Shown: in pieces, positions 1-53,359 of the stretch | Position numbering within the stretch: the stretch's first letter is position 1 | Layout: every line of letters begins with the position of its first letter | Source: a virus | Virus record (IMG/VR): IMGVR_UViG_3300047319_001564 | Location: 1 to 53,359 of that record | Length of the DNA stretch: 53,359 nucleotides | Strand: one strand, 5' to 3' | The notes under the pieces: model-generated | What the model was told of the DNA's origin: nothing | Databases searched by the model: none | Seen by the model: the letters and a program-made list of their open reading frames with translations, nothing else | Translations under genes and position numbers: made by a program

Positions 1-312
1 ATTCGACGGATGCCAGAAGTCCCCGCCTCGAGACACGGGGATGATGTGGTCTGTGCATTCAGCCGCCACCAGTCGACCCTCTTGCCAACATCGGCTGTGC
101 TCCGCGTGCATGGTGCCGTCCGCGCGCTCTCCACAGAACGGGTGCACCGTGAGCCATACCTGGCTGTACTGGCTCCACCGGTACGTATAACCGCGCTGCT
201 GAGCGGTCCCTCGAGCTGTGTCTTGCTGCCGTGCATGCGCAGAGCAACGCCCGGCTTCCACCACAGCGGAACACCCGGGCTGCGCGCAGGGCCGAAGGGC
301 CGCCTTGGGCAT
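1..312 (-). CDS. HNH endonuclease, partial (runs off the left edge)
   Basis: The reading frame starts at 312 (MPKAALRPCAQPGC) and stays open for 104 codons to the edge of the window. It has an N-terminal Cys pair (PCAQPGC, then GRCSAH), a YTYRW segment and the first half of an HNH motif, CTDHIIPVSRGGDFWHPSN. The order matches the short phage HNH proteins that sit just before the small terminase gene and assist DNA packaging. The second half of the motif (Cys-x-x-Cys-His region) is beyond the edge. Its ATG overlaps the TGA of the upstream gene by one base (TGATG). A likely C-terminal remnant lies at 53305-53359. Confidence 0.88.
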   Translation of the reverse strand, partial: MPKAALRPCAQPGCSAVVEAGRCSAHARQQDTARGTAQQRGYTYRWSQYSQVWLTVHPFCGERADGTMHAEHSRCWQEGRLVAAECTDHIIPVSRGGDFWHPSN

Positions 313-647
313 CACCGTTGCTCCACCACGAGCCGAATAGAACGTTCTTTGATCTGCGGGGGCGTCTCGCTCGTGGTGATCTTGTTGGCGAGTTCAAAGA
401 GTTGACCGAGCGAGGTATCGCCGCCCGCAATCACGCGGATTTGCGTGATCCGGTTCCCGGCTAGGACGCTGGGATTGTCTTTCGTCACGCCGGTCGCCCC
501 CGCCGGATTGAGCGCCGTGAGGGTGAAGATGCTGTTCGTGATCGTCACGCCGTTTGCCAGGTGCTGCGCCCCCCAATCCCAATTCAAGACAGTGGAATCG
601 TTCGGATCCATCGTGATCAGCGCGCCGTCTTCTACCGTCAAGCTCAT
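312..647 (-). CDS. Fibre-tail adaptor-like virion protein
   Basis: This 111-residue protein has the pattern of short phage fibre-tail adaptor proteins: an early VLNWDW segment, then ANGVTITNS, and a C-terminal half that reads like an immunoglobulin-like beta sandwich (GGDTSLGQLFELANKITTS). Such proteins join a fibre to the tail or occur next to head-tail genes. It overlaps the repeat protein upstream by ATGA and the HNH gene downstream by TGATG, so the three are probably translated together. The family call rests on motif resemblance only. Confidence 0.6.
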   Translation of the reverse strand: MSLTVEDGALITMDPNDSTVLNWDWGAQHLANGVTITNSIFTLTALNPAGATGVTKDNPSVLAGNRITQIRVIAGGDTSLGQLFELANKITTSETPPQIKERSIRLVVEQR

Positions 648-2887
648 AACGGATCGACCTCATTGACATCGGCGCGCGGTTGCACGATCGCGGTGTCCTG
701 GCCGACAGGAACGGTGTCGATGTCCGCTCGAGCCTGCACGGCGGACGCGTCTTCTCGTATCACGATGGTCCCCACATCTGCACGCGCGAGCACGATGTAA
801 TCCGCGAAGGCCGGCAGGATGACGCCTGATTCAGCCGGTGAGCACCAGAGGAACGACCCCGCATGAAGAGCTTGGGCACGAACTTGCTGTTGACTCGCTG
901 AGAGGGCGCGCAGACCACTGATCGGCTGATGCCACGTCTCGGGTTGAACGAGCAGCGGGCCTGCCGTGAGATCAACCGCCTGCCAATAAAACCGTGCGCC
1001 AACACGCGCCGTCCGTTGATGCCGCGCGATCTGTGCGGATCTGAGTGAGGACAGACCTGCGATCGGCTGCGTCCATGTTTCTGGCTCGGCGGGTAAATCG
1101 CTGACGGATTGCGAAAGGCCCTGGGCGAGGCCGGCTCGGCGCGTGAGGACGCGATTCGCGCGGCCGAGTAAGGCCGTGCCCGCGATCGGCGAGCTCCAGG
1201 TATCCGGCTCGATGACCAGAGGCGTATCGCCACTGGATTCAGCGAGTGCCTGCGCCAGCATGGCGCGGTTCGCAAAGAGACGATTCGCCCGCGCGAGCGC
1301 GGTGGTGCCAGGAATCGATTGGATCCAGGTGTCAGGCTGGCTCGCCAGCGGACCAGTACTGAGATCAACCGCTTGCCAGGAGAAAAGTGCGGTGGCGCGG
1401 ATCGCCCGCTGCGCGAGCCCTCGCTGACTCTGGCCGAACGCGGATTGTCCGGCGATGGGCGGCGTCCACGTATCCGGCTGAACGATGATGCCGGTGTCTG
1501 TGATCGACTGATAGAGCGGTTGCGAAAGCCCGACGCGTGCCGAGAAGCGCCTGGCGGCGCGCGCAAGCGCCTCGGTTCCTGTAACTGGCTGCAGCCACAG
1601 GTCGGGCTGTGTCGCCAGCGGGCCATCCACGTCCTCTGGAAGGGTCTGCCACAGCGCGAGCTGCTCGACGATTTGCCGCTGACGGAGGGAGGCACGCCCA
1701 CGAAGTGCCCCAACGCCCTGGATTGGCTGCGACCATGTCTCCGGCTCTATCGTGACGTCTTCAGGCGTTTGCCACAGTCGCCCGAGATTCGAGGCAATGC
1801 CCTGCTTGGCCCTCGCACGCTGCGCAACCTGTCCGACCCCTTGAACGGGCTGGACCCACGTATCGGGCTGGGTACTGAGTGGGCCGTCGACATCCTGTGC
1901 CGTCGTCCAGAGCAATGAGGCGAGGAGTGCCGCGCGGCTCCGTCCGGCCTGCTGCGCGAGCCGGAGACTCGCCTGTCCACTAACGGGTTGCGTCCAGACA
2001 TCACTAACGGCGAGGACGACCGGATCTTCGGGGAGCGTTTGCCACAGTGGCGCTTGTTGGGCGAGTTGCGTCTGTCGGAGCGTGGCGCGGGAACCGATCG
2101 CGCGCGCGCCTTGCACGGATTGCACGACCGTGTCCGGCTGCGTCGCGAGTGGCCCGTCACTATCTTCTGGAATCGTCTGCCAGAGCGGCGTCTGTTGAAC
2201 GAGTTGCCGTTGACGCAGGGCCGTCCGCAGGCGGAGGCTCGCCGTGCCCGATGTCGGTTGCGACCACGTCTCAGGTTCGGTCGTGACGTCTTCTGGGGTC
2301 TGCCAGAGCCGACCAAAGCCGCTGACCGTGCGCTGCCAGGCTCGCGATCGCTGCGAGAGCGAAGCGCTGCCTTGCACCGGTTGCGTCCAGGTGTCGGGCT
2401 GGACGGCGAGCGGTCCATCGGTCAGGTCGTCGTATTGCCAATCGAAGAGATTGCCGGATTGCTGAGCACGTTGCGCGAATGCGCGCTGGGCCTGGCGTAG
2501 TGCCCTGACACCATCGACCGGACTCGTCCAAGTATCTGGTTCAACCGCAACAGGGCTATCCGTGACCGTCTGGTAATAGCGTTGCGCGCGAACGGCGGTC
2601 GCTCGGAACTGTCGAGACCCTTGCGCGAGCGAAGCGGTTCCTTGCGGTGCCTGCGTCCAGGTCTCGGGCTGGGTTTGTTGAATATCAGGTGCCGATTCGA
2701 CGGTCGTGGCGAAGACAAGAGAGGCAGCCAGGACTGCCACGCGCCAGCTGCTCGCGCGCGATCGCAATCCGCGCGTCCCTTGCACATCCTGAGGGGGATC
2801 AGCCGCGACCGGTCCGACGACTAGGGTGTCGAGTACCGGAAGCCGCGCCGGCGGTCTGCGAAACGGGAACCGATAGACGAACCGCAT
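644..2887 (-). CDS. Repeat protein with fourteen ~48-residue units, probable virion appendage
   Basis: I place the start at the ATG at 2887 (MRFVYRFPFRR) because GAGGAG lies just upstream at the end of the previous gene; an upstream start at 2938 would overlap that gene. After a basic N-terminus and a hydrophobic stretch (VAVLAASLVFATTV), the protein has about 14 units. Each begins QPDTW-TQPVQG or EPETW-SQPIAG, then has an Arg/Gln/Ala-rich helix-like stretch and a LWQT-PED or YWQAVD segment before the next unit. The last ~60 residues differ. No enzyme motif is visible. Its place among virion-type genes suggests a structural or extended fibre role. The ~144-bp repeat period makes the gene prone to recombination. 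Confidence 0.75.
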   Translation of the reverse strand: MRFVYRFPFRRPPARLPVLDTLVVGPVAADPPQDVQGTRGLRSRASSWRVAVLAASLVFATTVESAPDIQQTQPETWTQAPQGTASLAQGSRQFRATAVRAQRYYQTVTDSPVAVEPDTWTSPVDGVRALRQAQRAFAQRAQQSGNLFDWQYDDLTDGPLAVQPDTWTQPVQGSASLSQRSRAWQRTVSGFGRLWQTPEDVTTEPETWSQPTSGTASLRLRTALRQRQLVQQTPLWQTIPEDSDGPLATQPDTVVQSVQGARAIGSRATLRQTQLAQQAPLWQTLPEDPVVLAVSDVWTQPVSGQASLRLAQQAGRSRAALLASLLWTTAQDVDGPLSTQPDTWVQPVQGVGQVAQRARAKQGIASNLGRLWQTPEDVTIEPETWSQPIQGVGALRGRASLRQRQIVEQLALWQTLPEDVDGPLATQPDLWLQPVTGTEALARAARRFSARVGLSQPLYQSITDTGIIVQPDTWTPPIAGQSAFGQSQRGLAQRAIRATALFSWQAVDLSTGPLASQPDTWIQSIPGTTALARANRLFANRAMLAQALAESSGDTPLVIEPDTWSSPIAGTALLGRANRVLTRRAGLAQGLSQSVSDLPAEPETWTQPIAGLSSLRSAQIARHQRTARVGARFYWQAVDLTAGPLLVQPETWHQPISGLRALSASQQQVRAQALHAGSFLWCSPAESGVILPAFADYIVLARADVGTIVIREDASAVQARADIDTVPVGQDTAIVQPRADVNEVDPL

Positions 2888-2891
2888 GTAC

Positions 2892-3359
2892 CTATCCGAG
2901 CTCCTCGACCCAGGCCGTCGCCCTGAACGTGATGGCATCCGCTGGCGCCGTGCACGTCACGACCAGCCGCTCGCCGTTGACGGCTTCGGGCGCCTCCTCT
3001 GGCGCGAACGCGATGTCATAACCGATGCGGATGTTCATCACGTCCTCCATCAGCGTGACCGGCGAGCCGCCGGTGGCCTTGGTGGTGTTCATGGTTTCGG
3101 CGGTGACGCCGGCAGCAGTGTCGGTGGAGTTGAGCGGCTGCGGCGTGGTGGCCGAGCCACCGCTGCCCGAGGTGCTGTGGGCGCGGATGATGGTGATGCC
3201 GAGCTGCTCCTCCTCGGTGGTCGGCTCGGTGGTCTGGGCGATGCGCACCCGCCGCAGACGGATCGGCTTGGCCGAGTTGGGATTGAACTCGAAGAAGTCG
3301 AAGGCCGCTGCCGGTGAGGCCACGCCCGCGATGACGACGGTATACATGCGTCCAAACAA
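2892..3359 (-). CDS. Putative virion protein, paralog of the next gene
   Basis: This 155-residue beta-rich protein is clearly related to its upstream neighbour (3363-3842). Both share an LRRVRI/LRRLTI strand, a PLNSTD motif, and a C-terminal block of the form L-ED-VNIRIGYD-x4-APEEAPEAVN. Such single-domain, beta-sandwich-like proteins occur in phage tail and appendage gene clusters. It ends in EELG just before the repeat-protein gene and supplies that gene's ribosome binding site. No enzymatic residues are recognisable, so the specific role is unknown. Confidence 0.65.
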   Translation of the reverse strand: MFGRMYTVVIAGVASPAAAFDFFEFNPNSAKPIRLRRVRIAQTTEPTTEEEQLGITIIRAHSTSGSGGSATTPQPLNSTDTAAGVTAETMNTTKATGGSPVTLMEDVMNIRIGYDIAFAPEEAPEAVNGERLVVTCTAPADAITFRATAWVEELG

Positions 3360-3362
3360 GGT

Positions 3363-3842
3363 TTACTCCAGACTCTCAAAGAAGACGGTGTAGGAAACCG
3401 TCACGCCGCTCGGCGACGGAAACAAGCGCATCAGAAAGCGGTTCGTGGAGTTCTTCACGGACGGCGCTTCGTCTGGTGCGAGGTTTAAGTCGTAGGGGAT
3501 GCGCGAGTTCACCGCATCTTCGACCAGTGATGTGCCAGCACCGAATGCGTTGCTGGCGCTGATTGGCCCAGTCACCGTGAATACGGCCGTTGCATCGGTG
3601 GAGTTCAGAGGGATCACACTCTTGGCACCACCCGCCGCCGCGCCCCCAGAGCCGCGCTCGATGGTCAGACGCATGAGCGTCTCGACGGTCGGATCGCTCA
3701 CGGTGCAGTTGATGGTTAGGCGGCGCAGCCGCACATCTCGGGTCGTCGCGGTGGACAGCAATTGGATGTACGTCGCAACCCCATCGCCATTGACCGTGCC
3801 ACTGACCGTGAAGCGCCGACCGATGGAGAGTTCGCGGCCCAC
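3363..3842 (-). CDS. Putative virion protein, paralog of the previous gene
   Basis: This 159-residue protein has the same architecture as 2892-3359. It contains VRLRRLTINC, PLNSTDATAVF, and a C-terminal LVEDAVNSRIPYD-x4-APDEAPS block, and ends in FFESLE. The pair looks like a tandem duplication that has since diverged at most positions. The start at 3842 follows the end of the 3845-4510 gene directly, consistent with one transcript. The role is unknown beyond likely virion structure. Confidence 0.65.
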   Translation of the reverse strand: MGRELSIGRRFTVSGTVNGDGVATYIQLLSTATTRDVRLRRLTINCTVSDPTVETLMRLTIERGSGGAAAGGAKSVIPLNSTDATAVFTVTGPISASNAFGAGTSLVEDAVNSRIPYDLNLAPDEAPSVKNSTNRFLMRLFPSPSGVTVSYTVFFESLE

Positions 3843-3844
3843 CG

Positions 3845-4510
3845 CTACCTCCGAAGCCTCGCGCGCTGGCCTTCAGACTGGCGATGACACACCAGATCAG
3901 CGTTAAAGAGTCCCTTGAACACCATGACGCCAGCCTCGCCGATGACCGCCGCGCCAGACACTGTCGCGACCGCGTTGTAGCTGGTGGCGATCGACGCAGT
4001 AGGCAGACTAAACAGAACCCACGTCGCATCCACGTCTTCGACCACACCAGTCGCCGAGCTATTGACTTGCTCCGTGCTCCATGTGCGCCCAGTTGCGTCT
4101 ACTGCACAACCAGCCACGACAAGGCCTGGTGCCTTCGAGGCTGTCGGCGTGACTGTCGGCGTGGTGTGCGTGGTGCCACTGGCTGTGAGCTGGCAGTTCT
4201 CAGCGGCCAACGGCGACGCGTCGAACGGCCCCTGATACTCCACCATCACGCAGTTGGTGGGCGAACCGCTCGCGGGGCTGATTGCGCCGGTTTCGGTTCC
4301 GGCGCTGATCTTCCACGACATCTGCATGCCACGAGCGCTGCCGCCAGAGGCCGATACCGCCGTGCCGCCGTTCCACCCGCTCGGCGCCGTGAAGGTAACG
4401 CTGGCGGTGGATGCCGCCATGAACACCAGTAGGTTGCCGGCAACTGGTGCGCCCCCGAACGTCGCACTGGTAGTGCCGCTGGCCGACTGGACATTCGCGC
4501 CGAACGACAT
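3845..4510 (-). CDS. Putative virion/appendage protein
   Basis: This is a 221-residue, Thr/Ser/Ala-rich, beta-type protein that begins MSFGANVQSASGTTSATFGG and continues with APVAGNLLVFMAAS and TFTAPSGWN. This style (GNLLV, then APSGW) recurs in phage and bacterial surface proteins of unknown function. It contains two Cys residues in the middle (NCVMV and ENCQL) and a basic C-terminus. It lies four bases from the exported protein upstream. I recognise no named family with confidence. Confidence 0.6.
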   Translation of the reverse strand: MSFGANVQSASGTTSATFGGAPVAGNLLVFMAASTASVTFTAPSGWNGGTAVSASGGSARGMQMSWKISAGTETGAISPASGSPTNCVMVEYQGPFDASPLAAENCQLTASGTTHTTPTVTPTASKAPGLVVAGCAVDATGRTWSTEQVNSSATGVVEDVDATWVLFSLPTASIATSYNAVATVSGAAVIGEAGVMVFKGLFNADLVCHRQSEGQRARLRR

Positions 4511-4513
4511 CCA

Positions 4514-4969
4514 CTACAGCCCCGCGCCCGCGACGAATTGCAGCGGGCCGGCCAAGCTATTATTTTTCTGCCGCCGCGGATTGTGTGCGCCGTCCCAGAA
4601 CAGGAAGGTCGTGCAGCTCGCCTGCGGATACCCAGCCGCGAACCACGCCGCGCTGTCGAGCGTGACATATGCATAGTTCTGGAAGGTGTTCACGCCAGGC
4701 GTGACAGGCGAATTCGCCGCGGCAATCTCCGAGAACACTTGCATGCCATTCGCGGTGCAGGTCACATCGACCCAGGCGAGCACGGAATCACCGCCGCAGC
4801 AGTCGTTCAGTGGCGACGTTTGCGTATAGAACCGCATCTGCTGCCCGGCCGTCGGCGTCGCGTAGGACCCGTCGACGAAAAACGAACCGGTCACCGCATC
4901 GGCGCGGCCTTTGGCGGCCGCGAGACTGACCAAGAGCGCGAGGGCGAAGATGAGTCGAGAGATCTTCAT
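4514..4969 (-). CDS. Small exported protein with signal peptide
   Basis: The start at 4969 is chosen because MKISRLIFALALLVSLAAAKGRA is a typical Sec signal peptide; a longer frame would begin at 5011 with a hydrophilic leader. The mature part (~125 residues) is rich in aromatic and small residues and has several Cys (NDCCGGD, VTCTANG, ASCTTFLF), so it could form disulfides in the periplasm or outside the cell. An exported protein among fibre genes could act as a lysogenic-conversion factor or a host-surface modifier. The function is not recognised. Confidence 0.6.
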   Translation of the reverse strand: MKISRLIFALALLVSLAAAKGRADAVTGSFFVDGSYATPTAGQQMRFYTQTSPLNDCCGGDSVLAWVDVTCTANGMQVFSEIAAANSPVTPGVNTFQNYAYVTLDSAAWFAAGYPQASCTTFLFWDGAHNPRRQKNNSLAGPLQFVAGAGL

Positions 4970-5071
4970 GTGGTGATGTCCTTCAATGAGTTGATCGCAC
5001 AGAAAGTCCAAATGGAAGCAATGCCCGTCCCCGACCGGCGATCGAGGACAGGCTGGTGGCCAAGAAAGCGC

Positions 5072-5572
5072 TTACGCTTCCTGGAGATTGATCGTGGGAT
5101 CGAACGTGACGCTCGCCGTGTTGGCTTTGGTCGCGATCTCCAACTGGCCGTTCGCGCCGGCGTTTGGTGCCATCGCGTACCCGTCGTCGACTTCGAGGGC
5201 GACCCATCCACCCATGCCGCCGGTCTGCGCGAAGCCGACCGCTTGCTGCTGAATTGGGGTGGCGCCAGGCGTAATCGCCGTGGCGTCATCGAAGGCCGTC
5301 GTATCGGCCGCGCGATTCAAGGTGCCCTTCTTCGACGCGGGGGTGTTCGCCGTGCCACCCGATCCGATCGTGCCCGGGCGAATGAGATACATCGCCGCAC
5401 CACCGGCCGTGCCGAACCGAGACGCCGCGAACATGCCCATGATGCGGGCGATCTGTTGGTTGGCGATGGTGGCAAAGCGGAAATGTGTGCTCAGCGTGTT
5501 CCCTGAGCCGTTCGTGGTACAGGCCGAGCCTGGCGTGCCGGGGGTCTTTGAAACCGAATAATAAAACGGCAA
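5072..5572 (-). CDS. Putative virion structural protein, TTG start
   Basis: I place the start at a TTG (5572, reading MPFYYSVSKTPGTPG) because GGAGGAGGG sits seven bases upstream; the first ATG (5674) would overlap the upstream gene by about 100 bases. The 166-residue product is Gly/Ala/Thr-rich and beta-prone, with a segment RFATIANQQIARIMGM and a C-terminal strand SVTFDPTINLQEA. It is probably a small capsid- or tail-associated protein. It is the first gene of the fibre block after the early genes. Confidence 0.6.
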   Translation of the reverse strand: MPFYYSVSKTPGTPGSACTTNGSGNTLSTHFRFATIANQQIARIMGMFAASRFGTAGGAAMYLIRPGTIGSGGTANTPASKKGTLNRAADTTAFDDATAITPGATPIQQQAVGFAQTGGMGGWVALEVDDGYAMAPNAGANGQLEIATKANTASVTFDPTINLQEA

Positions 5573-5576
5573 AACG

Positions 5577-5858
5577 CTACCCTCCTCCGATGTTGTGGCC
5601 TCGCGGCCCTTGAACGATCTCACCCGGTAATTCGATCGCGGCCACTGGTTTGCCGTGGGTGGCCACGCAGTCATCGCAGAGACAAAAGACGTACGCGGCC
5701 CACTCTTTGGAAATCATTCCGTGTGGCTTCCCGCAGTTGACACAGAAAACTTCCTCCATCCAGCCGAGCAAAACGGACCGTTTCTCATTGCGGCTCCGCT
5801 TGGCCCGCGCATCGGGTTCTTCTTTCGCAACGTGTTGCCAGGATCGATGCAGGGGCAT
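5577..5858 (-). CDS. Small zinc-ribbon protein
   Basis: This 93-residue protein contains two CxxC pairs (FCVNCGKPHG, then CLCDDC), which should bind one zinc ion. Its C-terminal residues (NIGGG) are encoded by a GGAGGAGGG sequence that also serves as the ribosome binding site of the next gene. It is the most distal of a run of small metal-binding early proteins. It may be a regulator or adaptor; no specific function can be read. Confidence 0.65.
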   Translation of the reverse strand: MPLHRSWQHVAKEEPDARAKRSRNEKRSVLLGWMEEVFCVNCGKPHGMISKEWAAYVFCLCDDCVATHGKPVAAIELPGEIVQGPRGHNIGGG

Positions 5859-5970
5859 TACTCAGCGCCGCCCGCTAAAGAATCGTTTGAGGCGTGGGGC
5901 CGTGTCAGGGATGTGAATGCCAACTAGAGTGCCAGAACTCGGATCAGCTCGCCCTGCTAGATGTTGTATC

Positions 5971-6174
5971 TCACGCAGATTTCAGCTTGACCGATGACCG
6001 ATCGAAGCGCTCCACCGTGCTCCATCGCGTTCCGCAGTCCAAGCATTTACGCCGGCGCCGGATGGCTTCGGTCGCGCTTTCCTCGATGGCGATCGCTGGC
6101 CGTGAATTGATGACGCGACTGGACTGTCCGCCGCAACCTGGACATGTGAACTTGGCCAGGCCGTCGCGCGTCAC
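5971..6174 (-). CDS. NrdR-like zinc-ribbon protein (lone N-terminal domain)
   Basis: These 67 residues carry CPGCGG, then RRRRKCLDCGTRWSTVE, which is the zinc-ribbon pattern of the N-terminus of NrdR, the repressor of ribonucleotide reductase genes. The ATP-cone that follows in true NrdR is absent. It might still bind DNA or RNA polymerase as a small phage regulator. It overlaps the upstream gene by four bases. The interval 5859-5970 shows no further gene. Confidence 0.65.
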   Translation of the reverse strand: MTRDGLAKFTCPGCGGQSSRVINSRPAIAIEESATEAIRRRRKCLDCGTRWSTVERFDRSSVKLKSA

Positions 6175-6644
6175 GGCAGCTTACCTCCGAGCATCATCGG
6201 CCGGATGCTGGCCAGGACGGCCGACCTGGTCATGCGCGGGAGCTCGGCCTCGAGGCGGTGAGTGAAGGCCTCGCGACTGTCGATGTTAATCCACCAGGAC
6301 GTCGACGGGATGAGGTCCGCGGTCGTGGGTCGGTGGATCGGTGGACGGTCTCGCGTGGGCTCGGTCTCTTCCCACTCGCGCAGGGCATAGCGTCGAACGC
6401 GAGTCGGGCCGAACGCCTTGATGCGGCCAGCGTTCAAGAGCGCCTTCAGATGTTTGAACAGCCGTGGTTCCTGCTCGTGGAGCTGGACGCGCAGCTCCCA
6501 CTTCATGAGCGGCCCTGAGGTCAGCGCGTCAAGAATCGCCTGGTCGAGGACAGGGCCTAACCGTGATGACACTGTGACCACATCGTCGACATCGTCCTTG
6601 ATGACCGGTCGAGCTCGTGGTGTACCTGGGAGATGGACGCCCAT
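6171..6644 (-). CDS. Winged-helix-like early protein
   Basis: This 157-residue protein has a central segment (LDQAILDALTSGPLMKWELR, then LFKHLKALLNAGRIKAFGP) that reads as a winged-helix DNA-binding domain. The ATG at 6644 directly follows an in-frame GTG at 6647, so either could be used. The N-terminus and the Trp-rich C-terminal part are not recognised. It may regulate early or late transcription. Confidence 0.55.
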   Translation of the reverse strand: MGVHLPGTPRARPVIKDDVDDVVTVSSRLGPVLDQAILDALTSGPLMKWELRVQLHEQEPRLFKHLKALLNAGRIKAFGPTRVRRYALREWEETEPTRDRPPIHRPTTADLIPSTSWWINIDSREAFTHRLEAELPRMTRSAVLASIRPMMLGGKLP

Positions 6645-6650
6645 CACTGT

Positions 6651-6962
6651 CTATCCATTCCACACCACGTCGAATTCCTCACCGTTGACGATGCGGGTTT
6701 CACGCGGTCGTTCCGCTGGCTCAGCCCGAACGAGCGCTGATTCTTTCTCCGCGAGCCGATCGCGTTCACGCTCAAATGTCGTTCGGTTATCCAGGCCGAT
6801 CTCGCGCTCGCATTGGCGACAGAGTCCATGCGACTGCGACCACCGCCCAGACTTACAGCGTTGGCAGCGCCGATTGTTGAGGAGCTGTTCAAAGCTCCTC
6901 CTTCGCCGGTTTCGGCTGGCTCTTCGTCTTACCCACGTGCACCAGGCGGTTGAGCGTGGCAC
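6651..6962 (-). CDS. Small CxxC protein, start uncertain
   Basis: The convincing part of this frame begins near residue 30 (NNRRCQRCKSGRW, then GLCRQC), giving two CxxC pairs for one zinc, followed by a charged helix (RDRLAEKESALVRAEP) and a conserved-looking end (IVNGEEFDVVWNG). The only ATG at 6962 would overlap the upstream gene by about 70 bases, and no standard start codon lies after that gene's stop in this frame. A non-canonical start or translational coupling is possible. Function unknown. Confidence 0.45.
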   Translation of the reverse strand: MPRSTAWCTWVRRRASRNRRRRSFEQLLNNRRCQRCKSGRWSQSHGLCRQCEREIGLDNRTTFERERDRLAEKESALVRAEPAERPRETRIVNGEEFDVVWNG

Positions 6963-7146
6963 CGGTGGCCGTGAGCGCTCCGCTTTTCAGAAATGGGTTC
7001 ATCTGATAGCGCAACTTGTGCAGGTCAATCGCGAGAGCATCCGCCAGCGCGCCTGGCTTCATCGACCCGCCATGCTTATTGAGCACGCCGACGATGGCCT
7101 GCAACTTCGAATCGTCAGGGAGGCTCCGAGGCGCTCGACGGCTCAC
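6889..7146 (-). CDS. Small winged-helix DNA-binding protein
   Basis: This 85-residue protein reads as a winged helix: SKLQAIVGVLNKHGGSMKP, GALADALAIDLHKLRYQM and FLKSGALTATGATLNRL. It starts with an ATGA overlap on the end of the upstream gene that carries the tetranucleotide repeat, so its translation is probably coupled to that gene. Likely a regulator of phage gene expression. Confidence 0.6.
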   Translation of the reverse strand: MSRRAPRSLPDDSKLQAIVGVLNKHGGSMKPGALADALAIDLHKLRYQMNPFLKSGALTATGATLNRLVHVGKTKSQPKPAKEEL

Positions 7147-7367
7147 CGTTGGCCCGCGCTTTGCTTCGTTCGTTCGTTCGTTCGTTCGTTCGTTCGTTTT
7201 ATGTGCCTCTTCGCCTTGCGTCCGGCTTTAGCCGGACCAATCGGGACGATTGCCGCCGCAGAATGTGGGAACTCGCGTTGAAACCATCTGAGGTTTTCGA
7301 CCAGACCGGTCAGTTGACGAATCTTGCTCTCGCAATCGGCAATCGTCGCTTCAAGATGTGCGCTCAT
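7143..7367 (-). CDS. Small coiled-coil protein ending in a tetranucleotide-repeat tail
   Basis: This 74-residue protein starts with a likely coiled coil (ATIADCESKIRQLTGLVENL) and ends in a basic tail, RTNERTNERTK, encoded by eight copies of a four-base repeat. Because four is not a multiple of three, gain or loss of one unit would change the C-terminal frame and the stop position. It would also change coupling to the gene at 6889-7146. Function unknown. Confidence 0.55.
   Translation of the reverse strand: MSAHLEATIADCESKIRQLTGLVENLRWFQREFPHSAAAIVPIGPAKAGRKAKRHIKRTNERTNERTKQSAGQR
7165..7196. repeat. (TTCG)8 simple tandem repeat
   Basis: Eight perfect TTCG units (CGAA on the coding strand) lie inside the 3' end of the small gene at 7143-7367. 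Tetranucleotide tracts inside genes are a known substrate for slipped-strand phase variation. Whether this tract varies cannot be seen from one sequence. Confidence 0.95.
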
Positions 7368-7753
7368 CGAACTTTCTCCAATCGTCGCTTCTGTGCTGCG
7401 GTGCTCATGCCGTGGCGATCACCCGTTGGCGTGCGGCCGTGATATTTCGCGTCCGCCGCGTTTTCGAGCTTTGTGCCCCAAGCCAGATTTCTCGCTCGGT
7501 TATTCAATTTGTCGCCGTCCAGATGACGCGCCTCGCAATCTGGCGGCTTCGGACCGTGAAACGTCGTGGCGATCAGGACGTGCACGCACTTTCGTGTTCG
7601 TTTACCAGCGACAAAGAGACCGACCGTTTGATATTTGCCCGGCAGATGTGTCTGTGTGATTAGTCTTGGTGCGCCGTATTTCAGCGACCAGATTTGCCCG
7701 GAGTCATCAGCCTCGTAATCAGGAAAGCCAGGTATAGACCTTCGTTCACTCAT
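7364..7753 (-). CDS. HNH homing endonuclease with NUMOD4 domain
   Basis: This 129-residue protein opens with a NUMOD4-like segment (IPGFPDYEADDSGQIWSLK). It continues with an HNH core (VHVLIATTFHGPKPP, then RHLDGDKLNNRARNLAWGT and EN-ADAKYHGR), as in free-standing homing endonucleases of phages. It probably cuts unoccupied sites and spreads its own gene. It overlaps the ATPase gene upstream and the small coiled-coil gene downstream by a few bases, so it is tightly built into the early operon. Confidence 0.85.
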   Translation of the reverse strand: MSERRSIPGFPDYEADDSGQIWSLKYGAPRLITQTHLPGKYQTVGLFVAGKRTRKCVHVLIATTFHGPKPPDCEARHLDGDKLNNRARNLAWGTKLENAADAKYHGRTPTGDRHGMSTAAQKRRLEKVR

Positions 7754-9627
7754 GACAAGGCCTCGAAGAGATCGGCCAGGCGCACGCCACCCTTGCTCGG
7801 GTAGTCAATGACCCCGAGTGAGCGCAGTGACCCGACCGTGTTGTTGAAATGTCCGTTGACGGTGTACCGCGTCGCGGCCGCGAGCTCCTCGCGACTGATG
7901 TCCTGGCCGGCTGCGACGATCGCTTTGAAGATGCGCTGCTGCGGCTCGGTCCGGAGCACCGCGAGTACGCGCTCGATCAATTCGTCGCGGGTCGGTCCCT
8001 CTTCTGGAGCGTAGGCGGCCGCGGCGCCGGCGGTCGTCAGCCGGATGCCTCCGCTCGAGGGATAGTCGACCAGGTCCTTGCTGCGCAACGCGCCGACGGT
8101 GTTGTTGAAGTGACCGTTCACCGTGTAGCGCGCGACGAACGCGACTTGAATCCGCGTCGGTTCTTCCACGCCGGCGGATCGCCACCAGGCGAGCGCGTCG
8201 AGGATGCGCTGTTCGGCCTTGTTGAGATCTCCCGCCACACCCGGCCTGTCAGACACTCTCGGCGCTCGCGTTTCAGCCGGGCGCGTCGCGGCCGAGGATC
8301 GGCTAGTGGGAATGGCCCTCGTGCTGACAGGGTGGCGGCTGATGGCTTGCGCTGGCTGAACTGTGGCCAGCTTGTCGAGGATTTTCCTGATCCCGATGCG
8401 GTCGAACAACTGCTCGAGCATCCCGGCCTGCTCAAGCGAGACGGTCCGAATAGTTTGAAGATATTCAGCGATTGCCTTCTGTACGAGCCGATCGAGTCGG
8501 ACATCTGCTTGCTCGAGCACAAAAGCACTGCTCTTCATGCTCTCCGCGATCGCGCCGGTCCACTTCTCGAGCAGCGCACGATCGGCGTCGGTCAGAATCG
8601 GCTTCGACGAATTTGTCCCGGTCGGGACAATTTGTCCCGGCTTGGACAATTCCTTCTTAAGATCTGCGATCTGTTTCCGGAGCTCGCGCGGGTCGTCGGC
8701 CTTCGCCTTCTCGATCGTCGCGGCCATCTGCCCCTTGAGCGCGTTGAGATCGACGTCGGCGAGGTTCTTCGGTTCGACCGGCTTAACGCCTGGCGCCGGC
8801 GACGCGCCTGAATCGAAGGTCTCAATCGGCAGGACGTGCACACGCTTGAAAATGCCCTCGACGGTCGGCCAGCCAGGCGACCAGAACCACGCATCGCCGG
8901 TCGGGAGCGACGGCAGTGAATCCATCAACGTCCGGCCCTGCTCCTCATCACCGTGCACATCGATCCACGCCTTCATCGCCGCCAGATCCTGCGGCGCGAT
9001 GGTCCGGAGCACGATCAGGACCTGTGCCTGGGTCAGCACATTCTTGTTCAACACGGCCGACCGCTGGGTGACCAGCACGCAGCCGATCCCGCGCTGGCCG
9101 CCGCGGCGTACGATGTCCTCGGCGGCGCCGAGCATCCGCTCCTCGCCCTTCTGCGGTTTCTGCGGTGCGACGGCGTCGGCCTCATCGATCACCAGCATCA
9201 CCGGCGTGCGATAGACCTCCTTCGCTTTCAGCCGGTAGAGGTTCTCGAGGAAGGCCGTCATGAACGTGGCGACTTCGTGCTTGCGAAAGAGCGAGAGATC
9301 GAGCAGCACACTGACGCGTTCCTCGACGACCAGCTTCGCGACGATCTCGCCAGAGATCGATTCGAGCGGCACATCGCCGCGCTCACCGCCCAGAATCACA
9401 ATCGGCAGGCCTGGCGCTTTCCCGTCGGCTGCCGACCGTAATCCCCACTGATCGCCTTTCGGGTCGACGAGCACGACTTGTTGTCCGGCCTTGAAGAGCT
9501 GCTCGACCACGCGGCGCATCGTGTACGACTTGCCGGCGCGCCGTTTCGCGAGGATCGCGATCGTCTGCGTAACGGTCTCGAGCGGCAGTGAGAGATGGTC
9601 GGCGAGTTTCAGCGATCGAGGCGTCAT
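7750..9627 (-). CDS. HerA/FtsK-like DNA-pumping ATPase with two C-terminal winged-helix repeats
   Basis: This 625-residue protein has a Walker A (AKRRAGKSYT, near residue 30), a Walker B (VMLVIDEADAVAPQ, near 150) and a following QRGIGCVLVTQR segment, the pattern of HerA/VirB4-type hexameric ATPases. A charged linker and coiled coil span roughly residues 300-430. The last 140 residues hold two similar units, each with RYTVNGHFNNTVG followed by LVDYPS-GG or VIDYPSKGG, which look like paired winged helices. It probably translocates or remodels DNA during replication or recombination. It overlaps the methyltransferase gene upstream. Confidence 0.8.
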   Translation of the reverse strand: MTPRSLKLADHLSLPLETVTQTIAILAKRRAGKSYTMRRVVEQLFKAGQQVVLVDPKGDQWGLRSAADGKAPGLPIVILGGERGDVPLESISGEIVAKLVVEERVSVLLDLSLFRKHEVATFMTAFLENLYRLKAKEVYRTPVMLVIDEADAVAPQKPQKGEERMLGAAEDIVRRGGQRGIGCVLVTQRSAVLNKNVLTQAQVLIVLRTIAPQDLAAMKAWIDVHGDEEQGRTLMDSLPSLPTGDAWFWSPGWPTVEGIFKRVHVLPIETFDSGASPAPGVKPVEPKNLADVDLNALKGQMAATIEKAKADDPRELRKQIADLKKELSKPGQIVPTGTNSSKPILTDADRALLEKWTGAIAESMKSSAFVLEQADVRLDRLVQKAIAEYLQTIRTVSLEQAGMLEQLFDRIGIRKILDKLATVQPAQAISRHPVSTRAIPTSRSSAATRPAETRAPRVSDRPGVAGDLNKAEQRILDALAWWRSAGVEEPTRIQVAFVARYTVNGHFNNTVGALRSKDLVDYPSSGGIRLTTAGAAAAYAPEEGPTRDELIERVLAVLRTEPQQRIFKAIVAAGQDISREELAAATRYTVNGHFNNTVGSLRSLGVIDYPSKGGVRLADLFEALS

Positions 9628-10871
9628 GCCGCGCGGTCCTCAAGGTAGGAACGGCAGAGGGCGGTCGCGAGACGGCGCGGCACGGCGTTGCCGATCTGTT
9701 TCTTTTGCTCGGTTTTGTTCCCGGCGAACCAATAGGGATCAAGGCTTGTGGCGCGGGCGAGCTCATGTGTCTCGAACATTCGGACGCGAATGTCCAGCAT
9801 CTTGCCGTCCACCACGACCGGTTCGACGAGTTGGAATCGATCTTTTGTGGTGATCGTCGGCAGCGGCTCTGTGACACGGTGCACGTTTGTGGTGCCGTAA
9901 TAGCAGGCGATGAACGCTTCAACGAGCAGGTGATGATTGCCGGATGTCGCGATCGTCGTGAGTGGATGATCGACCGTTCTCGGCGATGTATGATTCCGCA
10001 TCGTCACGACGAACGGTTCGATGATGCGTACGGCGCCGTCAGTCGTGATCGTCGGCAACGGACACTTCACGGATCGCGCGACACCACCGCCAGCTTGCGC
10101 CAGTACGAACGGCTCGCCCCAGAACCGACGAATACCCTCTGCGATCCGCGCCAGCGTTTTGGCTGTCAGTGGCTTCGGCCGGTTGTAGATGCTTCGCCCA
10201 TTCAGCGACCAGTCGATGATCTCGCTCGCCGGCCGCCACGGCAACACGCGGCCGAACAACGAATCGGGGCGTTCGCCATGGCTCGGCGTGGGCCAGTCGA
10301 TGTGTTTTCGGCCCTTCCGCGCTTGGACGAACAGTCGTTCGCGGGTAGTGGCATCCCCGTAGTCAGCAGCAATGAGTGTGCGGTATTCGACGCGATACCC
10401 GTGTGCCTCAATCGCGTGCAGCCACGCCTTGAACGTCTCGCCGCGCCGTGACTTAATGGGGCGCCCGGTTGCGCCGAGCGGTCCCCATTTCATGAACCGT
10501 GGAACGTTCTCGACGATCAGTCCATCCACCTGCAGCGCATCCAGCCACCGCGGGACATGCCATGCTGATGCCCGTCCTTGCTCGCTCAACGGTTTTCCGC
10601 CCTTGGCTGGCGAGTGATCGATGCACTCTGGCGAGGCTACGAGAAGATCAAGGCGGCCTCCAGGGATGACTATCCTCGGGTTCACACTGTCGAGCGTTTC
10701 GCAGAGATGCCTGGCGCGCGGATGGTTCAGGCGGAATGTTTCGATCGCCTTGTCCCAGTGATTTATACCGATCACATCGAGGCTGAGGCCCAGATCGACG
10801 CAGGCATATTCGAGCCCTGACGTCGTGCCACCGGCGCCGCAGAAGAGATCCGCTGCGAGGATCTTCTTCAC
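9624..10871 (-). CDS. DNA (cytosine-5) methyltransferase
   Basis: The start is set at the GTG at 10871 (VKKILAADLFCGAGG), which overlaps the upstream stop as GTGA; upstream ATGs lie inside the previous gene. Motif I (DLFCGAGGTTSG), motif VI (VENVPRF), RERLFVQARKG and the C-terminal GNAVP motif are present. The catalytic cysteine lies in SPECIDHS, where most family members have PPCQ or PCQ; a SPEC form is compatible with activity but unusual. The protein transfers methyl from SAM to cytosine, probably to protect phage DNA from host restriction. The target sequence is unknown. Confidence 0.9.
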   Translation of the reverse strand: MKKILAADLFCGAGGTTSGLEYACVDLGLSLDVIGINHWDKAIETFRLNHPRARHLCETLDSVNPRIVIPGGRLDLLVASPECIDHSPAKGGKPLSEQGRASAWHVPRWLDALQVDGLIVENVPRFMKWGPLGATGRPIKSRRGETFKAWLHAIEAHGYRVEYRTLIAADYGDATTRERLFVQARKGRKHIDWPTPSHGERPDSLFGRVLPWRPASEIIDWSLNGRSIYNRPKPLTAKTLARIAEGIRRFWGEPFVLAQAGGGVARSVKCPLPTITTDGAVRIIEPFVVTMRNHTSPRTVDHPLTTIATSGNHHLLVEAFIACYYGTTNVHRVTEPLPTITTKDRFQLVEPVVVDGKMLDIRVRMFETHELARATSLDPYWFAGNKTEQKKQIGNAVPRRLATALCRSYLEDRAA

Positions 10872-11560
10872 GCGGGCACCTTTTTCTGTTCGTCGGCGAG
10901 TCGTAACATCTCGCGCGCCTGATCGCGGATATAGCCAGGCACGAGGCCGCCAGCGAGGCACGAGGCGCCGGCTTCGTCGGTCTTGAATTCAAGCACGCAG
11001 CTGTCAGGCTCAATGTGAAGATCGCGATTGAACGCGGCACTCTCGATGTCCGTCGGTCCGGCCGGCTCTTTTCGCTGTAGCTCGTTCGGCCACGTCCAAA
11101 TTTCGTAGCCTGGAATCACGCAAGCCTCATAGAGCAGCAGCACGCAATCCTTCGGGTACGGTTGCTTGTGGCCCACGAACGTGATCCGACCGTTCAGGAG
11201 CAGCACCCGGGCTTTGGTGTGGACCCAGTCTCGCCACCAGTTCGCACCGACGCCGGCTGGCACAAGCATCGCGGTATGCGCGCCCTGGCGGGATTCCTCG
11301 AACGCCTTCTGCGCCCAGGGACGCAGATCGCTGAAGGGTGGATTCAGCCAGTTCCAGCCGTCGAACACCCACGATTGCACGAGCGCATTCGACCGCTCGG
11401 AATAGAACTGCTTCGCGATCGTGTTTGATTGCGACGCCGCGAGATCGACGATGAACGATTCGATGCCGAGCCGGCGCTTAACCGCCTCGAGGAACACCTT
11501 CGGCGTCCGCACGGCCTGCTTTGACGTGCCTGGCTGCTGGCGCGGCATCGACTTGGCCAT
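10868..11560 (-). CDS. Phage DNA N6-adenine methyltransferase (Dam-like)
   Basis: This 230-residue protein shows RTPKVFLEAVKRRLG, FIVDLAAS and the catalytic NPPF motif in WLNPPFSDLRPW, as in the compact phage N6-adenine methyltransferases. A weakly conserved Cys-containing C-terminal region follows. It is followed immediately by the cytosine methyltransferase (GTGA overlap), making a paired methylation unit. A second, longer enzyme of the same kind is at 14061-15104. Confidence 0.85.
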   Translation of the reverse strand: MAKSMPRQQPGTSKQAVRTPKVFLEAVKRRLGIESFIVDLAASQSNTIAKQFYSERSNALVQSWVFDGWNWLNPPFSDLRPWAQKAFEESRQGAHTAMLVPAGVGANWWRDWVHTKARVLLLNGRITFVGHKQPYPKDCVLLLYEACVIPGYEIWTWPNELQRKEPAGPTDIESAAFNRDLHIEPDSCVLEFKTDEAGASCLAGGLVPGYIRDQAREMLRLADEQKKVPA

Positions 11561-12079
11561 TTACCGAAGCCCGAGCTCCTGGGCGCCTTCGATCATTTCG
11601 GCATGGTCCGCTTCGCGCTGGTCCATATCGAACAGCGGCAGCGGCTTCGGATGCGTGAACTCCTTCACCAGGCCGAGCAGATGTTCGGTCGCGCCATCGA
11701 GTGATTTCTTGGCGATTTTCGCTTCTTCCGATTTCTTCGCGAACGCCGCCTGCTCGCGCGTGACCTGCTCGTACGCCTCTGCCAGTTGTCTCAGTTGTGA
11801 AGCCGCGAGCTCGTCGTTGATGATGGTCTCGCCGAGTTCCTCCACCGCTTTGCGCATCGCTTCGCCGATCGAGACTTTCTCTGGCGCGACCTCCGTCGAC
11901 GTTGGCAGATCGCCATTGCCAGGGATCACATTCGCGCGGCCGACTCTGGGCGCTGGCGCTTCATCGGCGGGAGTTCGACGACGCAGCGCCGACACACGCC
12001 GTCCGTCGGCATGGCCGATCGCTTTCGGCATGCGGCGGCCGGATCCATTCGTGGCTTTCTTGGCAAACTTCTTTTTCAT
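11561..12079 (-). CDS. Early protein with basic N-terminus and helical C-terminus
   Basis: The ATG at 12079 (MKKKFAKKATNGSGRRM) starts two bases after the RusA stop and is preferred over an upstream frame that overlaps RusA. The 172-residue product has a Lys/Arg-rich N-terminus, then a long helical region (IGEAMRKAVEELGETI, RQLAEAYEQVTREQAAFAKK) and ends in DHAEMIEGAQELGLR. It has the look of a phage nucleic-acid-associated coiled-coil protein; no family is recognised. Confidence 0.6.
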   Translation of the reverse strand: MKKKFAKKATNGSGRRMPKAIGHADGRRVSALRRRTPADEAPAPRVGRANVIPGNGDLPTSTEVAPEKVSIGEAMRKAVEELGETIINDELAASQLRQLAEAYEQVTREQAAFAKKSEEAKIAKKSLDGATEHLLGLVKEFTHPKPLPLFDMDQREADHAEMIEGAQELGLR

Positions 12080-12081
12080 GA

Positions 12082-12534
12082 TCAACCCACTTTCGAAAAG
12101 AGCGATGCCGGGTCGGCGATCGCCATGACACTGATTTCCGCCCGCGGTGATTCGCCAGGCCGCGCATAACACTTCCTCGCCGTGATCTCCGTCACGAGCG
12201 CATCGTCGCGAAATACGACGCCGGTCATCGCGTCCTTGCAACTCCTCACGAGCTTGTCGAGGTCCGGCTTCTTGATGTGGGGAACGATCTTGTTTTTGAT
12301 CGCCTTTGGACGTGGCAGGTAAAACACCACAGTCAGCGCAGCCGGGCCGTCGATGAGCCGAAAATCGTTCGCCATCCCGATCGCGGCGCCGGCGGCTTCG
12401 GCGACGAGCTGCTGCCAGCCTTTGTTCTTGCTGTTGTCGGACGTCACGATGGCGCGTTTCCACCCTTTCGGGATGAAGGCTTTCGCGGACCCCTTGGGCT
12501 GCGGGATGCCGTGCGCGCAGAAATGGAGCGTCAT
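12082..12534 (-). CDS. rusA: RusA-type Holliday junction resolvase
   Basis: The start at 12534 (MTLHFCAHGIPQPKGSAK) overlaps the upstream stop as ATGA. The 150-residue protein has the RusA pattern: an early IPQPKG segment, and the metal-binding core KKPDLDKLVRSCKDAMTG followed by VFRDDALV with the conserved Asp residues. RusA dimers cut four-way junctions formed during recombination and replication. It fits the RecT and nuclease genes further upstream in the same operon. Confidence 0.9.
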   Translation of the reverse strand: MTLHFCAHGIPQPKGSAKAFIPKGWKRAIVTSDNSKNKGWQQLVAEAAGAAIGMANDFRLIDGPAALTVVFYLPRPKAIKNKIVPHIKKPDLDKLVRSCKDAMTGVVFRDDALVTEITARKCYARPGESPRAEISVMAIADPASLFSKVG

Positions 12535-12791
12535 TCCCCTGAAGCCTTTGCCTTGAAGTCCAGCGGCAACATGCCGGCGGTGAAGCGGGCGAACGGCAAC
12601 CCTTGGCGGACTGGCTTGATCGGCAGTGATGGCAGCTCCAATGGGACCGCTTCGCCGGCGCACTCTCGGCATCGGACCTTCGGCTTCGTCCAGTGCTCAG
12701 AGCGCAGCTCGAGATACGGCTGCTCGCGGTAGATACCGTGGTGGCAGAGGCCGCAGAGCATCTCGAAGTCCGCGCGCTTCCAAGTCCTCAC
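12531..12791 (-). CDS. Small zinc-finger protein, GTG start
   Basis: This 86-residue product has LCGLCHHGIY and VRCRECAG, i.e. two CxxC pairs likely to bind zinc. It begins at a GTG that overlaps the stop of the replication protein gene (GTGA), and its end overlaps the RusA start. The first motif recalls small HNH-like or zinc-ribbon early phage proteins, but no catalytic His-Asn pair is evident. Confidence 0.65.
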   Translation of the reverse strand: MRTWKRADFEMLCGLCHHGIYREQPYLELRSEHWTKPKVRCRECAGEAVPLELPSLPIKPVRQGLPFARFTAGMLPLDFKAKASGE

Positions 12792-13603
12792 GAAGCCTTC
12801 GCCTTTCGCGCCAGGGCTTGCTCGAGCGCAGACCCGACGATCTCGGCGTCATACTGCAGGCCATGATCCGCACAGGCCTGCTTTGCCAGGTATTTCAAAT
12901 CGGCAAAGCCTTCGCCGGGATGTTTCTTGACGAGGTCGAAGATGAGCGCTCGAACGGCTTTCGGGTTTTGGTTCTTCGGTTTCTCTGGCAGGTCTGGCCG
13001 CGGCGCAGCCGTCGGCGCTTTTTCCTGATCCTGATTCCTGATCTCTGATCCTGTTGTACCTGCTCCTGATCTCTGATCCTGATCCTGATACTGGCTTGGT
13101 AGCCCCTTCGAAGCCCCTTGTAAGGGACCAGATATGGTGTACGGGACCGCGATCCCTTGTGGTTCGCGTCCATTTTTGAGACGCAGGGTCGTGTGGTTGC
13201 GCGTGAAAAACTCGCCGAGGAATGGATTGCCGTCGATGCCGTGATACAGCTTATTGACGCCGACCACGCGTCGATCGTCAGGATGGAGAGCCTCGCCGGA
13301 CTTCAGGCCGAGCCGGAATCTGGCCATCTGGAAGACCCAGACGTGGCAGCTGGCGGCATCGTACGTCGCGAATCTGGTCGCCTGGCTCGAGGCGAACCCG
13401 CGCTCTAGCGCCTTGGCACCCAGACCGGTTTCGTACCGGACATCGTCGATATTGAGGCGATACAGCCCAATCATGTTCGCGTGTCGATTCGTCGCCAGAT
13501 AGAGCGCCAGAAGCTGCGCGTCTTTGCCCCCGCATTCCCTGAGCTCACGACCGGTTCGACCGGTCCAGAACTCGGGAAAGATGACCCCGTAATAGCTACT
13601 CAC
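12788..13603 (-). CDS. Phage replication-initiation-type protein
   Basis: The GTG at 13603 (VSSYYGVIFPEFWTGRTG) overlaps the previous stop as GTGA and gives the typical start of this family. The N-terminal ~130 residues (KDAQLLALYLATNRHANMIG, then RYETGLGAKALERG) read as a helix-turn-helix region like that of phage replication initiators or DnaD-associated proteins. A low-complexity Gln/Asp/Arg-rich linker (encoded by GATCAGG-type repeats near 13025-13095) joins it to a C-terminal helical domain. It probably recruits host replication proteins to the phage origin. Confidence 0.65.
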   Translation of the reverse strand: MSSYYGVIFPEFWTGRTGRELRECGGKDAQLLALYLATNRHANMIGLYRLNIDDVRYETGLGAKALERGFASSQATRFATYDAASCHVWVFQMARFRLGLKSGEALHPDDRRVVGVNKLYHGIDGNPFLGEFFTRNHTTLRLKNGREPQGIAVPYTISGPLQGASKGLPSQYQDQDQRSGAGTTGSEIRNQDQEKAPTAAPRPDLPEKPKNQNPKAVRALIFDLVKKHPGEGFADLKYLAKQACADHGLQYDAEIVGSALEQALARKAKAS

Positions 13604-14064
13604 CGATCGAATGGCGCTCCGACGCCAGCATGTGAACAGATCCAGCACACGCCGTTATCGATAAATTCCGGTCGATGCAAGCACGCCTGGCGTATTACCG
13701 TTGACGAAATAGCTGACTCGCCATACCACCACCGGTGCAAGCGGTCCCGATACTCCTCGATAGTCAGCGTCTCAGCGCCGCGTTCGCTCGATACGTCCCA
13801 CCAACCGATCAATCCGTCATCGAGCCGACGAAGTAGCCACACGGTGCATCTAGGCAGCGCGGAGAGATCACGCATCACCCACAACTGCGCCTTATCGAGC
13901 GGCTCGCGTTCATATTTGAACTCACGAAACAAAAAGCGATGGGTGTCCATGTCATGGCTGATCGCGTCGACGTCCGTGAACGTACTGCCTCGCTTACCAA
14001 CACCACGCTCAATCTCATCGAAATAATTCGAGATCGAGTCCCGAAACTTTCTGAGCTGCGTCAT
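13600..14064 (-). CDS. Possible PD-(D/E)xK-type nuclease
   Basis: This 154-residue protein contains TDVDAISHD, then LFREFKYEREPLDKAQLWVM. The order Asp ... Glu-x-Lys followed by a Gln-containing helix is the signature of PD-(D/E)xK nucleases and of VRR-like resolvases. The C-terminal part has a CWIC pair. It lies between the methyltransferase and replication genes, with ATGA/GTGA overlaps on both sides. The nuclease call is an inference from the motif alone. Confidence 0.5.
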   Translation of the reverse strand: MTQLRKFRDSISNYFDEIERGVGKRGSTFTDVDAISHDMDTHRFLFREFKYEREPLDKAQLWVMRDLSALPRCTVWLLRRLDDGLIGWWDVSSERGAETLTIEEYRDRLHRWWYGESAISSTVIRQACLHRPEFIDNGVCWICSHAGVGAPFDR

Positions 14065-15104
14065 TCAGCCCTCATCAACACGACGCCTAACTCATTGAAA
14101 CTTTTAGCGAATCGGTACGGGTTTTCTCCGAGATAGAGCACGGCTTGACCTTGCAATGGTGCGCCTGACGGATTGCCGGAGGGATCGAGAAAGCGAACGC
14201 GACCTTTCAACAAGCACACGGCCGAAGAGGATTCCAGCATCCGCTGAAACCAACTCGTCTCTGTGGCATTGTTCACCAGCACGCAGGCGCGTTTAATTTC
14301 CTTCTGTTCGAATTTGGATGACACCGCATCGGCAAATTGAGAAACGAGTGGCTGCGCATAGGGTGGATTCATCCACACATTGCCTCGCCAGGTCTTTTTC
14401 AGGCCGTCATCGGCGACGGTGTAAAACGTCTTCGCCTGAACGATCTTGTTGGCGACTAGCGAGGACGCTGGATCGACGTCGATCGGTCCCATTGCCGATC
14501 GTGCCGCCTCGATGAACTCAGGTGGCGTATACCATTCGTTGTTACCGCTGTTGTTGGCGACGTGCGGACGATTCTCGACTGCGCGCTGAATATCGGCCTT
14601 CGTTGGAGGACGGTTTTCGAGAAGCGCCTGGTTGATCGCATCTTCAACGACGTCCTCGCCAGCATCACGGACGTCGCGCCACTCAGACAGGCGCTGGCGG
14701 GAAATTCCCAGTTCTTCAACTGTTGGAACTTCGTCCGGACTCCGGTCGAAGTCAGTCCGCTTGCCTTGAGTGCTCGGCTTCTTATCGATTTCGTCGGCCA
14801 TCCGCATTTCTGCGCGGACGATCATGCGAAGGCAGTCGGCGTGTGTTTCGTTGGCAGCGCGCGTCAACTTTGCGTAGTGCAGGGCAGATTCAGCAATCGC
14901 CTTAGCTTCGAGTACTTCCGCTGAACTTCGAGCTTGAGACAATCGCTGACAGGCACGATCGATCAGCGCCGGCAGATTCGTGGATGCAGATTGTTCCTGT
15001 TCGCTCGTCAACTGTTCATCCCGTTCCATTTGATAGATGCCGCTTGATCTGTCGTGAATAGGTGTCAGGGGCTCGGCCTCTCGCGACGCACGGGTCTTAT
15101 CCAC
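14061..15104 (-). CDS. N6-adenine DNA methyltransferase with ParB/HTH-like N-terminal region
   Basis: This 347-residue protein has two parts. Residues ~30-175 are helical (RACQRLSQARSSAEVLEAKA, then VEELGISRQRLSEWRDV), reading like a helix-turn-helix region of the type fused to phage methyltransferases. Residues ~185-347 carry NEWYTPPEFIEAAR, IDVDPASS and the catalytic WMNPPY, then WFQRMLESSSAVCLLKGR, as in phage Dam-like enzymes. It probably methylates adenine in phage DNA. The first ATG is kept because GGTGG precedes it; an ATG at 15029 is an alternative. Confidence 0.85.
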   Translation of the reverse strand: MDKTRASREAEPLTPIHDRSSGIYQMERDEQLTSEQEQSASTNLPALIDRACQRLSQARSSAEVLEAKAIAESALHYAKLTRAANETHADCLRMIVRAEMRMADEIDKKPSTQGKRTDFDRSPDEVPTVEELGISRQRLSEWRDVRDAGEDVVEDAINQALLENRPPTKADIQRAVENRPHVANNSGNNEWYTPPEFIEAARSAMGPIDVDPASSLVANKIVQAKTFYTVADDGLKKTWRGNVWMNPPYAQPLVSQFADAVSSKFEQKEIKRACVLVNNATETSWFQRMLESSSAVCLLKGRVRFLDPSGNPSGAPLQGQAVLYLGENPYRFAKSFNELGVVLMRAE

Positions 15105-15165
15105 CGTTTCAGCCGAGCGCGTCGATGGCCGTATTGCCTCGCGAGAAGCCCTGATGGTCGATTTG

Positions 15166-15366
15166 TTACGCCGCTGGCGTGTTCGCTGAAATCGCCGCCG
15201 AGAGCGCCGCGGTGGCCGCCCTGCCGCGATCGACGAGCGCCTGAATCGCGGCCGGATCGGTCTTCGAGGCTTCGAATGCCGCGAAGAGTGAATTCAGCAA
15301 CGTGGCCGCGGACGCGTCGACGGTTTCCTGTTCGGTGACTTCTGCTTCGAGTCCTGAGAGATCCAT
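15166..15366 (-). CDS. Small helical early protein
   Basis: These 66 residues follow a strong GGAGGAG ribosome binding site. The sequence is Ala-rich and helical (LEAEVTEQETVDASAATLL, LVDRGRAATAALSAAISAN) with no Cys and no recognisable motif. It is similar in layout to short phage proteins of unknown function. Confidence 0.6.
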   Translation of the reverse strand: MDLSGLEAEVTEQETVDASAATLLNSLFAAFEASKTDPAAIQALVDRGRAATAALSAAISANTPAA

Positions 15367-15384
15367 CGGTGTCTCCTCCGTGAG

Positions 15385-15636
15385 CTAAGGGGTTGGCGTG
15401 GTCTCGCCGACGACTTTCCTCAAGGCGTCGTTCGCAGCTGCCACGCGAGCCGCGAGCTGATCGATCTGTTCCTGTGTCAACTGCTCCGGATTGATGGTGA
15501 CGAACCAGAGGTCGAGATATTTCGCGACGTCGCTGAGCGGCGCATCGGTCTCGAGCTCGAATACGTCAGCACCAGAGGCGATTCTGATTTTCACCATGGG
15601 TCGTCCGATCCAGCGCCAGAGCGCCGACAACTTCAT
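15385..15636 (-). CDS. Small early protein
   Basis: The ATG at 15636 (MKLSALWRWIGRPMVKIRI) overlaps the previous stop as ATGA. The 83-residue product has a basic, aromatic N-terminus, a beta-like segment (RIASGADVFELETDAPLSD) and a C-terminal helix (LTQEQIDQLAARVAAANDAL). A start at 15597 is also possible. No function is recognised. Confidence 0.55.
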   Translation of the reverse strand: MKLSALWRWIGRPMVKIRIASGADVFELETDAPLSDVAKYLDLWFVTINPEQLTQEQIDQLAARVAAANDALRKVVGETTPTP

Positions 15637-15893
15637 GCGTTCCAATCCACCGGTCCAACCGTCGCAAACAGCGGATTGATCGGACCGTGCGACAACAGCG
15701 TGATGTAGACGTCTTCGCCGAGGAGAATGCGTTTCCGCTCTTCATCAGTCAGTGACCAGCGCGTGATCACATAGCCGTTCGGCGTCCGAACCGATGGCAG
15801 GTCTCGATATTCGGGCTGATGTTCAGCGATGACGACGGCGCGCGAGCCTGCTGGGACCAGAGCCGGATTCACGCGCGGATCAACGATTTCCAT
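15633..15893 (-). CDS. Small early protein
   Basis: The start at 15893 (MEIVDPRVNPALVPAGSRA) overlaps the zinc-binding gene upstream by 14 bases. The 86-residue product looks like a compact beta-rich domain (AVVIAEHQPEYRDLPSVR, TPNGYVITRWSLTDEERKR) that ends in FATVGPVDWNA. Similar short proteins are common in early regions of phages of GC-rich hosts. Function unknown. Confidence 0.6.
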   Translation of the reverse strand: MEIVDPRVNPALVPAGSRAVVIAEHQPEYRDLPSVRTPNGYVITRWSLTDEERKRILLGEDVYITLLSHGPINPLFATVGPVDWNA

Positions 15894-16137
15894 GCGCCCT
15901 CGGCTTTCGCCAGTCCTTAGCCTCCGGACATGTTTCAAAATGCGAACTCGTGATCGACGTGTCGATGTCTTCAATGACGCGGCCCTCGAGGATGGAGCCC
16001 TGCGATCTCACCGAGACAATTTCGCCGTTGAATGGATGGCGCTTGCCGCTGGTGAGCTCGGCCCAGGTGATGGCGGCGCCGCACGATCGGCACTGGCCAG
16101 GCCCTTTCGAATCGGCGTAGATCTTCAGGATTGGCAT
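15880..16137 (-). CDS. Small zinc-binding protein
   Basis: This 85-residue protein has CRSCGAAITWAEL near the N-terminus and SSHFETCPEAKDW near the C-terminus, a plausible four-ligand zinc site. The middle part (GKRHPFNGEIVSV) is typical of short phage zinc-ribbon proteins. It is one of several such proteins in the early operon. Role unknown. Confidence 0.65.
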   Translation of the reverse strand: MPILKIYADSKGPGQCRSCGAAITWAELTSGKRHPFNGEIVSVRSQGSILEGRVIEDIDTSITSSHFETCPEAKDWRKPRAHGNR

Positions 16138-16421
16138 GGCATTCCGAGCAACGCTTTGAACCGCGCGACGATTGATGGACGCGCCGGTCCGGCCTCATCC
16201 TTCGCGGCTTTGGTTTTCTCCTCGCACCGTTCGCGGCAGGCGAGCTCGTCAGGTGCCAGCGGGCCGAGACGGCGCATGGCCTCGATGCCGGCGGAGCCAC
16301 TCACGATGCTTCGATTCGGTTTCAGGCTGTCGAGCCACTGCGCGCGCTCCTCGTGCTGTCGAGCGGCCTTCGTGGCTTCGTCCTCGATCGGGTGCGCCTT
16401 GACGAGCGAAAGATGCGTCAC
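16125..16421 (-). CDS. Small charged early protein, GTG start
   Basis: The GTG at 16421 (VTHLSLVKAHPIEDEATK) overlaps the upstream stop as GTGA. The 98-residue product is helical and charged, with a pair of Cys (ELACRERCEEKTK) and a basic end. No domain is recognised. Confidence 0.5.
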   Translation of the reverse strand: MTHLSLVKAHPIEDEATKAARQHEERAQWLDSLKPNRSIVSGSAGIEAMRRLGPLAPDELACRERCEEKTKAAKDEAGPARPSIVARFKALLGMPCQS

Positions 16422-16636
16422 AGGCCTGCCTCCGCGCGGGTCTTGCAGCAGTACCAACAGCGATAGACGCCATCACTGCCGCGCATCGTGAAGCTGTGGT
16501 TACGGCCGAGAGCCGCTGGGCAGCGTTGCGTCGTACTAACCTGGCGCCGCGTCTCAGCGGCCACCCGCTCGGCGCCGGCGTTGGCCGCATCGGCCTCCAG
16601 GTCGGCCTGATACTGTCGTCGTTCCGCTTTGGTCAT
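16418..16636 (-). CDS. Small CxxC protein
   Basis: These 72 residues start with a charged helix (KAERRQYQADLEADAANAG) and end in a metal-binding-like motif, GVYRCWYCCKTRAEAGL. Its start overlaps the end of the coiled-coil protein gene. Function unknown. Confidence 0.55.
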   Translation of the reverse strand: MTKAERRQYQADLEADAANAGAERVAAETRRQVSTTQRCPAALGRNHSFTMRGSDGVYRCWYCCKTRAEAGL

Positions 16637-17439
16637 CCCCGCACCGACACTGTTCCGGCGTCATAGAACTCAATGCCTGGGATCCGCGCGCTGGCCCCGT
16701 GCGCCTTGGCATACGCGTTGAGCTTCTTTTCGTCGAGCGACATGTACTCCCGCGGCACGAGCTTCTCGGCCCGGGCCCGGGCCTGTGGCGTGTCGCCGCC
16801 GATCGGGCGCCACTTCCAGTTCTCTCGAGAGGAGATGCCCTTCGTGGTCGGCAGGATGCTGGCGACGGTGATGACCGGAGCCGGAACGGCGATCGCCTCC
16901 TCCATCACCTGGGCGGCCAGCTCGGGCTCACCACGCTGCTCGAGGAGCTCGGCTTCGCGCTGCAGCCGCTCCTGTTCGGCTCGCCGCGCCTCTTCGGCCA
17001 GGCGCTGCTCTTCCTCGCGGCGACGTCGTTCCTCGGCCCTCTCGAGACGGAGGCGGTTCTCTTTGCCGTCCGATTCGAATCGTCGCAGCGGCGCCAGCAC
17101 TTCGGTCTCGCGATCGCAGACCATGCGGTGCGCGCGATAGAACCAATCCTTGAGCGGCTTGAACCAGGCCTCGACGTCTTTGCGGTGCGTGGCGACGTCG
17201 ACCAGGCGTTCACCGACGCGTTGATACGAGGCGGCATCCGTGACCACGGCTCCCTCAGCCGTGACCAGCGCGACCTTCCGCTCGTGCTCGGTCGCGAGCT
17301 GGCGATGGAATTCGCTCTCGACGTAGGCACGGATGACGTCGGTCGGATTGGGATAGGCGCGGACGATGGCTCCCGGATCCGGCACGTAATCTTCGACAGG
17401 TGCGACGGCTCGTTTCGCTGCCACGGTATTCCCTTTCAT
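16633..17439 (-). CDS. Coiled-coil protein of the recombination cluster
   Basis: This 268-residue protein has an N-terminal domain (residues ~20-115; TDVIRAYVESEFHRQLA, KDVEAWFKPLKDWFYRAH), a long Arg/Glu-rich coiled coil (~120-175), and a C-terminal domain with ENWKWRPIGGD, YMSLDEKKLNAYAKAHG and IPGIEFYDAG. This layout is common in phage proteins next to recT and exonuclease genes, where they are thought to assist recombination. Its stop overlaps the next gene; its start overlaps the nuclease end. Confidence 0.6.
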   Translation of the reverse strand: MKGNTVAAKRAVAPVEDYVPDPGAIVRAYPNPTDVIRAYVESEFHRQLATEHERKVALVTAEGAVVTDAASYQRVGERLVDVATHRKDVEAWFKPLKDWFYRAHRMVCDRETEVLAPLRRFESDGKENRLRLERAEERRRREEEQRLAEEARRAEQERLQREAELLEQRGEPELAAQVMEEAIAVPAPVITVASILPTTKGISSRENWKWRPIGGDTPQARARAEKLVPREYMSLDEKKLNAYAKAHGASARIPGIEFYDAGTVSVRG

Positions 17440-18086
17440 GCGGCCACGCCTTCCTCGAGCGCGACGCCGCCGAATTCATTGCGGATGTGCCAGGCTGACG
17501 CCAGCGTCTGAAATCTTGAGTAGTCGCGCTGATCGTCGTATTCGCGGAATCGAAAGATCCCGGTCTTCATGAGTCGAACGGAGGCTCGGCGCCACCGTTT
17601 GTGTTGTCCGAGGACGTCGGCGAGGCGAGGATCTCCAGACGCCCATTCCATCGCCATGCCGAGATACCCTGCCGTCTGCAGCTGCTTCCCGCACGCAACT
17701 GGATCGCCAGTCGCATAGTCGAGCAACCAGCCATCGCCTTCGATTTCGGCCAGCAGGTCGATCGTGCCGGCCACTCGGTGCCGCCTAGAAGCCACGCGGT
17801 ATTCGCAGAGCAACGGCGCGATGCACCGCTGGCGTTTGCATTCGAGCCAGGCGTCCAGATAGCCGCGATACCCGGGATCAACCGAGTTCCAATCGAGATC
17901 GCCCTCGTTGGCGTAGTGAGCCAGGGCATGCACATCTGAACCGCGACGACGGGCGCGCTCCAGAACGAACTCTGGAATCCCGTCGAATCGCACGATTCCC
18001 GAGTCACGCAGGACCTGCGTGTTCGACGGGACCTTCGGTCCGTCGAGGAAATATTCGTGCGCGCCGGCGTCGAACAGGAGGGCCAT
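17436..18086 (-). CDS. Cas4/RecB-like PD-(D/E)xK nuclease, catalytic Lys apparently replaced
   Basis: The ATG at 18086 (MALLFDAGAHEYFLDGPKV) lies just after the RecT stop. The 216-residue product has the Cas4/RecB nuclease order: an N-terminal NTQVL region, AGTIDLLAEIEGDGWLLDY and then the QLQTAGYLGMAM helix. In active relatives the second block reads D-Y-K-T; here it reads DYATGD, so the usual catalytic lysine is alanine. The partner RecT gene upstream suggests a phage Red-like recombination pair. Either another lysine replaces it, or the protein has a structural role. Confidence 0.75.
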   Translation of the reverse strand: MALLFDAGAHEYFLDGPKVPSNTQVLRDSGIVRFDGIPEFVLERARRRGSDVHALAHYANEGDLDWNSVDPGYRGYLDAWLECKRQRCIAPLLCEYRVASRRHRVAGTIDLLAEIEGDGWLLDYATGDPVACGKQLQTAGYLGMAMEWASGDPRLADVLGQHKRWRRASVRLMKTGIFRFREYDDQRDYSRFQTLASAWHIRNEFGGVALEEGVAA

Positions 18087-18093
18087 CGGCGTC

Positions 18094-19257
18094 CTAGTTG
18101 AAGAGCCCTGGATCCGCGCTCTCGCCTGCCGGACGCGCCGCCGAGGTCGTTTCATCGATGGCGATGCGTTCGGCGATCGAGACGATCTTCTGGTCGCTCG
18201 ACTTCCCGCCCTTCCAGGCGATCGCGACCAGGTGGTCGGTCCCTTCAAATGACTGCGCCTCTTTGTAGAGCTGCTCATCGCGCGTCACGAAGTTGAAGAT
18301 GTTGCCGGTCACCGCCTGGGTGCTGATCTCGTAATACGGCTCCCCCACTTTCGGCCGCACGAAGAGCGTGTTCTTGACATACAGCCCGCGGGTCTCGCGC
18401 GGCTGGGCCACCGGCTGATCCGACTCCGCACTGGTGGACGCCGGCGACGATGCAGCTGTCGCCGTGTCTGGGGTTGGTGCAGTGGCGGGCGTCGACGGCG
18501 CCGGCGCGGAGCTCGAGCTGCGCGCCTCACTGGCGCGCCGTGGCTGAATGGGTTCGGTCCGAGGCACGTCGATCGTGTCGTCGGCAGGCAGGTCAACGAG
18601 CTCCTCAGCCGTCTTGACGCCGCGCAGGAGATCCGCGAAGGCGTCGCGGCCGGCGAATCCGCGCGCGCGCATCATCAGCATGCGATCGGGATAGTTGCTC
18701 CACGGCCCTTCCTTGCCGAGCAGGCTCGCTTTCTTCGCCTGGCCGACGGAGAACCGTCGCGTGACGGGATGCGGCCGTCCACGTCTGACAAACGTGCAGA
18801 CCGCCGTCGAGTCGTCGCGCTTCAGTTCCTCGAGCGTGAGACTGTCGCGGCGCTCGCCGCCGACCTCGTAATACTCGTCATGCCCGAGGCAGAGCGGCGA
18901 GGACAGGATCAGCGCGAGAAAGCCGTCGCCGTAGATCCCCGGGCGCCCGTTGATGACGGCGATCGACTGCAACGCCTGCATGGGCATGAAGCCAAGCTCC
19001 ATCCCGTACTGAATCGCGACGAGCACATCAGCGGCCTTGTTCCGGTACTGCTTCGGGACGAGCTCAGAGCTCGACATGAACTGCGACATCCTCCAGGCTT
19101 CCTCGAGGGATGTCGGGGCGAGGCCCATTCGAACAGGCACGCCGGCCTTCGGGGCGGGCGCTGGCGGTTGCGCGGCCGCTGCGGGCTGCAGCGCCTGGCT
19201 GCCGGTCTCTGGTTGCGCCGCTTGCGCGGTCTTCTGTTCGGTCTCAACGGGTGGCAT
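18094..19257 (-). CDS. recT: RecT-family single-strand annealing protein
   Basis: This 387-residue protein has a RecT core at about residues 50-225 (FMPMQALQSIAVINGRPG, YGDGFLALILSS, YPDRMLMMRARGFAGRDA). An Ala/Pro/Ser/Thr-rich linker (~240-290) leads to a separate C-terminal domain (GLYVKNTLFVRPKVGEPYY) that may bind DNA or a partner. RecT anneals complementary single strands during phage recombination. The N-terminus is an Ala/Gln/Pro-rich extension. It sits just upstream of the nuclease gene in the same operon. Confidence 0.88.
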   Translation of the reverse strand: MPPVETEQKTAQAAQPETGSQALQPAAAAQPPAPAPKAGVPVRMGLAPTSLEEAWRMSQFMSSSELVPKQYRNKAADVLVAIQYGMELGFMPMQALQSIAVINGRPGIYGDGFLALILSSPLCLGHDEYYEVGGERRDSLTLEELKRDDSTAVCTFVRRGRPHPVTRRFSVGQAKKASLLGKEGPWSNYPDRMLMMRARGFAGRDAFADLLRGVKTAEELVDLPADDTIDVPRTEPIQPRRASEARSSSSAPAPSTPATAPTPDTATAASSPASTSAESDQPVAQPRETRGLYVKNTLFVRPKVGEPYYEISTQAVTGNIFNFVTRDEQLYKEAQSFEGTDHLVAIAWKGGKSSDQKIVSIAERIAIDETTSAARPAGESADPGLFN

Positions 19258-19259
19258 GG

Positions 19260-19496
19260 TTAGAACCTTTCTGAGCGCGCGATGGCGCGAGGATGTGTCG
19301 AACAGCCAGTGGCATCACGCCCGACGATCAGCCGAAGTTCCTTCGCGCGGATCTCGTCGTCGGTCAGCCGCCACTCGGGCCGGTCGGTGTGATGGACGAT
19401 CCGCGGTGTGTTCGTGATCGCGAAGTCACCGACGGAGAGCACGGCGGCCAACCCGATCGCGGTGAGGATCAGCGCGGCGAGAAACAGGATGGTCAT
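19260..19496 (-). CDS. Small membrane protein
   Basis: This 78-residue protein begins with one transmembrane helix (LFLAALILTAIGLAAVLSV), followed by a charged cytoplasmic or periplasmic tail. Its ATG overlaps the previous stop (ATGA). The function is unknown; small membrane proteins in early operons can block superinfection. Confidence 0.6.
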   Translation of the reverse strand: MTILFLAALILTAIGLAAVLSVGDFAITNTPRIVHHTDRPEWRLTDDEIRAKELRLIVGRDATGCSTHPRAIARSERF

Positions 19497-19930
19497 GACG
19501 GCCTCACGATCTCGCGCGAGCCTTGCCGGAGTTCGCGAAAATCAATTAGGGCTGCACTCGCCCGCATGTCGTCGAGGCCGATTTTCTCGGTGAGGAATTG
19601 ATACATCAGCTGATCGGAAATGGCCGCTTCGATGGCACCCTGCAGCATTCCGACAACTTCGCGGGCCTTATCGAGATCCATCTGGGTGAGCTCGCCGTTC
19701 ATCGCGAGGTCGATCCGGCCTTCCTTGGTCCGTGAGCTGAGCAGCGTACTGACCGTGATGTCGGTCGCGGCATTTCTTGACTTCGACCGGAGGGCGATGC
19801 CGTGCATGTCGATCACTTCGCCCTCGGCTCCGGCGTGGAAGGCATGCTGGTAATTCGCCGCATTCAGCAAGGCGCGCACGGCTGCGTAGACGGCGTTCGG
19901 AACCTCGAGGACGGCGTACGTATAGGTCAT
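19493..19930 (-). CDS. Early protein of unknown function
   Basis: This 145-residue protein begins MTYTYAVLEVPNAVYAAVR and contains QHAFHAGAEGEVIDMHGIAL, then a C-terminal helical region (ELTQMDLDKAREVVGMLQ). The first half resembles short phage proteins of unknown function found near recombination genes. It overlaps its neighbours by ATGA on both sides. Confidence 0.6.
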   Translation of the reverse strand: MTYTYAVLEVPNAVYAAVRALLNAANYQHAFHAGAEGEVIDMHGIALRSKSRNAATDITVSTLLSSRTKEGRIDLAMNGELTQMDLDKAREVVGMLQGAIEAAISDQLMYQFLTEKIGLDDMRASAALIDFRELRQGSREIVRPS

Positions 19931-20313
19931 CGCTCACCGCCGTGCACGTCGGCTTCCACCACGGCGCCGAGATGGGCATCAGGGTTCCGCTCGTCCTCTT
20001 TGTCCAGCCAGCTTTCCAGCGCCTCGTAACTCCCCCAGCTATTCGCCGGCGCGACCTGCGCCAGAAACAGGACGATCGAGGCAAGGGCGCGCTGGCAGTC
20101 AGGATCGGCCCGGCCGATGGCTTCGCGCAGATCGCTCGCGATGACGGCGTTCAGGAAATGACCCGGGCGAATGCGGTGCACGAGATACCGGACCATGCCG
20201 TCGTGCAGCTGCGATGGCACCTCGCGAATGATCAACTCGTGCCGATAGAGATGCTCGGCCCTGGCGATGCGCGCGAGGACCTGGTCGGCGTTGGCTTCGA
20301 GATTGGGATTCAT
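19927..20313 (-). CDS. Early protein of unknown function
   Basis: The ATG at 20313 (MNPNLEANADQVLARIAR) overlaps the previous stop (ATGA), which favours it over the upstream start at 20358. The 128-residue product is helical (LRRAIG-type stretches, CQRALASIVLFLAQVA) with no Cys motif. No domain is recognised. Confidence 0.55.
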   Translation of the reverse strand: MNPNLEANADQVLARIARAEHLYRHELIIREVPSQLHDGMVRYLVHRIRPGHFLNAVIASDLREAIGRADPDCQRALASIVLFLAQVAPANSWGSYEALESWLDKEDERNPDAHLGAVVEADVHGGER

Positions 20314-20624
20314 CGGCCCTCCGCCTTTCTCAACACGACCAGCGCCACGTCCGCGCACTCACGCGCGAGATCCTCAGAACCATTCCCATGGACGTAACTC
20401 TGGAGCGCGTGATAGCAAGCCGTCAGCGCCCGCTTCATCTCAGGCGCCGCGGCGATCAGGCGGGCATTGGCGGTCCACACATCGGCCTTCGCGCCCACGC
20501 GGTTCGTCAACAACACCTCGAACGGTCCGGCGTGAACGATGGAGGCGCCGCTGTTGTGCTCCTGCACCGTCCACGGGCCCGGTGTGTGATGGGCGGCGCT
20601 TTCTGTTACTGTTTTCTCTGGCAT
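20310..20624 (-). CDS. Conserved-type phage protein (HTPGPW ... ARLIAAAPEM)
   Basis: I chose the ATG at 20624 because GAGGAA precedes it; the first ATG is at 20657. The 104-residue product has HHTPGPWTVQE near its start and TANARLIAAAPEMKRAL later, a pattern common in small proteins of unknown function in tailed phages. It belongs to the promoter-proximal part of the early operon. Confidence 0.6.
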   Translation of the reverse strand: MPEKTVTESAAHHTPGPWTVQEHNSGASIVHAGPFEVLLTNRVGAKADVWTANARLIAAAPEMKRALTACYHALQSYVHGNGSEDLARECADVALVVLRKAEGR

Positions 20625-20696
20625 GGCTGCGTTCCTCTGCAACGTGGTTGTGGCCAAGGGCCGATGGCACCTTCCCGTGCGTCGGCCCGATTTGTT

Positions 20697-20996
20697 TCAG
20701 CGAAGAGGATTCGACGGATATGCGGGCTTCTCGACTCCCCCGCCAATTTCCGTCGCCGGAATGATTTCGAACGCGGGCACGGCCATCACCGGCTCGGCAC
20801 TGAGTGCCGTCAGACGCTTCACGTCAAACCACCGGCCATCTACAAGCTCGCCCTTCTCGGTGACGGGAGCGCGCACGACGGCTTGCACGCAGCCGTAAAG
20901 GTCTAAACAGATCGATTCGACAACGCCCTCGAATCCAGTCACGACGTCACGAACCTTGAACCCCAGCAACGAAAAGTGCTCTCTGAATGAATTCAT
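20697..20996 (-). CDS. Small conserved-type phage protein
   Basis: This 99-residue protein follows a GGAGGAG site. It has LGFKVRDVVTGFEGVVESI, YGCVQAVVRAP and GRWFDVKRL, a pattern of a short beta-barrel-like phage protein family of unknown function. It is the next gene after two tiny ORFs in the early operon. Confidence 0.65.
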   Translation of the reverse strand: MNSFREHFSLLGFKVRDVVTGFEGVVESICLDLYGCVQAVVRAPVTEKGELVDGRWFDVKRLTALSAEPVMAVPAFEIIPATEIGGGVEKPAYPSNPLR

Positions 20997-21009
20997 CTGT
21001 CTCCTCCGT

Positions 21010-21105
21010 TTACTTGCTCGATCTCGCCAGCATCGCGGCGAACCCGATCAGCGCGAACAGCGAGAACGCGCCGAAGATCGCCAGCCCGTGTTCAATCCAG
21101 CGCAT
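21010..21105 (-). CDS. 31-residue single-span membrane peptide
   Basis: A short frame encodes MRWIEHGLAIFGAF, then SLFALIGFAAMLARSSK and a stop. It is one hydrophobic helix flanked by charged residues. Its ATG overlaps the stop of the gene before it (TGATG), and GGAGGAG after its stop serves the next gene. The tight fit in the operon supports translation. Function unknown. Confidence 0.6.
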   Translation of the reverse strand: MRWIEHGLAIFGAFSLFALIGFAAMLARSSK

Positions 21106-21203
21106 CACGCGGCTTTCGGCAACTGCGCGGCGGTCTTCTTCGCGATCGCCTGCTGCAGCGCGGTCTGGCGAATCCGTTCGAGTTCTTCGGCGCTGAACGT
21201 CAT
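21105..21203 (-). CDS. 32-residue helical peptide
   Basis: A short frame encodes MTFSAEELERIRQTALQQAI, then a Lys/Ala-rich end (AQLPKAA). It starts with an ATGA overlap on the HTH gene upstream and ends overlapping the next ATG. The amphipathic, fully helical sequence and the overlaps on both sides support a real small gene; its function is unknown. Confidence 0.6.
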   Translation of the reverse strand: MTFSAEELERIRQTALQQAIAKKTAAQLPKAA

Positions 21204-21562
21204 GCGGTTCTCCTCACGCTGATGTGCGTGGTGACTTCGATGTCGGCGCCGGCCATCTCGGCCAGGGCGATCACGACGGAGGCTCTGAATGCCGGCACTG
21301 CGAAGACGACATCCAGTTGCGGGCGCTCCTTGCCTTCAATCCATTTGGCGACCTGCCGTTCATCGCGCGGCTGATCGTCCGTTGACAATGCATCGGCGAA
21401 TTCCTTCAGGGAGAGGTGATGCATGGAACGCACGCGATCGATCGCCTGACCGATGTGCAGCCAGTTCTCCGCTTTCCGGAGATCTGCTTTCGCCATCGTC
21501 GGACGGAGTCTCCGATCTGAGGAGATGACAGCGACGGCGCGCTCAGTCAGATTGGTGGCCAT
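21200..21562 (-). CDS. HTH regulator or early DNA-binding protein
   Basis: The ATG at 21562 (MATNLTERAVAVISSD) is taken because an ATG at 21574 lies closer to the preceding stop without a clear binding site. The 120-residue product includes a helix-turn-helix-like stretch (LSLKEFADALSTDDQ, then ERQVAKWIEGKERPQLDVV). It is likely a regulator of the early operon or a helper of replication. Confidence 0.5.
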   Translation of the reverse strand: MATNLTERAVAVISSDRRLRPTMAKADLRKAENWLHIGQAIDRVRSMHHLSLKEFADALSTDDQPRDERQVAKWIEGKERPQLDVVFAVPAFRASVVIALAEMAGADIEVTTHISVRRTA

Positions 21563-21566
21563 GACG

Positions 21567-21860
21567 CTATGCACTTCGTTTCCGCAGGTTTGCCAGGCTG
21601 TTCATGTGCATGTGACGACGCGGCTGACGCTTCATCCGATCGAGCTCGCGCTGGAGATCGAATCTGGAGACGCGCTTGTCGCCGCGGCGGACGATCCCGT
21701 GGTTCTTGAACCACTGATAGGTGGACTTGACGGACTTCAGCTGCAGGAATTCACGCGCATCAGCAGTCGTGAGCCACATGCCGAACTCGCGCGGGCGCTC
21801 ACTCGATTGGGCCTGCACCGACTGGTTGCTGCCCACTGGTTGGCGAGCGGAGGAACTCAC
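21567..21860 (-). CDS. Excisionase-like / MerR-type DNA-binding protein
   Basis: This 97-residue protein has MWLTTADAREFLQLKSVKS, TYQWFKNHGIVRRGDKRV and SRFDLQRELDRMK, the winged-helix pattern of excisionase and MerR/helix-turn-helix 17 proteins. The N-terminal ~27 residues are Ser/Gln-rich. A phage with an integrase and attP needs a directionality factor, and this gene is a good candidate. It overlaps the Cro-like gene upstream. Confidence 0.6.
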   Translation of the reverse strand: MSSSARQPVGSNQSVQAQSSERPREFGMWLTTADAREFLQLKSVKSTYQWFKNHGIVRRGDKRVSRFDLQRELDRMKRQPRRHMHMNSLANLRKRSA

Positions 21861-22159
21861 AGCGAGCCTCGCGCGTGAGCACGTCGCTCGTGTGTAGGAA
21901 GAACACTGTCAGACTCGGACGTCTGACCTACCCTGTCCTCCTTATGGTTTACTGTCGCGCTCGGCTGAGGTTCTTCGAATCGAAGTTTGGACGGGGCAAT
22001 TCCAAGCGCCTTGGCCAGTCGCTCTCTGGTTTCGTCGGTCGGCCGAGAGGTCGTCGTCTCAAGGCGGGAAATACTGGTTTGGTCAACCCCAGACTTGGCG
22101 GCCAGTTCGTCCTGCGTCAAGCCGGCGCGCTTCCGGGCTTCTCGAAGCGTTACGCTCAT
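21857..22159 (-). CDS. Cro/CI-type HTH protein, first gene of the early operon
   Basis: The 100-residue product from the ATG at 22159 (MSVTLREARKRAGLTQDEL) has a classic Cro/C1 helix-turn-helix (LTQDELAAKSGVDQTSISRL, then ETRERLAKALG). An ATG at 22180 lies upstream of the probable -10 box and is therefore unlikely. With the start only a couple of bases from the expected transcription start, the mRNA may be leaderless. It probably acts as Cro, opposing the repressor encoded on the other strand. Confidence 0.75.
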   Translation of the reverse strand: MSVTLREARKRAGLTQDELAAKSGVDQTSISRLETTTSRPTDETRERLAKALGIAPSKLRFEEPQPSATVNHKEDRVGQTSESDSVLPTHERRAHARGSL

Positions 22160-22291
22160 ACGCGCATACGTTATGCGCATACGCGCAGACTGTCAAGCGT
22201 ATAAACGTAGATGGCTGTCGAGAATTACGTCGATACGACAAGTGCTGCGTTTATAGGCACTTACAAGCTGTGCGGCGACTACAATCGCGGC
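22160..22291. promoter_or_regulatory. Divergent early/repressor promoter region with operator-like inverted repeats
   Basis: On the minus strand, TTGACA (22196-22191) and TAACGT (22173-22168) are 17 bases apart and point into the early operon. The -10 lies inside a perfect inverted repeat, GCGCATA-CGT-TATGCGC (22162-22178). GCGCATACG recurs at 22175-22183. On the plus strand, TACAAT (22280-22285) precedes the GTG at 22292 by seven bases, and AAGTGC/GCACTT (22240-22245, 22257-22262) forms a second inverted repeat. This looks like the lysis-lysogeny switch. Confidence 0.7.
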
Positions 22292-22705
22292 GTGCCGTCG
22301 ATTTCAGGGAAGCGGATCGCTCAGCTTCGCATGAAAGCCGGGTTCGAGACACAAGGCGCGTTGGCTTCGAAAGCGCAGATTGATCCATCGAAGCTGTCGC
22401 GACTTGAAAACGACAAACCCGTCAATCTCACTCTGAAAACGCTGGAACGATTGGCGAAGACCCTGAAGATTTCTCCAGGGGAATTGTTCTCAGCCCGTCC
22501 GGAGGAGGTATCCGGACATGTCGAGCGACCGCGCCAGCATCTTGCCGTTCTCGAAAGTCTCGTCGCTGAACTCGATGCCGAAACGCCAGCCGAAGACTCG
22601 TGGCGTGGCGACGTCCTCAAGGCTGTTGCCGCCCTTAATCGCGCGCTGCGAAGAGGAACGGATTCGGGAACGGCTGGCGCGCCGCCTGCGACAGCTCGAC
22701 GTTGA
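22292..22705 (+). CDS. XRE-family repressor-like HTH protein
   Basis: I take the GTG at 22292 (VPSISGKRIAQLRMKAGFET) because a -10-like TACAAT lies just upstream and the helix-turn-helix starts here; the frame is open from 22211. The 137-residue product has an HTH at its N-terminus (QGALASKAQIDPSKLSRLE, LKTLERLAKTLKI) and a helical C-terminus that may mediate dimerisation. There is no LexA-type peptidase domain. It is the likely prophage repressor. Confidence 0.7.
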   Translation: MPSISGKRIAQLRMKAGFETQGALASKAQIDPSKLSRLENDKPVNLTLKTLERLAKTLKISPGELFSARPEEVSGHVERPRQHLAVLESLVAELDAETPAEDSWRGDVLKAVAALNRALRRGTDSGTAGAPPATARR

Positions 22706-22760
22706 GCAAATTCAGATCGTAGAAATCGTCACGATCGCGATCGCGAGAGGACAGCTATGA
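22518..22760 (+). CDS. Possible 80-residue protein overlapping the repressor out of frame
   Basis: A perfect GGAGGAGGT precedes an ATG at 22518, in a different frame from the repressor, and the frame ends with an ATGA overlap on the membrane/zinc-ribbon gene. The product starts MSSDRASILPFSKVSSLNS and ends with a helix (RLARRLRQLDVEQIQIVEI). It overlaps the repressor C-terminus by 188 bases. Either both frames are used, or the repressor tail is not what it seems. Confidence 0.45.
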   Translation: MSSDRASILPFSKVSSLNSMPKRQPKTRGVATSSRLLPPLIARCEEERIRERLARRLRQLDVEQIQIVEIVTIAIARGQL

Positions 22761-23089
22761 TTTTCCTCATCTGGATCGGCCTGGCGGCCCTCGTCGGTGT
22801 CTATGCGAACAGCAAAGGCCGGTCAGGCATTGGCTTCTTCTTCCTGTCGATCATCATCAGCCCGCTGCTCGGATTCATCCTGGCATTGCTCTTCAAGGCC
22901 AACACCGGAAAGGTCGAAGAACAGCAGCTCGCCGCCGGCGAGATGAAGAAATGTCCGTTTTGCGCCGAGCTGATCAAACGCGAAGCCATCGTGTGCCGCT
23001 ATTGCGGGAAATCAGTTTCATCGATCGCGGCGAACGAGAACGAGGCCACCGAGCGCCTCGTGAAGACCCTCGAATCACAGAAGCCATGA
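22757..23089 (+). CDS. Membrane protein with C-terminal zinc ribbon
   Basis: This 110-residue protein has two short hydrophobic helices (IFLIWIGLAALVGVYA, IGFFFLSIIISPLLGFIL) and then a zinc ribbon, CPFCAELIKREAIVCRYCGK. This arrangement is common in small bacterial membrane proteins of unknown function. As part of the lysogeny operon it may act in the lysogen, for example in superinfection exclusion, which is an inference from position. Confidence 0.7.
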   Translation: MIFLIWIGLAALVGVYANSKGRSGIGFFFLSIIISPLLGFILALLFKANTGKVEEQQLAAGEMKKCPFCAELIKREAIVCRYCGKSVSSIAANENEATERLVKTLESQKP

Positions 23090-23394
23090 GCACGTCACCG
23101 CGCGATCAATCATCACTGCTTTGGGACTCGCCTCCAGGACGGCTGGCGCCGAAGGCAAAGCCCAGTGAGCATCTGTGGCTGCTGTCGAAGGATGGAGCGC
23201 GTTGGTCAGCCGAGCTGCTCGGGCACGGTGAGTACGGCTGTGAGCTGCAGTTGCTCCGTGATGGGGAGTTCAGATACGGCCGCCGGCATCATTTGCGCGA
23301 GTACGCGATCGCTGAGGGCGAGCACTGGCGGCGCGAGCTCGAGGCGAAGGGATGGGCAAGCTGCTTCGATCCGCTAGTAGCCTCCAAAGATTGA
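23086..23394 (+). CDS. Small lysogeny-operon protein
   Basis: The ATG at 23086 overlaps the previous stop (ATGA); the open frame extends further upstream but inside that gene. The 102-residue product has HLWLLSKDGARWSAELLGHG, YGCELQLLRDGEFRYGRR and EHWRRELEAKGW. The alternation of Trp and charged residues suggests a compact alpha/beta domain. Function unknown. Confidence 0.6.
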   Translation: MSTSPRDQSSLLWDSPPGRLAPKAKPSEHLWLLSKDGARWSAELLGHGEYGCELQLLRDGEFRYGRRHHLREYAIAEGEHWRRELEAKGWASCFDPLVASKD

Positions 23395-23416
23395 ATCGAC
23401 TGGTACACTCTCCGAC

Positions 23417-24175
23417 ATGGCCAGAAAACATCATGATGCGTCGAGCGTCCGCCTTCACCTGGATGGCCAGGTCACGCTGCGCCAGCTGGGTGACGCCCTG
23501 GAAGCATGGACAGATCTACTCCGTGAAGTCGCCGCAGATGTTGCGGGCGTTCAGAGTCGCGATGCCGTTCGATTTGTCGTGACTGAAGCCAAGGCTGGAA
23601 GTTTCGATCTGTCGGCGAGGCCTCAACCAGCCGCCCGAAACGTCTCGCCGGCGATCATGCCGAGGATCTCCAAAACGCTCACGGCTGGCCTGAAGAGCCT
23701 TGAACGCCGTGCAACACGTCCGAAACACTTCACGGACAAGGCGCTGTTGTCCGTGAGGGAACTCGGGAGACTGGCGAGTCCAGAAACGCCGACCATCAGC
23801 GTCGGAAACGGTGCTGAACCCATCGCCTTGTCACAACGCATGCTGGTGCATGTCGACGAGGTTCTGGCCCCAGAATTCACGAGCATCGGCACGATTGAAG
23901 GCAAGCTCGAGGGATTGATCGTTCATGGCAAGAGCCGGTTTCTGATCTTCGATCCGATCACTGGCCGCCAGGTGACGTGCTTTTTCGGTGCGCGGACCCC
24001 TTATGAAACCGTCCTTGCGATGTTTGGCAGGCGCGTGGCGGTTACGGGCGTGATTCGATCTCGCCGCTCTGGGGAAAAGGTCGATATTCACGTGACCAGC
24101 CTTCAGACCCTGCCCGATGATGCGCAATTGCCGAGCGTGGCCGACGTGCGCGGCATCCTCAAGGCTGCGAACTAA
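23417..24175 (+). CDS. Partner protein of the PIN-domain gene
   Basis: This 252-residue protein has an N-terminal beta-rich part (VRLHLDGQVTLRQLGDAL) and a C-terminal domain (GTIEGKLEGLIVHGKSRFL, RQVTCFFGARTPYETVLAMF, RVAVTGVIRSRRSGEKVDI) that looks like a nucleic-acid-binding beta barrel. It joins the PIN gene by a TAATG overlap, so the pair is likely co-translated. It may be the antitoxin or a regulator of the PIN nuclease. Confidence 0.55.
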   Translation: MARKHHDASSVRLHLDGQVTLRQLGDALEAWTDLLREVAADVAGVQSRDAVRFVVTEAKAGSFDLSARPQPAARNVSPAIMPRISKTLTAGLKSLERRATRPKHFTDKALLSVRELGRLASPETPTISVGNGAEPIALSQRMLVHVDEVLAPEFTSIGTIEGKLEGLIVHGKSRFLIFDPITGRQVTCFFGARTPYETVLAMFGRRVAVTGVIRSRRSGEKVDIHVTSLQTLPDDAQLPSVADVRGILKAAN

Positions 24176-24642
24176 TGGATTATCGCTATTGGGACTCGGT
24201 GACGTTTCTCGGATGGCTCGCCGAGGAGGCGGATAAAGCCGCTGAATGCCAACTGGTCCTCGAAGCCGCGGAAAGTGGGACAATCCAGATTGTCACGTCA
24301 GCGCTGACCATCGCGGAAGTCCTCTGGTTGAAAGGACACAAAAAAGTCCACGCCAGCCACGCGAAGAAGATCGAATCGTTTTTCAGACACAGTTGGATTA
24401 TCGTGCGCGAGGTCGATCGATTCGTCGCTGAGGACGCACGCGAACTGGTATGGAATAAGAACATCAAACCGAAGGATGCGATTCATCTAGCGACGGCACT
24501 CCGCCAAGATGTTCCGTTCGATCAGTTCGACACATTTGACGGGGACCTAATCAAGCTGTCCGGCACCCTGGGAACTCCACCGCTGACGATCGGTCGGCCA
24601 AACCTTCCTGCGAAATTGCCCTTCGAGCAAGACGAGGAATGA
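24175..24642 (+). CDS. PIN-domain ribonuclease (VapC-like)
   Basis: This 155-residue protein has the PIN pattern: an early Asp in YWDSVTFLGWL, a Glu in SALTIAEVLWL, then KPKDAIHLATAL and a final FDTFDGDLIKL, giving the acidic residues that bind metal. PIN domains cut RNA, and in toxin-antitoxin pairs arrest growth. It lies directly before the integrase gene (ATGA overlap), within the lysogeny operon, so it is probably expressed in the lysogen. Confidence 0.75.
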   Translation: MDYRYWDSVTFLGWLAEEADKAAECQLVLEAAESGTIQIVTSALTIAEVLWLKGHKKVHASHAKKIESFFRHSWIIVREVDRFVAEDARELVWNKNIKPKDAIHLATALRQDVPFDQFDTFDGDLIKLSGTLGTPPLTIGRPNLPAKLPFEQDEE

Positions 24643-25715
24643 GCCGCGGCCCACGGGAACGGATAGCGACTGGCGTCTATCGCGATCGCTATGGCATCTC
24701 CGTCAAGGTCAAAAACCGCGGCGAACCGCGCGAAGAACGCTTTCCGCGCGATACGCCGATCGAGGAGCTCGAGCGACACCAGGCCCGCATGGAATCGGAG
24801 CTGCTCGAGGACCAGGCCGAGCGCGCACAGACCGGCACAGCCGAGCCGACGCGCGGCACCTTCGCGGGCGATCTCCCACGCTACCTGAAACAGATCGCCG
24901 GGCGCTCGAGCTTCAAATCCGACCGGTCACATCTGCGCGCCTGGCTGCCACATGTCGGCACGACACGACGCAGCGAGATCAAGCCCTCGCACATCCGCGA
25001 GGCCTTCGCCGCCTGGCAATCGAAGGGACTCAGCGCGCGCACGATTCGTCATCGTCGTCGTGTGCTCCGCGAGCTCTATCAGACGCTCGACGGTGTCCAC
25101 GCGAGGCCACCACTGAAAGGCGTGAAGGCGCCGCGGCCGCCGGATCCGCATCCGATCGCCGTGCCGATCGCCATGATTCAGAAGGTCGCGAAGAGTCTGC
25201 GCTCAGGGCTTGTCGGGAAGAAACGCCACGGCCCGAAGAAAACGCTCGCGCTGATTCACTATAAAGAATCGCCGCAGACGTATGCGCGGTTCCTGGTGCG
25301 GGCGACCACGGGGCAGCGGCCTGCGCAAATCATGTGGGCGACGCCGGCGGATGTCGACTTGAAACGGCGCATCTGGTTTGTACGCGCGGCGAAGGGCGGG
25401 TATTCGGCGGCACTGCCACTCAATGGCGAGATGGTGCGTGCCTGGCGCGTCTTCATCAAGGCGAAGGCGTGGGGCTCGTTCGATGCGCGGAGCTTCGCGA
25501 AGACGCTGAGGCGCCACGGCTGGCCCGCCGGCATCAGACCGTATGCCCTTCGCTCGACGTTCGCGATCGATCACCTGTTGAAGGGTACGAGCCTCGGCGA
25601 TCTCCAGGGACTGCTTGGCCACCGGCAGATCGAGACCACACGCCGACACTACGCCTCCGTCCAGGTGGCGCTGCTCAAAAAGCAGGTCGGCAAACGGTTG
25701 CTGAAACTGGCCTAA
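24639..25715 (+). CDS. int: Tyrosine-family integrase
   Basis: This 358-residue protein has an N-terminal core-binding region (~65-145; SDRSHLRAWLPHVG, REAFAAWQSKGLSARTIRHR). Its C-terminal catalytic domain shows Arg in TTGQRPAQI, Lys in AAKGGYSAAL, YALRSTFAIDHL, LLGHRQIETTRRHYASV with the GH His and the nucleophile Tyr. Box II has Tyr where His is most common. It catalyses integration at the adjacent attP. Its proximity to the tRNA fragment at 25866 supports the role. Confidence 0.92.
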   Translation: MSRGPRERIATGVYRDRYGISVKVKNRGEPREERFPRDTPIEELERHQARMESELLEDQAERAQTGTAEPTRGTFAGDLPRYLKQIAGRSSFKSDRSHLRAWLPHVGTTRRSEIKPSHIREAFAAWQSKGLSARTIRHRRRVLRELYQTLDGVHARPPLKGVKAPRPPDPHPIAVPIAMIQKVAKSLRSGLVGKKRHGPKKTLALIHYKESPQTYARFLVRATTGQRPAQIMWATPADVDLKRRIWFVRAAKGGYSAALPLNGEMVRAWRVFIKAKAWGSFDARSFAKTLRRHGWPAGIRPYALRSTFAIDHLLKGTSLGDLQGLLGHRQIETTRRHYASVQVALLKKQVGKRLLKLA

Positions 25716-26074
25716 TCATTGGGGTGTGCCACCCGGTCTCTTCCACCCGGGTGATCGCAGATCGGTTGGAATACTTTGGAAAACGTTGGCTGGTAGAGCA
25801 GCTGGCAGTCGGAGATCGAGAATCGACGAAATGGCGAAAACGAGCGAAAAGACTGAGGGATTTATTGGTTGCGGGGGCGGGATTTGAACCCGCGACCTTT
25901 GGGTTATGAGCCCATTTCCTCATTCACGATAGATCGAATTTGCACCAGCATTTCGTCGTTTCTTGGCTGTGATCCACCCACTGACGTCCACCCAGCTCCA
26001 CGATGTTTCTGCGTCGGTCAAGATACGCGTTCAGTTATTGGCCGAAGATCGTTTCTATACTGAGAGGGGCCAGA
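25716..26074. other. Intergenic attP region
   Basis: About 360 bases separate the integrase from the next gene. They hold a CACCCGGGTG palindrome with a nearby CCACCCGG copy (25727-25755), the tRNA identity block (25866-25913), and two CCACCC copies near 25976-25998. The direct CCACCC copies could be integrase arm sites. No convincing gene is seen. Confidence 0.6.
25866..25913 (-). other. attP core: 3' half of tRNA-Met(CAT)
   Basis: Read on the minus strand, GGGCTCATAACCC (anticodon stem and loop with CAT) is followed by a variable loop, a T-arm (GCGGGTTCAAATCCCGC) and the end CCCCCGCAACCA. The 5' half of a tRNA is absent; the sequence beyond the anticodon stem does not fold into a D-arm. 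Phages that integrate into tRNA genes carry just such a 3' segment so that the host tRNA is restored. With phage genes on both sides, it marks attP of a non-integrated genome. Confidence 0.85.
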
Positions 26075-26824
26075 ATGATTACGACCCTGATCGTTGCCGT
26101 CAGCTTAGCCACAGCCACGACGGCTTTCGTGGAACCGGCCGATCCGCTCTCCGATGATCAGCCAGTGGCCATCTGTCTGCGGGACCATCTACCAAAGCTC
26201 ACCGTGCTGACGATTGCGGACCGCCAGGAGGCGGACATCGTCCTCACCATCCGGAAAGCCAAGCTGGCTGGCGACACGTCCCGAAACCTACTGAATTTTT
26301 TGGGCCTGGCCCATCTCGAGGCCTCGGCAAACGGCGTCAAGTTGTGGGATGGTTATCAAAATCTGACGGCCGATTCGAAGCTCGAGATGCTGCCGGCATC
26401 GACCGTGCCCTGCGCAGTGGCCGATGCCCTCATCGGACAACTGCGGAAGGCGATGCAGAAAGCTCGGGACCAGAAGCCGAAAAAATCCGTCTCACTGAAA
26501 TCGCCGGCACTCCTCTATGTCAGCGCTGTCTCCGCTGACTACATCACCACCTATCGGAATTTGAACATCCCGGGCGGCGGCACCGAGTATTTCCCGGTCG
26601 GCGACTGGTTAACGCATCATCCGAAGACGATGCTGGGCATGAGCGGGATCAGTGAGCTGGCCGCGTGGTCGATCGCGCATCATTTCTTGAGCGAGCATCG
26701 CCATTTCGAACGGATTGCGCTCTATGCTGGGGCCGGCGTACGATTCGCCTTCGCCGCCCATAATCATTTTCTCGGCCGTTCAACCTGTCACGTCGCCGTG
26801 CCCTTGAGCTGCCCTGGGATTTGA
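26075..26824 (+). CDS. Secreted accessory protein of unknown function
   Basis: The ATG at 26075 follows GAGAGGGG and gives a likely signal peptide (MITTLIVAVSLATATTAF). The 249-residue product has ICLRDHLPKLTVLTIADRQE and ADIVLTIRKAKLAG in its first half, and a more hydrophobic C-terminal half (KTMLGMSGISELAAWSIAHH, RFAFAAHNHF) that may sit in the membrane. It is next to attP on the plus strand, the usual position of lysogenic-conversion genes. Confidence 0.6.
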   Translation: MITTLIVAVSLATATTAFVEPADPLSDDQPVAICLRDHLPKLTVLTIADRQEADIVLTIRKAKLAGDTSRNLLNFLGLAHLEASANGVKLWDGYQNLTADSKLEMLPASTVPCAVADALIGQLRKAMQKARDQKPKKSVSLKSPALLYVSAVSADYITTYRNLNIPGGGTEYFPVGDWLTHHPKTMLGMSGISELAAWSIAHHFLSEHRHFERIALYAGAGVRFAFAAHNHFLGRSTCHVAVPLSCPGI

Positions 26825-26850
26825 CAGTCTACACGGTATACATGTAAGCT
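26821..26850 (+). promoter_or_regulatory. Promoter with operator-like inverted repeat
   Basis: TTGACA (26821-26826) and TAAGCT (26845-26850) are 18 bases apart. Between them lies TACACGG-TAT-ACATGTA (26830-26846), an imperfect inverted repeat matching the perfect one in front of the HigBA-like pair. The promoter's -35 overlaps the stop codon of the previous gene. Confidence 0.6.
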
Positions 26851-26899
26851 ATCTTTCGTTCGCTGGCAATCACGCCGCCCGAGAGGGACAGGAGCTCCG

Positions 26900-27268
26900 A
26901 TGCTGAAATATGAGATTCGTGACGTGCCCCCAGAGATTTGGAAGCCGTTCCGCGAGCGTGCGGAGCAAGAGGGATGGCACCTGCGCGCGCTACTGCTGCA
27001 GTTGATGACGGACTACAGCCAGGGCGCGATCGATCCCACCATCGCCCCGACCCCTCGACCTTATCGCGGGATCATGAATGTGCGGTGTCCGAATTGCGAC
27101 AACGCCAGCACGATCAACCTGCGCAAGGCGGATGTCGCTCTGGTGCTGAAGACCGGCGTTGTGCCGTGTCCGTATTGCGGTCACCCGATCGTTCTCGCAC
27201 ACCAGGACCTGGCCGACCTGTCGGCATGGGCCCGCACCGCCAATCCTGTCGGCGAAAGGGCCGAATAG
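26900..27268 (+). CDS. Small protein with C-terminal zinc ribbon
   Basis: This 122-residue protein starts with a helix-rich part (YEIRDVPPEIWKPFRERAEQ, RALLLQLMTDY) that resembles ribbon-helix-helix or antitoxin-type N-termini. It then has two CxxC pairs (VRCPNCDNASTIN and VPCPYCGHPIVL). It shares its promoter and leader type with the HigBA-like pair downstream. It may be a DNA-binding regulator. Confidence 0.6.
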   Translation: MLKYEIRDVPPEIWKPFRERAEQEGWHLRALLLQLMTDYSQGAIDPTIAPTPRPYRGIMNVRCPNCDNASTINLRKADVALVLKTGVVPCPYCGHPIVLAHQDLADLSAWARTANPVGERAE

Positions 27269-27276
27269 ATTACCGC

Positions 27277-27306
27277 TTGACAATCTACATGGATGCCATG
27301 TAAGAT
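27277..27306 (+). promoter_or_regulatory. Promoter of the HigBA-like pair with perfect inverted-repeat operator
   Basis: TTGACA (27277-27282) and TAAGAT (27301-27306) are 18 bases apart. The spacer holds the perfect inverted repeat TACATGG-ATG-CCATGTA (27286-27302), placed where a bound repressor would block RNA polymerase. HigA-type antitoxins usually repress their own promoter, so HigA is the likely ligand. Confidence 0.7.
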
Positions 27307-27381
27307 TCATCTTGTTCGCCGCTACTGCCGCCCGAGAGGGAACAGAGCACAAACCGCCCGAGAGGGAATAGGAGTTAGATG

Positions 27382-27690
27382 ATGCCGATCAAGACCTTTG
27401 CCGATGAAACGACCGCCGACATCTTCAACGCGATCGACAGCAAGGCCGCTCGCCGGATCGCCAAAGACGTCTGGCCGAGCGCACGCCGGAAGATGTCAAT
27501 ACTCGCCGCCGCCGCCTCGACGCTCGATCTCAGCCGCCAGCCCGGCAACCGGTTCGAATCGTTAAAGCATGATCGCCCTGGATTCTTCAGCATGCGGATC
27601 AACGATAATATCCGGCTCATTTTCAGATTCCAGAACGGTGAGGCGTACGATGTCTCCATCGAAAACTTCCACGGGCGAAAAACCACCTGA
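27382..27690 (+). CDS. higB: HigB-like toxin (RelE/ParE superfamily)
   Basis: This 102-residue protein has the HigB pattern: IKTFADETTADIF at the start, KDVWPSARRKMSILAAA, and then FESLKHDRPGFFSMRINDN followed by IRLIFRFQNGEAYDVSIEN. Such toxins cut mRNA on the ribosome. The toxin gene precedes the antitoxin, which is the usual order for HigBA. An ATG at 27379 is equally possible. Confidence 0.85.
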   Translation: MPIKTFADETTADIFNAIDSKAARRIAKDVWPSARRKMSILAAAASTLDLSRQPGNRFESLKHDRPGFFSMRINDNIRLIFRFQNGEAYDVSIENFHGRKTT

Positions 27691-28006
27691 GACGTGGCGA
27701 ACGGCGGACCTGGCGCGCATGCGCCAGCCGCCGACCCATCCCGGCGAGATCTTCTTTGAAGAGTTCCTGAAGCCGATGAAAGTCTCGCAGGCCACAGCCG
27801 CGCGCCAACTCCGGATGTCTCAGAACCGAATGAGCGAAATCATTCTCGGCAAGCGCAGCGTCACCGCTGAAACCGCCGTGCTGTTCAGCGCCTTCACCGG
27901 GACGAGTCCGCAGTTCTGGATGAACCTCCAGACAAATTTCGATCTCTGGCACGCGATGAGAGCGACGGACGTGTCGAAGATCGAACCGCTGAAAAAGTCG
28001 GCGTAA
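27650..28006 (+). CDS. higA: HigA-like antitoxin (XRE family)
   Basis: The product has the HigA signature: HPGEIFFEEFLKPMKVSQA, TAARQLRMSQNRMSEIILG, KRSVTAETAVLFSAFTGTS and QFWMNLQTNFDLW. The open frame allows starts at 27650 (overlapping higB by 41 bases) or at 27719 (MRQPPTHPGEIF). The protein binds the toxin and represses the shared promoter. Carriage by a temperate phage can stabilise the prophage or defend against other phages. Confidence 0.85.
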   Translation: MSPSKTSTGEKPPETWRTADLARMRQPPTHPGEIFFEEFLKPMKVSQATAARQLRMSQNRMSEIILGKRSVTAETAVLFSAFTGTSPQFWMNLQTNFDLWHAMRATDVSKIEPLKKSA

Positions 28007-28020
28007 CCCTTACCTGGACT

Positions 28021-28030
28021 GCCCCCCCCC
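28021..28030. repeat. Homopolymeric C run between convergent genes
   Basis: A run of nine C residues lies between the ends of higA and the convergent small gene at 28032. It is too short of a stem to be a terminator by itself and is prone to length errors. It marks the border between lysogeny and late regions. Confidence 0.6.
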
Positions 28031-28031
28031 G

Positions 28032-28217
28032 TCAGGTGAGACCGGCGTTCGCCGCCGATCGGCGTTCGTTGTCTTCCCATTGGGCAAGCACCAGTTGGTT
28101 TTCTTCCGGCGTCAGGTGTTTGTGCATCACGGCTTTGACATCGGCCACAATCGCCGCACCGATCTGTTCAGCGCCCGCGAGAATTGCTAGCCAAGCTTGA
28201 ATCTGATTCGGATCCAT
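28032..28217 (-). CDS. Small helical late protein
   Basis: These 61 residues follow AGGAGGAAT. The sequence (MDPNQIQAWLAILAGAEQIG, then LTPEENQLVLAQWEDNERR) is helical, and is the last gene of the late operon. Short proteins of this sort lie near lysis genes; the function is unknown. Confidence 0.6.
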   Translation of the reverse strand: MDPNQIQAWLAILAGAEQIGAAIVADVKAVMHKHLTPEENQLVLAQWEDNERRSAANAGLT

Positions 28218-28226
28218 AGATTCCTC

Positions 28227-28736
28227 CTAATTCCCGAGTAACTGAACGGCCTTCGCCTGCAGCTCCGTCAGCTTCGCCAGGACGGCGCTGATACTGCCGT
28301 TGGTGAACGTTTTCGACAACACGCCCGTTTCCTCGGCGACGACGGCGAGAAAGGTCTGCGCATCAGCGATCGAGGCCTTTCCAGCGATCCGGAGCTTCGT
28401 GAATTCGACGCCGGCGACGCTCACCTTGTGGAGCTCCGCATTCACGGCGCGGAACTGTTCATCGCTGAGGCAGGGCTGCGCATGCACTGTGCAGCGATGT
28501 TGTTCGCTGGCGACAATCGCTTCGTGCGTGACGTCGGCCGCGACCTTGTTGAAGGAATCGACCGTCGCGCAAGCGGTCATCGAGAGCACCGTCACGACGA
28601 GCGAGACGACGACGAGCAGCCTGGCCACGAAGAGTGCGGCGCCGAGCCATTCGGGACGAATCGTGAGCTTGTGTGGCAGCGCGGCGATCACGAAGCAGAT
28701 CACGGCGAGCAGGGTGAACAAATACGCAGTAGACAT
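28227..28736 (-). CDS. Membrane protein with internal lipobox-like motif
   Basis: This 169-residue protein has two hydrophobic segments near the N-terminus (YLFTLLAVICFVIAAL, then LFVARLLVVVSLVVTVLS). The second ends in SMTACATVDSF, a lipobox-like sequence. The rest is a helical, mostly polar domain (AQTFLAVVAEETGVLSKTF). Position in the lysis region suggests a spanin or holin-linked protein, but the layout is unusual and not conclusive. Confidence 0.55.
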   Translation of the reverse strand: MSTAYLFTLLAVICFVIAALPHKLTIRPEWLGAALFVARLLVVVSLVVTVLSMTACATVDSFNKVAADVTHEAIVASEQHRCTVHAQPCLSDEQFRAVNAELHKVSVAGVEFTKLRIAGKASIADAQTFLAVVAEETGVLSKTFTNGSISAVLAKLTELQAKAVQLLGN

Positions 28737-28745
28737 GAATCCTCC

Positions 28746-29138
28746 TTAAACGTCGAGCAGTGGATACCGGGCTTTGAGCTTGCCGACGATCACGGCAATG
28801 TCTTTCAGCAGACCGAACGTTGCGGCGATGAACGCATAGAACACCGCCTCTTCGAAGACAGCGCCGCCGAGGGCACTGTGTGTTGGCACGAGGTTCTTGA
28901 TCGCCTCGATGCTGGTGATCGCCCCGATGCCGGAGATCGAGAGCAGGACTGTCAGGAACGTGTCGAGGAATCGGACGGCCAAGGCAGTCGCGGTCGGGAT
29001 GAACGTCGCGATGAGATTTCGCTGCCCGGTCGGGGTAACGATGACCTGCTGCCTGGTGCCGCCATCGCCGGTCCCACCCACGACCGTAACGTGTACCGGC
29101 TCCATGCCTGGCGCGTTGGTCGATTCGTCTGGACTCAT
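28746..29138 (-). CDS. Membrane protein, holin candidate
   Basis: This 130-residue protein has a polar N-terminus and two or three hydrophobic helices (FLDTFLTVLLSISGIGAI and AVFEEAVFYAFIAATFGLL) with a short basic end. The shape fits a holin or a small membrane regulator. A second holin candidate is at 31508-31861, so the assignment of the true holin is open. Confidence 0.55.
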   Translation of the reverse strand: MSPDESTNAPGMEPVHVTVVGGTGDGGTRQQVIVTPTGQRNLIATFIPTATALAVRFLDTFLTVLLSISGIGAITSIEAIKNLVPTHSALGGAVFEEAVFYAFIAATFGLLKDIAVIVGKLKARYPLLDV

Positions 29139-29175
29139 CTCACTTCTCCATTCGTGATGAAGCCGTGCTTGGCGA

Positions 29176-29319
29176 TCATGGGAACCTCTTCGTCACGCAG
29201 CTCGTCGTCGGCGCGGTCAAGGCGAGAAACGACGGCCGCACGAGATACGTGGTGCAGGTCTCGATGGAACACCCGGCCAGATGGACCGCAAGCGCGATGA
29301 GCACGACGACGCGCGTCAT
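29176..29319 (-). CDS. 47-residue lipoprotein (Rz1-like candidate)
   Basis: The ATG at 29319 starts a short protein with a lipoprotein signal (MTRVVVLIALAVHLAGCSIE), in which the Cys would be lipid-modified after a HLAGC lipobox. The remaining 30 residues include a second Cys pair. Size and location resemble outer-membrane spanin subunits of Gram-negative phages, although an inner-membrane partner with an overlapping gene is not evident. It overlaps the stop of the next gene upstream. Confidence 0.55.
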   Translation of the reverse strand: MTRVVVLIALAVHLAGCSIETCTTYLVRPSFLALTAPTTSCVTKRFP

Positions 29320-29522
29320 CTCGGTTTCACCGTCGCGACCTGCCAGCAGATCGCGCGGTCCTCGGCGAACCAGCATGTCTCGTGCTTCGGCCAGCAGTGC
29401 AGTTGCTGGTGCAGCGCGTAGCAGCGCCGCATATCGAACGCGCTCAGATCGCGCTGCTGATGCGTCGCGCACCAGGTCGCCATGGCGACGAATGCGAGCT
29501 TGAGCGCGAGTCCGACCGTCAT
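29316..29522 (-). CDS. Small exported, Cys-rich protein
   Basis: The ATG at 29522 overlaps the preceding stop (ATGA). The 68-residue product starts with a hydrophobic helix (VGLALKLAFVAMATW) followed by a Cys/His/Trp-rich tail (MRRCYALHQQLHCWPKHETC and AICW). The tail could form disulfides or bind metal. It lies between two lipoprotein genes of the late region; function unknown. Confidence 0.5.
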   Translation of the reverse strand: MTVGLALKLAFVAMATWCATHQQRDLSAFDMRRCYALHQQLHCWPKHETCWFAEDRAICWQVATVKPR

Positions 29523-30895
29523 GGCCTGATCGGCGCGATGAATCCGCGGCCGTCGTTCATCCGCTTTTCGTAGACGCGCTCGCAGGGACATGGCGCCGGC
29601 CCTGGCTCGAGGTCGTCGCGATGGATGTAGAAGCCGTCCTGGAACTCGAGCGGCACACCGCGCGCCGCCTTGGCGAACTCGAGCGCGAGCGTCAGCTCGG
29701 TGCCAGTCCACAGCGTCGAGTCTTTGCCGTGGATGGAATGGAAGGCGCAGCCCGCATCCAGGAGCGCGCACCCGCGGCCGATGTCCTGCCAATGCGCCAG
29801 GCTGCCGTCGTTGTCCGGCGCCCGGGCCGTTTCGTTGATCACGCAGGGGATGCCGTTCGGGTCCGCGACATCAGACCAGCAGTTATGGACGACCTTGCGC
29901 GGCTGTGAACTGTGGTACGTGGCGTAGTCCCAGAGCGGAAACAGCGGTTGATCGTCCTGAACCGCTGACCCATGACTCGCGACGATTGGCGGCGGCGGCC
30001 GCTGAAGGCGGTCGATCGGGATCCCAACGTTCGCTGGATTGTTGTATTCGTTGACGAGCTCCAGCCGCACGTTCGTGAGGTCCCTCGCCGCGGCGACCAG
30101 CGCATCCCAGTGCGCGACCATCTGATCGGCCGTCGAGAAAAACGATGCGTATGGGCCGGTAAACCCGACGAACTCGATGCGGAGGTTGCGCCTGGCGGCG
30201 AGCTGCGAGAGCTTCGGAATCAGGACGCTGTAGAGCTCCGGATGCTGCTTCGGCCAGAGTCGGCCAATCAAGGGGACGTCATATGCCGTGAACACCCGGA
30301 GCGTGGTATAGCCGGCCTGGGAGCGCTGTACGAGCACGGCGTCCACGTCCTCGCCATTCGCGAGGCGACCGAGCAGGTTGAATTCTGAGGTTTCGATGTC
30401 GGTGTAGCGTTCGCCCGTCTCGAGGCGCCAGTAGATGCCGGCGCGCACCAGCCGCGACAGCGCCACAAACGACGGCTTCAAGATGACATCATCGAGGCTT
30501 TGCGTCGGCCCTTCGGTACTGAAGATTTGAAGCACGAAGTCAATCGTCTGGGCGTCGCGCTCCGGTGCGGTGGAAATGAAATGCGCACCCCACCCTTCGG
30601 GCGTCGACTGGTCCAGTGCGCAGACCGCGCGCTTCACGCCGTCCGGCAGTGTGGCCATCGAGCACTCGACGCGCTTGCCGTCGTCAGTGAGCAACTGCGC
30701 GCTTGGGTTCTGCGCGTTCCGGATCGTCGCCTGCACCGTCCGCGCATTAGGCGGCGGCTTTGGGGTGACGATCGGCGGCCGAGGCGGCGGCGCGCAGGCC
30801 GTGGCGGTGAGGACCGCGAGCAGAATCGCCGCCAGGGCAATCCACCGCCAAGCGTCGAAGTACTCCCGCAAATCCGAATGCGTCGCATCTCTCAT
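29519..30895 (-). CDS. Large lipoprotein with glycoside-hydrolase-like domain
   Basis: I choose the ATG at 30895 (MRDATHSDLREYFDAWRW); an earlier ATG exists at 30919. A signal segment (IALAAILLAVLTATAC) ends in a lipobox-like TATAC. After a Pro-rich linker come about 400 residues with LVRAGIYWRLETGERYTDI, LRVFTAYDVPLIGRLW, LRIEFVGFTGPYASFF and NVRLELVNEYNNPAN, and later IPCVINETARAP. The Asn-Glu pair in LVNEYN recalls the acid/base motif of TIM-barrel glycosidases. It may trim surface glycans, but the family is not certain. Confidence 0.55.
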   Translation of the reverse strand: MRDATHSDLREYFDAWRWIALAAILLAVLTATACAPPPRPPIVTPKPPPNARTVQATIRNAQNPSAQLLTDDGKRVECSMATLPDGVKRAVCALDQSTPEGWGAHFISTAPERDAQTIDFVLQIFSTEGPTQSLDDVILKPSFVALSRLVRAGIYWRLETGERYTDIETSEFNLLGRLANGEDVDAVLVQRSQAGYTTLRVFTAYDVPLIGRLWPKQHPELYSVLIPKLSQLAARRNLRIEFVGFTGPYASFFSTADQMVAHWDALVAAARDLTNVRLELVNEYNNPANVGIPIDRLQRPPPPIVASHGSAVQDDQPLFPLWDYATYHSSQPRKVVHNCWSDVADPNGIPCVINETARAPDNDGSLAHWQDIGRGCALLDAGCAFHSIHGKDSTLWTGTELTLALEFAKAARGVPLEFQDGFYIHRDDLEPGPAPCPCERVYEKRMNDGRGFIAPIRP

Positions 30896-30924
30896 TTGCT
30901 CAAATCCTTTTGGCCACAAACGAA

Positions 30925-30974
30925 AAGGCGCGTTGAGTGACTGTCACCGCGACAGACAGTCATCAACGCGCCTT
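30925..30974 (-). terminator. Strong hairpin between lysozyme and lipoprotein genes
   Basis: A 12-bp perfect stem (AAGGCGCGTTGA paired with TCAACGCGCCTT) closes a region that contains a second complementary stretch (GACTGTC with GACAG). On the minus strand, the stem is followed by TTTTCGTTTG. This is consistent with a terminator or attenuator placed between lysis genes and the distal lipoprotein genes. The remaining interval up to 31085 is GC-rich and shows no gene. Confidence 0.65.
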
Positions 30975-31085
30975 GTTCGTTGCAGCCTGATGTCACCGGC
31001 ATGTCCTCCGTTCCACGGGAGGCCGCGGCGCCCAGGCGGGCCGCGGTTCGGAGTGTGGCTCCTATGCCGGCGTCGGTTCAGTTCG

Positions 31086-31511
31086 TCAGTTCAATTCATC
31101 CTCGTCGGTCCGCAGCATGCGCGCGAGCCTGTTATACCGATTCATGTTTTGTTTGGCGGCCTGGGAGTTCAGGAGCTCCGCCGCGGCCGTCTCGTAATCA
31201 CCGACGGCGATCGCGTGAATCGTCTTCGGAAACCCACGGAACCCGGAGGCGCCCAGGTTGAATCGCAGGTCGACGATCACGCGCTGTCGGACTTCGCTGA
31301 GATTTGGGAACCAGGCGAAGGTCGTCAGATCATGGATGCACTCATCAATGTCGTGATCGAGCAGCGCGAAGGCCTCCGCACTCGAGATCCCTTTGCTCTG
31401 GAGATTGCGTCCCACGCCGATCGTCGGCACGCCGAGCGCGTCGTTGTAGATCTTGAGCCTCAGACCCTCGTGCTCGACGAGCTGATGAACGAGCTTTTGT
31501 CGGTCGGTCAT
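31086..31511 (-). CDS. Endolysin, T4-type lysozyme (GH24)
   Basis: This 141-residue protein has VEHEGLRLKIYNDALGVPTI and GVGRNLQSKGISSAEAFALL, giving the catalytic Glu-Asp-Thr triad (E15, D24, T30) of GH24 lysozymes. Downstream VIVDLRFNLGASGFRGF also matches. It cuts the MurNAc-GlcNAc bonds of peptidoglycan at the end of infection. There is no signal peptide, so it needs a holin to reach the wall. It follows the holin-like gene with an overlap. Confidence 0.9.
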   Translation of the reverse strand: MTDRQKLVHQLVEHEGLRLKIYNDALGVPTIGVGRNLQSKGISSAEAFALLDHDIDECIHDLTTFAWFPNLSEVRQRVIVDLRFNLGASGFRGFPKTIHAIAVGDYETAAAELLNSQAAKQNMNRYNRLARMLRTDEDELN

Positions 31512-31861
31512 ATCTGATCGCTCGAATGATGGTCACTCGTCCGCCGACCGAACCGTGCCTCGAAGACGTCTTTTCGAAGGTACGTCTCAGGCACTTCCTC
31601 ATCGCGAAACTTTTCCATCGTCACCATGCGCCGCGCGAGGTCACGAAACTGCTGGACCGTCATCCCCACGCCGTACACCAGAAAGGCCAGACTGATCAGG
31701 TTCTGAACCGTCAAGGTCCTCGCCTCTCCAGCCTGGCCGACGCTGATCCCCTGCGCTGAGACGGCAATCGTGACGACGAGGACGATCATCGTGACCGTCA
31801 TCCAGAATTGCCATTTCATCATCGAGCTCGCCGATCCATAAAGCTGCCGGAATCGTCTCAT
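31508..31861 (-). CDS. Holin-like membrane protein
   Basis: This 117-residue protein has two hydrophobic helices (WMTVTMIVLVVTIAVSA and LISLAFLVYGVGMTVQQF) and a charged C-terminal tail (ARRMVTMEKFRDEEVPETY). Directly upstream of the lysozyme gene and overlapping it, it is the better holin candidate of the two in the window. Confidence 0.65.
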   Translation of the reverse strand: MRRFRQLYGSASSMMKWQFWMTVTMIVLVVTIAVSAQGISVGQAGEARTLTVQNLISLAFLVYGVGMTVQQFRDLARRMVTMEKFRDEEVPETYLRKDVFEARFGRRTSDHHSSDQI

Positions 31862-31863
31862 GG

Positions 31864-32499
31864 TCAGTTTTTGAAGTGCAGCACTTGAGCCGCCTGTGGT
31901 TTCACGTAGTACGTCGAGTTCGCCGCGTCGAGCGTGATCTTCAGCGTGATGACGTTATCGCCGGTGAAATTCGTTGGCGTGCTGACACCGCAGATCGCCA
32001 TATCGCGCAGGAAGGGGTTGTTGATCGCATGCACATTCCCCACGGTGTCGGTGATGAAGTCATAGTCGCGATCGGCGATCCAGACGTCGCTGCCCACTCG
32101 CCGACAGAAGAACCGAAAAATCACCCGATACTCGGTCGCGTCGTTATTGAAGTTCGAGACCGTACCAGACGCGCCGGCCCCCTGTCGCAATTGGACCTGT
32201 GCGCCCGCGCCGACATTCACCTTGAACGTCACGAGACCGGTCGTGCCCTTATTGTTTTTCGCCAGACAGGCAATCTCGCACTTGACCACATCGCCATCGC
32301 TCCAGGCGCCGCCAGGGACGGTGAAGTGGCAGACGTCGGTTTCCGTGACCGTGTTGTTGACGTCCGCCTTCGTGGCGGTATAGCTCGCGAGTTTGGACCC
32401 GCCGAAGAGGAATAAGAGGTTGTCCCGCAGATGGGTGTTGAGCATCGATGCGGTGACGAACTCGCCAGGAATCCACGTGCGGGGACTGGTCCACGCCAT
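31864..32499 (-). CDS. Tail fibre or tail-tip protein
   Basis: This 211-residue protein opens with TSPRTWIPGEFVTASMLNTH and LRDNLLFLFGG, the start typical of many phage fibre and tail-tip proteins. The rest is beta-rich (VCHFTVPGGAWSDGDVVKC, VNVGAGAQVQLRQGAGASG) and ends in AAQVLHFKN. The start overlaps the stop of the methyltransferase gene (TGATG). Confidence 0.7.
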   Translation of the reverse strand: MAWTSPRTWIPGEFVTASMLNTHLRDNLLFLFGGSKLASYTATKADVNNTVTETDVCHFTVPGGAWSDGDVVKCEIACLAKNNKGTTGLVTFKVNVGAGAQVQLRQGAGASGTVSNFNNDATEYRVIFRFFCRRVGSDVWIADRDYDFITDTVGNVHAINNPFLRDMAICGVSTPTNFTGDNVITLKITLDAANSTYYVKPQAAQVLHFKN

Positions 32500-33620
32500 C
32501 AGCGTTCTCCATCGAGTCGCGCAAAGAGCGGCTCGTCATACGAGTACACGAACACCTGGCGCGCGTGATCATGGATGCGGGCGCGCAGGGTCGGGATTTC
32601 CTCAAAACGACGCAGTGAGACCACCGCCGTGTCCACCGTCGGCAGATTGGCCGATCGGAGATCGGCGACCACGATCGCGGGATGTTTGGCGGCTTTAATT
32701 GGGTCGATTTCGATCCCGCTGACCGGGCGCAGGAAGGTCGAGGCAATGCGCTGCATCAACAACCCATTGCCGGCGCCGAGGTCAAGGACGGGGCCTTGCG
32801 GCGGTGAGCTCCGCAACGCCTGCAACACCATCATGTGCGCCGCATCCTGCGCCGCCACGGTTGGGAATCCGTTCTCCGTGGACACCGGCATGCCAGCCTC
32901 GGAATAGGGGAAGGCGAGGCCTCGCGCTCCCTCGGCCGGATAGGTGCGCCCGCGGCGCTGCACGATTCGCCTCTCGGCGGTATAGCCGGTGCGGGTGACG
33001 ACTTTCAGGACCGGATACCGGATTTCAGCGGCGCCGTGGAGCGCCGACCATTCGACGGGCCACTGCAACACCTCATCAATCACATCCGCCGCCTGAGGAT
33101 CCTTTGCTCGGAGGAGCGCGCGATGGGCGACGCCAAGCGCGCGCGTCGCCTCGCACGTAAACGAGCAGGGCAGGTGCATCACCCAGCGCATATCCAGCCA
33201 GCGCCCGAGGATGTTGCATTCGAGCGGTCCCGTGGTCTCGATGCCGCCGCGTGACATCGCCCAGGTGGTGTCGCCCGTGCCAGCGCCCCAGGTGGCGGCG
33301 AACGCCAGTCGACAACACGCCGGAAAGCCCAATAGGGCGCCGACTCTCTCGTCGTCGCGCGCCTGGTACGCCGTCGAGAGTGCCTTGGCCCCTGGCCCGA
33401 CCGCGAACCGATCCGCATCGACCTCGAGATAGGCGTTTCCCCACGCCTCGACACGTGCGCGGCCGAATACCAGGGCAGCCGGCCGCAGGCCCTCCGTGAC
33501 GGTCTGTAGTTCGAGGTTATGCCATGCGGCAGCTGCGCGCATCAGGCGAGGTTCCCACGCGCCGCGCGCGCGCGAGGAGGCCCACATCCGGCGACTGAAT
33601 TCGCGGCTACGCGTCGCCAT
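32499..33620 (-). CDS. GFPACC-domain / SAM-dependent methyltransferase fusion
   Basis: I start at the ATG at 33620 (MATRSREFSRRMWASSRAR), which overlaps the radical SAM stop by 14 bases; a longer frame lies inside that gene. Of 373 residues, the N-terminal ~170 contain LLGFPACCRLAFAATWG, LECNILGRWLDMRW and HLPCSFTCEATRALGVAHRA, an ordered Cys pattern that resembles DUF483-like proteins. The C-terminal ~150 hold a class I methyltransferase (PVLDLGAGNGLLMQRIA, then GIEIDPIKAAK and IVVADLRSANLP). The fusion follows the radical SAM enzyme in one unit and may act on the same substrate. Confidence 0.7.
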   Translation of the reverse strand: MATRSREFSRRMWASSRARGAWEPRLMRAAAAWHNLELQTVTEGLRPAALVFGRARVEAWGNAYLEVDADRFAVGPGAKALSTAYQARDDERVGALLGFPACCRLAFAATWGAGTGDTTWAMSRGGIETTGPLECNILGRWLDMRWVMHLPCSFTCEATRALGVAHRALLRAKDPQAADVIDEVLQWPVEWSALHGAAEIRYPVLKVVTRTGYTAERRIVQRRGRTYPAEGARGLAFPYSEAGMPVSTENGFPTVAAQDAAHMMVLQALRSSPPQGPVLDLGAGNGLLMQRIASTFLRPVSGIEIDPIKAAKHPAIVVADLRSANLPTVDTAVVSLRRFEEIPTLRARIHDHARQVFVYSYDEPLFARLDGER

Positions 33621-34914
33621 GTGGAATATCCCCATGCATGACTGTCGTCCCCGCGTCGCCGTGCAGGTCGATCCCGGCGTCGCTGTGTTGATAGCCATCG
33701 GGCGCGTCCCAATGGTCGATATGGTCGCCCGTGGTGGTGCCAGGGATTGGACGCCCGTGCAGCACGGCGACGGCCTGCTCAATCGAGAGGTTGCGGCCCT
33801 CGCCCCAGGCCTCAAGCATCGTGACTTCGATGCGTTCGAGCTCGGGCGATCGCGTAATCGGGGTCAGGCCGCGCGCGAAGAGTTCCTGTTCGGTGCGCTC
33901 GAGGAGTCGCATCCAGACGCCGCAGTGCTCCGTCCGATTGCGCCAGTCGCCATCGACCGCCGTGCCCGGGCACTGTCCTTTGCAGGCAATGAAAAACCGG
34001 CAGCCCTGGCAGCCGTTCTCGGATTGCGGCGTGTCATAAAGCACCAGCTGCCGCTCGAAGCCCTCGACGTCGGCCTTGTTCCAATCCACGCCATCTTTGT
34101 TTGTGCGCCCGCAGTTGATGTTCTCGCCGACGCCGTTCACCCCGCGTACCGCGCGCGTGGTGTAGGGGTCGCAGGCATTCCAGATGCAGGTCGTGCCCTG
34201 GCTGGTATCGCGCGCGAGGAGCAGCCGTTCCAGGTCGGAGAAGACATCGAATTGCAGCGCTGGAAATCCCTGCTGAAAGGCATGGAGCTCCAGAAAGGCC
34301 GCGACGTTCTCGTCTTCGGTGAGCGCCCACCGGCGGCGCACCTCGGGCGATTCGACTTCTAAGAGGTGGAGCCGCATGTGGCGTACGCCCAGGGTATAGA
34401 GCTCCGCGATCCACTGTTTCAATCGGTCGAGGCGTGCGCCGACGGCGTTGCCGCGATGCAGGGTGACGATCAAACTCGGCGGCTGTCGGCGTTCACACAA
34501 GCGTCGAATCGCCCATTCGCTCTGCGCTGTCAGGGCCCGTGTTTTATCAAGCGTGCCCGCCTCGCGCACATCGTTCAGCTCGTCCGGTCCGTCCATTGAG
34601 ATCCCGACGCTGACGCCATAGCGCGCGAACAGCGCCAGGTGTTCTTCGGTGATAAGCGAGCCGTTTGTTTGAATGGCGTTGCCGCCGAAGCGTTCGAGGC
34701 CCCAGCGGAACATCTCTTCGAGATCCGCGAACGGCATCAAGAGCGGTTCACCGCCGAACAGGGAGAAGCGATAGTTCTCCTGCGCCAATGCGCGCTTCAT
34801 GGCCGCCATGTCGTACCCGGGCGAGAAGTTCCCCGCCTCGCGCATGGGGTCCTCGTAACAGTACGCACACTGCAGATTGCATTTCACACCGACCGGATTC
34901 AGTTCAATGCTCAA
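33607..34914 (-). CDS. Radical SAM/SPASM peptide-modifying enzyme with HxD tail
   Basis: This 435-residue protein has the radical SAM cluster motif CNLQCAYC (C12, C16, C19), FSLFGGEPLLMP and ISMDGPDEL. It also has a full SPASM domain: GENINC, CQGCRFFIACKGQC and EHCGVW fit C-x2-C-x5-C-x3-C plus the flanking cysteines. Such enzymes modify peptides or proteins such as sulfatases and RiPP precursors. The last 40 residues (starting TTGDHIDHWD and ending MHGDIPHGDA) carry six His-x-Asp units like those of the upstream protein. The start is TTG, overlapping the stop of the HxD hub gene (TTGA). Confidence 0.9.
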   Translation of the reverse strand: MSIELNPVGVKCNLQCAYCYEDPMREAGNFSPGYDMAAMKRALAQENYRFSLFGGEPLLMPFADLEEMFRWGLERFGGNAIQTNGSLITEEHLALFARYGVSVGISMDGPDELNDVREAGTLDKTRALTAQSEWAIRRLCERRQPPSLIVTLHRGNAVGARLDRLKQWIAELYTLGVRHMRLHLLEVESPEVRRRWALTEDENVAAFLELHAFQQGFPALQFDVFSDLERLLLARDTSQGTTCIWNACDPYTTRAVRGVNGVGENINCGRTNKDGVDWNKADVEGFERQLVLYDTPQSENGCQGCRFFIACKGQCPGTAVDGDWRNRTEHCGVWMRLLERTEQELFARGLTPITRSPELERIEVTMLEAWGEGRNLSIEQAVAVLHGRPIPGTTTGDHIDHWDAPDGYQHSDAGIDLHGDAGTTVMHGDIPHGDA

Positions 34915-37070
34915 TTGGCGTCTCCGTGTGCGGTGTCACTGTGCGTGACATCGCCGTGGGTATCGGTGTGGGAGACGTCCGAGTGCGCGACGTCGCCGTG
35001 GGCGCTGTCGGCGTGCGCCACGTCGCTATGGCTCGTCCCGTCGTTATGCGCAATGTCGACGTGCGCGACGTCTGCGTGGGAGACGTCGCTGTGGGGCGTA
35101 TCGGTATGTCCGTCCTCATGGGCCTCGTCGATATGCGCGCTGTCGCTATGCCCGTCGCCGTGGAGTTGATCGGTGTGGGTGTCGCTGTGGAGATCGGCAT
35201 GCCCGTCGCCGTGGTCCTGCACTAAGGGGACGTCCAAATGCGCATCGATATGGTCGGTGTGGACATCGGTGTGGGTGTCTGAATGATCGTCGATGTGCGC
35301 CGAATCCGAATGCGAATCTCCGTGCGGCGAGTCCTGAAAGACATCGTCCGAATGCGCATCGCCATGCGTGACATCAGTGTGCGAGACGTCGCTGTGGGCC
35401 GTGTCCTGATGGACCGAATCGCCGTGCACGGCCCCGTCGCCGTGCGCCTGGTCCTGGTGGGCATTATCGGTGTGGCTGTCACTATGGCTGACATCGCTGT
35501 GGGTGTCGGTGTGTGCCACATCGCCGTGCGCGACGTCGGTATGGCCGATGATCAACCCGAACCCGAGCCGCGTACTGATGTCGAGTTCGCTCCGACCGAC
35601 GACCTCGAGCTCCCAGAACTGACGACTATCGATCGGGACCGACAACGTGAACTCTGTTTCGATATGGGTGCGGTAAATCGTTTCGCGGATGTGATCGATG
35701 AAAAAGGATTTCGAAATGCCGGTGACCACATCCACGATGCCGATCCGGTCGCTGATTTCGCGGCCCAAGCTTCGCGTCAGTTCGGCGGTATTGGTTACGC
35801 CGACCATGCGGCGAAACCCCTCCACCTGTGTGGTCGGTTCGCTGCGGGTGAAAATAATGTACTGGGCCAGTTCAATGCCGAAATTCGCGTTCGACTGATA
35901 TGGCAGATCGATGTTCAGCGGGTTGAGGCCGAAGCGGTCGATGCTGTCCTGGTCGATCTGCGTGGCCGGAATCGGGCCGTAGTCCAGCAACGCCTGCCCG
36001 CGCTGTTGCAGGACCGTCAGCCAGCCGGCCGTCACGCCGCTGAGGGTCACCGAAAATTGCGTGGCGTTGCCTGAGAGCCCCACCGTGACGGTCAGATTGG
36101 CCGTGAGGTCGACGCCGCTCCCATCCTCGGCGGCATTCGCCACGTAATCGGTCCCAGCCACCAGCGAGACCAGCGACACGGCGCCGACGCGCACATCCGG
36201 GTTGTCCGCATCGGTCCACGGGCCGAGGATGTCGACGGATTGACCAATCGCCAGTTCTAACGGTTGGTTCAGGCTGAAGAGCACCGCGGTCGTGTTTGGA
36301 CTCGGGAGCCGCGGGTGCACCGTGGTCTGCGTCGAGTTCGCGATATTCTCGGCCGAATGCGGGGCGGTGAACCCATGGGTGTTCGTGAACGTGTCCGTGT
36401 TCGTGGTGAGCTTCGTGCGACGGGTGCGGGCTTCATAGACCACCGTGCCGTCCCCGCGTTCCCACACGCGATCCAGGCCGCTCAGGGCCAAGCGATACAG
36501 TTCATCGCGGGCGCGCGTCTGTTCGTCGCGGATCCGGTCGAGGACGTAGGGGTAGACGTCAGCGCTGAGATCTTTTTCGACGGCACGTGGCTGCGAGAAG
36601 TCCGGCAGGCCATCGATGATGGTCTGAAAGACGTCGTCCCCCGTCGCATCGAGCAGGATCGGCAGGTCGTTGAGCCGCGTGCGACCCGCAATCCCCATCC
36701 ACCCGATACACTCGCACCGTACGCCTTGCGCGCGATGAATGCCAGGTTCCGGGGCGATGTAGTCCAGGTATCCGGTAAATCGTGGATACGAGGTCGCGCC
36801 GACGGTTACGCGGGCGCGCACACCGATCAAGAGTTGAAACCCTGCACGACAGTTCGCGTGATCGGGCGAATAGTACCCGACCAGGTGCGCGCTATTGGTC
36901 GAGCTGTTATTCAGGATAAATGACAACGTGCCGGAATCGGCAATACAGTCGGCGACGCCACTGCCCGGAAGGCCCCGTTCCCATTGCAGACCCTCGGCGG
37001 TCCGCCAGTCGTTCACCTGGGTCCAGCCGTTGCCTCGCCCGGAGAATTCCATTTCCAAGAGAATCGCCAC
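34911..37070 (-). CDS. Tail hub/baseplate-like protein with C-terminal His-x-Asp array
   Basis: The gene starts with GTG (37070) after AAGGGAG, just past the tape measure stop. Of 719 residues, the first ~510 look like a tail-hub protein (LSFILNNSSTNSAHLVGYY, TSYPRFTGYLDYIAPEPG, DIRE-type helices and IDSRQFWELEVVGRS), matching its position after the tape measure gene. From about residue 510 to the end the sequence is an array of HxDxx or HxDx units, about 43 His-x-Asp in total, e.g. HSDVSHADVAHVDIAHND. The array could bind many metal ions or be the substrate of the radical SAM enzyme that follows. Confidence 0.8.
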   Translation of the reverse strand: MAILLEMEFSGRGNGWTQVNDWRTAEGLQWERGLPGSGVADCIADSGTLSFILNNSSTNSAHLVGYYSPDHANCRAGFQLLIGVRARVTVGATSYPRFTGYLDYIAPEPGIHRAQGVRCECIGWMGIAGRTRLNDLPILLDATGDDVFQTIIDGLPDFSQPRAVEKDLSADVYPYVLDRIRDEQTRARDELYRLALSGLDRVWERGDGTVVYEARTRRTKLTTNTDTFTNTHGFTAPHSAENIANSTQTTVHPRLPSPNTTAVLFSLNQPLELAIGQSVDILGPWTDADNPDVRVGAVSLVSLVAGTDYVANAAEDGSGVDLTANLTVTVGLSGNATQFSVTLSGVTAGWLTVLQQRGQALLDYGPIPATQIDQDSIDRFGLNPLNIDLPYQSNANFGIELAQYIIFTRSEPTTQVEGFRRMVGVTNTAELTRSLGREISDRIGIVDVVTGISKSFFIDHIRETIYRTHIETEFTLSVPIDSRQFWELEVVGRSELDISTRLGFGLIIGHTDVAHGDVAHTDTHSDVSHSDSHTDNAHQDQAHGDGAVHGDSVHQDTAHSDVSHTDVTHGDAHSDDVFQDSPHGDSHSDSAHIDDHSDTHTDVHTDHIDAHLDVPLVQDHGDGHADLHSDTHTDQLHGDGHSDSAHIDEAHEDGHTDTPHSDVSHADVAHVDIAHNDGTSHSDVAHADSAHGDVAHSDVSHTDTHGDVTHSDTAHGDAN
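34914..35543 (-). repeat. His-x-Asp coding array (about 43 units, mostly 12- or 15-bp period)
   Basis: The DNA encoding the hub protein's C-terminal ~210 residues consists of degenerate 12- and 15-base units, with codons varied enough that the DNA itself is not a simple perfect repeat. His and Asp are kept in phase while the other positions are Ser, Thr, Gly, Val or Ala. Conservation of the protein pattern over the DNA pattern suggests selection on the protein. Confidence 0.9.
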
Positions 37071-37074
37071 TCCC

Positions 37075-39768
37075 TTAGCCGTTCATGCCCACGAGGGCAT
37101 CGCGGATCGAGCGACTGATCGTGCGCGGCAAGCGCGCGATGGCGGCTGAGAGCGCAGCGATGTCGCCGCTCGAGGAGGACCCACCGCTGAATGACTGTCC
37201 TTCCCCGCTGAAGGCGAAGTCTTCATTGCCCCTCGAAAAGAACAACGTCGGGGACGTCACACGTCCACTCCCGCCACCGGCCATCGGCACGACCTCCATG
37301 TCGCCGGTATTGGGAAAATCGCGATACCTGCTATCGTTCGGATCGAATCCCGGCGGCGCATTCACCTGCCAATCCACCGTCCCGGTCACATGCGGATCGG
37401 GAATGTTGTCGATCGCGGTGCCGAGTCCGCGGGTGATGGCATCCGTCAGCTTTTGCACGGCATCGACAATCTTCTGGAAGCCCTGCGTCATCGTTTCAGA
37501 GAATGTCACACCGGCCGCTGAGAGATCGGTGATGCTGTTGCCGTTTTCATCCGTGAGCGTCCCCATCTCCACCATGCGTTGGAGCATGGGCGCCATCGCG
37601 GCTGGAATTTCGGTGCCGGTCCTTAAGGCATCATGGACGAAAGTGTTGATCGAATCCCCCATGCGACCGAGGACGGTATCCGTTGCGATGCCAGCACCCG
37701 TCAAGACCTTGAAATCCTGATAGAGGTCTTGTGCCTGCTTGTCGAGATTTTGCCGTTGCAGGGCCGGACCGAGTTCCTCGATCGTGAAGCCATATTTCTT
37801 CACGGTATCGTCGAGGGTCTTCATCGCCTGATCTTGGAACTGCAACGAGACATTCAATTCATCGATGGCTGCTTTGTAGGCTTCTGGCGTCTTGGCATCG
37901 AGCAGATGATCGAGCGTGACACCGGCTTCATGGGCGCGTTGATTGAGCGCCGCGAGGCCGCCGGCGGCATCCACGAAGGCCTGGCGAATCGGATTGACTT
38001 GTTTCTCAGGGTCGTTGAAGAGTTTTCCAAAGAGCCCGCCGACCAGCCCGCCGAGGGCGGTGCCGAGGCCAGGAATGACCGAGCCGATCGCACTGCCGAT
38101 CGTCGAGCCGAACACCTTACTCACGCCGGTCGAGAGCGCACGCCCGACCGTGCTGCCAGCACCGGACAGGAAGCCCCCAATCGCCGATCCTGCCGACTGG
38201 AGAATGTTTCCGCCGCCCTGAAACGCGCCGACGATGACCTGGCCGAGATCATTCTTGAGGAAATCTCCGAATGTTTGGAGCCCGGCACGCGCTTGGTCCA
38301 GCGTGGGGCCCACGAATTTGATCCGATCCTCAAAGTTCTTGAGTTCATCGTTCGTAATGGGGAGCACTTTGGTGCCGAGCTTGTCCAGGCCCTCCGTGAA
38401 GGCCTCGGACGGACCGAAGGCCTCATGCTGCACATCCCGCAAATGGGTGAACGATGCGACCAGATCGATGGTGTTCTGATTGGTCCGCTTCAACATCTCC
38501 ATTTGGTCCTTCATCATGTCGTCGAAGGACTTCTGGATGCTCTCGTAGATCTTGGTCTGACGGGTCGCCGTATCCTCATTCACCCGTTGTTGGAATTCAG
38601 CTAAGTCCGTGGTCGCCTTTTTCCGCGCCTCATCTTGCTTCGCGAGTACCTTGTTGATCCGTTCGTTTTCGGTCGCGATCTCGTCAGCGCTGCCGGTCGA
38701 TGTGGGGACCTTGAGTTGTTGCGGCAGTGTCAATGGCGATTTCACACCTGCGGTCATCTGCTTCAATTGTGTGTTGAGGTCTTCCATCTCTCGGCGGAGT
38801 TGTGAGGTGGCCTGCTGCGCTGGGGTAATACCGTCGGTGACATAGTGGGCGAACGCCACTGTCGCCTCTGCGGTGTAGCCTTTCGTCAGGCGCCACCACT
38901 TCCCTATCTCATCACCCGCTTTGTCCATGGCGCGAACCGTTTCGTCGCTCATGCCAACAGTGGCGCCCTTCAGATCATCGAAGCCACGTTTGAGGGTCGG
39001 CAGGACGGCGGCGCCCTGTTTGCCAAAGAGATCGATGGCGATGGCAACTTGCTTCGCTGGGTCCTGTACTTGGCGCAACGCATCGCTGATCGCAATGAAC
39101 TGATTTTCTGGATTGAGGTTCTTGATGTCCTCGAAGGGAATTTTCAGATCCTTCAGCGCTTGGAGAGCCTTGGCGTCGCCGCCGACTAACTTGTCCTCCA
39201 TTTTCGTGATCGCACCGGTCAGATCATCAATACTGTTGCCCGCCTCATCGCCAGCGATCTGGAACTTCTGCAAGCCCTGAAGGGAGACGCCGGTTTTATC
39301 ACTGAGCTTTACGAGTTCGTCTGCGTCCGCGAGTAACGCTTTGCCGAACTCCACGACTGCGCCGATACTGAATCCGATGCCGACGGCGGCCGCCAATTGC
39401 TTGCCGGTATCAACTAATTTGCCCATCGCGGCGTCGACCGGCTTTGCAGCCTCGGCGATCTTCTGGAGATTCTCCGGTACGCCGAGGCCCAGCGCTTTCA
39501 TTTTTGCCGCGGCTTCCTGCGCCTGTGCGCCGAGCCGTTGCAGTTCCTTCTCGGTGAGCGTGGAGACGCCGCCGACTTTATCGACGGCCTGCGCCATCAA
39601 CGTCGCATCCTGAATGAGCTTCGTGCCGTTCAGGCTATTGCCAATCCGCGTGAGGGACGGAATGACTTTGTCCGCGCCGCTCGTGAGATCCTTGAGCTTG
39701 ACCTCCGCTTTCTGGACGGCGTCCTGGAAGCTGGAGAAATCAGCCTGGAATTTTGCGGAAATTGGCAT
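37075..39768 (-). CDS. Tape measure protein
   Basis: This 897-residue protein has the coiled-coil N-terminus of tape measure proteins (FSSFQDAVQKAEVKLKDL, NLQKIAEAAKPVDAAMGKL), a long helical middle, and a hydrophobic Gly/Ala-rich segment (VIPGLGTALGGLVGGLFGKL, about residues 575-600). It sets tail length and passes into the host envelope during DNA delivery. Its length suggests a siphovirus tail. The ATG at 39768 overlaps the stop of the frameshifted chaperone (TAATG), the standard arrangement. Confidence 0.9.
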   Translation of the reverse strand: MPISAKFQADFSSFQDAVQKAEVKLKDLTSGADKVIPSLTRIGNSLNGTKLIQDATLMAQAVDKVGGVSTLTEKELQRLGAQAQEAAAKMKALGLGVPENLQKIAEAAKPVDAAMGKLVDTGKQLAAAVGIGFSIGAVVEFGKALLADADELVKLSDKTGVSLQGLQKFQIAGDEAGNSIDDLTGAITKMEDKLVGGDAKALQALKDLKIPFEDIKNLNPENQFIAISDALRQVQDPAKQVAIAIDLFGKQGAAVLPTLKRGFDDLKGATVGMSDETVRAMDKAGDEIGKWWRLTKGYTAEATVAFAHYVTDGITPAQQATSQLRREMEDLNTQLKQMTAGVKSPLTLPQQLKVPTSTGSADEIATENERINKVLAKQDEARKKATTDLAEFQQRVNEDTATRQTKIYESIQKSFDDMMKDQMEMLKRTNQNTIDLVASFTHLRDVQHEAFGPSEAFTEGLDKLGTKVLPITNDELKNFEDRIKFVGPTLDQARAGLQTFGDFLKNDLGQVIVGAFQGGGNILQSAGSAIGGFLSGAGSTVGRALSTGVSKVFGSTIGSAIGSVIPGLGTALGGLVGGLFGKLFNDPEKQVNPIRQAFVDAAGGLAALNQRAHEAGVTLDHLLDAKTPEAYKAAIDELNVSLQFQDQAMKTLDDTVKKYGFTIEELGPALQRQNLDKQAQDLYQDFKVLTGAGIATDTVLGRMGDSINTFVHDALRTGTEIPAAMAPMLQRMVEMGTLTDENGNSITDLSAAGVTFSETMTQGFQKIVDAVQKLTDAITRGLGTAIDNIPDPHVTGTVDWQVNAPPGFDPNDSRYRDFPNTGDMEVVPMAGGGSGRVTSPTLFFSRGNEDFAFSGEGQSFSGGSSSSGDIAALSAAIARLPRTISRSIRDALVGMNG

Positions 39769-40264
39769 TAGTCGGGCTTCTGGCGTTCACGCATCATCGC
39801 GACGAGTTCGGCATAGACGTCAGGCGGCAATTGCCCCGCCCAGTCGTACTTCCATCCGCCCATGAACTGACAGAGGGCTAGGTCGCTGCGGATGCCATCG
39901 ACATAGCCGGGTCGTTTTTTCGGGCCGCTTTCTCGGCTTCCTGTGATTCCTCGTACTTGTCGATCGCCTGCACGAGTTCCACGTAGGAATCGGCATCCAG
40001 GGCATTCATCGCCGATTCCGAAACCTCGACCGGCTTTCCGGTTTCATTGGTGAACGACCATGCGACGATGTATTCGGCCAGCTTCGTGAGGCCGATTTGC
40101 TCCGGATCGATCATTGCTTTCTCGCCGGCCCGCATCTCCTTCACGAGTCGACCGAAGATCCGACGCTCTTCGCCGGCGTTCAGTTCCTTCTTGATTTCGA
40201 TCCAATCACCATCTGATAGCGATAGCGTGACAGTCCTCGGCTTGACGAATCGATTGCGTCCCAT
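39768..40264 (-). CDS. Tail assembly chaperone, -1 frameshift product (GT-like)
   Basis: The zero frame (40264-39878) ends shortly after a slippery heptamer A-AAA-AAC (39920-39914 on the minus strand). Slipping back one base continues as RPGYVDGIRSDLALCQFMGG and KYDWAGQLPPDVYAELVAMM, to a stop that overlaps the tape measure start. That gives about 165 residues. This matches the programmed frameshift of tail assembly chaperones in most siphoviruses, where a short G and a longer GT protein help load the tape measure. Confidence 0.85.
39878..40264 (-). CDS. Tail assembly chaperone, short form (G-like)
   Basis: This 128-residue product contains RTVTLSLSDGDWIEIKKELN, AGEERRIFGRLVKEMR and GLTKLAEYIVAWSFTNE, a pattern common in G-type tail chaperones. 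Its C-terminus (KNDPAMSMASAAT) follows the slippery site in the zero frame. It lies between the tail tube and tape measure genes. A frame at 39820-40005 overlapping this region is a shadow. Confidence 0.8.
   Translation of the reverse strand: MGRNRFVKPRTVTLSLSDGDWIEIKKELNAGEERRIFGRLVKEMRAGEKAMIDPEQIGLTKLAEYIVAWSFTNETGKPVEVSESAMNALDADSYVELVQAIDKYEESQEAEKAARKNDPAMSMASAAT
39914..39920 (-). promoter_or_regulatory. A-AAA-AAC slippery heptamer for -1 frameshifting
   Basis: On the coding strand the sequence reads A AAA AAC in the zero frame, a strong -1 slippery site. It lies about 34 bases before the zero-frame stop. Downstream sequence is GC-rich and could form a stimulatory structure. Confidence 0.85.
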
Positions 40265-40271
40265 TTGATGC

Positions 40272-40538
40272 TCACTCCTGCAGACCGAGCGACGCCGTCA
40301 GCGTGCCGTCCGCGACATGCAGTTCGATGATCGGCCAGACCCATACCGATCCATTCTGGCGAGGGACGCGGAACGTTAGGGCTGACTGCGACAGCCGAAA
40401 CGTATCTGCCTCGCGCACCGATCCCGTCAGCGCGAAGCCCGCATCCTTCACCGAAAGTGTCCACGTCGGCAGACTGGCGGCTGTGTGATACCCCCAGCGC
40501 ACCAGTCCGTCGACACCTGTCATCACAAAGGACGGCAT
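40272..40538 (-). CDS. Small tail-region protein
   Basis: This 88-residue protein (MPSFVMTGVDGLVRWGYHTA, then FRLSQSALTFRVPRQNGS, VWPIIELHVADGTLTASLG) is a compact, probably beta-rich domain. It sits between the tail tube and the chaperone genes, where minor tail or tail-terminator components occur. Not assigned to a family. Confidence 0.55.
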   Translation of the reverse strand: MPSFVMTGVDGLVRWGYHTAASLPTWTLSVKDAGFALTGSVREADTFRLSQSALTFRVPRQNGSVWVWPIIELHVADGTLTASLGLQE

Positions 40539-40549
40539 TCAGCTGCTCT

Positions 40550-40948
40550 CTAGAACGTCGATGCCCATGTGCCGTTCGCCACGAAATTGCCGGTGATCTG
40601 CACTGCGCCAGACACGCTGGTATCCATCGAGATGTCCAACCACGCGGGTCCTGAATGGAACTTGCTCGGGGCGTTTGATGACGGATAGAGGTAGAGATTC
40701 ACGCCATTGGTGGAGGCCGCACCGGTAAAGGGCTTCGATTCGGTGTCGTCCCACACGCCGGCGAACGAGCCCTTGATGTCTGGCAGACCCTGCACGTAGG
40801 TCTTGTTCGCATCACCGAAGGCGGTGACTTCGATCTTGTCGGTGCTCTTGTCGATCGTCCACTTGTTGAGTTTGATCACGGCGGTCGCCACACCGCCGGC
40901 GCTGGTGGACAAGTAGATGACGCCATTGCGTCCAGGATACGCGGGCAT
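40550..40948 (-). CDS. Major tail tube protein
   Basis: This 132-residue protein (MPAYPGRNGVIYLSTSAGGV, AVIKLNKWTIDKSTDKIEVT, AFGDANKTYVQGLPDIKGSF) matches the beta-barrel pattern of small tail tube proteins: WTID followed by a VTAFGD loop and a FxGVWDD strand. It lies directly upstream of the chaperones and tape measure. It stacks as hexameric rings to form the tail tube. Confidence 0.75.
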   Translation of the reverse strand: MPAYPGRNGVIYLSTSAGGVATAVIKLNKWTIDKSTDKIEVTAFGDANKTYVQGLPDIKGSFAGVWDDTESKPFTGAASTNGVNLYLYPSSNAPSKFHSGPAWLDISMDTSVSGAVQITGNFVANGTWASTF

Positions 40949-42051
40949 TAGGCACTCCTCAGCCGCTCAGCGGCTTGTGGTAAATGGAGCAGTCGCGAGA
41001 GATCGCCGAGGACGGTTGCCGCCCGGTCGACCCACGACGCCTCAGCCACGCAGGCCGGGAGTGATTGCGAGACGCGATGACGTTCTTGTGGCAACGTCAA
41101 CCACAGACGTATCAGCGCCGCTGCCTCGGTCGGGGTCGTGAAGGTCGGCACGCGATCACCGAAGACTTCCGCGACTTCCGCCCGGTAGTCGGAGAGATGA
41201 AACGATCCGCACGCCGCGAGTTCATACGCGCGGGGACTCAAGGAATCGCCCTGCACGCGTCGCGCGGTCCGCCCGAAGCCAGAAAACGAGCGATAGAGAT
41301 TCAGCCCGATCTTGGCCCGCCGATAGAGATGCGCGGCCATCTCATTCGTGATCTGGTCCCCGCGAATGCAGGCCTGCAGCTTCGGCGCCAGGCCGAGGTT
41401 CTTCCATGATCCGTACAGGCCGAGATCGATGCCGGTCCAATCGATGCTGTTGAAAAAGGTGATGCGTTCCGGAAAGCCGGACCCCACGAAGATCACGTCG
41501 TGACACGGGAGATTCATCACCGGTATCTCGCGTTTGTGCTTCAGGGGATGCCAGCCGTGCGGCAGATAGCCGGCGTGCGGCGTGACGCTGCGGAAGTCCG
41601 GGACCATCGTGCGTTCATTGGTCCAGCAGCCGTCGACGAGCTTCGCGATCGCCATCTCCTGCGCATGGTCATACGGCGATTCCGTGAAGAGGACCGTCAC
41701 TTTCAGGCCGGCCCGCTTCATCATCACGATGACGTCGGGATGGAGCAGCATCGCGGACACGATCAGCACGACGTCGACTTGTTGACGCAGGGCCATCTCC
41801 AGCGCGCCGATGCCGGCGTGGTAGAGAATGTCGGCCTGATTCGGCTTCGGAATCTCGGGGTCGTTCTTCTTCTTGATCCGCCATAGCCCGTTCAGCGCTT
41901 TGACGGAGGATTCAATCCGTGTGTCCAGGCGGTAGGGCTCCACGAAGACGCCGTGTTCGTGCAGGCCGTATTGCAGCCCATCGAAGACATCCGCGGTCGA
42001 CCAGCTGGCCCCAGGGTGCACGAGCAGGATGCGCAGCGGGCGTGTGGTCAC
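40948..42051 (-). CDS. CgeB-like glycosyltransferase
   Basis: This 367-residue protein has a GT-B pattern: RILLVHPGASWSTADVFDGL, LYHAGIGALEMALRQQVDVV, a middle GTP-like HGWHPLKHKREIP, and a C-terminal domain with GLNLYRSFSGFGRTARRVQG, SPRAYELAACGSFHLSDYRA and EVFGDRVPTF, as in CgeB/spore-coat-type transferases. It would move a sugar onto a protein or surface glycan. It is the first of four glycosyltransferase genes inserted between the tail tube and head-tail genes. Confidence 0.8.
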   Translation of the reverse strand: MTTRPLRILLVHPGASWSTADVFDGLQYGLHEHGVFVEPYRLDTRIESSVKALNGLWRIKKKNDPEIPKPNQADILYHAGIGALEMALRQQVDVVLIVSAMLLHPDVIVMMKRAGLKVTVLFTESPYDHAQEMAIAKLVDGCWTNERTMVPDFRSVTPHAGYLPHGWHPLKHKREIPVMNLPCHDVIFVGSGFPERITFFNSIDWTGIDLGLYGSWKNLGLAPKLQACIRGDQITNEMAAHLYRRAKIGLNLYRSFSGFGRTARRVQGDSLSPRAYELAACGSFHLSDYRAEVAEVFGDRVPTFTTPTEAAALIRLWLTLPQERHRVSQSLPACVAEASWVDRAATVLGDLSRLLHLPQAAERLRSA

Positions 42052-42623
42052 GAGGCCTCCCGCACATGCGCCGGCAGATCGTCGCCCACTTCCGCAATCA
42101 CATCCTGCCGCCAGATGATGTCCGAGCGCAGCCAGCCGACGCTCTCGAGAAAGGCACAGTCGCCACCGATGAAGCCGCCCCAGATCCCGAGCTTCTGCGG
42201 GACGTTCGGGATGAAGAACATCGGCGTGCCGACATTGCCGAAGATGACGGCCGGTTCCCGCCAGAGGACCCGACCATCGGGATAGCGCATGCGAAATACC
42301 ACCGGCCGATCGGGCGTGCGCGTGACCGCGTCGGCCATCGCCGCCCGGGCGCCTGGGACCTGGCGATCATCGTCGTCGAGGAAGGCGAGATGCGTGCCGC
42401 GGGCCAGGGGCATCGCGGCGTTGCGCTCCGTGCTGCCCCAATCGTGGCCCCGCGGACAGTGCAGAAACCGAACCCCGCGTTCCACGTCCGATGGCCGGAT
42501 ATAGGGATTCAGCTGCGCGAGCTCGCCGACCACGAGAATCTCATCGCCGGGCCAGAGCTCGATCGAGTCGAGCGCCTCGAGCAGGGACGGCCGCCCGAGT
42601 GACGGCAGAATGATGCTGATCAT
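42048..42623 (-). CDS. GT2-type glycosyltransferase (short)
   Basis: This 191-residue protein begins ISIILPSLGRPSLLEALDSI and holds a DxD-like motif (HLAFLDDDDRQVPGARAAM), the nucleotide-sugar site of GT-A family 2 transferases. The C-terminal part is short. It is joined by overlaps to its neighbours. Its acceptor is unknown. Confidence 0.8.
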   Translation of the reverse strand: MISIILPSLGRPSLLEALDSIELWPGDEILVVGELAQLNPYIRPSDVERGVRFLHCPRGHDWGSTERNAAMPLARGTHLAFLDDDDRQVPGARAAMADAVTRTPDRPVVFRMRYPDGRVLWREPAVIFGNVGTPMFFIPNVPQKLGIWGGFIGGDCAFLESVGWLRSDIIWRQDVIAEVGDDLPAHVREAS

Positions 42624-43303
42624 GCCGGCACCGCCGTCAGCGCCCGCACCCGTGAGACCGCCTGGTTGACGACGGCATCATGGGTCATCCAATACAACGA
42701 GTTGGTACGGGCGGGGTTGTCCTGGTCGGCTTCACGAAAGGTGCGGTCGGGCCGCCAGCCGCGCCAGTCGTGATCGATCGTCACCGTCGGGACCAGCACG
42801 GCGCGATCGAACGCCGCCATGACGTCGCGCAGGAACACGTCGCCCCAATAGAGCCGGGGATCATGGACATAGCCCATGGCATCGACCGCGACGCGCGCAA
42901 TCGTCGAAAACGGAAAATGCGTCGGGTTGTGCGTCGAGACGCCGAGATTGAACACCCCATCCGGATAGCGATTCGCCTCGGCGAGGAGGAGCGCCGGCCA
43001 GCCAGGCGTGCGAAAGACCATGTCGTCGTTGCCCGTCATTAGGACATCGCCGGTCGCGATGGCGAGGAGTTCGCGATAAAACCGTGGGAGGCTGCTATAG
43101 CCGGCATGGCGTGGACCGACGAGCACCTTCCGGCCGCTCGCGCGGAGCAGTTCGGCCGACGCGGGATCGTCGTCATCGACCCGAAAGACCAGCTCGCTCT
43201 CCACAGAATCGCCGGCGGTGGCGTCATAGGACGCGAGGAGCGTCCGCAGGTCGTCGAGGCGGCCGCGCGTCGGCACAAGGACGGAGATCTTGTGAAACGT
43301 CAT
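42620..43303 (-). CDS. GT2-type glycosyltransferase
   Basis: This 227-residue protein has ISVLVPTRGRLDDLRTLLAS, LVFRVDDDDPASAELLRASG and ATGDVLMTGNDDMVFRTPGW, typical of family 2 GT-A enzymes with DxD-like motifs. A WGDVFLRDVMAAF segment follows. It probably adds a hexose. It overlaps the next genes on both sides. Confidence 0.8.
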   Translation of the reverse strand: MTFHKISVLVPTRGRLDDLRTLLASYDATAGDSVESELVFRVDDDDPASAELLRASGRKVLVGPRHAGYSSLPRFYRELLAIATGDVLMTGNDDMVFRTPGWPALLLAEANRYPDGVFNLGVSTHNPTHFPFSTIARVAVDAMGYVHDPRLYWGDVFLRDVMAAFDRAVLVPTVTIDHDWRGWRPDRTFREADQDNPARTNSLYWMTHDAVVNQAVSRVRALTAVPA

Positions 43304-43929
43304 GGTTCGATCAATGGGCCCAGGTGCGCCCAGCGCGTGCGAAACGTCTCGCGATCGGCCGCAAGGTAGGCGTTGACGTTGTGGGCATGGCCGGCATCGT
43401 GACGGTTGTCGTGGCGGATGACGGCGTTGTCGACGGTCCGGATCGGAATGCCCGCGGCATGGGCGCGCATCGAGAAATCCGGGTCGGCGTAAAAGGCGTG
43501 GAACGCCGGATCAAATAATCCGCCCAGGACGGTGATGACGTCGCGATGGACAAACGGAAACGCGGCGAACGGGCGCCCATAGTAGGAAAAGTTGAACGGC
43601 GGGAGATGGCGCGGGGTCAGAATGACCGCCGGATCATTCGTTGCCTCGTGATAGAGCACGGCGAGGGCCTCGGGATCGAGCATCGATTCGTCGTTGAAGA
43701 CGAAGATGTACTCGCCGGTCGCCACCGCCAGGCCCGCATTGATCGCATCGATCGGACCGTTGCGATCGCGGTACACGGTTCGGACTAACGGATCACCAAC
43801 AGGGATCGCGACGTCGGTGATGATGATCACTTCGTAGGGGATCGCGCCGGCCGCCGGACCAATCGATGCGAGCGCGCCCGCCACGAGCTGTGGGCGAATC
43901 GTCGGCAAGAGCACCGTGATCTCACTCAT
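43300..43929 (-). CDS. GT2-type glycosyltransferase
   Basis: The ATG at 43929 (MSEITVLLPTIRPQLVAGAL) fits better than one at 43962, which would lie further into the previous gene. The 209-residue product has VIIITDVAIPVGDPLVRTV, YIFVFNDESMLDPEALAVLY and FYADPDFSMRAHAAGI, as in GT2 enzymes with a final acidic (DPDFS) motif. It is the promoter-proximal member of the glycosyltransferase set. Confidence 0.8.
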   Translation of the reverse strand: MSEITVLLPTIRPQLVAGALASIGPAAGAIPYEVIIITDVAIPVGDPLVRTVYRDRNGPIDAINAGLAVATGEYIFVFNDESMLDPEALAVLYHEATNDPAVILTPRHLPPFNFSYYGRPFAAFPFVHRDVITVLGGLFDPAFHAFYADPDFSMRAHAAGIPIRTVDNAVIRHDNRHDAGHAHNVNAYLAADRETFRTRWAHLGPLIEP

Positions 43930-44341
43930 GGACCACGAATCCCGCTCTTCGCAGCAGATCAATCAGGGCCATCCGCATGCGTGTGCGTACGCGGATGACC
44001 GCCGGGATCATCCGTTGACTCTCTGACGCGACGGGCATCTGACCTCGATTCGCCCCTCGACGGGTCTGCCGTGGTGAGGTGCCGCGTTCGAACATGGAGG
44101 CATGCTTCGCCCGACTCACCACCCGCGCCGAGGCACCGAACCGCGACCGGGACTGCGTGAGCGTGACGCCTTGTCGGAGATTGCCGGTCGGTCCTTGTGG
44201 ATAGTGCTGCTCGATCGTTCGCTCCGCCACATCCGCATGCGCAAGCACAATGGCGCCGGCTTCATCGGCGAGGTCATCGGGTAATTGATGCAGCGCCTGA
44301 CGGAACGCCTCTAACCCGTCCCATTGCAGCGACGCGCTCAT
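43922..44341 (-). CDS. HK97 gp10-like tail completion / neck protein
   Basis: This 139-residue protein has the HK97 gp10 pattern: a helical start (WDGLEAFRQALHQLPDDLAD, EAGAIVLAHADVAERTIEQH), then YPQGPTGNLRQGVTLTQSR and VVSRAKHASMFERGTSPRQT. This family caps or joins tails to the head. It lies just after the head-closure gene. Confidence 0.8.
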   Translation of the reverse strand: MSASLQWDGLEAFRQALHQLPDDLADEAGAIVLAHADVAERTIEQHYPQGPTGNLRQGVTLTQSRSRFGASARVVSRAKHASMFERGTSPRQTRRGANRGQMPVASESQRMIPAVIRVRTRMRMALIDLLRRAGFVVHE

Positions 44342-44667
44342 CGGACCACCTCTTCACAGAGGCAATTCAGTTCGTCGTGCATGTCGTCGACGTCTTGCAC
44401 GCCTTTCACCAGCAACAGCCGATCGCCGGCGACGCGCGCATTCGGCGTCGTGCCTCCGAGATAGATCGCCGTGTCCACGGTGACCTGGGCGTGATACCGC
44501 ATGTTCACCTGGCTGAGAATCACGCGGCCGTTGTCCTGCGGCGACAGCGCCTGAATCTGGACCCAGAAATCACTGGGTGTCAGTGGTTCCCAGAAGCCAT
44601 CCGCGTCATCCGTCTGTTGCGGATTCCTCCAGAGCGTGACCTTCCGGTTCTGTCGACCTGGCCGCAT
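44338..44667 (-). CDS. Head closure / head-tail adaptor protein
   Basis: This 109-residue protein (MRPGRQNRKVTLWRNPQQTD, FWEPLTPSDFWVQIQAL, MRYHAQVTVDTAIYLGG and RLLLVKGVQDVDDMHDELNC) matches the SPP1 gp16-like head closure protein pattern, with WVQIQAL and the R-L-V-I-K-G strand. It seals the connector after DNA packaging. Confidence 0.8.
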   Translation of the reverse strand: MRPGRQNRKVTLWRNPQQTDDADGFWEPLTPSDFWVQIQALSPQDNGRVILSQVNMRYHAQVTVDTAIYLGGTTPNARVAGDRLLLVKGVQDVDDMHDELNCLCEEVVR

Positions 44668-45336
44668 TTACCCGACCCCCAGGGCGGCCCAGGCATCGCG
44701 GTAATCGAGGTCGTAGGTATCCGGTGGCGCCCAATACAGTTTGTCGATCCAGCACGCTTCGGCCGCGTCGCGCGCGCCTTTGGCATTCGGGTCCATCCCG
44801 TCTCGATCGAGATCGAGGTAGGTCAAATAGCTCCGGATGCCCTGCTTGATGCGCTCAGGAATCAGCGTGGGACTCGTCCAACCCACGACGTAGGTGATCA
44901 GGATCCGCGCTGCCAGGCGATCGGCCTGAACCACTGGCCAGACCTTCAGTGGGGCCCGGGTAATCTCAGCCGGCCTGGCGGTGGCATCCACGAGATAGTT
45001 CGAGGCCGCGAGCGACTGCAGCGTCCCCAGGCTGTCGTAGTACTGCACGAGGACAGCCGTCGAGGGATTCGCCAGCGCGTCGTTCTGCAGCTGCATCGCC
45101 ATGGGCAACTGGATCCGATCGGTGAAATCGCTGAGCGCCAATTGCCACGTTTGCGTGAAGAGCCCATAGCCGAGGGATTGTTCCGCCGCTTCGCGGGCCG
45201 TTTTCAGGTACGACAGCGTGGTGGCGTTGCTGTCATCGCCCGTGATCCGCGCCTGATCCTTCGCTTGCTGCAACGTGATCGGCTCCTGTACCGGTGGCGC
45301 GATCAGCCGATACGCCGCGCGGACGCCGCGTCTCAC
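44668..45336 (-). CDS. Head-tail connector (gp6/gp15-like adaptor)
   Basis: This 222-residue protein has the gp6/gp15-like connector layout: ITLQQAKDQARITGDDSNAT, LSYLKTAREAAEQSLGYGLF, then TQTWQLALSDFTDRIQLPM, and a C-terminal helical bundle (LIPERIKQGIRSYLTYLDLD). It forms a ring below the portal. It starts with a GTG overlapping the previous stop. Confidence 0.85.
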   Translation of the reverse strand: MRRGVRAAYRLIAPPVQEPITLQQAKDQARITGDDSNATTLSYLKTAREAAEQSLGYGLFTQTWQLALSDFTDRIQLPMAMQLQNDALANPSTAVLVQYYDSLGTLQSLAASNYLVDATARPAEITRAPLKVWPVVQADRLAARILITYVVGWTSPTLIPERIKQGIRSYLTYLDLDRDGMDPNAKGARDAAEACWIDKLYWAPPDTYDLDYRDAWAALGVG

Positions 45337-45539
45337 TGCGCTTTGCCTTTCCGCACCACGGCGCGTTCCGTGGGTTCGACGACGGCGGTGGCGATCTCCT
45401 CGCCCACCAGCACCGCGAAGCCGTCCTTGATCCAGCCGCGCATTTCTGGCGTCAGCTTCGGAACCTCAATCCGCTGGCCGGCCTGAAATGGGAAGTCAGG
45501 ATTCTGGGACGGCGTCGTGTGCAGGAACTTCAGAATCAC
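45333..45539 (-). CDS. Small head-region protein
   Basis: This 68-residue protein (MILKFLHTTPSQNPDFPFQA, GQRIEVPKLTPEMRGWIKDG) is a compact beta-like domain of the type found between capsid and connector genes. It overlaps its neighbours at both ends. Its role may be head stabilisation; no firm assignment. Confidence 0.6.
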   Translation of the reverse strand: MILKFLHTTPSQNPDFPFQAGQRIEVPKLTPEMRGWIKDGFAVLVGEEIATAVVEPTERAVVRKGKAQ

Positions 45540-45943
45540 GCGGTGCCTTCGATCGGGCTGGAATATTGCTCCGACGTGCTGGTCGGTTGGGTCGCGGGCA
45601 GCTTCCGGGTCCGCGACTGAATCACTGTGATCGAATCGATGGTCGTGGAGGTGCCGCGGGTCACCCGGCAGCGCACGAATTGCTCGAGCGGACGCCGGAT
45701 GGTCAACATCAGCTGATTATTGGTGGCGTGCGTGACCAGCGTGTCCTTGAGATCCGCGGCGGCGCCCATGCCCGTCACGATGTCCTGCTGGGCACGAATG
45801 TTGTTGTTCGCCGCCGGCGTGCCGAGTCGCACCACGAAGGTAATTTCTTCGAACCCCGACGTGTCATAGGCGGCGCTGTCGATCGTGGTGGTACCCGTCG
45901 CGGTCGGTGCTTCGACCGTGACTTTGTTGTCATCTAGAAACAT
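45536..45943 (-). CDS. Head-associated structural protein
   Basis: The start at 45943 (MFLDDNKVTVEAPTATGTTT) follows AGGAGGG. The 135-residue product is beta-rich (FEEITFVVRLGTPAANNNI, NQLMLTIRRPLEQFVRCRVT) and lies next to the major capsid gene. It could decorate the capsid or serve in the connector. No sure family. Confidence 0.6.
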   Translation of the reverse strand: MFLDDNKVTVEAPTATGTTTIDSAAYDTSGFEEITFVVRLGTPAANNNIRAQQDIVTGMGAAADLKDTLVTHATNNQLMLTIRRPLEQFVRCRVTRGTSTTIDSITVIQSRTRKLPATQPTSTSEQYSSPIEGTA

Positions 45944-46012
45944 CGGAACCCTCCTGGGATCTGTCCGAAGAGGGCGCCAGCCAGCCACGGCCAGCGCCCA
46001 CCCCAGAAGGCG

Positions 46013-47419
46013 TTACGCCTGAGTCGCGTACTTGATCGGATGCGTGCCGGCGTCGAGCAGATCGCCGTCATGGCGCGAAAGCGCCAGGAAGGCCACCTGG
46101 CCGAGCACGGCGTACAGCTCATCGAGCCTGATGACGGTCACATCCCGCACGTCTCGGATGATGTACTTCGAGAAATCTCCGAAGAGGATTGACTTGACGC
46201 CCGTTGCCGGGGTCGTCATCGACTGATTGATGACGTAGGGATACCCGAGAATGGTGTCCGCCTGGCCCAGCGCCAAGCCCGGCACCCACAACGGTTGGCC
46301 CGTGGTATCGCCCGAGTACTGCAATACCTTGATCTTCTTGAGCATCTTCAGCCCGCCGTCATGGAACATGAACCGGCCATTGGGCCGATAGGCCGGGTCC
46401 ACCGAGTGCACGAGATCGACGATGTTGTCGTAGCTCGCGGAAGCCACGCCCGAGAGCGTGACCGAGCTGGACGTCGCGGCCGTGACCACGCCGTTCGGCT
46501 GTGAACCGGTGCCGGTGGTGAAGTGATCGTTCGTGATCCGCGCAATGCGGTTCCCGAGGGCCTCGCCGAGAAAGGCATTGGCGTTGATCGACGTGTCCTG
46601 GAGGAACTCGATGGACGCCAGGATGTACTTCGAGGAGTATTTCCACGCATCGAGCACGAGCTGGCCGAAGGTCATTTCCAGCTCATTCGAGGTCGTGTTT
46701 TCCCCGATGATCTCGCCCTTGTTGCCAGTGTCGTTCGTGGTCGGAATGGGCAGTGGCCCACCGGTGGCCGTGCGAATGACCGTGGCCACCTGGCGCATGC
46801 CGGCGTAGTTCAAGAGGGCGACTTCGAGCGATTTCATCGTTTCGTCGGCCGTGGTGTAGCCGCCGGTCGTCGTCGTGGACTGGAGTCCGGTCAGGGCGGC
46901 GCGCTCTTCCTCCTGCTTCTCGCGCCACATCCGGAAATCGTCCTCACTGGCCCGCAGGCCCATGCCGTACGGCATCGTCGGCTTCAAGGCCGGCCCCAAC
47001 CGGATGGTGAGCTGCTTCGACTGGGGATTGATGCCGCAGCGTTTCGCCAGGGCGATCTGCGTATCCGTCAGGGAATCCGCCACCGGCGATCCGGCACACA
47101 TCCAGGCCCGCAGCGCTTCGCTGCGGTCGCGGTCGGTGATCTTTCCGAATGATCGAGTGTCCTGCTGCTGGCGGGTATCGACGGGATTCGGCTCGCTGCG
47201 TCGCCCATCGCCGCCAGCGGTCACTGATTGCGTCTTCTCGATGCGCTGGATCTGCTTGGTCAGCTTCTCGATGTCGGCGTGAATCGCCTCGAATTTGGTG
47301 TCTTCCTCTTTCGTCAGATCACGTTTTTCGGTGGCGGCCAGCGTCAAGAGATCTTCGGCCTGTTTCGCCAGCATGCCTTTCTGCTGGCGGAGTTCGATGA
47401 GATTTTCGGTGAGATCCAT
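46013..47419 (-). CDS. Major capsid protein, HK97 fold with N-terminal delta domain
   Basis: I start at the ATG at 47419 (MDLTENLIELRQQKGMLAKQ). The first ~110 residues are a coiled-coil delta (scaffold) domain (EKRDLTKEEDTKFEAIHADI), followed by DRSEALRAWM and the HK97-fold body (ATVIRTATGGPLPIPTTNDT, DAWKYSSKYILASIEFLQDT, NQSMTTPATGVKSILFGDFS). The scaffold is removed by the protease encoded upstream. The 468 residues fit the family. A strong hairpin precedes the gene. Confidence 0.92.
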   Translation of the reverse strand: MDLTENLIELRQQKGMLAKQAEDLLTLAATEKRDLTKEEDTKFEAIHADIEKLTKQIQRIEKTQSVTAGGDGRRSEPNPVDTRQQQDTRSFGKITDRDRSEALRAWMCAGSPVADSLTDTQIALAKRCGINPQSKQLTIRLGPALKPTMPYGMGLRASEDDFRMWREKQEEERAALTGLQSTTTTGGYTTADETMKSLEVALLNYAGMRQVATVIRTATGGPLPIPTTNDTGNKGEIIGENTTSNELEMTFGQLVLDAWKYSSKYILASIEFLQDTSINANAFLGEALGNRIARITNDHFTTGTGSQPNGVVTAATSSSVTLSGVASASYDNIVDLVHSVDPAYRPNGRFMFHDGGLKMLKKIKVLQYSGDTTGQPLWVPGLALGQADTILGYPYVINQSMTTPATGVKSILFGDFSKYIIRDVRDVTVIRLDELYAVLGQVAFLALSRHDGDLLDAGTHPIKYATQA

Positions 47420-47618
47420 GAGTCGTCCCTCAGTCGTGCGATGAGGAACGGCCCGAGACACATGGCAGGAGCGCGACCCACGCACGAACTCAAAATTGAG
47501 ATTCGTGTGCGTATGTGGGTGCGCTCGATCAGCGTCGAGGCGCGACCAGGATTAACGCTTGGGCCGGTTGACTGAGCAGCGTCAGTCGCCGGCCGGCAAG
47601 CTCACTGTGTAAGTGGAA
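47420..47618 (-). promoter_or_regulatory. Non-coding leader of the capsid gene with strong hairpin (47471-47523)
   Basis: This is the only ~200-base gap in the head genes. Within it, ACCCAC...GCAC...GAA pairs with TTC...GTGC...GTGGGT around an inner CTCAA-TT-TTGAG stem, giving a long hairpin. It is not followed by a T-run, so it is not a classical terminator. It may stabilise capsid mRNA, which must be made in large amounts, or mark a processing site. Confidence 0.55.
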
Positions 47619-47822
47619 CTATTCTGTAGACGAATGCCCGCGTTGAGGAGTTTTTGACGCCGAAATAGCCGCCCGGCGGATCAGCGAAGGAATCGAGGTC
47701 CCACGCTGTCGCGCCAATTGGTCGAGCCGATCGTAATCGCCGGCCGAGATCCGGACGCTGACGCGTACGGCATCTTCGACCTCGCGCGGACGACCTACTT
47801 GGCGAGTTGGGTCCTGTGCCAT
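47619..47822 (-). CDS. Ribbon-helix-helix DNA-binding protein
   Basis: This 67-residue protein (DPTRQVGRPREVEDAVRVSV, RISAGDYDRLDQLARQRGTS, IPSLIRRAAISASK) has the ribbon-helix-helix pattern of small repressors. It lies between protease and major capsid genes, an unusual place for a regulator, and overlaps the protease gene by 28 bases. It could control late transcription. Confidence 0.65.
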   Translation of the reverse strand: MAQDPTRQVGRPREVEDAVRVSVRISAGDYDRLDQLARQRGTSIPSLIRRAAISASKTPQRGHSSTE

Positions 47823-48373
47823 TTGCGTCGCATTTCCACGCTATTGCTCGACCCGAAGGTGTCACGCCTAAAGGCCTCGAGCGACCGCATCGCCACGTCG
47901 ACGTTCGTCTGCTCATAGGCCGGAAAGGTCACGACGCTGACTTCTGACAGCTTCATGTCCGTGACGGTCCGGATCGGAATCTTCCCCTCATAATTCCATT
48001 CATCCGCCAGCGTCCGGAATCCAAAGGACATGCCAGAGACGTCGCCGCGCGCCACACTGCGCATGATGTCGGCCGCATAGGAAATCTGGGTGTCGGGTTC
48101 GATCGAAACACGCAGACCCGTCGTATCTTTCCGGAGGCCGAGCGTGCCCGCGCGCACGCGGCCCAGAATTTTGGCGCTGTCATGATCGACCAGCGCCCGC
48201 ACGTCGGTGCCTTCCTTCAGGGCGCGATCGACCGCATCGGGACTGATGATCTCGCGGAAGCCGCCCAGGTCGACCGAGAGCGAATTGAAGACGATGGCAT
48301 AGCCGTTCAGGCGCTTCGCATCCTCGGCGCTCACGCGACATTCCGTAAACGAGCGACGCTCTAGGTCCGACAT
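47795..48373 (-). CDS. Prohead maturation protease (HK97-type, U35)
   Basis: The start at 48373 (MSDLERRSFTECRVSAEDAK) overlaps the portal stop. The product has LNGYAIVFNSLSVDLGGFRE, VRALVDHDSAKILGRV with the catalytic His, and VSGMSFGFRTLADEW with the catalytic Ser, as in HK97 gp4. It trims the delta domain of the capsid protein during head maturation. The gene order portal, protease, capsid supports this. Confidence 0.88.
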   Translation of the reverse strand: MSDLERRSFTECRVSAEDAKRLNGYAIVFNSLSVDLGGFREIISPDAVDRALKEGTDVRALVDHDSAKILGRVRAGTLGLRKDTTGLRVSIEPDTQISYAADIMRSVARGDVSGMSFGFRTLADEWNYEGKIPIRTVTDMKLSEVSVVTFPAYEQTNVDVAMRSLEAFRRDTFGSSNSVEMRRKWHRTQLAK

Positions 48374-50928
48374 GCGGCCTCCCCTTCTTGTATCAAGCGA
48401 TCGGCCACGCGTTCGGCCCGTTCTGTTTCCCATCGCGTCAGCAGGCGCGCGAGCGCCGCGGCCATTTCCTCACCATCGTCCGTCTCGGCGACATCGCTGA
48501 GACTGCGCCGGGATTCATCGATGTGTCGCGTGACTTCTCGCTCGAGCAAAGCCTCAGCATCCAGCCCGGTGCAGGCCGCCCACGCCAGGAGTACGGGCCG
48601 CAGGGCGGCGCGGCAGGCGTCCTCATGGAGCGGATAGAACCGATCGATCCACCCCTGAAGTTTTTCTGGGGTCTGCTGCGCTTTGCGGGCCCGCTCACAT
48701 TCCCGATACAGCAGCCGCTCAATCGTGTCGACCATGAGCGCCCGATGCGAGCTCCGGACGGCCGCCAGGCGCGCTTCAGCAGCCCGCTGCTGCTGTTCCC
48801 GAACGGCCGCGGCCGCGTCCAGCGCTTTGGCTTTCGTCTCTTCGCTCACAGCCCGAGCTTCTGTCTCGAGCAGGGCCTTCTGGAGTCCCTGCGCCATTTC
48901 TTCGTATTTTGCGACTTGAGCCCGAAGCTCCGCATTCAGTGCTTCCGATGGCGTCAACTTCAGCAGCAGTTCATTACGTTCCCCCTCGAGCGTCAGGAGC
49001 TGCGCCATGAGATTAGCGGCCCTGTCGGAGAGTTCAGTATGCGACGTCTTGGCGGCATCCCGTTCACGTTCGGCCACGCCCAGCATGACGTCGGTATCGT
49101 TTTTGGCCGCCTGCGCCTCCGTGAGATCGGCGGTCAATGCGGCCCGTTCCTTCTCGAAGGCGATCCGATGGGCGTCTGATTCTTGAATCAGTAGGGCCCG
49201 CGCATCGGCGACGTCAGCGATCCGCACGGCCTCGAGCGCGGCGAGCGCCGTGGTTTTCTCTGCGACGGTATCAGCCTTCGCGACCTGCGCCGCTTCGAGA
49301 TCGCGCACGAGCGCTGCCCGGTGCGTCTCAAAGACTGCCCGTTGTTGTGCCGCTGATTCGGCGGCCGCGAGACGAAGCGCGTCGAGATCTGCGGCATGTT
49401 TTGTGTCGAGGACCTGGATCGCCTCTTGTGTTGACTGGATCGTTTGCTTCGCGATCTCGCGATCGGTTTCCAGACTGGCGACCTGGGCGGTCAATTCCCC
49501 GATCCGCGCCTCAGCCTTGACGGCACGCTCGGTCTCGGCCTGAAGCCTCGTGGCATGCTCGGCCATCCGCGCCTCAATCTCGGCCGGATCCGCGGCAGTC
49601 TTCGGCGGCGCCGGCACGATGTTCGGCAACGCCGGCGGCGCCGCCTTGGTCTTCGCGATCTCGGCGTCAATGATCTCGTCCAACCTGTCGAGCGGGACCA
49701 TGTTCCGCATGACAAACAGACGATCTCCACCTGGGAGCGGATCGAGGTTTTCGCGATCGCGTATTTCGTTCGGCGTGATCCCGCCGACATTAAACTGCGC
49801 GGTATAGAGCGCTGAACGACCGGCCGCATCAACACTGAGCAGGTCCTTGGTCTCATGCTCGATGAACTGGATTTTCCGTTCCATCGAGTTGATCAGTTTG
49901 CGTTCGAGCTCCTGTTCCCAGAGCTCGAGCCAGGGCCGCAGACAGGACGTGTAGTAATCGAGATTTTGCTGTTCAACGTTGCTGAATGTGGCATCCGCGA
50001 GATCGGCGAGCTTATGCGGGGGCATCTTGAACCACCGGGCGATCTCTCGAATCTGAAAGACCCGCGTCTCGAGGAATTGCGCATCGTTCGGCGGGATCCC
50101 CATCCGCGCGTACGTGGCATCGTTGTAGAGGGCGAGTAATTTGTGCGCGCGCTCGACGCCCTGGTGCTGTTTATTCAGGACGTCCATGACATTGTCTTGC
50201 GCGGGCTGGGTCGGCCTCGGTCCCTTATACGAAATCACGCCGCCGAACGTCGCGCCGTTCCCAAAAAAGGTGGACCCGAATTTTTCCGCCGCGAGGCCGA
50301 GCCCCATCGATTCTCTGGCTTTCGCGACCACGGAATACCCGGTGATGCCGTCGAATCCCAGCCCGGGCACGTGAATCATGTCGGCGGCGTCGAGCACCGT
50401 CGGCGACCCGGTATTGTTGGTGACCCGGTACTGCAGCCCGCGGCCTGCACGAAAGGGTGTCACGCGGTCAGGCGTGATCGGCCACAGGGCGACAGGCCGA
50501 TTGCCACCATCGCGTTCGATTTCTGAATAGCCGTTCCCCCAGGTCAGCGCATGCGCCTGGATCGTGCGGCGCCAGACCATCGTTGACATTTCTGGATTCG
50601 GCGCATCATGGAGCAAGGGATACAACCGGTGATCCTCGAAGCGATCTTTGCCGCCATTCGGTAAGCGCTTATAGAGCATCAAGGGGAGCGACGCGATGTC
50701 ATCAGCAATCAGGGAGACCGCCGCGAAGACGGCTGAATAGTTGAGGGCGGTTTCTTCCGTGATCGAGACGCCGGCGCTTGTAGGCGTGCCACCCACATAG
50801 CCAGCGAAATCTTTGGCGCTCGTCGACCATGGCCCGAGCGTCCGCGATCGGATCGCATAGACCATTCGCTGAAACCAAGTCGCCGGCGCTTGCTGATGAA
50901 TGACACGAATCAGATCAGTGCGGGCCAT
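48361..50928 (-). CDS. Portal protein with ~430-residue coiled-coil extension
   Basis: Residues 1-425 form a HK97-type portal: NYSAVFAAVSLIADDIASLP, LYPLLHDAPNPEMSTMVWRR, WGNGYSEIERDGGNRPVALW, and FQIREIARWFKMPPHKLADL, then NFNVEQQNLDYYTSCLRPWL-like segments. The usual portal ends near here. An additional region of ~430 residues follows, mostly coiled coil (~440-690; ETERAVKAEARIGELTAQVA), and then a helical end (EKLQGWIDRFYPLHEDACR). Frame and overlap with the protease gene show that it is one reading frame. Confidence 0.85.
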   Translation of the reverse strand: MARTDLIRVIHQQAPATWFQRMVYAIRSRTLGPWSTSAKDFAGYVGGTPTSAGVSITEETALNYSAVFAAVSLIADDIASLPLMLYKRLPNGGKDRFEDHRLYPLLHDAPNPEMSTMVWRRTIQAHALTWGNGYSEIERDGGNRPVALWPITPDRVTPFRAGRGLQYRVTNNTGSPTVLDAADMIHVPGLGFDGITGYSVVAKARESMGLGLAAEKFGSTFFGNGATFGGVISYKGPRPTQPAQDNVMDVLNKQHQGVERAHKLLALYNDATYARMGIPPNDAQFLETRVFQIREIARWFKMPPHKLADLADATFSNVEQQNLDYYTSCLRPWLELWEQELERKLINSMERKIQFIEHETKDLLSVDAAGRSALYTAQFNVGGITPNEIRDRENLDPLPGGDRLFVMRNMVPLDRLDEIIDAEIAKTKAAPPALPNIVPAPPKTAADPAEIEARMAEHATRLQAETERAVKAEARIGELTAQVASLETDREIAKQTIQSTQEAIQVLDTKHAADLDALRLAAAESAAQQRAVFETHRAALVRDLEAAQVAKADTVAEKTTALAALEAVRIADVADARALLIQESDAHRIAFEKERAALTADLTEAQAAKNDTDVMLGVAERERDAAKTSHTELSDRAANLMAQLLTLEGERNELLLKLTPSEALNAELRAQVAKYEEMAQGLQKALLETEARAVSEETKAKALDAAAAVREQQQRAAEARLAAVRSSHRALMVDTIERLLYRECERARKAQQTPEKLQGWIDRFYPLHEDACRAALRPVLLAWAACTGLDAEALLEREVTRHIDESRRSLSDVAETDDGEEMAAALARLLTRWETERAERVADRLIQEGEAACRT

Positions 50929-51099
50929 TTAATGCACCTGCCTGCGCGTCACGCGCACCTGTTGGCCATTCGGCATCTTGACCAATTCAGATTCTCCTGG
51001 TTTGAGTGTGACGACCACCTGACCGAAGCCGCCGCGCGGGTCTGGGTACGGGATCGCGATGCTCGGCTCGTCGATCACAATCTCGCGCGGAGTATTCAT
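50929..51099 (-). CDS. Small protein between terminase and portal
   Basis: A 56-residue frame (MNTPREIVIDEPSIAIPYPD, then GFGQVVVTLKPGESELVKM, ending TRRQVH) starts with an ATGA overlap on the terminase stop and ends just before the portal start. The short, beta-like, basic-tailed protein is probably a head component or a packaging accessory. Function unknown. Confidence 0.65.
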   Translation of the reverse strand: MNTPREIVIDEPSIAIPYPDPRGGFGQVVVTLKPGESELVKMPNGQQVRVTRRQVH

Positions 51100-52823
51100 A
51101 GCCACTCCGCCATCACGCCAGAGGCCTGCGCCGGCATGCGCAACTGAAGGGCCGTCGCGATCGTGGGACCGATCACCGGATCAATCCGGCCACGGCTCTT
51201 CCCTTTCACGAACATCAAATTGTCTTTGCCGTCCCGCTGGCCCACGGTATTGGAGACCGACCATGCGGTCACCGGACAGCCACGCGCATCAATATCCCCG
51301 GCCAGAATGTCGGCCTGGACGCGCAGGCAAGCTGAGCTCATCCCCGCATACGTCTGCGGCACGGCGAGGACCTGTTCTTCAGTGAACCCATCCTCCTGGA
51401 CGAGTTCCTCGATCAGCTTGTCCGCATGCCAGGGGTCGAAACCGATCCGTTCGATGTCGTACTTCGTGCGCAGCTCCGCGAGCGTCTCGCGAATCACCCG
51501 ATGATCGAGCCGCACGCCCGGCGTCGTTTTCAGCCAGCCCTGCTGCGCCCAGATGTCATAGGGCGCCCGATCCCGATGCGCACGGTCCTTGAGGGTATCC
51601 GCCGGCGTCCAGATGAATTGCAACCAGCGCGTGTGTGGGCGGCCAGGCGCCGGCGGAAAGACCAGCGTGAGATCCATAAGGTCGATCTTCGAGGCGAGGT
51701 CGATGCCGACAAAGCAGGGTTCGTGCTCGAGCTCCGCCGGATCCCACGTCGACTGCCCATTCCGCCAGCCCTCGAGCGAAAGACAGGGCGCCGTCGAGTT
51801 GACCCAGAGATTGAGCCGCTTCTGTTTGAACTCCGCGGCCGCGCTCGGCATCTGCTTCGCTTTCGCGGCCAATTTCCGGACATCGTCGGGATTTACGGCG
51901 CCGCCCCAATGTGGATTGGCCTTCTGCCAGGTCGCCTCGGCCCACGGATCATCGGCCTCGTCGGCGTGCGCAATGAAGGCGAAGAATGCCAGTGTGGAGG
52001 CATCGTCCTCCAAGACCCCGTCGAGAATTTTGCAGGCGTAGTCGTGCTGATCGCCACACGGCGACACCGGATCATCGCCCGCCGTCGTGATCTGGAAATT
52101 CAGGAAGGTTTCGCGCGCGCCGGTCGCACTCTCCATCACGTCGATCAGGGCCCGCGTCTTCATCGCGTGGAATTCATCCGTGATGATGAGGCTGGGGTTT
52201 AGGCCATCCGTCGTATCGGAATCCGATCCCAGCGGCTCGAGCTTCTGCGCGGTTTTGTTCCGATGGAGATTATTGGCGTTGACCTCGATGCGCGAGAGCA
52301 GGCTCGGCGACGACAGCACCAGGCGCTTGCAGTCACCGAAGACGATCTTGGCCTGCTTTTCCTTGGTCGCGATGCAGTACCCTTCCGCGCCAGGCTCACC
52401 CTCGAAGAACGTCACGTACACCGCGACGATCGCCGCCTCAAACGATTTGCCATTCTTGCGGGGAATTTCGTTGTAGGCCGTCGTGAACCGTCGCAGACCG
52501 GTGTCGACGTGACGCCAGCCGAAGATCGATCCGAGCCGAAACACCTGGCAGGGCGTCGCGTCGAAGGGATGACCGGCCCAGCGCTTCCCCTTGTAATGCT
52601 TCGCTTGCTTCGCGAACTCTAGAAATCGCAGCGCGCAGGGCAGCAGTCTCTTCCCATTTCGCGCTTCCCACAGAAACCGGTACGGAAAGCCTGGCGTATT
52701 CTCCCGAGCTCGATCGCGGAGATGTCGGACGCAGGCCAGCCGATGGTATTTACCAGCCGGGATCTCGCCGGCGACGACCGACCGTGCGTAGTCGTCGACC
52801 GGGTTAGTTGATGGACGAATCAT
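51096..52823 (-). CDS. terL: Terminase large subunit
   Basis: This 575-residue protein has a Walker A-like IPRKNGKS in RFTTAYNEIPRKNGKSFEAA, a Walker B LIITDEFHAM, and C-terminal nuclease Asp residues in FVGIDLASKIDLMDLT, IGFDPWHADKLIEEL and GKSRGRIDPVIGP. This is the HK97/YonF-type packaging motor and nuclease. It overlaps the small subunit gene by 20 bases. Confidence 0.93.
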   Translation of the reverse strand: MIRPSTNPVDDYARSVVAGEIPAGKYHRLACVRHLRDRARENTPGFPYRFLWEARNGKRLLPCALRFLEFAKQAKHYKGKRWAGHPFDATPCQVFRLGSIFGWRHVDTGLRRFTTAYNEIPRKNGKSFEAAIVAVYVTFFEGEPGAEGYCIATKEKQAKIVFGDCKRLVLSSPSLLSRIEVNANNLHRNKTAQKLEPLGSDSDTTDGLNPSLIITDEFHAMKTRALIDVMESATGARETFLNFQITTAGDDPVSPCGDQHDYACKILDGVLEDDASTLAFFAFIAHADEADDPWAEATWQKANPHWGGAVNPDDVRKLAAKAKQMPSAAAEFKQKRLNLWVNSTAPCLSLEGWRNGQSTWDPAELEHEPCFVGIDLASKIDLMDLTLVFPPAPGRPHTRWLQFIWTPADTLKDRAHRDRAPYDIWAQQGWLKTTPGVRLDHRVIRETLAELRTKYDIERIGFDPWHADKLIEELVQEDGFTEEQVLAVPQTYAGMSSACLRVQADILAGDIDARGCPVTAWSVSNTVGQRDGKDNLMFVKGKSRGRIDPVIGPTIATALQLRMPAQASGVMAEWL

Positions 52824-53301
52824 CGGCCTCGTCGAATTGGCTCATCGGATCATCAGGGATCGATTCGCCCGTTCCGCCCACCGGTTTCGGGGCACGAATC
52901 GAAGACGCGGGATTCAAGATCAAATCGTTCTCATACAGCCGACTCGCGAGCAACCATTGCCGAAGTTCCTTTCGCACGTTCGAACGCTGCTCAACATCCT
53001 GGCGCTTTCTCGAGGTGAGCGCACTCCGGAGATCCGCCACGACCGCCAGTGACGTGCAGTACTTGGCGAGGGTATCTCTCGCCTTCAGCGTCAGTCTCCG
53101 CTCCGCGGCGAGCTGCGGCGCGTAATACCGCCAGAACGTCTGCTCTGATTTCGAGAGACCCGGCGGCGGATCGCAGACCAAGATCGGCGCGTCGGCGTCG
53201 CCCTTCTGCCGATGATGTGGACGTTCCCGGCTGCCGTGCAGGGCCCGCGCCAGGGCGTCCTGCGGCAAGGGCCCCGTTTTCCCGTGTCCTCCTCGTGGCA
53301 T
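52804..53301 (-). CDS. terS: Terminase small subunit (P27 family)
   Basis: This 165-residue protein has DPPPGLSKSEQTFWRYYAPQ, LAAERRLTLKARDTLAKYCT and ALTSRKRQDVEQRSNVRKEL, matching P27-type small terminases, which have a helical DNA-recognition domain. It selects phage DNA for packaging. Upstream in the same direction lies the HNH remnant. Confidence 0.85.
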   Translation of the reverse strand: MPRGGHGKTGPLPQDALARALHGSRERPHHRQKGDADAPILVCDPPPGLSKSEQTFWRYYAPQLAAERRLTLKARDTLAKYCTSLAVVADLRSALTSRKRQDVEQRSNVRKELRQWLLASRLYENDLILNPASSIRAPKPVGGTGESIPDDPMSQFDEADDSSIN

Positions 53302-53304
53302 GTG

Positions 53305-53359
53305 TCAAAGATTTTCCGAGTCCCTGAAATCCTTTAACCCGTCCACACGCGGCTGAGGC
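53305..53359 (-). CDS. Probable C-terminal remnant of the HNH endonuclease (runs off the right edge)
   Basis: At the right edge a frame reads PQPRVDGLKDFRDSENL and stops three bases before the small terminase ATG. The gene just upstream of a P27 terminase is often an HNH endonuclease, and the left edge holds an HNH start with no end. These 55 bases are therefore probably the end of the same gene. Joined end to end, the frames do not match, so some bases must be missing. Confidence 0.5.
   Translation of the reverse strand, partial: PQPRVDGLKDFRDSENL

Follow-up and report, generated by a model that had tools for sequence, protein, structure and literature searches.

Published triceptide enzymes link Tyr to Asp, His to Ala, His to Arg, Phe to Asn and Trp to Asp or Asn at positions i and i+2 (PMC11002830). 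In phages, an enzyme/DUF483 'rSAM module' was described in 2024 for the Thermus phages Cumys and phiMa, and a function in DNA modification was proposed for it (PMC11437467). The DNA analyzed here, referred to as the window, comprises positions 1-53,359 (53,359 nt) of the viral IMG/VR record IMGVR_UViG_3300047319_001564 and contains three adjoining genes whose products and homologues can be compared with these systems. Judged from sequence comparison, we consider it rather probable that they represent a system, carried by the phage, that cross-links aromatic-x-Asp/Asn units and thereby staples tail proteins. To our knowledge, maturation by a radical SAM enzyme has not been described for any virion protein. 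A full-text literature search combining cyclophane, radical SAM and phage tail matched only an N4 phage polymerase study, and nothing was found in the literature on His-x-Asp together with radical SAM.

The array protein and its two downstream neighbours

The window shows a terminase-portal-protease-capsid-tail gene order in which the tape-measure gene is directly followed by a gene for a protein ending in a His-x-Asp (HxD) array (Table 1). This protein matched no Pfam or PHROG family, and its AlphaFold model, built with eight sequences, is poor (pLDDT 40); the label 'tail hub', assigned to it in an earlier note on this DNA, is thus by position only and was not confirmed. The same note had estimated about 43 His-x-Asp units, and the count is exactly 43, with none in residues 1-505. 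All 43 histidines of the array sit within an HxD unit; in shuffled arrays, 9.7 do so on average and never more than 18 (2,000 trials). Codon usage is mixed (CAC 27/CAT 16; GAC 28/GAT 15), and 31 distinct 9-mers occur among the 43 units. The variation of codons across the array points to selection on the protein and rules out a simple DNA repeat as its origin.

Table 1. Features of the three-gene locus (positions in the window)
Feature	Position	Strand	Description
Tail-module protein with HxD array at its end	34911..37070	-	719 aa; GTG start; directly downstream of tape-measure gene
Non-array part of array protein	35544..37070	-	residues 1-509; conserved in L001, L002, L096, L029, L107, L018
HxD array	34920..35543	-	residues 510-717; 43 HxD, spacing mostly 4-5 residues, plus one FQD
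TTGA overlap	34911..34914	-	4 nt; array-gene stop and TTG start of enzyme gene
Radical SAM/SPASM enzyme	33607..34914	-	435 aa; TTG start; CxxxCxxC and complete seven-Cys SPASM set
C-terminal tail of enzyme	33613..33723	-	residues 398-434; six HxD units
DUF483-like domain fused to class I SAM methyltransferase	32499..33620	-	373 aa; ATG overlaps enzyme-gene end
DUF483-like domain	32895..33620	-	residues 1-242; G[YF]PxCC ... HLPCSFxC ... SALHGIAEIxTP
Methyltransferase domain	32502..32873	-	about residues 250-373; missing from many homologues

The TTGA overlap joining the array and enzyme genes, which had also been pointed out before, was found as described and suggests that the two are translationally coupled. 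The second gene encodes a complete SPASM radical SAM enzyme, as had been proposed: in an alignment of 20 homologues, C12-x3-C16-x2-C19, the SPASM cysteines (C248-x14-G263-x4-C268, C302-x2-C305-x5-C311-x3-C315, and C331) and an extra cysteine, C243, are all invariant, and the Pfam Radical_SAM profile is matched at 4.6e-13. The six HxD units noted at its C-terminus were recovered by counting, and tails of the HGDHTD/HGDHWD type occur on 28 of 33 distinct viral enzyme homologues among those listed. The curated families nearest to the enzyme include cyclophane- and side-chain cross-linking maturases (AmcB, DynA, YhhB, GrrM/OscB, XyeB, and PapB). Its scores lie far below the curated cut-offs (61 vs 425 bits for AmcB, 55.5 vs 445 for YhhB, 43 vs 310 for GrrM/OscB), and by profile score the window enzyme matches no curated cyclophane-forming family above cut-off. 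The single best curated match is anaerobic sulfatase maturase, and sulfatase-maturating enzymes are the closest solved structures. With its CxxxCxxC motif, its seven-Cys SPASM domain and a gene adjoining that of a presumed substrate, the enzyme has the attributes of radical SAM/SPASM peptide maturases, and the neighbouring array is its inferred substrate.

The third gene starts with ATG at 33620. The fusion of a CC-motif domain to a methyltransferase, likewise anticipated, was recognized by profile and fold search. Class I methyltransferases are among the best fold matches, and the fold search returned nothing informative on the DUF483-like domain. The window protein and five other members score 18.1-24.6 bits with the DUF483 profile (PF04467), as against a Pfam gathering cut-off of 25, and the Cumys homologue of the gene is labelled DUF483 in GenBank. 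No Hxs families were found among the matches of the third gene. Nearly all loci have a DUF483-like domain, either as a neighbour of the enzyme or fused to it; among viral enzyme loci, a DUF483 gene is present in 74 of 79.

Pairing of arrays and enzymes in phages and bacteria

The earlier note had held that its proposal would fall if HxD arrays and radical SAM genes did not co-occur. Viral contigs were scanned for HxD arrays independently of the enzyme and, conversely, enzyme loci were checked for arrays; co-occurrence is strong in both directions. The scan yielded 40 heterogeneous HxD arrays, 36 of which share their contig with a member of the enzyme family: in 33 the enzyme is encoded in the same locus, on the same strand and just downstream, and in three more it lies elsewhere on the contig. 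In the reverse direction, 70 viral enzyme loci extend 3 kb or more upstream, and 69 of these have an array. The enzyme was found in 0/63 loci without an array, and the control loci of 59 weakly related radical SAM genes gave one 82-aa mechanical match to the array criteria. L066, with 48 HxD units on a 205-kb contig devoid of the enzyme, is only an apparent exception to the pairing: its array consists almost purely of an HTDTA tandem and is part of a protein rich in Thr. Three collagen-like proteins with 12-13 HxD units (L035/L064/L086) also reside on contigs without the enzyme; the enzyme is present, however, on the 104-kb contig of a relative, L092. An enzyme without a clear array occurs at L221, the sole cyanobacterial locus inspected, and on the small contig L231.

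Low-complexity arrays expand easily, and the enzyme is absent from all 17 simple tandem HxD arrays (0/17), which would speak for the array being a functionless expanded repeat kept beside the enzyme through the shared ancestry of one phage lineage. However, His and Asp stay fixed while codons and middle residues vary, the proteins that carry arrays are not related to one another, a lambda J-like fibre being among them, and arrays persist beside enzymes whose identity is down to about 30%. Codon and co-occurrence data have already largely refuted this explanation, to which we give next to no credence. Modification of DNA by the radical SAM/DUF483 module, the function suggested for it in Cumys and phiMa, would agree with the cyanobacterial homologues reported among deazapurine DNA-modification genes and with DUF483-methyltransferase fusions (PMC11437467), as well as with the separate DNA methylases present in the window. 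Yet that module has a third, unnamed gene, Cumys_13, which encodes a 54-unit HxD array protein, arrays accompany the enzyme at nearly every viral locus, and a close enzyme homologue was found in just 1 of 292 sampled cyanobacterial genomes, so that a role in DNA modification appears very improbable. Comparative sequence evidence makes it highly probable that the array is the substrate of the enzyme.

The phage array proteins are tail-module proteins of about 200-1400 aa with 10-100 units, among which no common leader is recognizable. The bacterial enzymes adjoin either large proteins with short C-terminal arrays or small peptides ending in HIDV or HVDV; the peptides of L146-L150 (89-102 residues, stop-to-stop; ends HIDIL, HVDV, and HIDV) have the shape of RiPP precursors. 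The virion setting originally envisaged thus holds for the arrays on phage tail-module proteins and is too narrow for the system as a whole, which is found on bacterial chromosomes too. Together, the homologues appear to define a large new enzyme family found in phages as well as bacteria, and in at least one archaeal genome.

The array motif and the predicted modification

Across 44 arrays, the residue at +2 of His is Asp in 90% and Asn in 7% of cases. HxS (0.03x of expectation), HxT (0.01x) and HxH (0.03x) are all depleted; D-x-H is not enriched, which makes the order of the motif directional. Relative to shuffles, YxD (144 vs 18.7), HxN (123 vs 12.8), FxN (68 vs 14.8) and FxD (42 vs 9.2) are enriched, as are WxN and WxD with the same i/i+2 spacing; H, Y, F and W are thus enriched at -2 of D/N, as in triceptide substrates. 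The array of L004 is F-x-N and that of its sister L006 H-x-D (59% identity, support 100/99); W-x-N occurs in L156, H-x-N in L154, and H-x-K in L145, a bacterial partner whose sister L137 is H-x-D. Residue identities switch and the spacing stays, so the motif is, on this comparison, aromatic-x-Asp/Asn rather than HxD alone, which favours side-chain cross-linking and disfavours metal binding.

The earlier note had left a choice between a modified and a metal-binding array; the comparative data make modification very likely, and it is the metal that the motif disfavours. His and Asp are good ligands, and tail fibres with HxH iron sites are known (PMC11705849), but a metal-binding tail tip resembling the T4 gp37 needle with its HxH-bound iron, with the neighbouring enzyme acting elsewhere, is difficult to reconcile with the near absence of HxH, the directional order, the Phe, Tyr, Trp or Lys replacing ligands in homologous arrays and the almost invariable presence of the enzyme, and we regard it as improbable. 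The pattern would fit three-residue cyclophane formation, that is, triceptide chemistry, better than metal binding.

In the proposed mechanism, the three genes would constitute a maturation cassette in which the SPASM radical SAM enzyme modifies the tail protein encoded by the preceding gene at every one of its aromatic-x-Asp/Asn units, which are His-x-Asp in this case. The most likely product, and in our estimate a fairly probable one, would be a three-residue cyclophane: a 5′-deoxyadenosyl radical would abstract a hydrogen from the β-carbon of Asp/Asn (i+2), leaving a carbon radical that would bond to the ring of His, Phe, Tyr or Trp (i), and 2 Da would be lost at each of up to about 43 units here. 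The chemistry of SPASM enzymes is varied, all 20 aligned members are matched by DynA-type profiles, and dynobactin has both a C-C and a C-N cross-link (PMC11002830); epimerization, desaturation, hydroxylation of the Asp β-carbon or a dynobactin-like bond from a His nitrogen to that carbon might thus be considered. Such other chemistry is unlikely, though a serious contender: no imidazole N-C bond is possible in Phe-x-Asn and Trp-x-Asn arrays, and a reaction at Asp only would need no aromatic residue at i. In the proposed cassette, the DUF483-like protein with its conserved cysteines (CC...C...C) would probably be an obligate partner in substrate presentation or redox, and the methyltransferase domain might serve an optional later step. 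The outcome would be a tail or fibre protein ending C-terminally in a rigid stapled rod that resists proteases and heat; this structural role is the weakest part of the proposal.

We judge the chances about even that tailed phages of a widespread kind build tail or fibre tips as poly-cyclophane ladders of tens to about 100 cross-links by means of a phage radical SAM enzyme and a DUF483 partner, turning RiPP-type chemistry to virus architecture. If so, phages make chemically stapled tail parts, stapling possibly explains robustness to heat or proteases, and iterative radical enzymes could be studied on the arrays, natural substrates in which a similar site recurs dozens of times.

Comparison with known systems

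Like the triceptide enzymes (XncB, OscB, MscB, YxdB, HaaB, and YhhB), the enzyme is a radical SAM/SPASM protein beside a presumed aromatic-x-X substrate. In contrast to them, it belongs to its own family below all curated cut-offs and has a DUF483 partner, and its presumed phage substrates are tail proteins with 10-100 units and no common leader, for which the cyclophane is predicted; short precursors of the triceptide kind occur only with the bacterial L146-L150. Hxs and FxsB systems also combine short aromatic-x-X repeats with radical SAM maturases. Membership of the Hxs system, with which the array had been compared earlier, was rejected, since the third position is taken by Asp/Asn and avoids Ser, and only 10 of 20 members match the HxsB profile, all of them weakly (1.6e-11 at best). 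Poly-cyclopropylglycine formation by TvgA/TvgB likewise involves one radical SAM enzyme working repeatedly along a repeat substrate, but differs in its TVGG motif, its chemistry and its substrate, a peptide encoded with transport genes rather than a virion protein (PMC9062424). HxH iron tail fibres (T4 gp37, Alteromonas phage R22Y) share a His motif repeated at i/i+2, whereas the arrays described here lack HxH and have an Asp/Asn partner, aromatic and Lys variants and a dedicated enzyme. A further counterpart is the Cumys/phiMa rSAM module, with a homologous enzyme (about 51% identity), a DUF483 gene and a third gene encoding an HxD array protein. The system had been thought undescribed, which applies to the array, unmentioned in PMC11437467, but not to the enzyme/DUF483 module published there. 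The cross-linking reading would provide both this module of cultured Thermus phages and DUF483 with a testable function.

A three-gene cassette in the tail module

On the minus strand of the window, a viral record of 53,359 bp, genes for terminase, portal, head protease, major capsid protein, connector, tail proteins and tape measure follow in this order, and after the tape measure lie, closely packed, the array, enzyme and DUF483-methyltransferase genes. The earlier note had claimed some 43 His-x-Asp (HxD) units at the end of the tail protein, a complete, overlapping SPASM radical SAM enzyme with six such units at its own C-terminus, and a CC-motif domain fused to a methyltransferase; all of these features were recovered. 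Exactly 43 units occupy residues 510-717, where no histidine lies outside a unit, as compared with a mean of 9.7 and a maximum of 18 after shuffling. Since the codons for His and for Asp vary, as do the residues in the middle of the units and in the spacers, the pattern is maintained at the protein level. Among 20 enzyme homologues, the three cluster and seven SPASM cysteines are invariant, as is C243, an eighth cysteine beyond the SPASM seven; of 33 distinct viral homologues that were listed, 28 bear a tail of the HGDHTD/HGDHWD type. Because two DNA methylases and an integrase are also encoded, the phage is probably temperate and its DNA protected.

Locations of the features discussed (L-numbers denote compared loci)
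Feature	Location	Strand	Remarks
Array gene	window 34911-37070	minus	719 residues
Enzyme gene	window 33607-34914	minus	radical SAM protein; TTGA overlap with array gene
Third gene	window 32499-33620	minus	ATG start 33620; DUF483-like and class I methyltransferase domains
Glycosyltransferase-like gene	window 42620-43303	minus	among head-tail genes; PHROG 14945, 3.4e-14
C5-cytosine DNA methylase, Dam-type adenine methylase	window 9624-10961 and 14061-15104	minus	listed together with integrase
Integrase	window 24639-25715	plus	listed together with both methylases
RiPP-precursor-like peptides	L146 4648-4914; L147 4651-4917; L148 3038-3316; L150 4532-4837		single HIDIL, HVDV or HIDV end
His-x-Lys partner protein	L145 4832-7972		Fulvivirga
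Consecutive array genes	L241 231-5932; L246 1-5932		upstream of one enzyme
Enzyme/DUF483 pair and flanking proteins	L221 7826-11550		cyanobacterial
Thr-rich protein	L066 2-6937		2,312 residues

Association of arrays with the enzyme

The co-occurrence of HxD arrays with radical SAM genes was borne out from both directions. A search of viral contigs at the DNA level for four HxD units, blind to the enzyme, yielded heterogeneous arrays at 40 loci. Of these, 33 carry the enzyme within the examined locus and on the strand of the array, in most cases immediately downstream or with an overlap, and 3 carry it elsewhere on the contig; the other four comprise one 10-kb fragment ending inside the array and three collagen-like proteins. 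The enzyme was found beside none of 17 simple tandem HxD arrays and at none of 63 other loci. Among 79 viral loci taken from enzyme matches, 75 contain an array, 74 contain a DUF483 gene, and with at least 3 kb of upstream sequence an array is present in 69 of 70, although many contigs are related and locus counts are not independent events. At 59 control loci, whose radical SAM genes are weakly related, the same detector gave one 82-residue mechanical match. Enzymes as distant as ~30% identity retain the array link, and the DUF483-like domain lies beside or fused to the enzyme almost everywhere, whereas the methyltransferase domain does not. The Thr-rich L066 protein combines a long HTDTA tandem with Cys-rich modules; its 205-kb viral contig lacks the enzyme.

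Several unrelated tail proteins carry their array at the C-terminus or close to it; at one locus (L060) the array is internal, in a protein whose central fibre domain is lambda J-like. Many arrays, at many loci, end in recurrent tags (DQPxxVGP, e.g., DQPVFVGP; HGDxN, e.g., HGDAN; HGDSEY), possibly recognition or assembly signals. Cultured members are the Thermus phages Cumys, phiMa and phiLo. An array gene of 53/54 units lies just upstream of the enzyme in Cumys and phiMa, while phiLo encodes three array proteins (about 72, 101 and 19 HxD) ~4 kb from the enzyme on the opposite strand. The description of Cumys (PMC11437467, 2024) reported the enzyme and DUF483 genes, suggested DNA modification for them and called a third gene unknown; judging from gene order, this third gene is the array protein.

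The motif rule and the predicted modification

Across 44 non-redundant arrays (10,172 residues), the +2 position of His is taken by Asp in 90% of cases and by Asn in 7%, to the exclusion of Ser and Thr; HxH is nearly absent and D-x-H is not enriched. Against shuffles keeping HxD positions fixed, YxD, HxN, FxN and FxD are in strong excess, and WxD and WxN in smaller excess. Locus L004 has an F-x-N array although its enzyme shares 59% identity with the one from the HxD locus L006; W-x-N and Y-x-D abound in L156 and H-x-N in L154, and L241-L246 include genes mixing F-x-N with H-x-N/D. In L241, L246 and relatives, consecutive array genes (F-x-N, H-x-N and H-x-D mixed) precede one enzyme, the last ending in HSDQPVFVGP or similar and some beginning with collagen-like GPTG repeats. 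The Fulvivirga protein bears a terminal His-x-Lys array (PHLKHIKAPHIKHIKAPHIKHVKLPHVKVF), a third-residue variant with the same spacing. What is conserved across arrays is an aromatic residue at i at fixed spacing to Asp, Asn or Lys at i+2. Were the array a metal site, Phe, Trp or Lys would not be expected to be tolerated. The enzyme-made bonds listed in a review (Tyr-Asp, His-Ala, His-Arg, Phe-Asn, Phe-Ser, Trp-Asn/Asp) all join a ring carbon at i to the C-beta at i+2 (PMC11002830). The array rule is the one that three-residue cyclophane formation sets for its substrates.

From these sequences, the array is very probably modified, and the product is fairly likely to be a cyclophane. Each unit would be a substrate of the enzyme, which most likely links the aromatic ring to the Asp/Asn C-beta (-2.016 Da per unit); a stiff stapled rod would result. 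The DUF483-like partner has cysteines in a CC...C...C arrangement and may bind metal or present the substrate, the methyltransferase would be accessory, and the enzyme's own HxD tail may bind substrate or itself be modified.

Cellular homologues and known systems

The enzyme also occurs on bacterial chromosomes, some copies possibly being prophage genes. It accompanies small HxD proteins in Acidobacteria (L137-L140), large proteins with short terminal arrays in Myxococcota, Frankia, SAR324 and Bacteroidota, and peptides of 89-102 residues ending in HIDIL, HVDV or HIDV in Bradyrhizobium, Lysobacterales and Tahibacter. Other radical SAM genes also lie near the L146, L147, L148 and L150 peptides. 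Enzyme and array are both present in an archaeal Diapherotrites genome (L152). The cyanobacterial locus L221 has no clear array; its enzyme/DUF483 pair lies between coiled-coil-like proteins with THDQ repeats instead.

Identity with the His-Xaa-Ser repeat (Hxs) system was rejected, HxS being depleted in the arrays. On sequence grounds, the system is not a member of any named family, since the enzyme scores far below every curated family cut-off and the phage substrates are large structural proteins, not leader peptides. It nevertheless appears to work like a triceptide system.

Follow-up and report, generated by a model that had tools for sequence, protein, structure and literature searches.

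A radical SAM/SPASM enzyme of a tailed phage ends in a conserved tail of the same HxD unit that is repeated in its presumed substrate

Why would a radical SAM enzyme encoded by a phage end in the same three-residue unit, His-x-Asp (HxD), that is repeated many times in the protein encoded next to it? The question is raised by virus record IMGVR_UViG_3300047319_001564 (IMG/VR), whose 53,359 nt were analyzed over the whole length and are called the window here. It contains terminase, portal, head protein, tape measure, lysozyme and integrase genes, and judged from this gene content, the window is a tailed phage, probably a temperate one in view of the integrase gene. On the minus strand, the tape measure gene is followed by the gene of a 719-aa tail protein with 43 HxD at its C-terminus, then by the radical SAM gene, and then by the gene of a DUF483/methyltransferase-like protein, with overlaps of a few bases joining the latter three. 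The features are as follows.

34911..37070, minus strand: phage tail protein of 719 aa and presumed substrate, its ORF immediately following the tape measure gene; homologous proteins in loci L001 and L002
34914..35543, minus strand: array of 43 HxD at the C-terminus of the 719-aa protein
33607..34914, minus strand: 435-aa radical SAM/SPASM enzyme, beginning with a TTG that overlaps the array gene's stop codon; Pfam Radical_SAM, 4.6e-13
33607..33732, minus strand: C-terminal HxD tail of the enzyme (ORF translation), residues 395-435 plus stop, six HxD, predicted to be disordered (pLDDT <50)
32499..33620, minus strand: 373-aa DUF483-like protein, methyltransferase-like in its C-terminal part; start codon ATG at 33620, within the end of the enzyme gene
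37075..39768, minus strand: tail tape measure protein (PHROGs phrog_9483, 3e-18), context
31086..31511, minus strand: phage lysozyme (PF00959, 1e-12), context
46013..52823, minus strand: head module with major head protein, portal and terminase large subunit (PHROGs 1.3e-65, 7.1e-118 and 3.5e-138), context
24639..25715, plus strand: integrase (PHROGs phrog_1, 4.1e-26), context

Three further ORFs lie between the head and tail genes, of which the first (40948-42051) is glycosyltransferase-like by Pfam and the other two (42620-43303 and 43300-43929) are perhaps glycosyltransferase-like too, as read by eye only; glycosylation of virion proteins is possible in this phage.

The assignment of the enzyme to the radical SAM superfamily is clear, as it scores 50.1 bits with PF04055 (cut-off 29.5) and has the CX3CX2C motif, whose cysteines C12, C16 and C19 are invariant in 84 relatives. 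SPASM domains bind auxiliary clusters through the pattern C-X9-15-G-X4-C ... C-X2-C-X5-C-X3-C ... C. The enzyme has this pattern as C248-X14-G263-X4-C268, C302-X2-C305-X5-C311-X3-C315 and C331, and these seven cysteines, together with C243, are likewise invariant in the 84 relatives. An AF2 model (pLDDT 89.9) matches the fold of SPASM enzymes, the closest being anSME and ChlB. The best NCBIfam neighbors include the cyclophane-forming AmcB, YhhB and XyeB, with scores far below the family cut-offs (61.1 of 425 bits for AmcB), and within NCBIfam the enzyme thus falls outside the curated 3-CyFE families (AmcB, YhhB, XyeB, GrrM/OscB and FxsB). As a radical SAM/SPASM enzyme, it most likely modifies peptides, and these relationships suggest the chemistry that is considered below.

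The sequence-only reading had noted six HxD units in the last 40 residues of the enzyme (33607-33730, including the stop), and we could confirm this. The units start at residues 398, 401, 410, 418, 427 and 432 (HID, HWD, HSD, HGD, HGD and HGD); they are the only HxD of the enzyme, and every His of the tail belongs to one of them. When the whole protein was shuffled 20,000 times, no 43-aa segment had more than 3 HxD, and when only the last 43 residues were shuffled, again 20,000 times, 5 HxD were obtained in eight cases and 6 never. The enzyme and the protein encoded at 34911-37070 are the only ORFs of the window with at least 3 HxD per 40 aa. The tail is conserved in loci L001-L003, with 75% (L001) and 73% (L002) identity of the enzyme to that of the window, and the last 36 codons differ from those of L001 by 9 synonymous and 7 amino-acid-changing substitutions, and from those of L002 by 10 and 8, respectively. 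The synonymous changes rule out that the tail originated as an out-of-frame artefact.

For a broader comparison, we used 50 viral and 50 cellular complete enzymes that represent 90%-identity clusters from two scans seeded with this enzyme family, which gave 69 viral-contig loci and 77 loci of species genomes, the latter from the best 80 of 88 cellular relatives. Altogether, 183 enzyme ORFs included 158 complete ones in 116 clusters, of which 16 came from the array scan described below and are left out of the two sets; L070 in the viral set is a weak homologue. A tail, defined as at least 2 HxD after the SPASM domain, is present in 38/50 viral enzymes and, among the best 80 of 88 relatives, in 7/50 cellular enzymes. 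The earlier view that the enzyme and its presumed substrate have one type of unit in common was therefore right, and it holds for most viral relatives. In a tree built from 115 enzyme cores, the tail state requires a minimum of about 7 changes, compared with a mean of 38 for shuffled labels, and the tail is hence ancient in the viral enzymes, most of which have kept it; it was lost in two viral clades and is present in a few cellular enzymes. In 20 disjoint enzyme pairs, changes had occurred at 12.6% of the aligned His and 9.6% of the aligned Asp positions of the tail, as compared to 28% for x and 50% for other tail residues. Judged from these substitution patterns, the tail is kept by selection.

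This bears on the possibility that the tail has no role and arose as a by-product of evolution, when part of the array became joined to the enzyme by readthrough, fusion or exchange. Such a joining would be easy, because in 32 of the 38 tailed viral loci the enzyme gene follows immediately after the array gene (within 60 nt), and the existence of enzymes without a tail also agrees with it. We nevertheless regard it as unlikely, since H and D of the tail are more conserved than x and the linkers, and since the tail has been retained over most of the tree, in members down to about 30% identity. Furthermore, the exchange with the adjoining array that had been proposed from the window alone does not find support: the own array is the best match of a tail in only 1 of 47 cases, the mean fractional rank of the own array is 0.37, where chance would give 0.5, with rank 4 of 58 for the window, and in the window exact DNA matches do not exceed 12 nt. 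The tails rather form a distinct sub-type with the consensus HGD..HGD.HGDHTD. Glycine occupies the x position in 56% of 291 viral tail units but in 15% of 2118 viral array units, and the motif HGDH[TNYSW]D, present in 41/60 tails, occurs 191 times per 1000 units in tails and 4.8 times in arrays, which makes it about 40 times more common in tails. Two loci have tandem enzyme genes, two each (L050, 8001-11448; L197, 10391-13315), and the two tails in L050 have 12 and 25 HxD.

In the AF2 model of the enzyme, residues 395-435 have pLDDT values below 50, so that the tail is predicted to be disordered, and neither docking of the tail nor an active-site contact is seen. A flexible C-terminal segment with the substrate motif could in principle act as a pseudo-substrate with an autoinhibitory or regulatory function, blocking the active site until it is displaced by the array or by the DUF483 protein. 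The lack of a predicted active-site contact in the model speaks against this, and tails with up to 25 HxD, as in L050, resemble handles more than plugs; we therefore consider a pseudo-substrate function improbable.

It had also been stated that related enzymes without a tail that are still paired with HxD proteins would contradict a docking function, and such enzymes do exist. In 7/50 viral cases, the enzyme has fewer than 2 HxD although there is an HxD array in the locus, and the same holds for 24/50 cellular enzymes (best 80 of 88 relatives), 9 of which are fused to DUF483. Because tailless relatives also pair with HxD proteins, the tail must be an accessory rather than a recognition determinant; it is unnecessary for the pairing in general, but it may still help.

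What, then, is the unit that tail and array have in common? The 719-aa protein of the window has no match to a Pfam, NCBIfam or PHROGs family at E-values up to 0.1, and searches with the array proteins against these three databases gave nothing useful; from gene order, we infer that it is a tail-tip or hub protein. In 98 array ORFs, 2874 of 2980 His are followed by D or N at position +2 (2732 Asp and 142 Asn), a pairing that is partly circular as array regions were defined by HxD density. The statistics for Y/F/W, Asn and Pro were not subject to this selection: among the 548 Asp that lack a His at −2, Y, F or W takes this position in 259 (47%), compared with 5-8% at every other offset tested, some of these controls using the same sequences, and Pro is found at x in only 1 of 2732 HxD, although it makes up 5% of the array residues. 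The linkers vary and mostly have 0-6 residues. The same enzyme family is found beside arrays of 37 FxN (L004), 16 HxN (L048) or 12 YxD (L051), the triplets varying among HxD, HxN, YxD, WxD and FxN, and the array motif covaries with the enzyme clade. From the His/Asp pairing, the Y/F/W at −2, and the FxN, HxN and YxD arrays, it follows that the array unit is aromatic-x-Asp/Asn. In L004 (2908-3942), HxD is replaced by mostly PFxN.

This generality also matters for the idea that the HxD segments of tail and array bind metal or self-associate, in which case the tail would let the enzyme co-assemble with the fibre for another job. HxD is plausible as a metal ligand, and a tail of this kind could bring the enzyme into the fibre. 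However, the same family pairs with the FxN array of L004 and with the YxD- and WxD-rich arrays of L051 and L063, which would be poor metal ligands, and the association is with a family of peptide-modifying enzymes, which makes this explanation quite unlikely.

With respect to a comparison with RiPP precursors, which are short peptides consisting of a leader and a core that is cleaved off, the array of the window ends a 719-aa protein; some cellular loci (L101, L105) have small ORFs of 70-100 aa with 7-11 HxD. In the Acidobacteria loci L101, L104, L105 and L106, paired ORFs of 70-112 aa with 7-11 HxD are found directly upstream of enzyme-DUF483 fusions, and these are likely small precursor peptides. 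Bacterial proteins of 930-1410 aa, several of which have similar N-termini, carry C-terminal HxD arrays in L075, L087, L091, L097, L102, L107 and L135; those of L075 and L091 have no Pfam or NCBIfam family of note. In L025 (10876-12327) and L032 (10536-11744), another protein encoded downstream has a few HND/HGD units and is possibly a second substrate.

The third component, the DUF483-like protein, matches DUF483 (PF04467) weakly in the window (17.5 bits, E 0.0042; Pfam cut-off 25), the homologue of phage Cumys being annotated as DUF483, and its methyltransferase matches are weak as well. In most related loci, a homologue is encoded next to the enzyme and frequently includes a methyltransferase-like domain, and in 14/50 cellular cases DUF483 is fused to the enzyme (best 80 of 88 relatives). 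Among the enzymes from these 80 of 88 relatives, tail and fusion never occur together (tail in 0/14 fused and 7/36 unfused cellular enzymes), yet this is not significant (p = 0.17), and we did not retain the idea that the tail substitutes for the fusion. The HxD tail is also no general tag of module proteins, as 0/134 DUF483 ORFs end in one. An AF2 model of a DUF483 protein (L017, 5749-6705; pLDDT 92.7) gave no confident fold match in the PDB, the best being 2guk (Z 6.2 over 102 residues, model 27-144), and a sequence search likewise gave no relative in the PDB. The motifs P-x-C-C and P-C-(x)3-C are almost invariant, and the model possibly represents a new fold with a metal site.

An array protein is encoded in the enzyme locus in 44/50 viral and 31/50 cellular non-redundant cases (the latter from the best 80 of 88 relatives), and a DUF483-like protein in most. 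The module of enzyme, aromatic-x-Asp/Asn array and DUF483-like protein is therefore widespread, being found in phages and in many bacterial phyla. In the converse direction, viral contigs were scanned at the DNA level for four HxD in HxDxx register, which gave at least 120 stretches and at least 50 loci with a non-enzyme ORF of at least 10 HxD. Among the matches listed, varied arrays (x entropy of at least 1.9 bits, a cut picked after viewing the data) have the enzyme in the locus or record in 33/38 cases, the whole-record check covering 23 records. Low-complexity HxD repeats do occur in viral contigs, yet they have the enzyme in 0/12 cases among the matches listed, and we rejected a simple tandem-repeat artefact on this basis. 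The five varied arrays without the enzyme, again among the matches listed, are L232 at a contig end and L171, L200, L222 and L228, which share one protein type: a phage protein of 363-368 aa with 12-13 irregular HxD and no such enzyme in the records searched (for L228, judged from the locus only); perhaps this protein is modified by a host enzyme.

Among annotated phages, tblastn found close relatives of the enzyme (50-53% identity) only in the Thermus phages phiMa, Cumys and phiLo. For Cumys and phiMa, an "rSAM module" consisting of a radical SAM gene, a protein of unknown function and a DUF483 gene was described in 2024, with no known use and DNA modification only as a suggestion in the parts of the article available to us (PMC11437467). 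It is the same module as in the window: the unknown protein has 53-54 HxD, and the enzyme has a tail of four units. Two phiLo proteins have 72 and at least 90 HxD, respectively. The HxD proteins of these cultured phages are annotated as hypothetical only (L013, 6961-7992; L012, 6964-7992; L014, 13807-17145). The terms "HxD", "RiPP", "cyclophane" and "post-translation" and any mention of repeats are absent from the available text of PMC11437467. That the module modifies DNA and the repeats are incidental is very improbable. The published suggestion refers to homologues near deazapurine genes in some cyanobacteria (PMC11437467, available text). Evidence to the contrary comes from the adjacency of enzyme and array protein in the viral and cellular loci, the 33/38 enzymes at blindly found varied arrays among the matches listed, and the covariation of array motif and enzyme clade.

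Which known chemistry comes closest? In the available text of PMC11002830, triceptide cross-links are formed between residues i and i+2, known pairs including Trp-Asn/Asp, Phe-Asn, Tyr-Asp, His-Ala and His-Arg, and the triceptide enzymes (XncB, OscB, MscB, YxdB, HaaB and YhhB) are, as here, radical SAM/SPASM enzymes encoded beside a substrate with an aromatic-x-(N, D, S, R, A) motif. The arrays conform to this motif, and their FxN, HxN and YxD units match known pairings or come close, but a His-Asp pairing is not among the examples given there. In contrast to the short precursor of triceptides, tens of mostly His-x-Asp triplets are found on large virion or secreted proteins, and the module has a DUF483 partner and an HxD tail on the enzyme. 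A repeated motif that is modified many times by a single radical SAM enzyme is also known from the TvgB/TvgA poly-cyclopropylglycine system, though with another motif (TVGG) and another chemistry; the word "phage" is absent from the available text of that article (PMC9062424). By sequence profile, ChlB (PDB 9gm3, 9gmc) is the second-best solved relative of the enzyme (1.1e-18) and also among the closest folds, but the identity over the structural alignment is only 17-18%. We know of no HxD tail on ChlB. The His-Xaa-Ser (Hxs) system has His-x-acceptor repeats as well, with Ser as the acceptor and two paired maturases. Its radical SAM maturases (named as in NCBIfam) thus resemble our enzyme in the type of repeat, but the acceptor here is Asp/Asn, and no Hxs cut-off was reached in NCBIfam; HxsB scores 30.7 bits with the relative in L091, at a cut-off of 370. 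As to ChlB, the enzyme forms several cyclophanes per peptide according to a title cited in PMC12636437, and it is fused to an alpha-KG hydroxylase domain in work cited in the part of that article available to us.

From these relationships, we propose that the enzyme would form a bond between the aromatic residue, in most cases His, and the beta carbon of the Asp or Asn at position +2. It is likely that the array triplets are cross-linked by the enzyme in this way, and many of them in the C-terminal array of a tail-tip or fibre protein would then form a chain of small rings, a "poly-triceptide" fibre. The 40-residue tail of the same triplet would be a flexible, substrate-like handle that is itself modified and/or bound by an HxD recognizer, either the DUF483 protein or the growing fibre, and that would prevent the enzyme from leaving a substrate that has tens of sites. 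That the tail serves as such a handle for docking or processivity on a cross-linking enzyme, and is probably also modified, is a reading that we hold with moderate confidence. Enzymes with a tail adjoin longer arrays (median 38 versus 16 units in 42 and 33 loci, the cellular ones from the best 80 of 88 relatives), both in viruses (38 versus 20) and in cells (24 versus 14; best 80 of 88 relatives), which fits a handle on a long substrate, but these statistics ignore descent, and a corrected paired test comprises 2 supported pairs and has no power. Against the handle stands L006, in which an untailed enzyme is encoded beside an array of 62 HxD. The arrays beside untailed viral enzymes are also poorer in His (median 0.78 versus 0.93, again ignoring descent).

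In the open PMC literature, to which our search was confined (subscription papers lay outside its scope), we found no paper on HxD arrays paired with this enzyme. As far as this literature shows, the tail is a real, conserved and previously unremarked feature of a peptide-modification module of phages and bacteria, and it points to a novel means by which an enzyme could keep hold of a many-site substrate. A more far-reaching scenario remains speculative: in several phage groups, the stalk of the tail tip or fibre could consist of tens of three-residue aromatic-Asp rings, with an enzyme that cross-links its own tail, rides the chain as a processive clamp and perhaps ends bound to the fibre, and bacteria could apply the same chemistry to large secreted or phage-tail-like proteins. 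If the proposed function is true, a directly testable protein modification would replace the only published guess about the module, DNA modification, and Cumys and phiMa, Thermus phages in culture in which a single protein has 53-54 HxD, would be an abundant and heat-stable test system. The tail would then offer a simple case in which the motif that an enzyme acts on also serves it as a handle on a multi-site substrate, and radical SAM cross-linking would, beyond making small peptides, serve to harden structural proteins of virions.

Follow-up and report, generated by a model that had tools for sequence, protein, structure and literature searches.

The array and the protein that carries it

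Why would a phage tail protein end in a long run of His-x-Asp (HxD) motifs, and what keeps the two residues in place? We addressed this question in IMG/VR virus record IMGVR_UViG_3300047319_001564, positions 1 to 53,359 of which are referred to here as the window (53,359 nucleotides). An earlier note on this DNA had described about 43 HxD units over about 210 residues of a tail protein, and had proposed that they hold metal ions and stiffen the tail tip, or else form a beta-helix. Its coordinates and count proved exact: the array closes a 719 aa open reading frame (34911..37070, minus strand; Table 1), running from a first base at 35543 to a last HxD base at 34920, and each of its 43 His is followed at +2 by Asp, against a mean of 9.56 and a maximum of 20 in 10,000 shuffles of the same 210 residues. 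The linkers between successive HxD are mostly of two (23) or one (14) residues, with two of three residues and one each of zero, six and seven; the HxDxx or HxDx rule given in the note therefore fits 37 of the 42 spacings, and the spacing is irregular, with a period of 3 to 10. Lys, Arg, Cys, Met, Trp and Tyr are all absent from the array, and His and Asp together make up 43% of it (90/210).

Table 1. Features of the array locus (positions are those of the window).
Feature	Position	Strand	Details
Tail-module gene after the cassette	31864..32499	minus	Counterpart follows the hub in cassette-less relatives
DUF483-like domain fused to class I methyltransferase	32499..33620	minus	Start uncertain, 33620 or 33635; ORF opens at 33815
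Radical SAM/SPASM enzyme, 435 aa, proposed array maturase	33607..34914	minus	PF04055; cysteine motifs
C-terminal tail of the enzyme, about 40 aa, itself bearing HxD motifs	33610..33729	minus	6 HxD in enzyme ORF
HxD array	34914..35543	minus	aa 510-719 of hub protein; 43 H-x-D units, 210 residues
Baseplate-hub (gp27/Mu gp44/VgrG-like) domain, carries the array	35544..37070	minus	aa 1-509; AlphaFold2 model, structure search
Tape measure protein	37075..39768	minus	Directly upstream of hub; PHROG tail length tape measure, 3e-18

Codon usage within the array is mixed (His: CAC 27, CAT 16; Asp: GAC 28, GAT 15). Between two relatives (L004 and L005), only 2 of 74 H and D sites have changed, alongside 27 synonymous changes, compared with 49 of 122 sites at the intervening residue (X2) and in the linkers (Fisher p 3e-10). 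Purifying selection acts on the His and Asp of the array, which bears out the earlier reading of varied codons around fixed residues. Origin by repeat expansion at the DNA level was rejected, because the tandem-repeat score is low and simple repeats form a group apart from complex arrays. A beta-helix or pentapeptide repeat was likewise rejected for the window array: the spacing is irregular, AlphaFold2 gives a pLDDT of about 30 over the array, and the hub protein that carries it matched nothing in Pfam, repeat families included. The FxN array of one other locus (L007) does match Pfam pentapeptide repeats (PF13576).

The modeled N-terminal domain resembles baseplate hubs (Foldseek E 1e-11), with VIA Z scores of 22.4, 21.4, 19.4 and 17.7 over aa 1-488, among them the phi812 hub (22.4), Mu gp44 (19.4) and T4 gp27 (17.7). 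By this model the array is a C-terminal extension of a gp27/VgrG-like baseplate hub, in agreement with its earlier placement on a tail protein. A PHROGs search returned no name for the GSxWV stalk domain. In two close relatives (L427 and L429), the same hub stops where the array would begin. Thus, the array reads as an accessory add-on, probably for host-surface contact, and the idea that it is a puncturing spike replacing the gp5/VgrG needle is weakened.

Grammar of the arrays

Across 111 arrays, detected by the pattern [HFYW]x[DN], 97% of 3,350 His have Asp or Asn at +2, and HxD also ranks first in array ORFs when all residue pairs are scanned. Asn occupies the +2 position 245 times, Glu 10 times (0.3%) and Ser 9 times; proline accounts for 0.1% of residues at X2 vs 11.8% in the linkers. 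Aromatic F/Y/W-x-D/N units are also enriched (46-49% of F/Y/W have D/N at +2), and F, Y or W replaces His in many arrays. Metal-ligand sites tolerate Glu and do not tolerate aromatic substitutes, and arrays of the window type show the reverse, which speaks against a motif kept for metal binding. Their grammar is instead that of substrates of three-residue-cyclophane (triceptide) maturases, for which the crosslinked pairs Trp-Asn/Asp, Phe-Asn, Tyr-Asp, His-Arg and His-Ala are given in the accessible portion of one account (PMC11002830).

A radical SAM enzyme and a DUF483-like partner

The gene that follows the array gene, and overlaps it by 4 nt, encodes a radical SAM protein (PF04055, 4.6e-13, 50.1 bits vs a gathering threshold of 29.5). 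The earlier note did not name this decisive neighbor. Its CxxxCxxC motif (C12/C16/C19) and its SPASM cysteines (C248-x14-G263-x4-C268, C302xxC305x5C311x3C315, C331), assessed by the spacing rule for SPASM auxiliary clusters, are invariant in 10/10 alignment rows. Relatives in the PDB are anSME and ChlB. The closest NCBIfam models are largely peptide or protein maturases; the nearest curated models include the cyclophane/RiPP maturases AmcB, DynA, YhhB and GrrM/OscB, and a sulfatase maturase, of different chemistry, is also among the best matches. The scores stay below the curated cut-offs (AmcB 61/425 bits, YhhB 55/445, GrrM/OscB 43/310), so the enzyme can be said to work like these maturases without belonging to their families. 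The HxsB model is outside the best 25 for the window enzyme; with it the enzymes of L091 and L063 score 25-32 bits, where the cut-off is 370.

The next gene encodes a protein predicted with high confidence (AlphaFold2 pLDDT 91.5), comprising a DUF483-like domain (aa 1-240) with conserved PxCC and PCxxxC motifs and a methyltransferase fold (Z 13.3 over aa 244-372); the latter filled the matches listed in the fold search. The protein scored 17.5 bits against Pfam DUF483 (PF04467; gathering threshold 25), yet is homologous by HMM to a phage Cumys protein annotated as DUF483, and for this reason we call the domain DUF483-like. As counted with an HMM trained iteratively on these same loci, the partner is present in 125 of 133 loci of the enzyme family and in 0/13 remote radical SAM loci.

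Arrays and enzymes occur together

A dense array (at least 9 motifs per 60 aa) is encoded in 56 of 64 viral loci of the enzyme family, ending no more than 200 nt upstream of the enzyme in 37 of the 56, and in none of 13 remote radical SAM loci (tblastn E 7e-12 or weaker, chosen as controls after the locus search). One viral locus (L017) has no array despite 4.2 kb of upstream sequence, and six further array-less viral loci lie near contig ends. Counts in this section leave out the window itself (L015) and L006, a fragment nearly identical to it.

A DNA scan blind to the enzyme recovered 36 complex HxD arrays (29 distinct) among the 120 matches listed. The enzyme family is encoded in 34 of these 36 records, some of them the same contigs as in the enzyme-locus search, and in 0 of 29 simple-repeat control records, which represent 30 stretches hand-picked from 84 that had been rejected; four other rejected stretches were tested alongside the arrays as borderline. 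An equivalent scan for FxN found no complex arrays among 120 stretches. Among hub loci (the best 80 of 111 relatives), 13 encode both array and enzyme, 66 neither, one the array alone, on a cut contig, and none the enzyme alone. Array and enzymes are thus present or absent jointly. Loss of the array in close relatives, which the note had listed among findings that would refute its reading, does occur, but the enzymes are lost together with it.

Bacterial relatives of the enzyme accompany either arrays or RiPP-like precursors with one terminal H-[ILV]-D. Short leader-type precursors of this kind were found for 19 of 27 array-less bacterial members and 0/13 controls, and 8 of 69 bacterial loci lack an array, an intermediate density of 6-8 motifs per 60 aa, and a single-HxD precursor alike. 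The large bacterial array proteins matched no Pfam family.

Possible role of the array

Three marks of a triceptide-type system, a radical SAM enzyme with SPASM cysteines, an aromatic-x-Asn/Asp motif at i/i+2 and the genetic linkage of the two, are found here. We consider it reasonably probable that a cassette devoted to peptide modification has the array as its substrate, and that the radical SAM enzyme of this cassette crosslinks HxD units on the tail protein. That the enzyme modifies the array at all is very likely. Together with its DUF483(-methyltransferase) partner, it would act on each Omega-x-[Asp/Asn] unit, Omega being mostly His, and the most plausible reaction would be abstraction of a C-beta hydrogen from Asp/Asn followed by a C-C bond to the aromatic ring two residues earlier. 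If the enzyme does modify the array, the product is likely, by analogy with triceptides, to be a three-residue cyclophane, and up to 43 crosslinks could form, each with the loss of two hydrogens. Once crosslinked, an otherwise disordered tail might become a rigid rod at the tip of the virion tail that withstands proteases, with which the earlier proposal of stiffening is compatible; a rod with a role in adhesion is offered tentatively. If the hub is trimeric like its relatives, there would be three rods per virion. Points against the reading are the enzyme scores below all curated cut-offs, with a sulfatase maturase among the best matches, the array-less locus L017, the 8 bacterial loci that lack arrays and precursors, the modest share of F/Y/W (46-49%) with D/N at +2, and the pentapeptide match of the L007 array.

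Several alternatives were weighed against such crosslinking. The same enzyme could act on HxD by another reaction, such as epimerization, methylation or hydroxylation of C-beta or the ring, a ring-nitrogen crosslink, or formation of an Asp methyl ester or aspartimide via the methyltransferase. This would suit the methyltransferase domain fused to the window DUF483 and the Bradyrhizobium clusters, where a relative of YydG-like epimerases and a radical SAM protein that binds B12 are also encoded, but is rather unlikely: the strict aromatic to Asp/Asn pairing at i/i+2, with proline nearly excluded between, points to a side-chain bond, the DUF483 proteins of phages Cumys and phiLo (312 and 344 aa) have no methyltransferase domain, so methylation would not be a common step, and replacement of His by Phe speaks against a ring-nitrogen bond. 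Binding of numerous metal ions by His and Asp over the length of the tail is a very improbable explanation. His and Asp are good ligands and abundant, and crosslinked units could bind metal too; however, the near-exclusion of Glu, the acceptance of Asn at +2, the aromatic variants and an enzyme family that tracks the motif all weigh against it.

We give scarcely any credence to an unmodified low-complexity or beta-helical linker maintained by codon bias or repeat expansion, with the enzyme a passenger. The low AlphaFold2 confidence for the bare array and the existence of DNA repeats encoding HxD in viral contigs would fit it, but His and Asp are conserved amid synonymous changes, and among the matches listed the enzyme accompanies complex arrays and not simple repeats. 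Equally hard to credit is that the module modifies DNA or another molecule, the array being unrelated or no more than a binding tail. Homologs lie beside deazapurine DNA-modification genes in cyanobacteria, according to the available part of the study that made the suggestion (Kolesnik et al., 2024; PMC11437467). Against this, the third module gene of Cumys and phiMa encodes an HxD array protein, bacterial relatives adjoin single-HxD RiPP-like precursors, and the closest NCBIfam models are largely maturases.

If crosslinking is correct, a radical SAM enzyme acting on peptides would mature a structural protein of a phage, and to our knowledge the array would exceed every known triceptide in crosslinks on one chain. 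DUF483 would gain a role, a substrate would be predicted for an enzyme family of 133 loci, the Thermus phage "rSAM module" would be explained differently from the published guess, and protein materials would gain a genetically encoded stiff polymer. More broadly, we lean slightly toward the view that tailed phages from diverse metagenomes and hot springs use an Omega-x-D/N array with radical SAM/SPASM and DUF483 proteins to build a tail poly-cyclophane of up to about 100 units. RiPP-type chemistry would then serve as structural material, through an enzyme family common to bacterial single-terminal-HxD RiPP-like precursors.

Comparison with known systems

In the open-licence literature searched, which holds few subscription journals, we found no description of phage tails with HxD arrays, of a link between such arrays and radical SAM enzymes, or of HxD crosslinking. 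Triceptide 3-CyFE maturases (OscB, XncB, YxdB, HaaB, YhhB) share with the window a SPASM radical SAM enzyme adjoining an aromatic-x-Asp/Asn i/i+2 substrate. In the window, by contrast, the proposed substrate consists of dozens of units on a phage tail protein, the phage system has a near-constant DUF483 partner, its enzyme falls under every curated family cut-off, and His-Asp is absent among the pairs given in the accessible portion of PMC11002830. The His-Xaa-Ser system (HxsA-HxsB-HxsC-HxsD), as far as the available text describes it (PMC9062424), has in common a His-x-polar motif and a radical SAM maturase, but the window has Asp/Asn rather than Ser, and one radical SAM enzyme plus DUF483 rather than HxsB/HxsC, and does not belong to that system. 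The gp27, Mu gp44 and VgrG hubs have the same predicted fold as aa 1-480 of the window hub protein (Z up to 22.4), whereas the C-terminus of that protein enters an HxD array and not a beta-helical spike. The rSAM module of Thermus phages Cumys and phiMa has the same enzyme family (51-53% identity), the same DUF483 partner and an adjoining array gene. In the sections available, Kolesnik et al. (2024; PMC11437467) call the third gene of this module unknown, suggest DNA modification and do not mention HxD arrays; that "unknown" gene is the one encoding the HxD array protein.

The HxD array and its carrier protein

The earlier note described about 43 His-x-Asp (HxD) units on a tail protein. These are confirmed: each of the 43 His in the 210-residue array has Asp at +2, whereas shuffling the residues (10,000 trials) yields 9.6 such pairs on average and never more than 20. 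The majority of linkers between units are one or two residues long. The note had also observed that codons vary while His and Asp are kept, and suggested selection. Codons for both do vary freely within the array, and related phages support the claim: between the loci L004 and L005, only 2 of 74 His and Asp sites differ in amino acid, alongside 27 synonymous changes, versus alterations at 49 of 122 middle and linker positions. The same comparison of the phages phiMa and Cumys gives 0/106 versus 14/142. The alignment of the window with L004 is less clean, with an indel-rich middle (7/42 His and 5/41 Asp unlike).

Coordinates of features in the window and at compared loci
Sequence	Feature	Position	Strand	Extent
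Window	Array-bearing ORF	34911-37070	minus	719 aa
Window	HxD array	35543-34914	minus	last 210 residues of the 719-aa ORF
Window	HxD units in enzyme tail	33610-33729		
Window	Gene with counterpart at L427 and L429	31864-32499		
Window	First terminase	51096-52823		
Window	ORF with second terminase match	7750-9627		
L003 (phiLo)	Three adjacent HxD proteins	15809-21144		
L094 (Pseudoalteromonas)	Peptide near enzyme	8942-9238		
L121 (Bradyrhizobium)	RiPP-like cluster	6648-13450		
L152	Mixed array	3-2111		

In the AF2 model, the first ~480 residues of the carrier are confident (pLDDT mostly 75-94, with a few blocks at 60-75), and the array, at pLDDT ~30, has no confident fold. The folded part matches contractile-injection hubs in Foldseek (E 1e-11), and structure comparison gives Z scores of 22.4 to the phi812 hub, 19.4 to Mu gp44 and 17.7 to T4 gp27. 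Because of these matches, and because the tape measure gene directly precedes the array-bearing gene, the array is a tail on the tail-tip hub. The same phage encodes a terminase, portal, major capsid and integrase; a further ORF has a weaker match to the terminase large subunit (PHROG 2.4e-19).

Association with a radical SAM enzyme

The array gene overlaps by 4 nt a radical SAM gene (PF04055). CxxxCxxC and the full SPASM cysteine set are invariant in 10/10 rows of the enzyme alignment. The closest curated models are the sulfatase maturase and the cyclophane/RiPP maturases AmcB, DynA, YhhB, PapB and GrrM/OscB, and among these the enzyme falls far below every family cut-off; its closest solved relatives are anSME (2.7e-19), then ChlB (3.7e-11). 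The next gene encodes a DUF483-like protein, in which four cysteines are nearly invariant, fused to a methyltransferase.

A search with an alignment of 10 enzymes recovered 69 viral and 77 genomic loci. Setting aside 13 remote matches (E of 7e-12 or weaker), which served as controls, left 64 viral and 69 genomic family loci. Dense arrays (at least nine [HFYW]x[DN] motifs per 60 aa) are present at 56/64 viral loci, with one partial array at a contig edge and seven loci without; six of these seven lie close to a contig end, L017 being the exception. At 37 of the 56, no more than 200 nt separate the end of the array from the enzyme gene that follows it on the same strand. The genomic loci comprise 29 with arrays, 13 with 6-8 motifs per 60 aa, some of them unconvincing (e.g., L094, L096, L137, L143), and 27 with none, 19 of which have a small leader-type precursor with a terminal H-[ILV]-D (...TIHIDIL in Bradyrhizobium, ...IIHIDL in Aquimarina). 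DUF483 is present at 125/133 family loci. Dense arrays, DUF483 and the leader-type precursor were each found at 0/13 remote controls.

Several bacterial loci have further features. The Bradyrhizobium cluster, whose precursor ends HIDIL, also encodes a YydG-like epimerase relative, a B12-binding radical SAM protein, the HxD-type enzyme, a DUF483-methyltransferase and a protein in which an HExxH motif was read by eye. At four Acidobacteriota loci (L101, L104, L105, L106), a pair of short HxD-rich peptides (7-11 units) immediately precedes an ORF in which radical SAM and DUF483 are fused, and the Pseudoalteromonas peptide carries a long Asp-Val/Ile-Asp run between HxD motifs.

The converse search used a DNA pattern of four HxDxx units, with no enzyme information, and returned at least 120 viral stretches. 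Complexity criteria set without regard to enzymes gave 36 true arrays (29 distinct) among the matches listed; within these matches the enzyme profile hits 34/36 records, or 36/40 once four borderline arrays are included, and 0/29 simple-repeat HxD records (complex versus simple, Fisher p 2e-16, relatedness of records ignored). The two array records lacking the enzyme are a 10-kb fragment (L232) and L200, whose group includes a longer contig, L228, with the enzyme present.

Among the best 80 of 111 loci with the hub domain, array and enzyme occur together at 13 and are both absent at 66; none has the enzyme alone, and one has the array alone, where the contig stops. The hubs of L427 and L429 (52 and 50% identity to that of the window) end where the window's array starts, and a window gene has its counterpart further on past these hubs. 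Thus, array, enzyme and DUF483 protein form a cassette whose parts are gained and lost together. Most other phages carry the array on a small protein whose N-terminal part is of the GSxWV type (46/68 loci); the remaining carriers are hub-fused (4), other (10) or not called (8).

In a tree of 131 enzymes (arbitrary root), most viral rows lie outside one supported clade, which holds 65 bacterial-contig rows; the phage association therefore appears to be old rather than a recent pickup. HxD units also occur in the C-terminal tail of the window's enzyme, and 36/64 viral and 8/67 bacterial family enzymes have at least two H-x-[DN] motifs past residue 370. May this tail reflect self-modification, a product clamp or a substrate mimic?

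Array grammar and candidate chemistry

Across 111 non-redundant arrays (19,137 aa), 97% of 3,350 His have Asp or Asn at +2 (2,997 Asp, 245 Asn, 10 Glu), and at the other offsets tested Asp/Asn never exceeds 45%. Proline makes up 0.1% of middle residues but 11.8% of those in the linkers. Asp/Asn at +2 is also favoured after Phe, Tyr and Trp (46-49% of cases, against a 24% background), and some arrays are mostly HxN (L038, L041, L047, L048), FxN (L007) or rich in YxD/WxD (L051, L062, L063, L069). L152 and L159 are mixed, with Phe, His, Trp or Tyr first and Asp or Asn third. The earlier note had suggested that the array might hold metal ions, which is unsupported: metal binding would not be expected to demand Asp/Asn without Glu, to admit aromatics other than His or to exclude proline. 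This grammar is instead what a bond from the aromatic ring to a C-beta would be expected to produce, and we infer such a side-chain link from it.

The radical SAM enzyme very probably modifies the array; the product would be, with moderate confidence, a series of His-Asp cyclophanes. The modified array could then extend the tail tip as a stiff, protease-resistant structure in contact with the host. An outward-facing role would fit the bacterial homologues at L098 and L138, which occur on proteins whose signals look Tat-like or lipoprotein-like (judged by eye).

Comparison with known systems

Triceptide maturases, radical SAM/SPASM enzymes that form three-residue cyclophanes, are reported to bond an aromatic residue (Trp, Phe, Tyr or His) with the C-beta of the residue two positions later, which may be Asn, Asp, Ser, Arg or Ala (PMC11002830). 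The window's enzyme recurs at 51-53% identity in the Thermus phages phiMa, Cumys and phiLo, with HxD-array proteins adjacent or close to it: phiMa has 53 units, Cumys 54, and phiLo three adjacent large proteins, one with 72 units, one with 101 and one with at least 47. The 2024 Cumys paper groups the enzyme, the DUF483 protein and an unknown protein as an "rSAM module", for which it suggests a role in DNA modification (PMC11437467). The unknown protein beside the enzyme is the HxD array.
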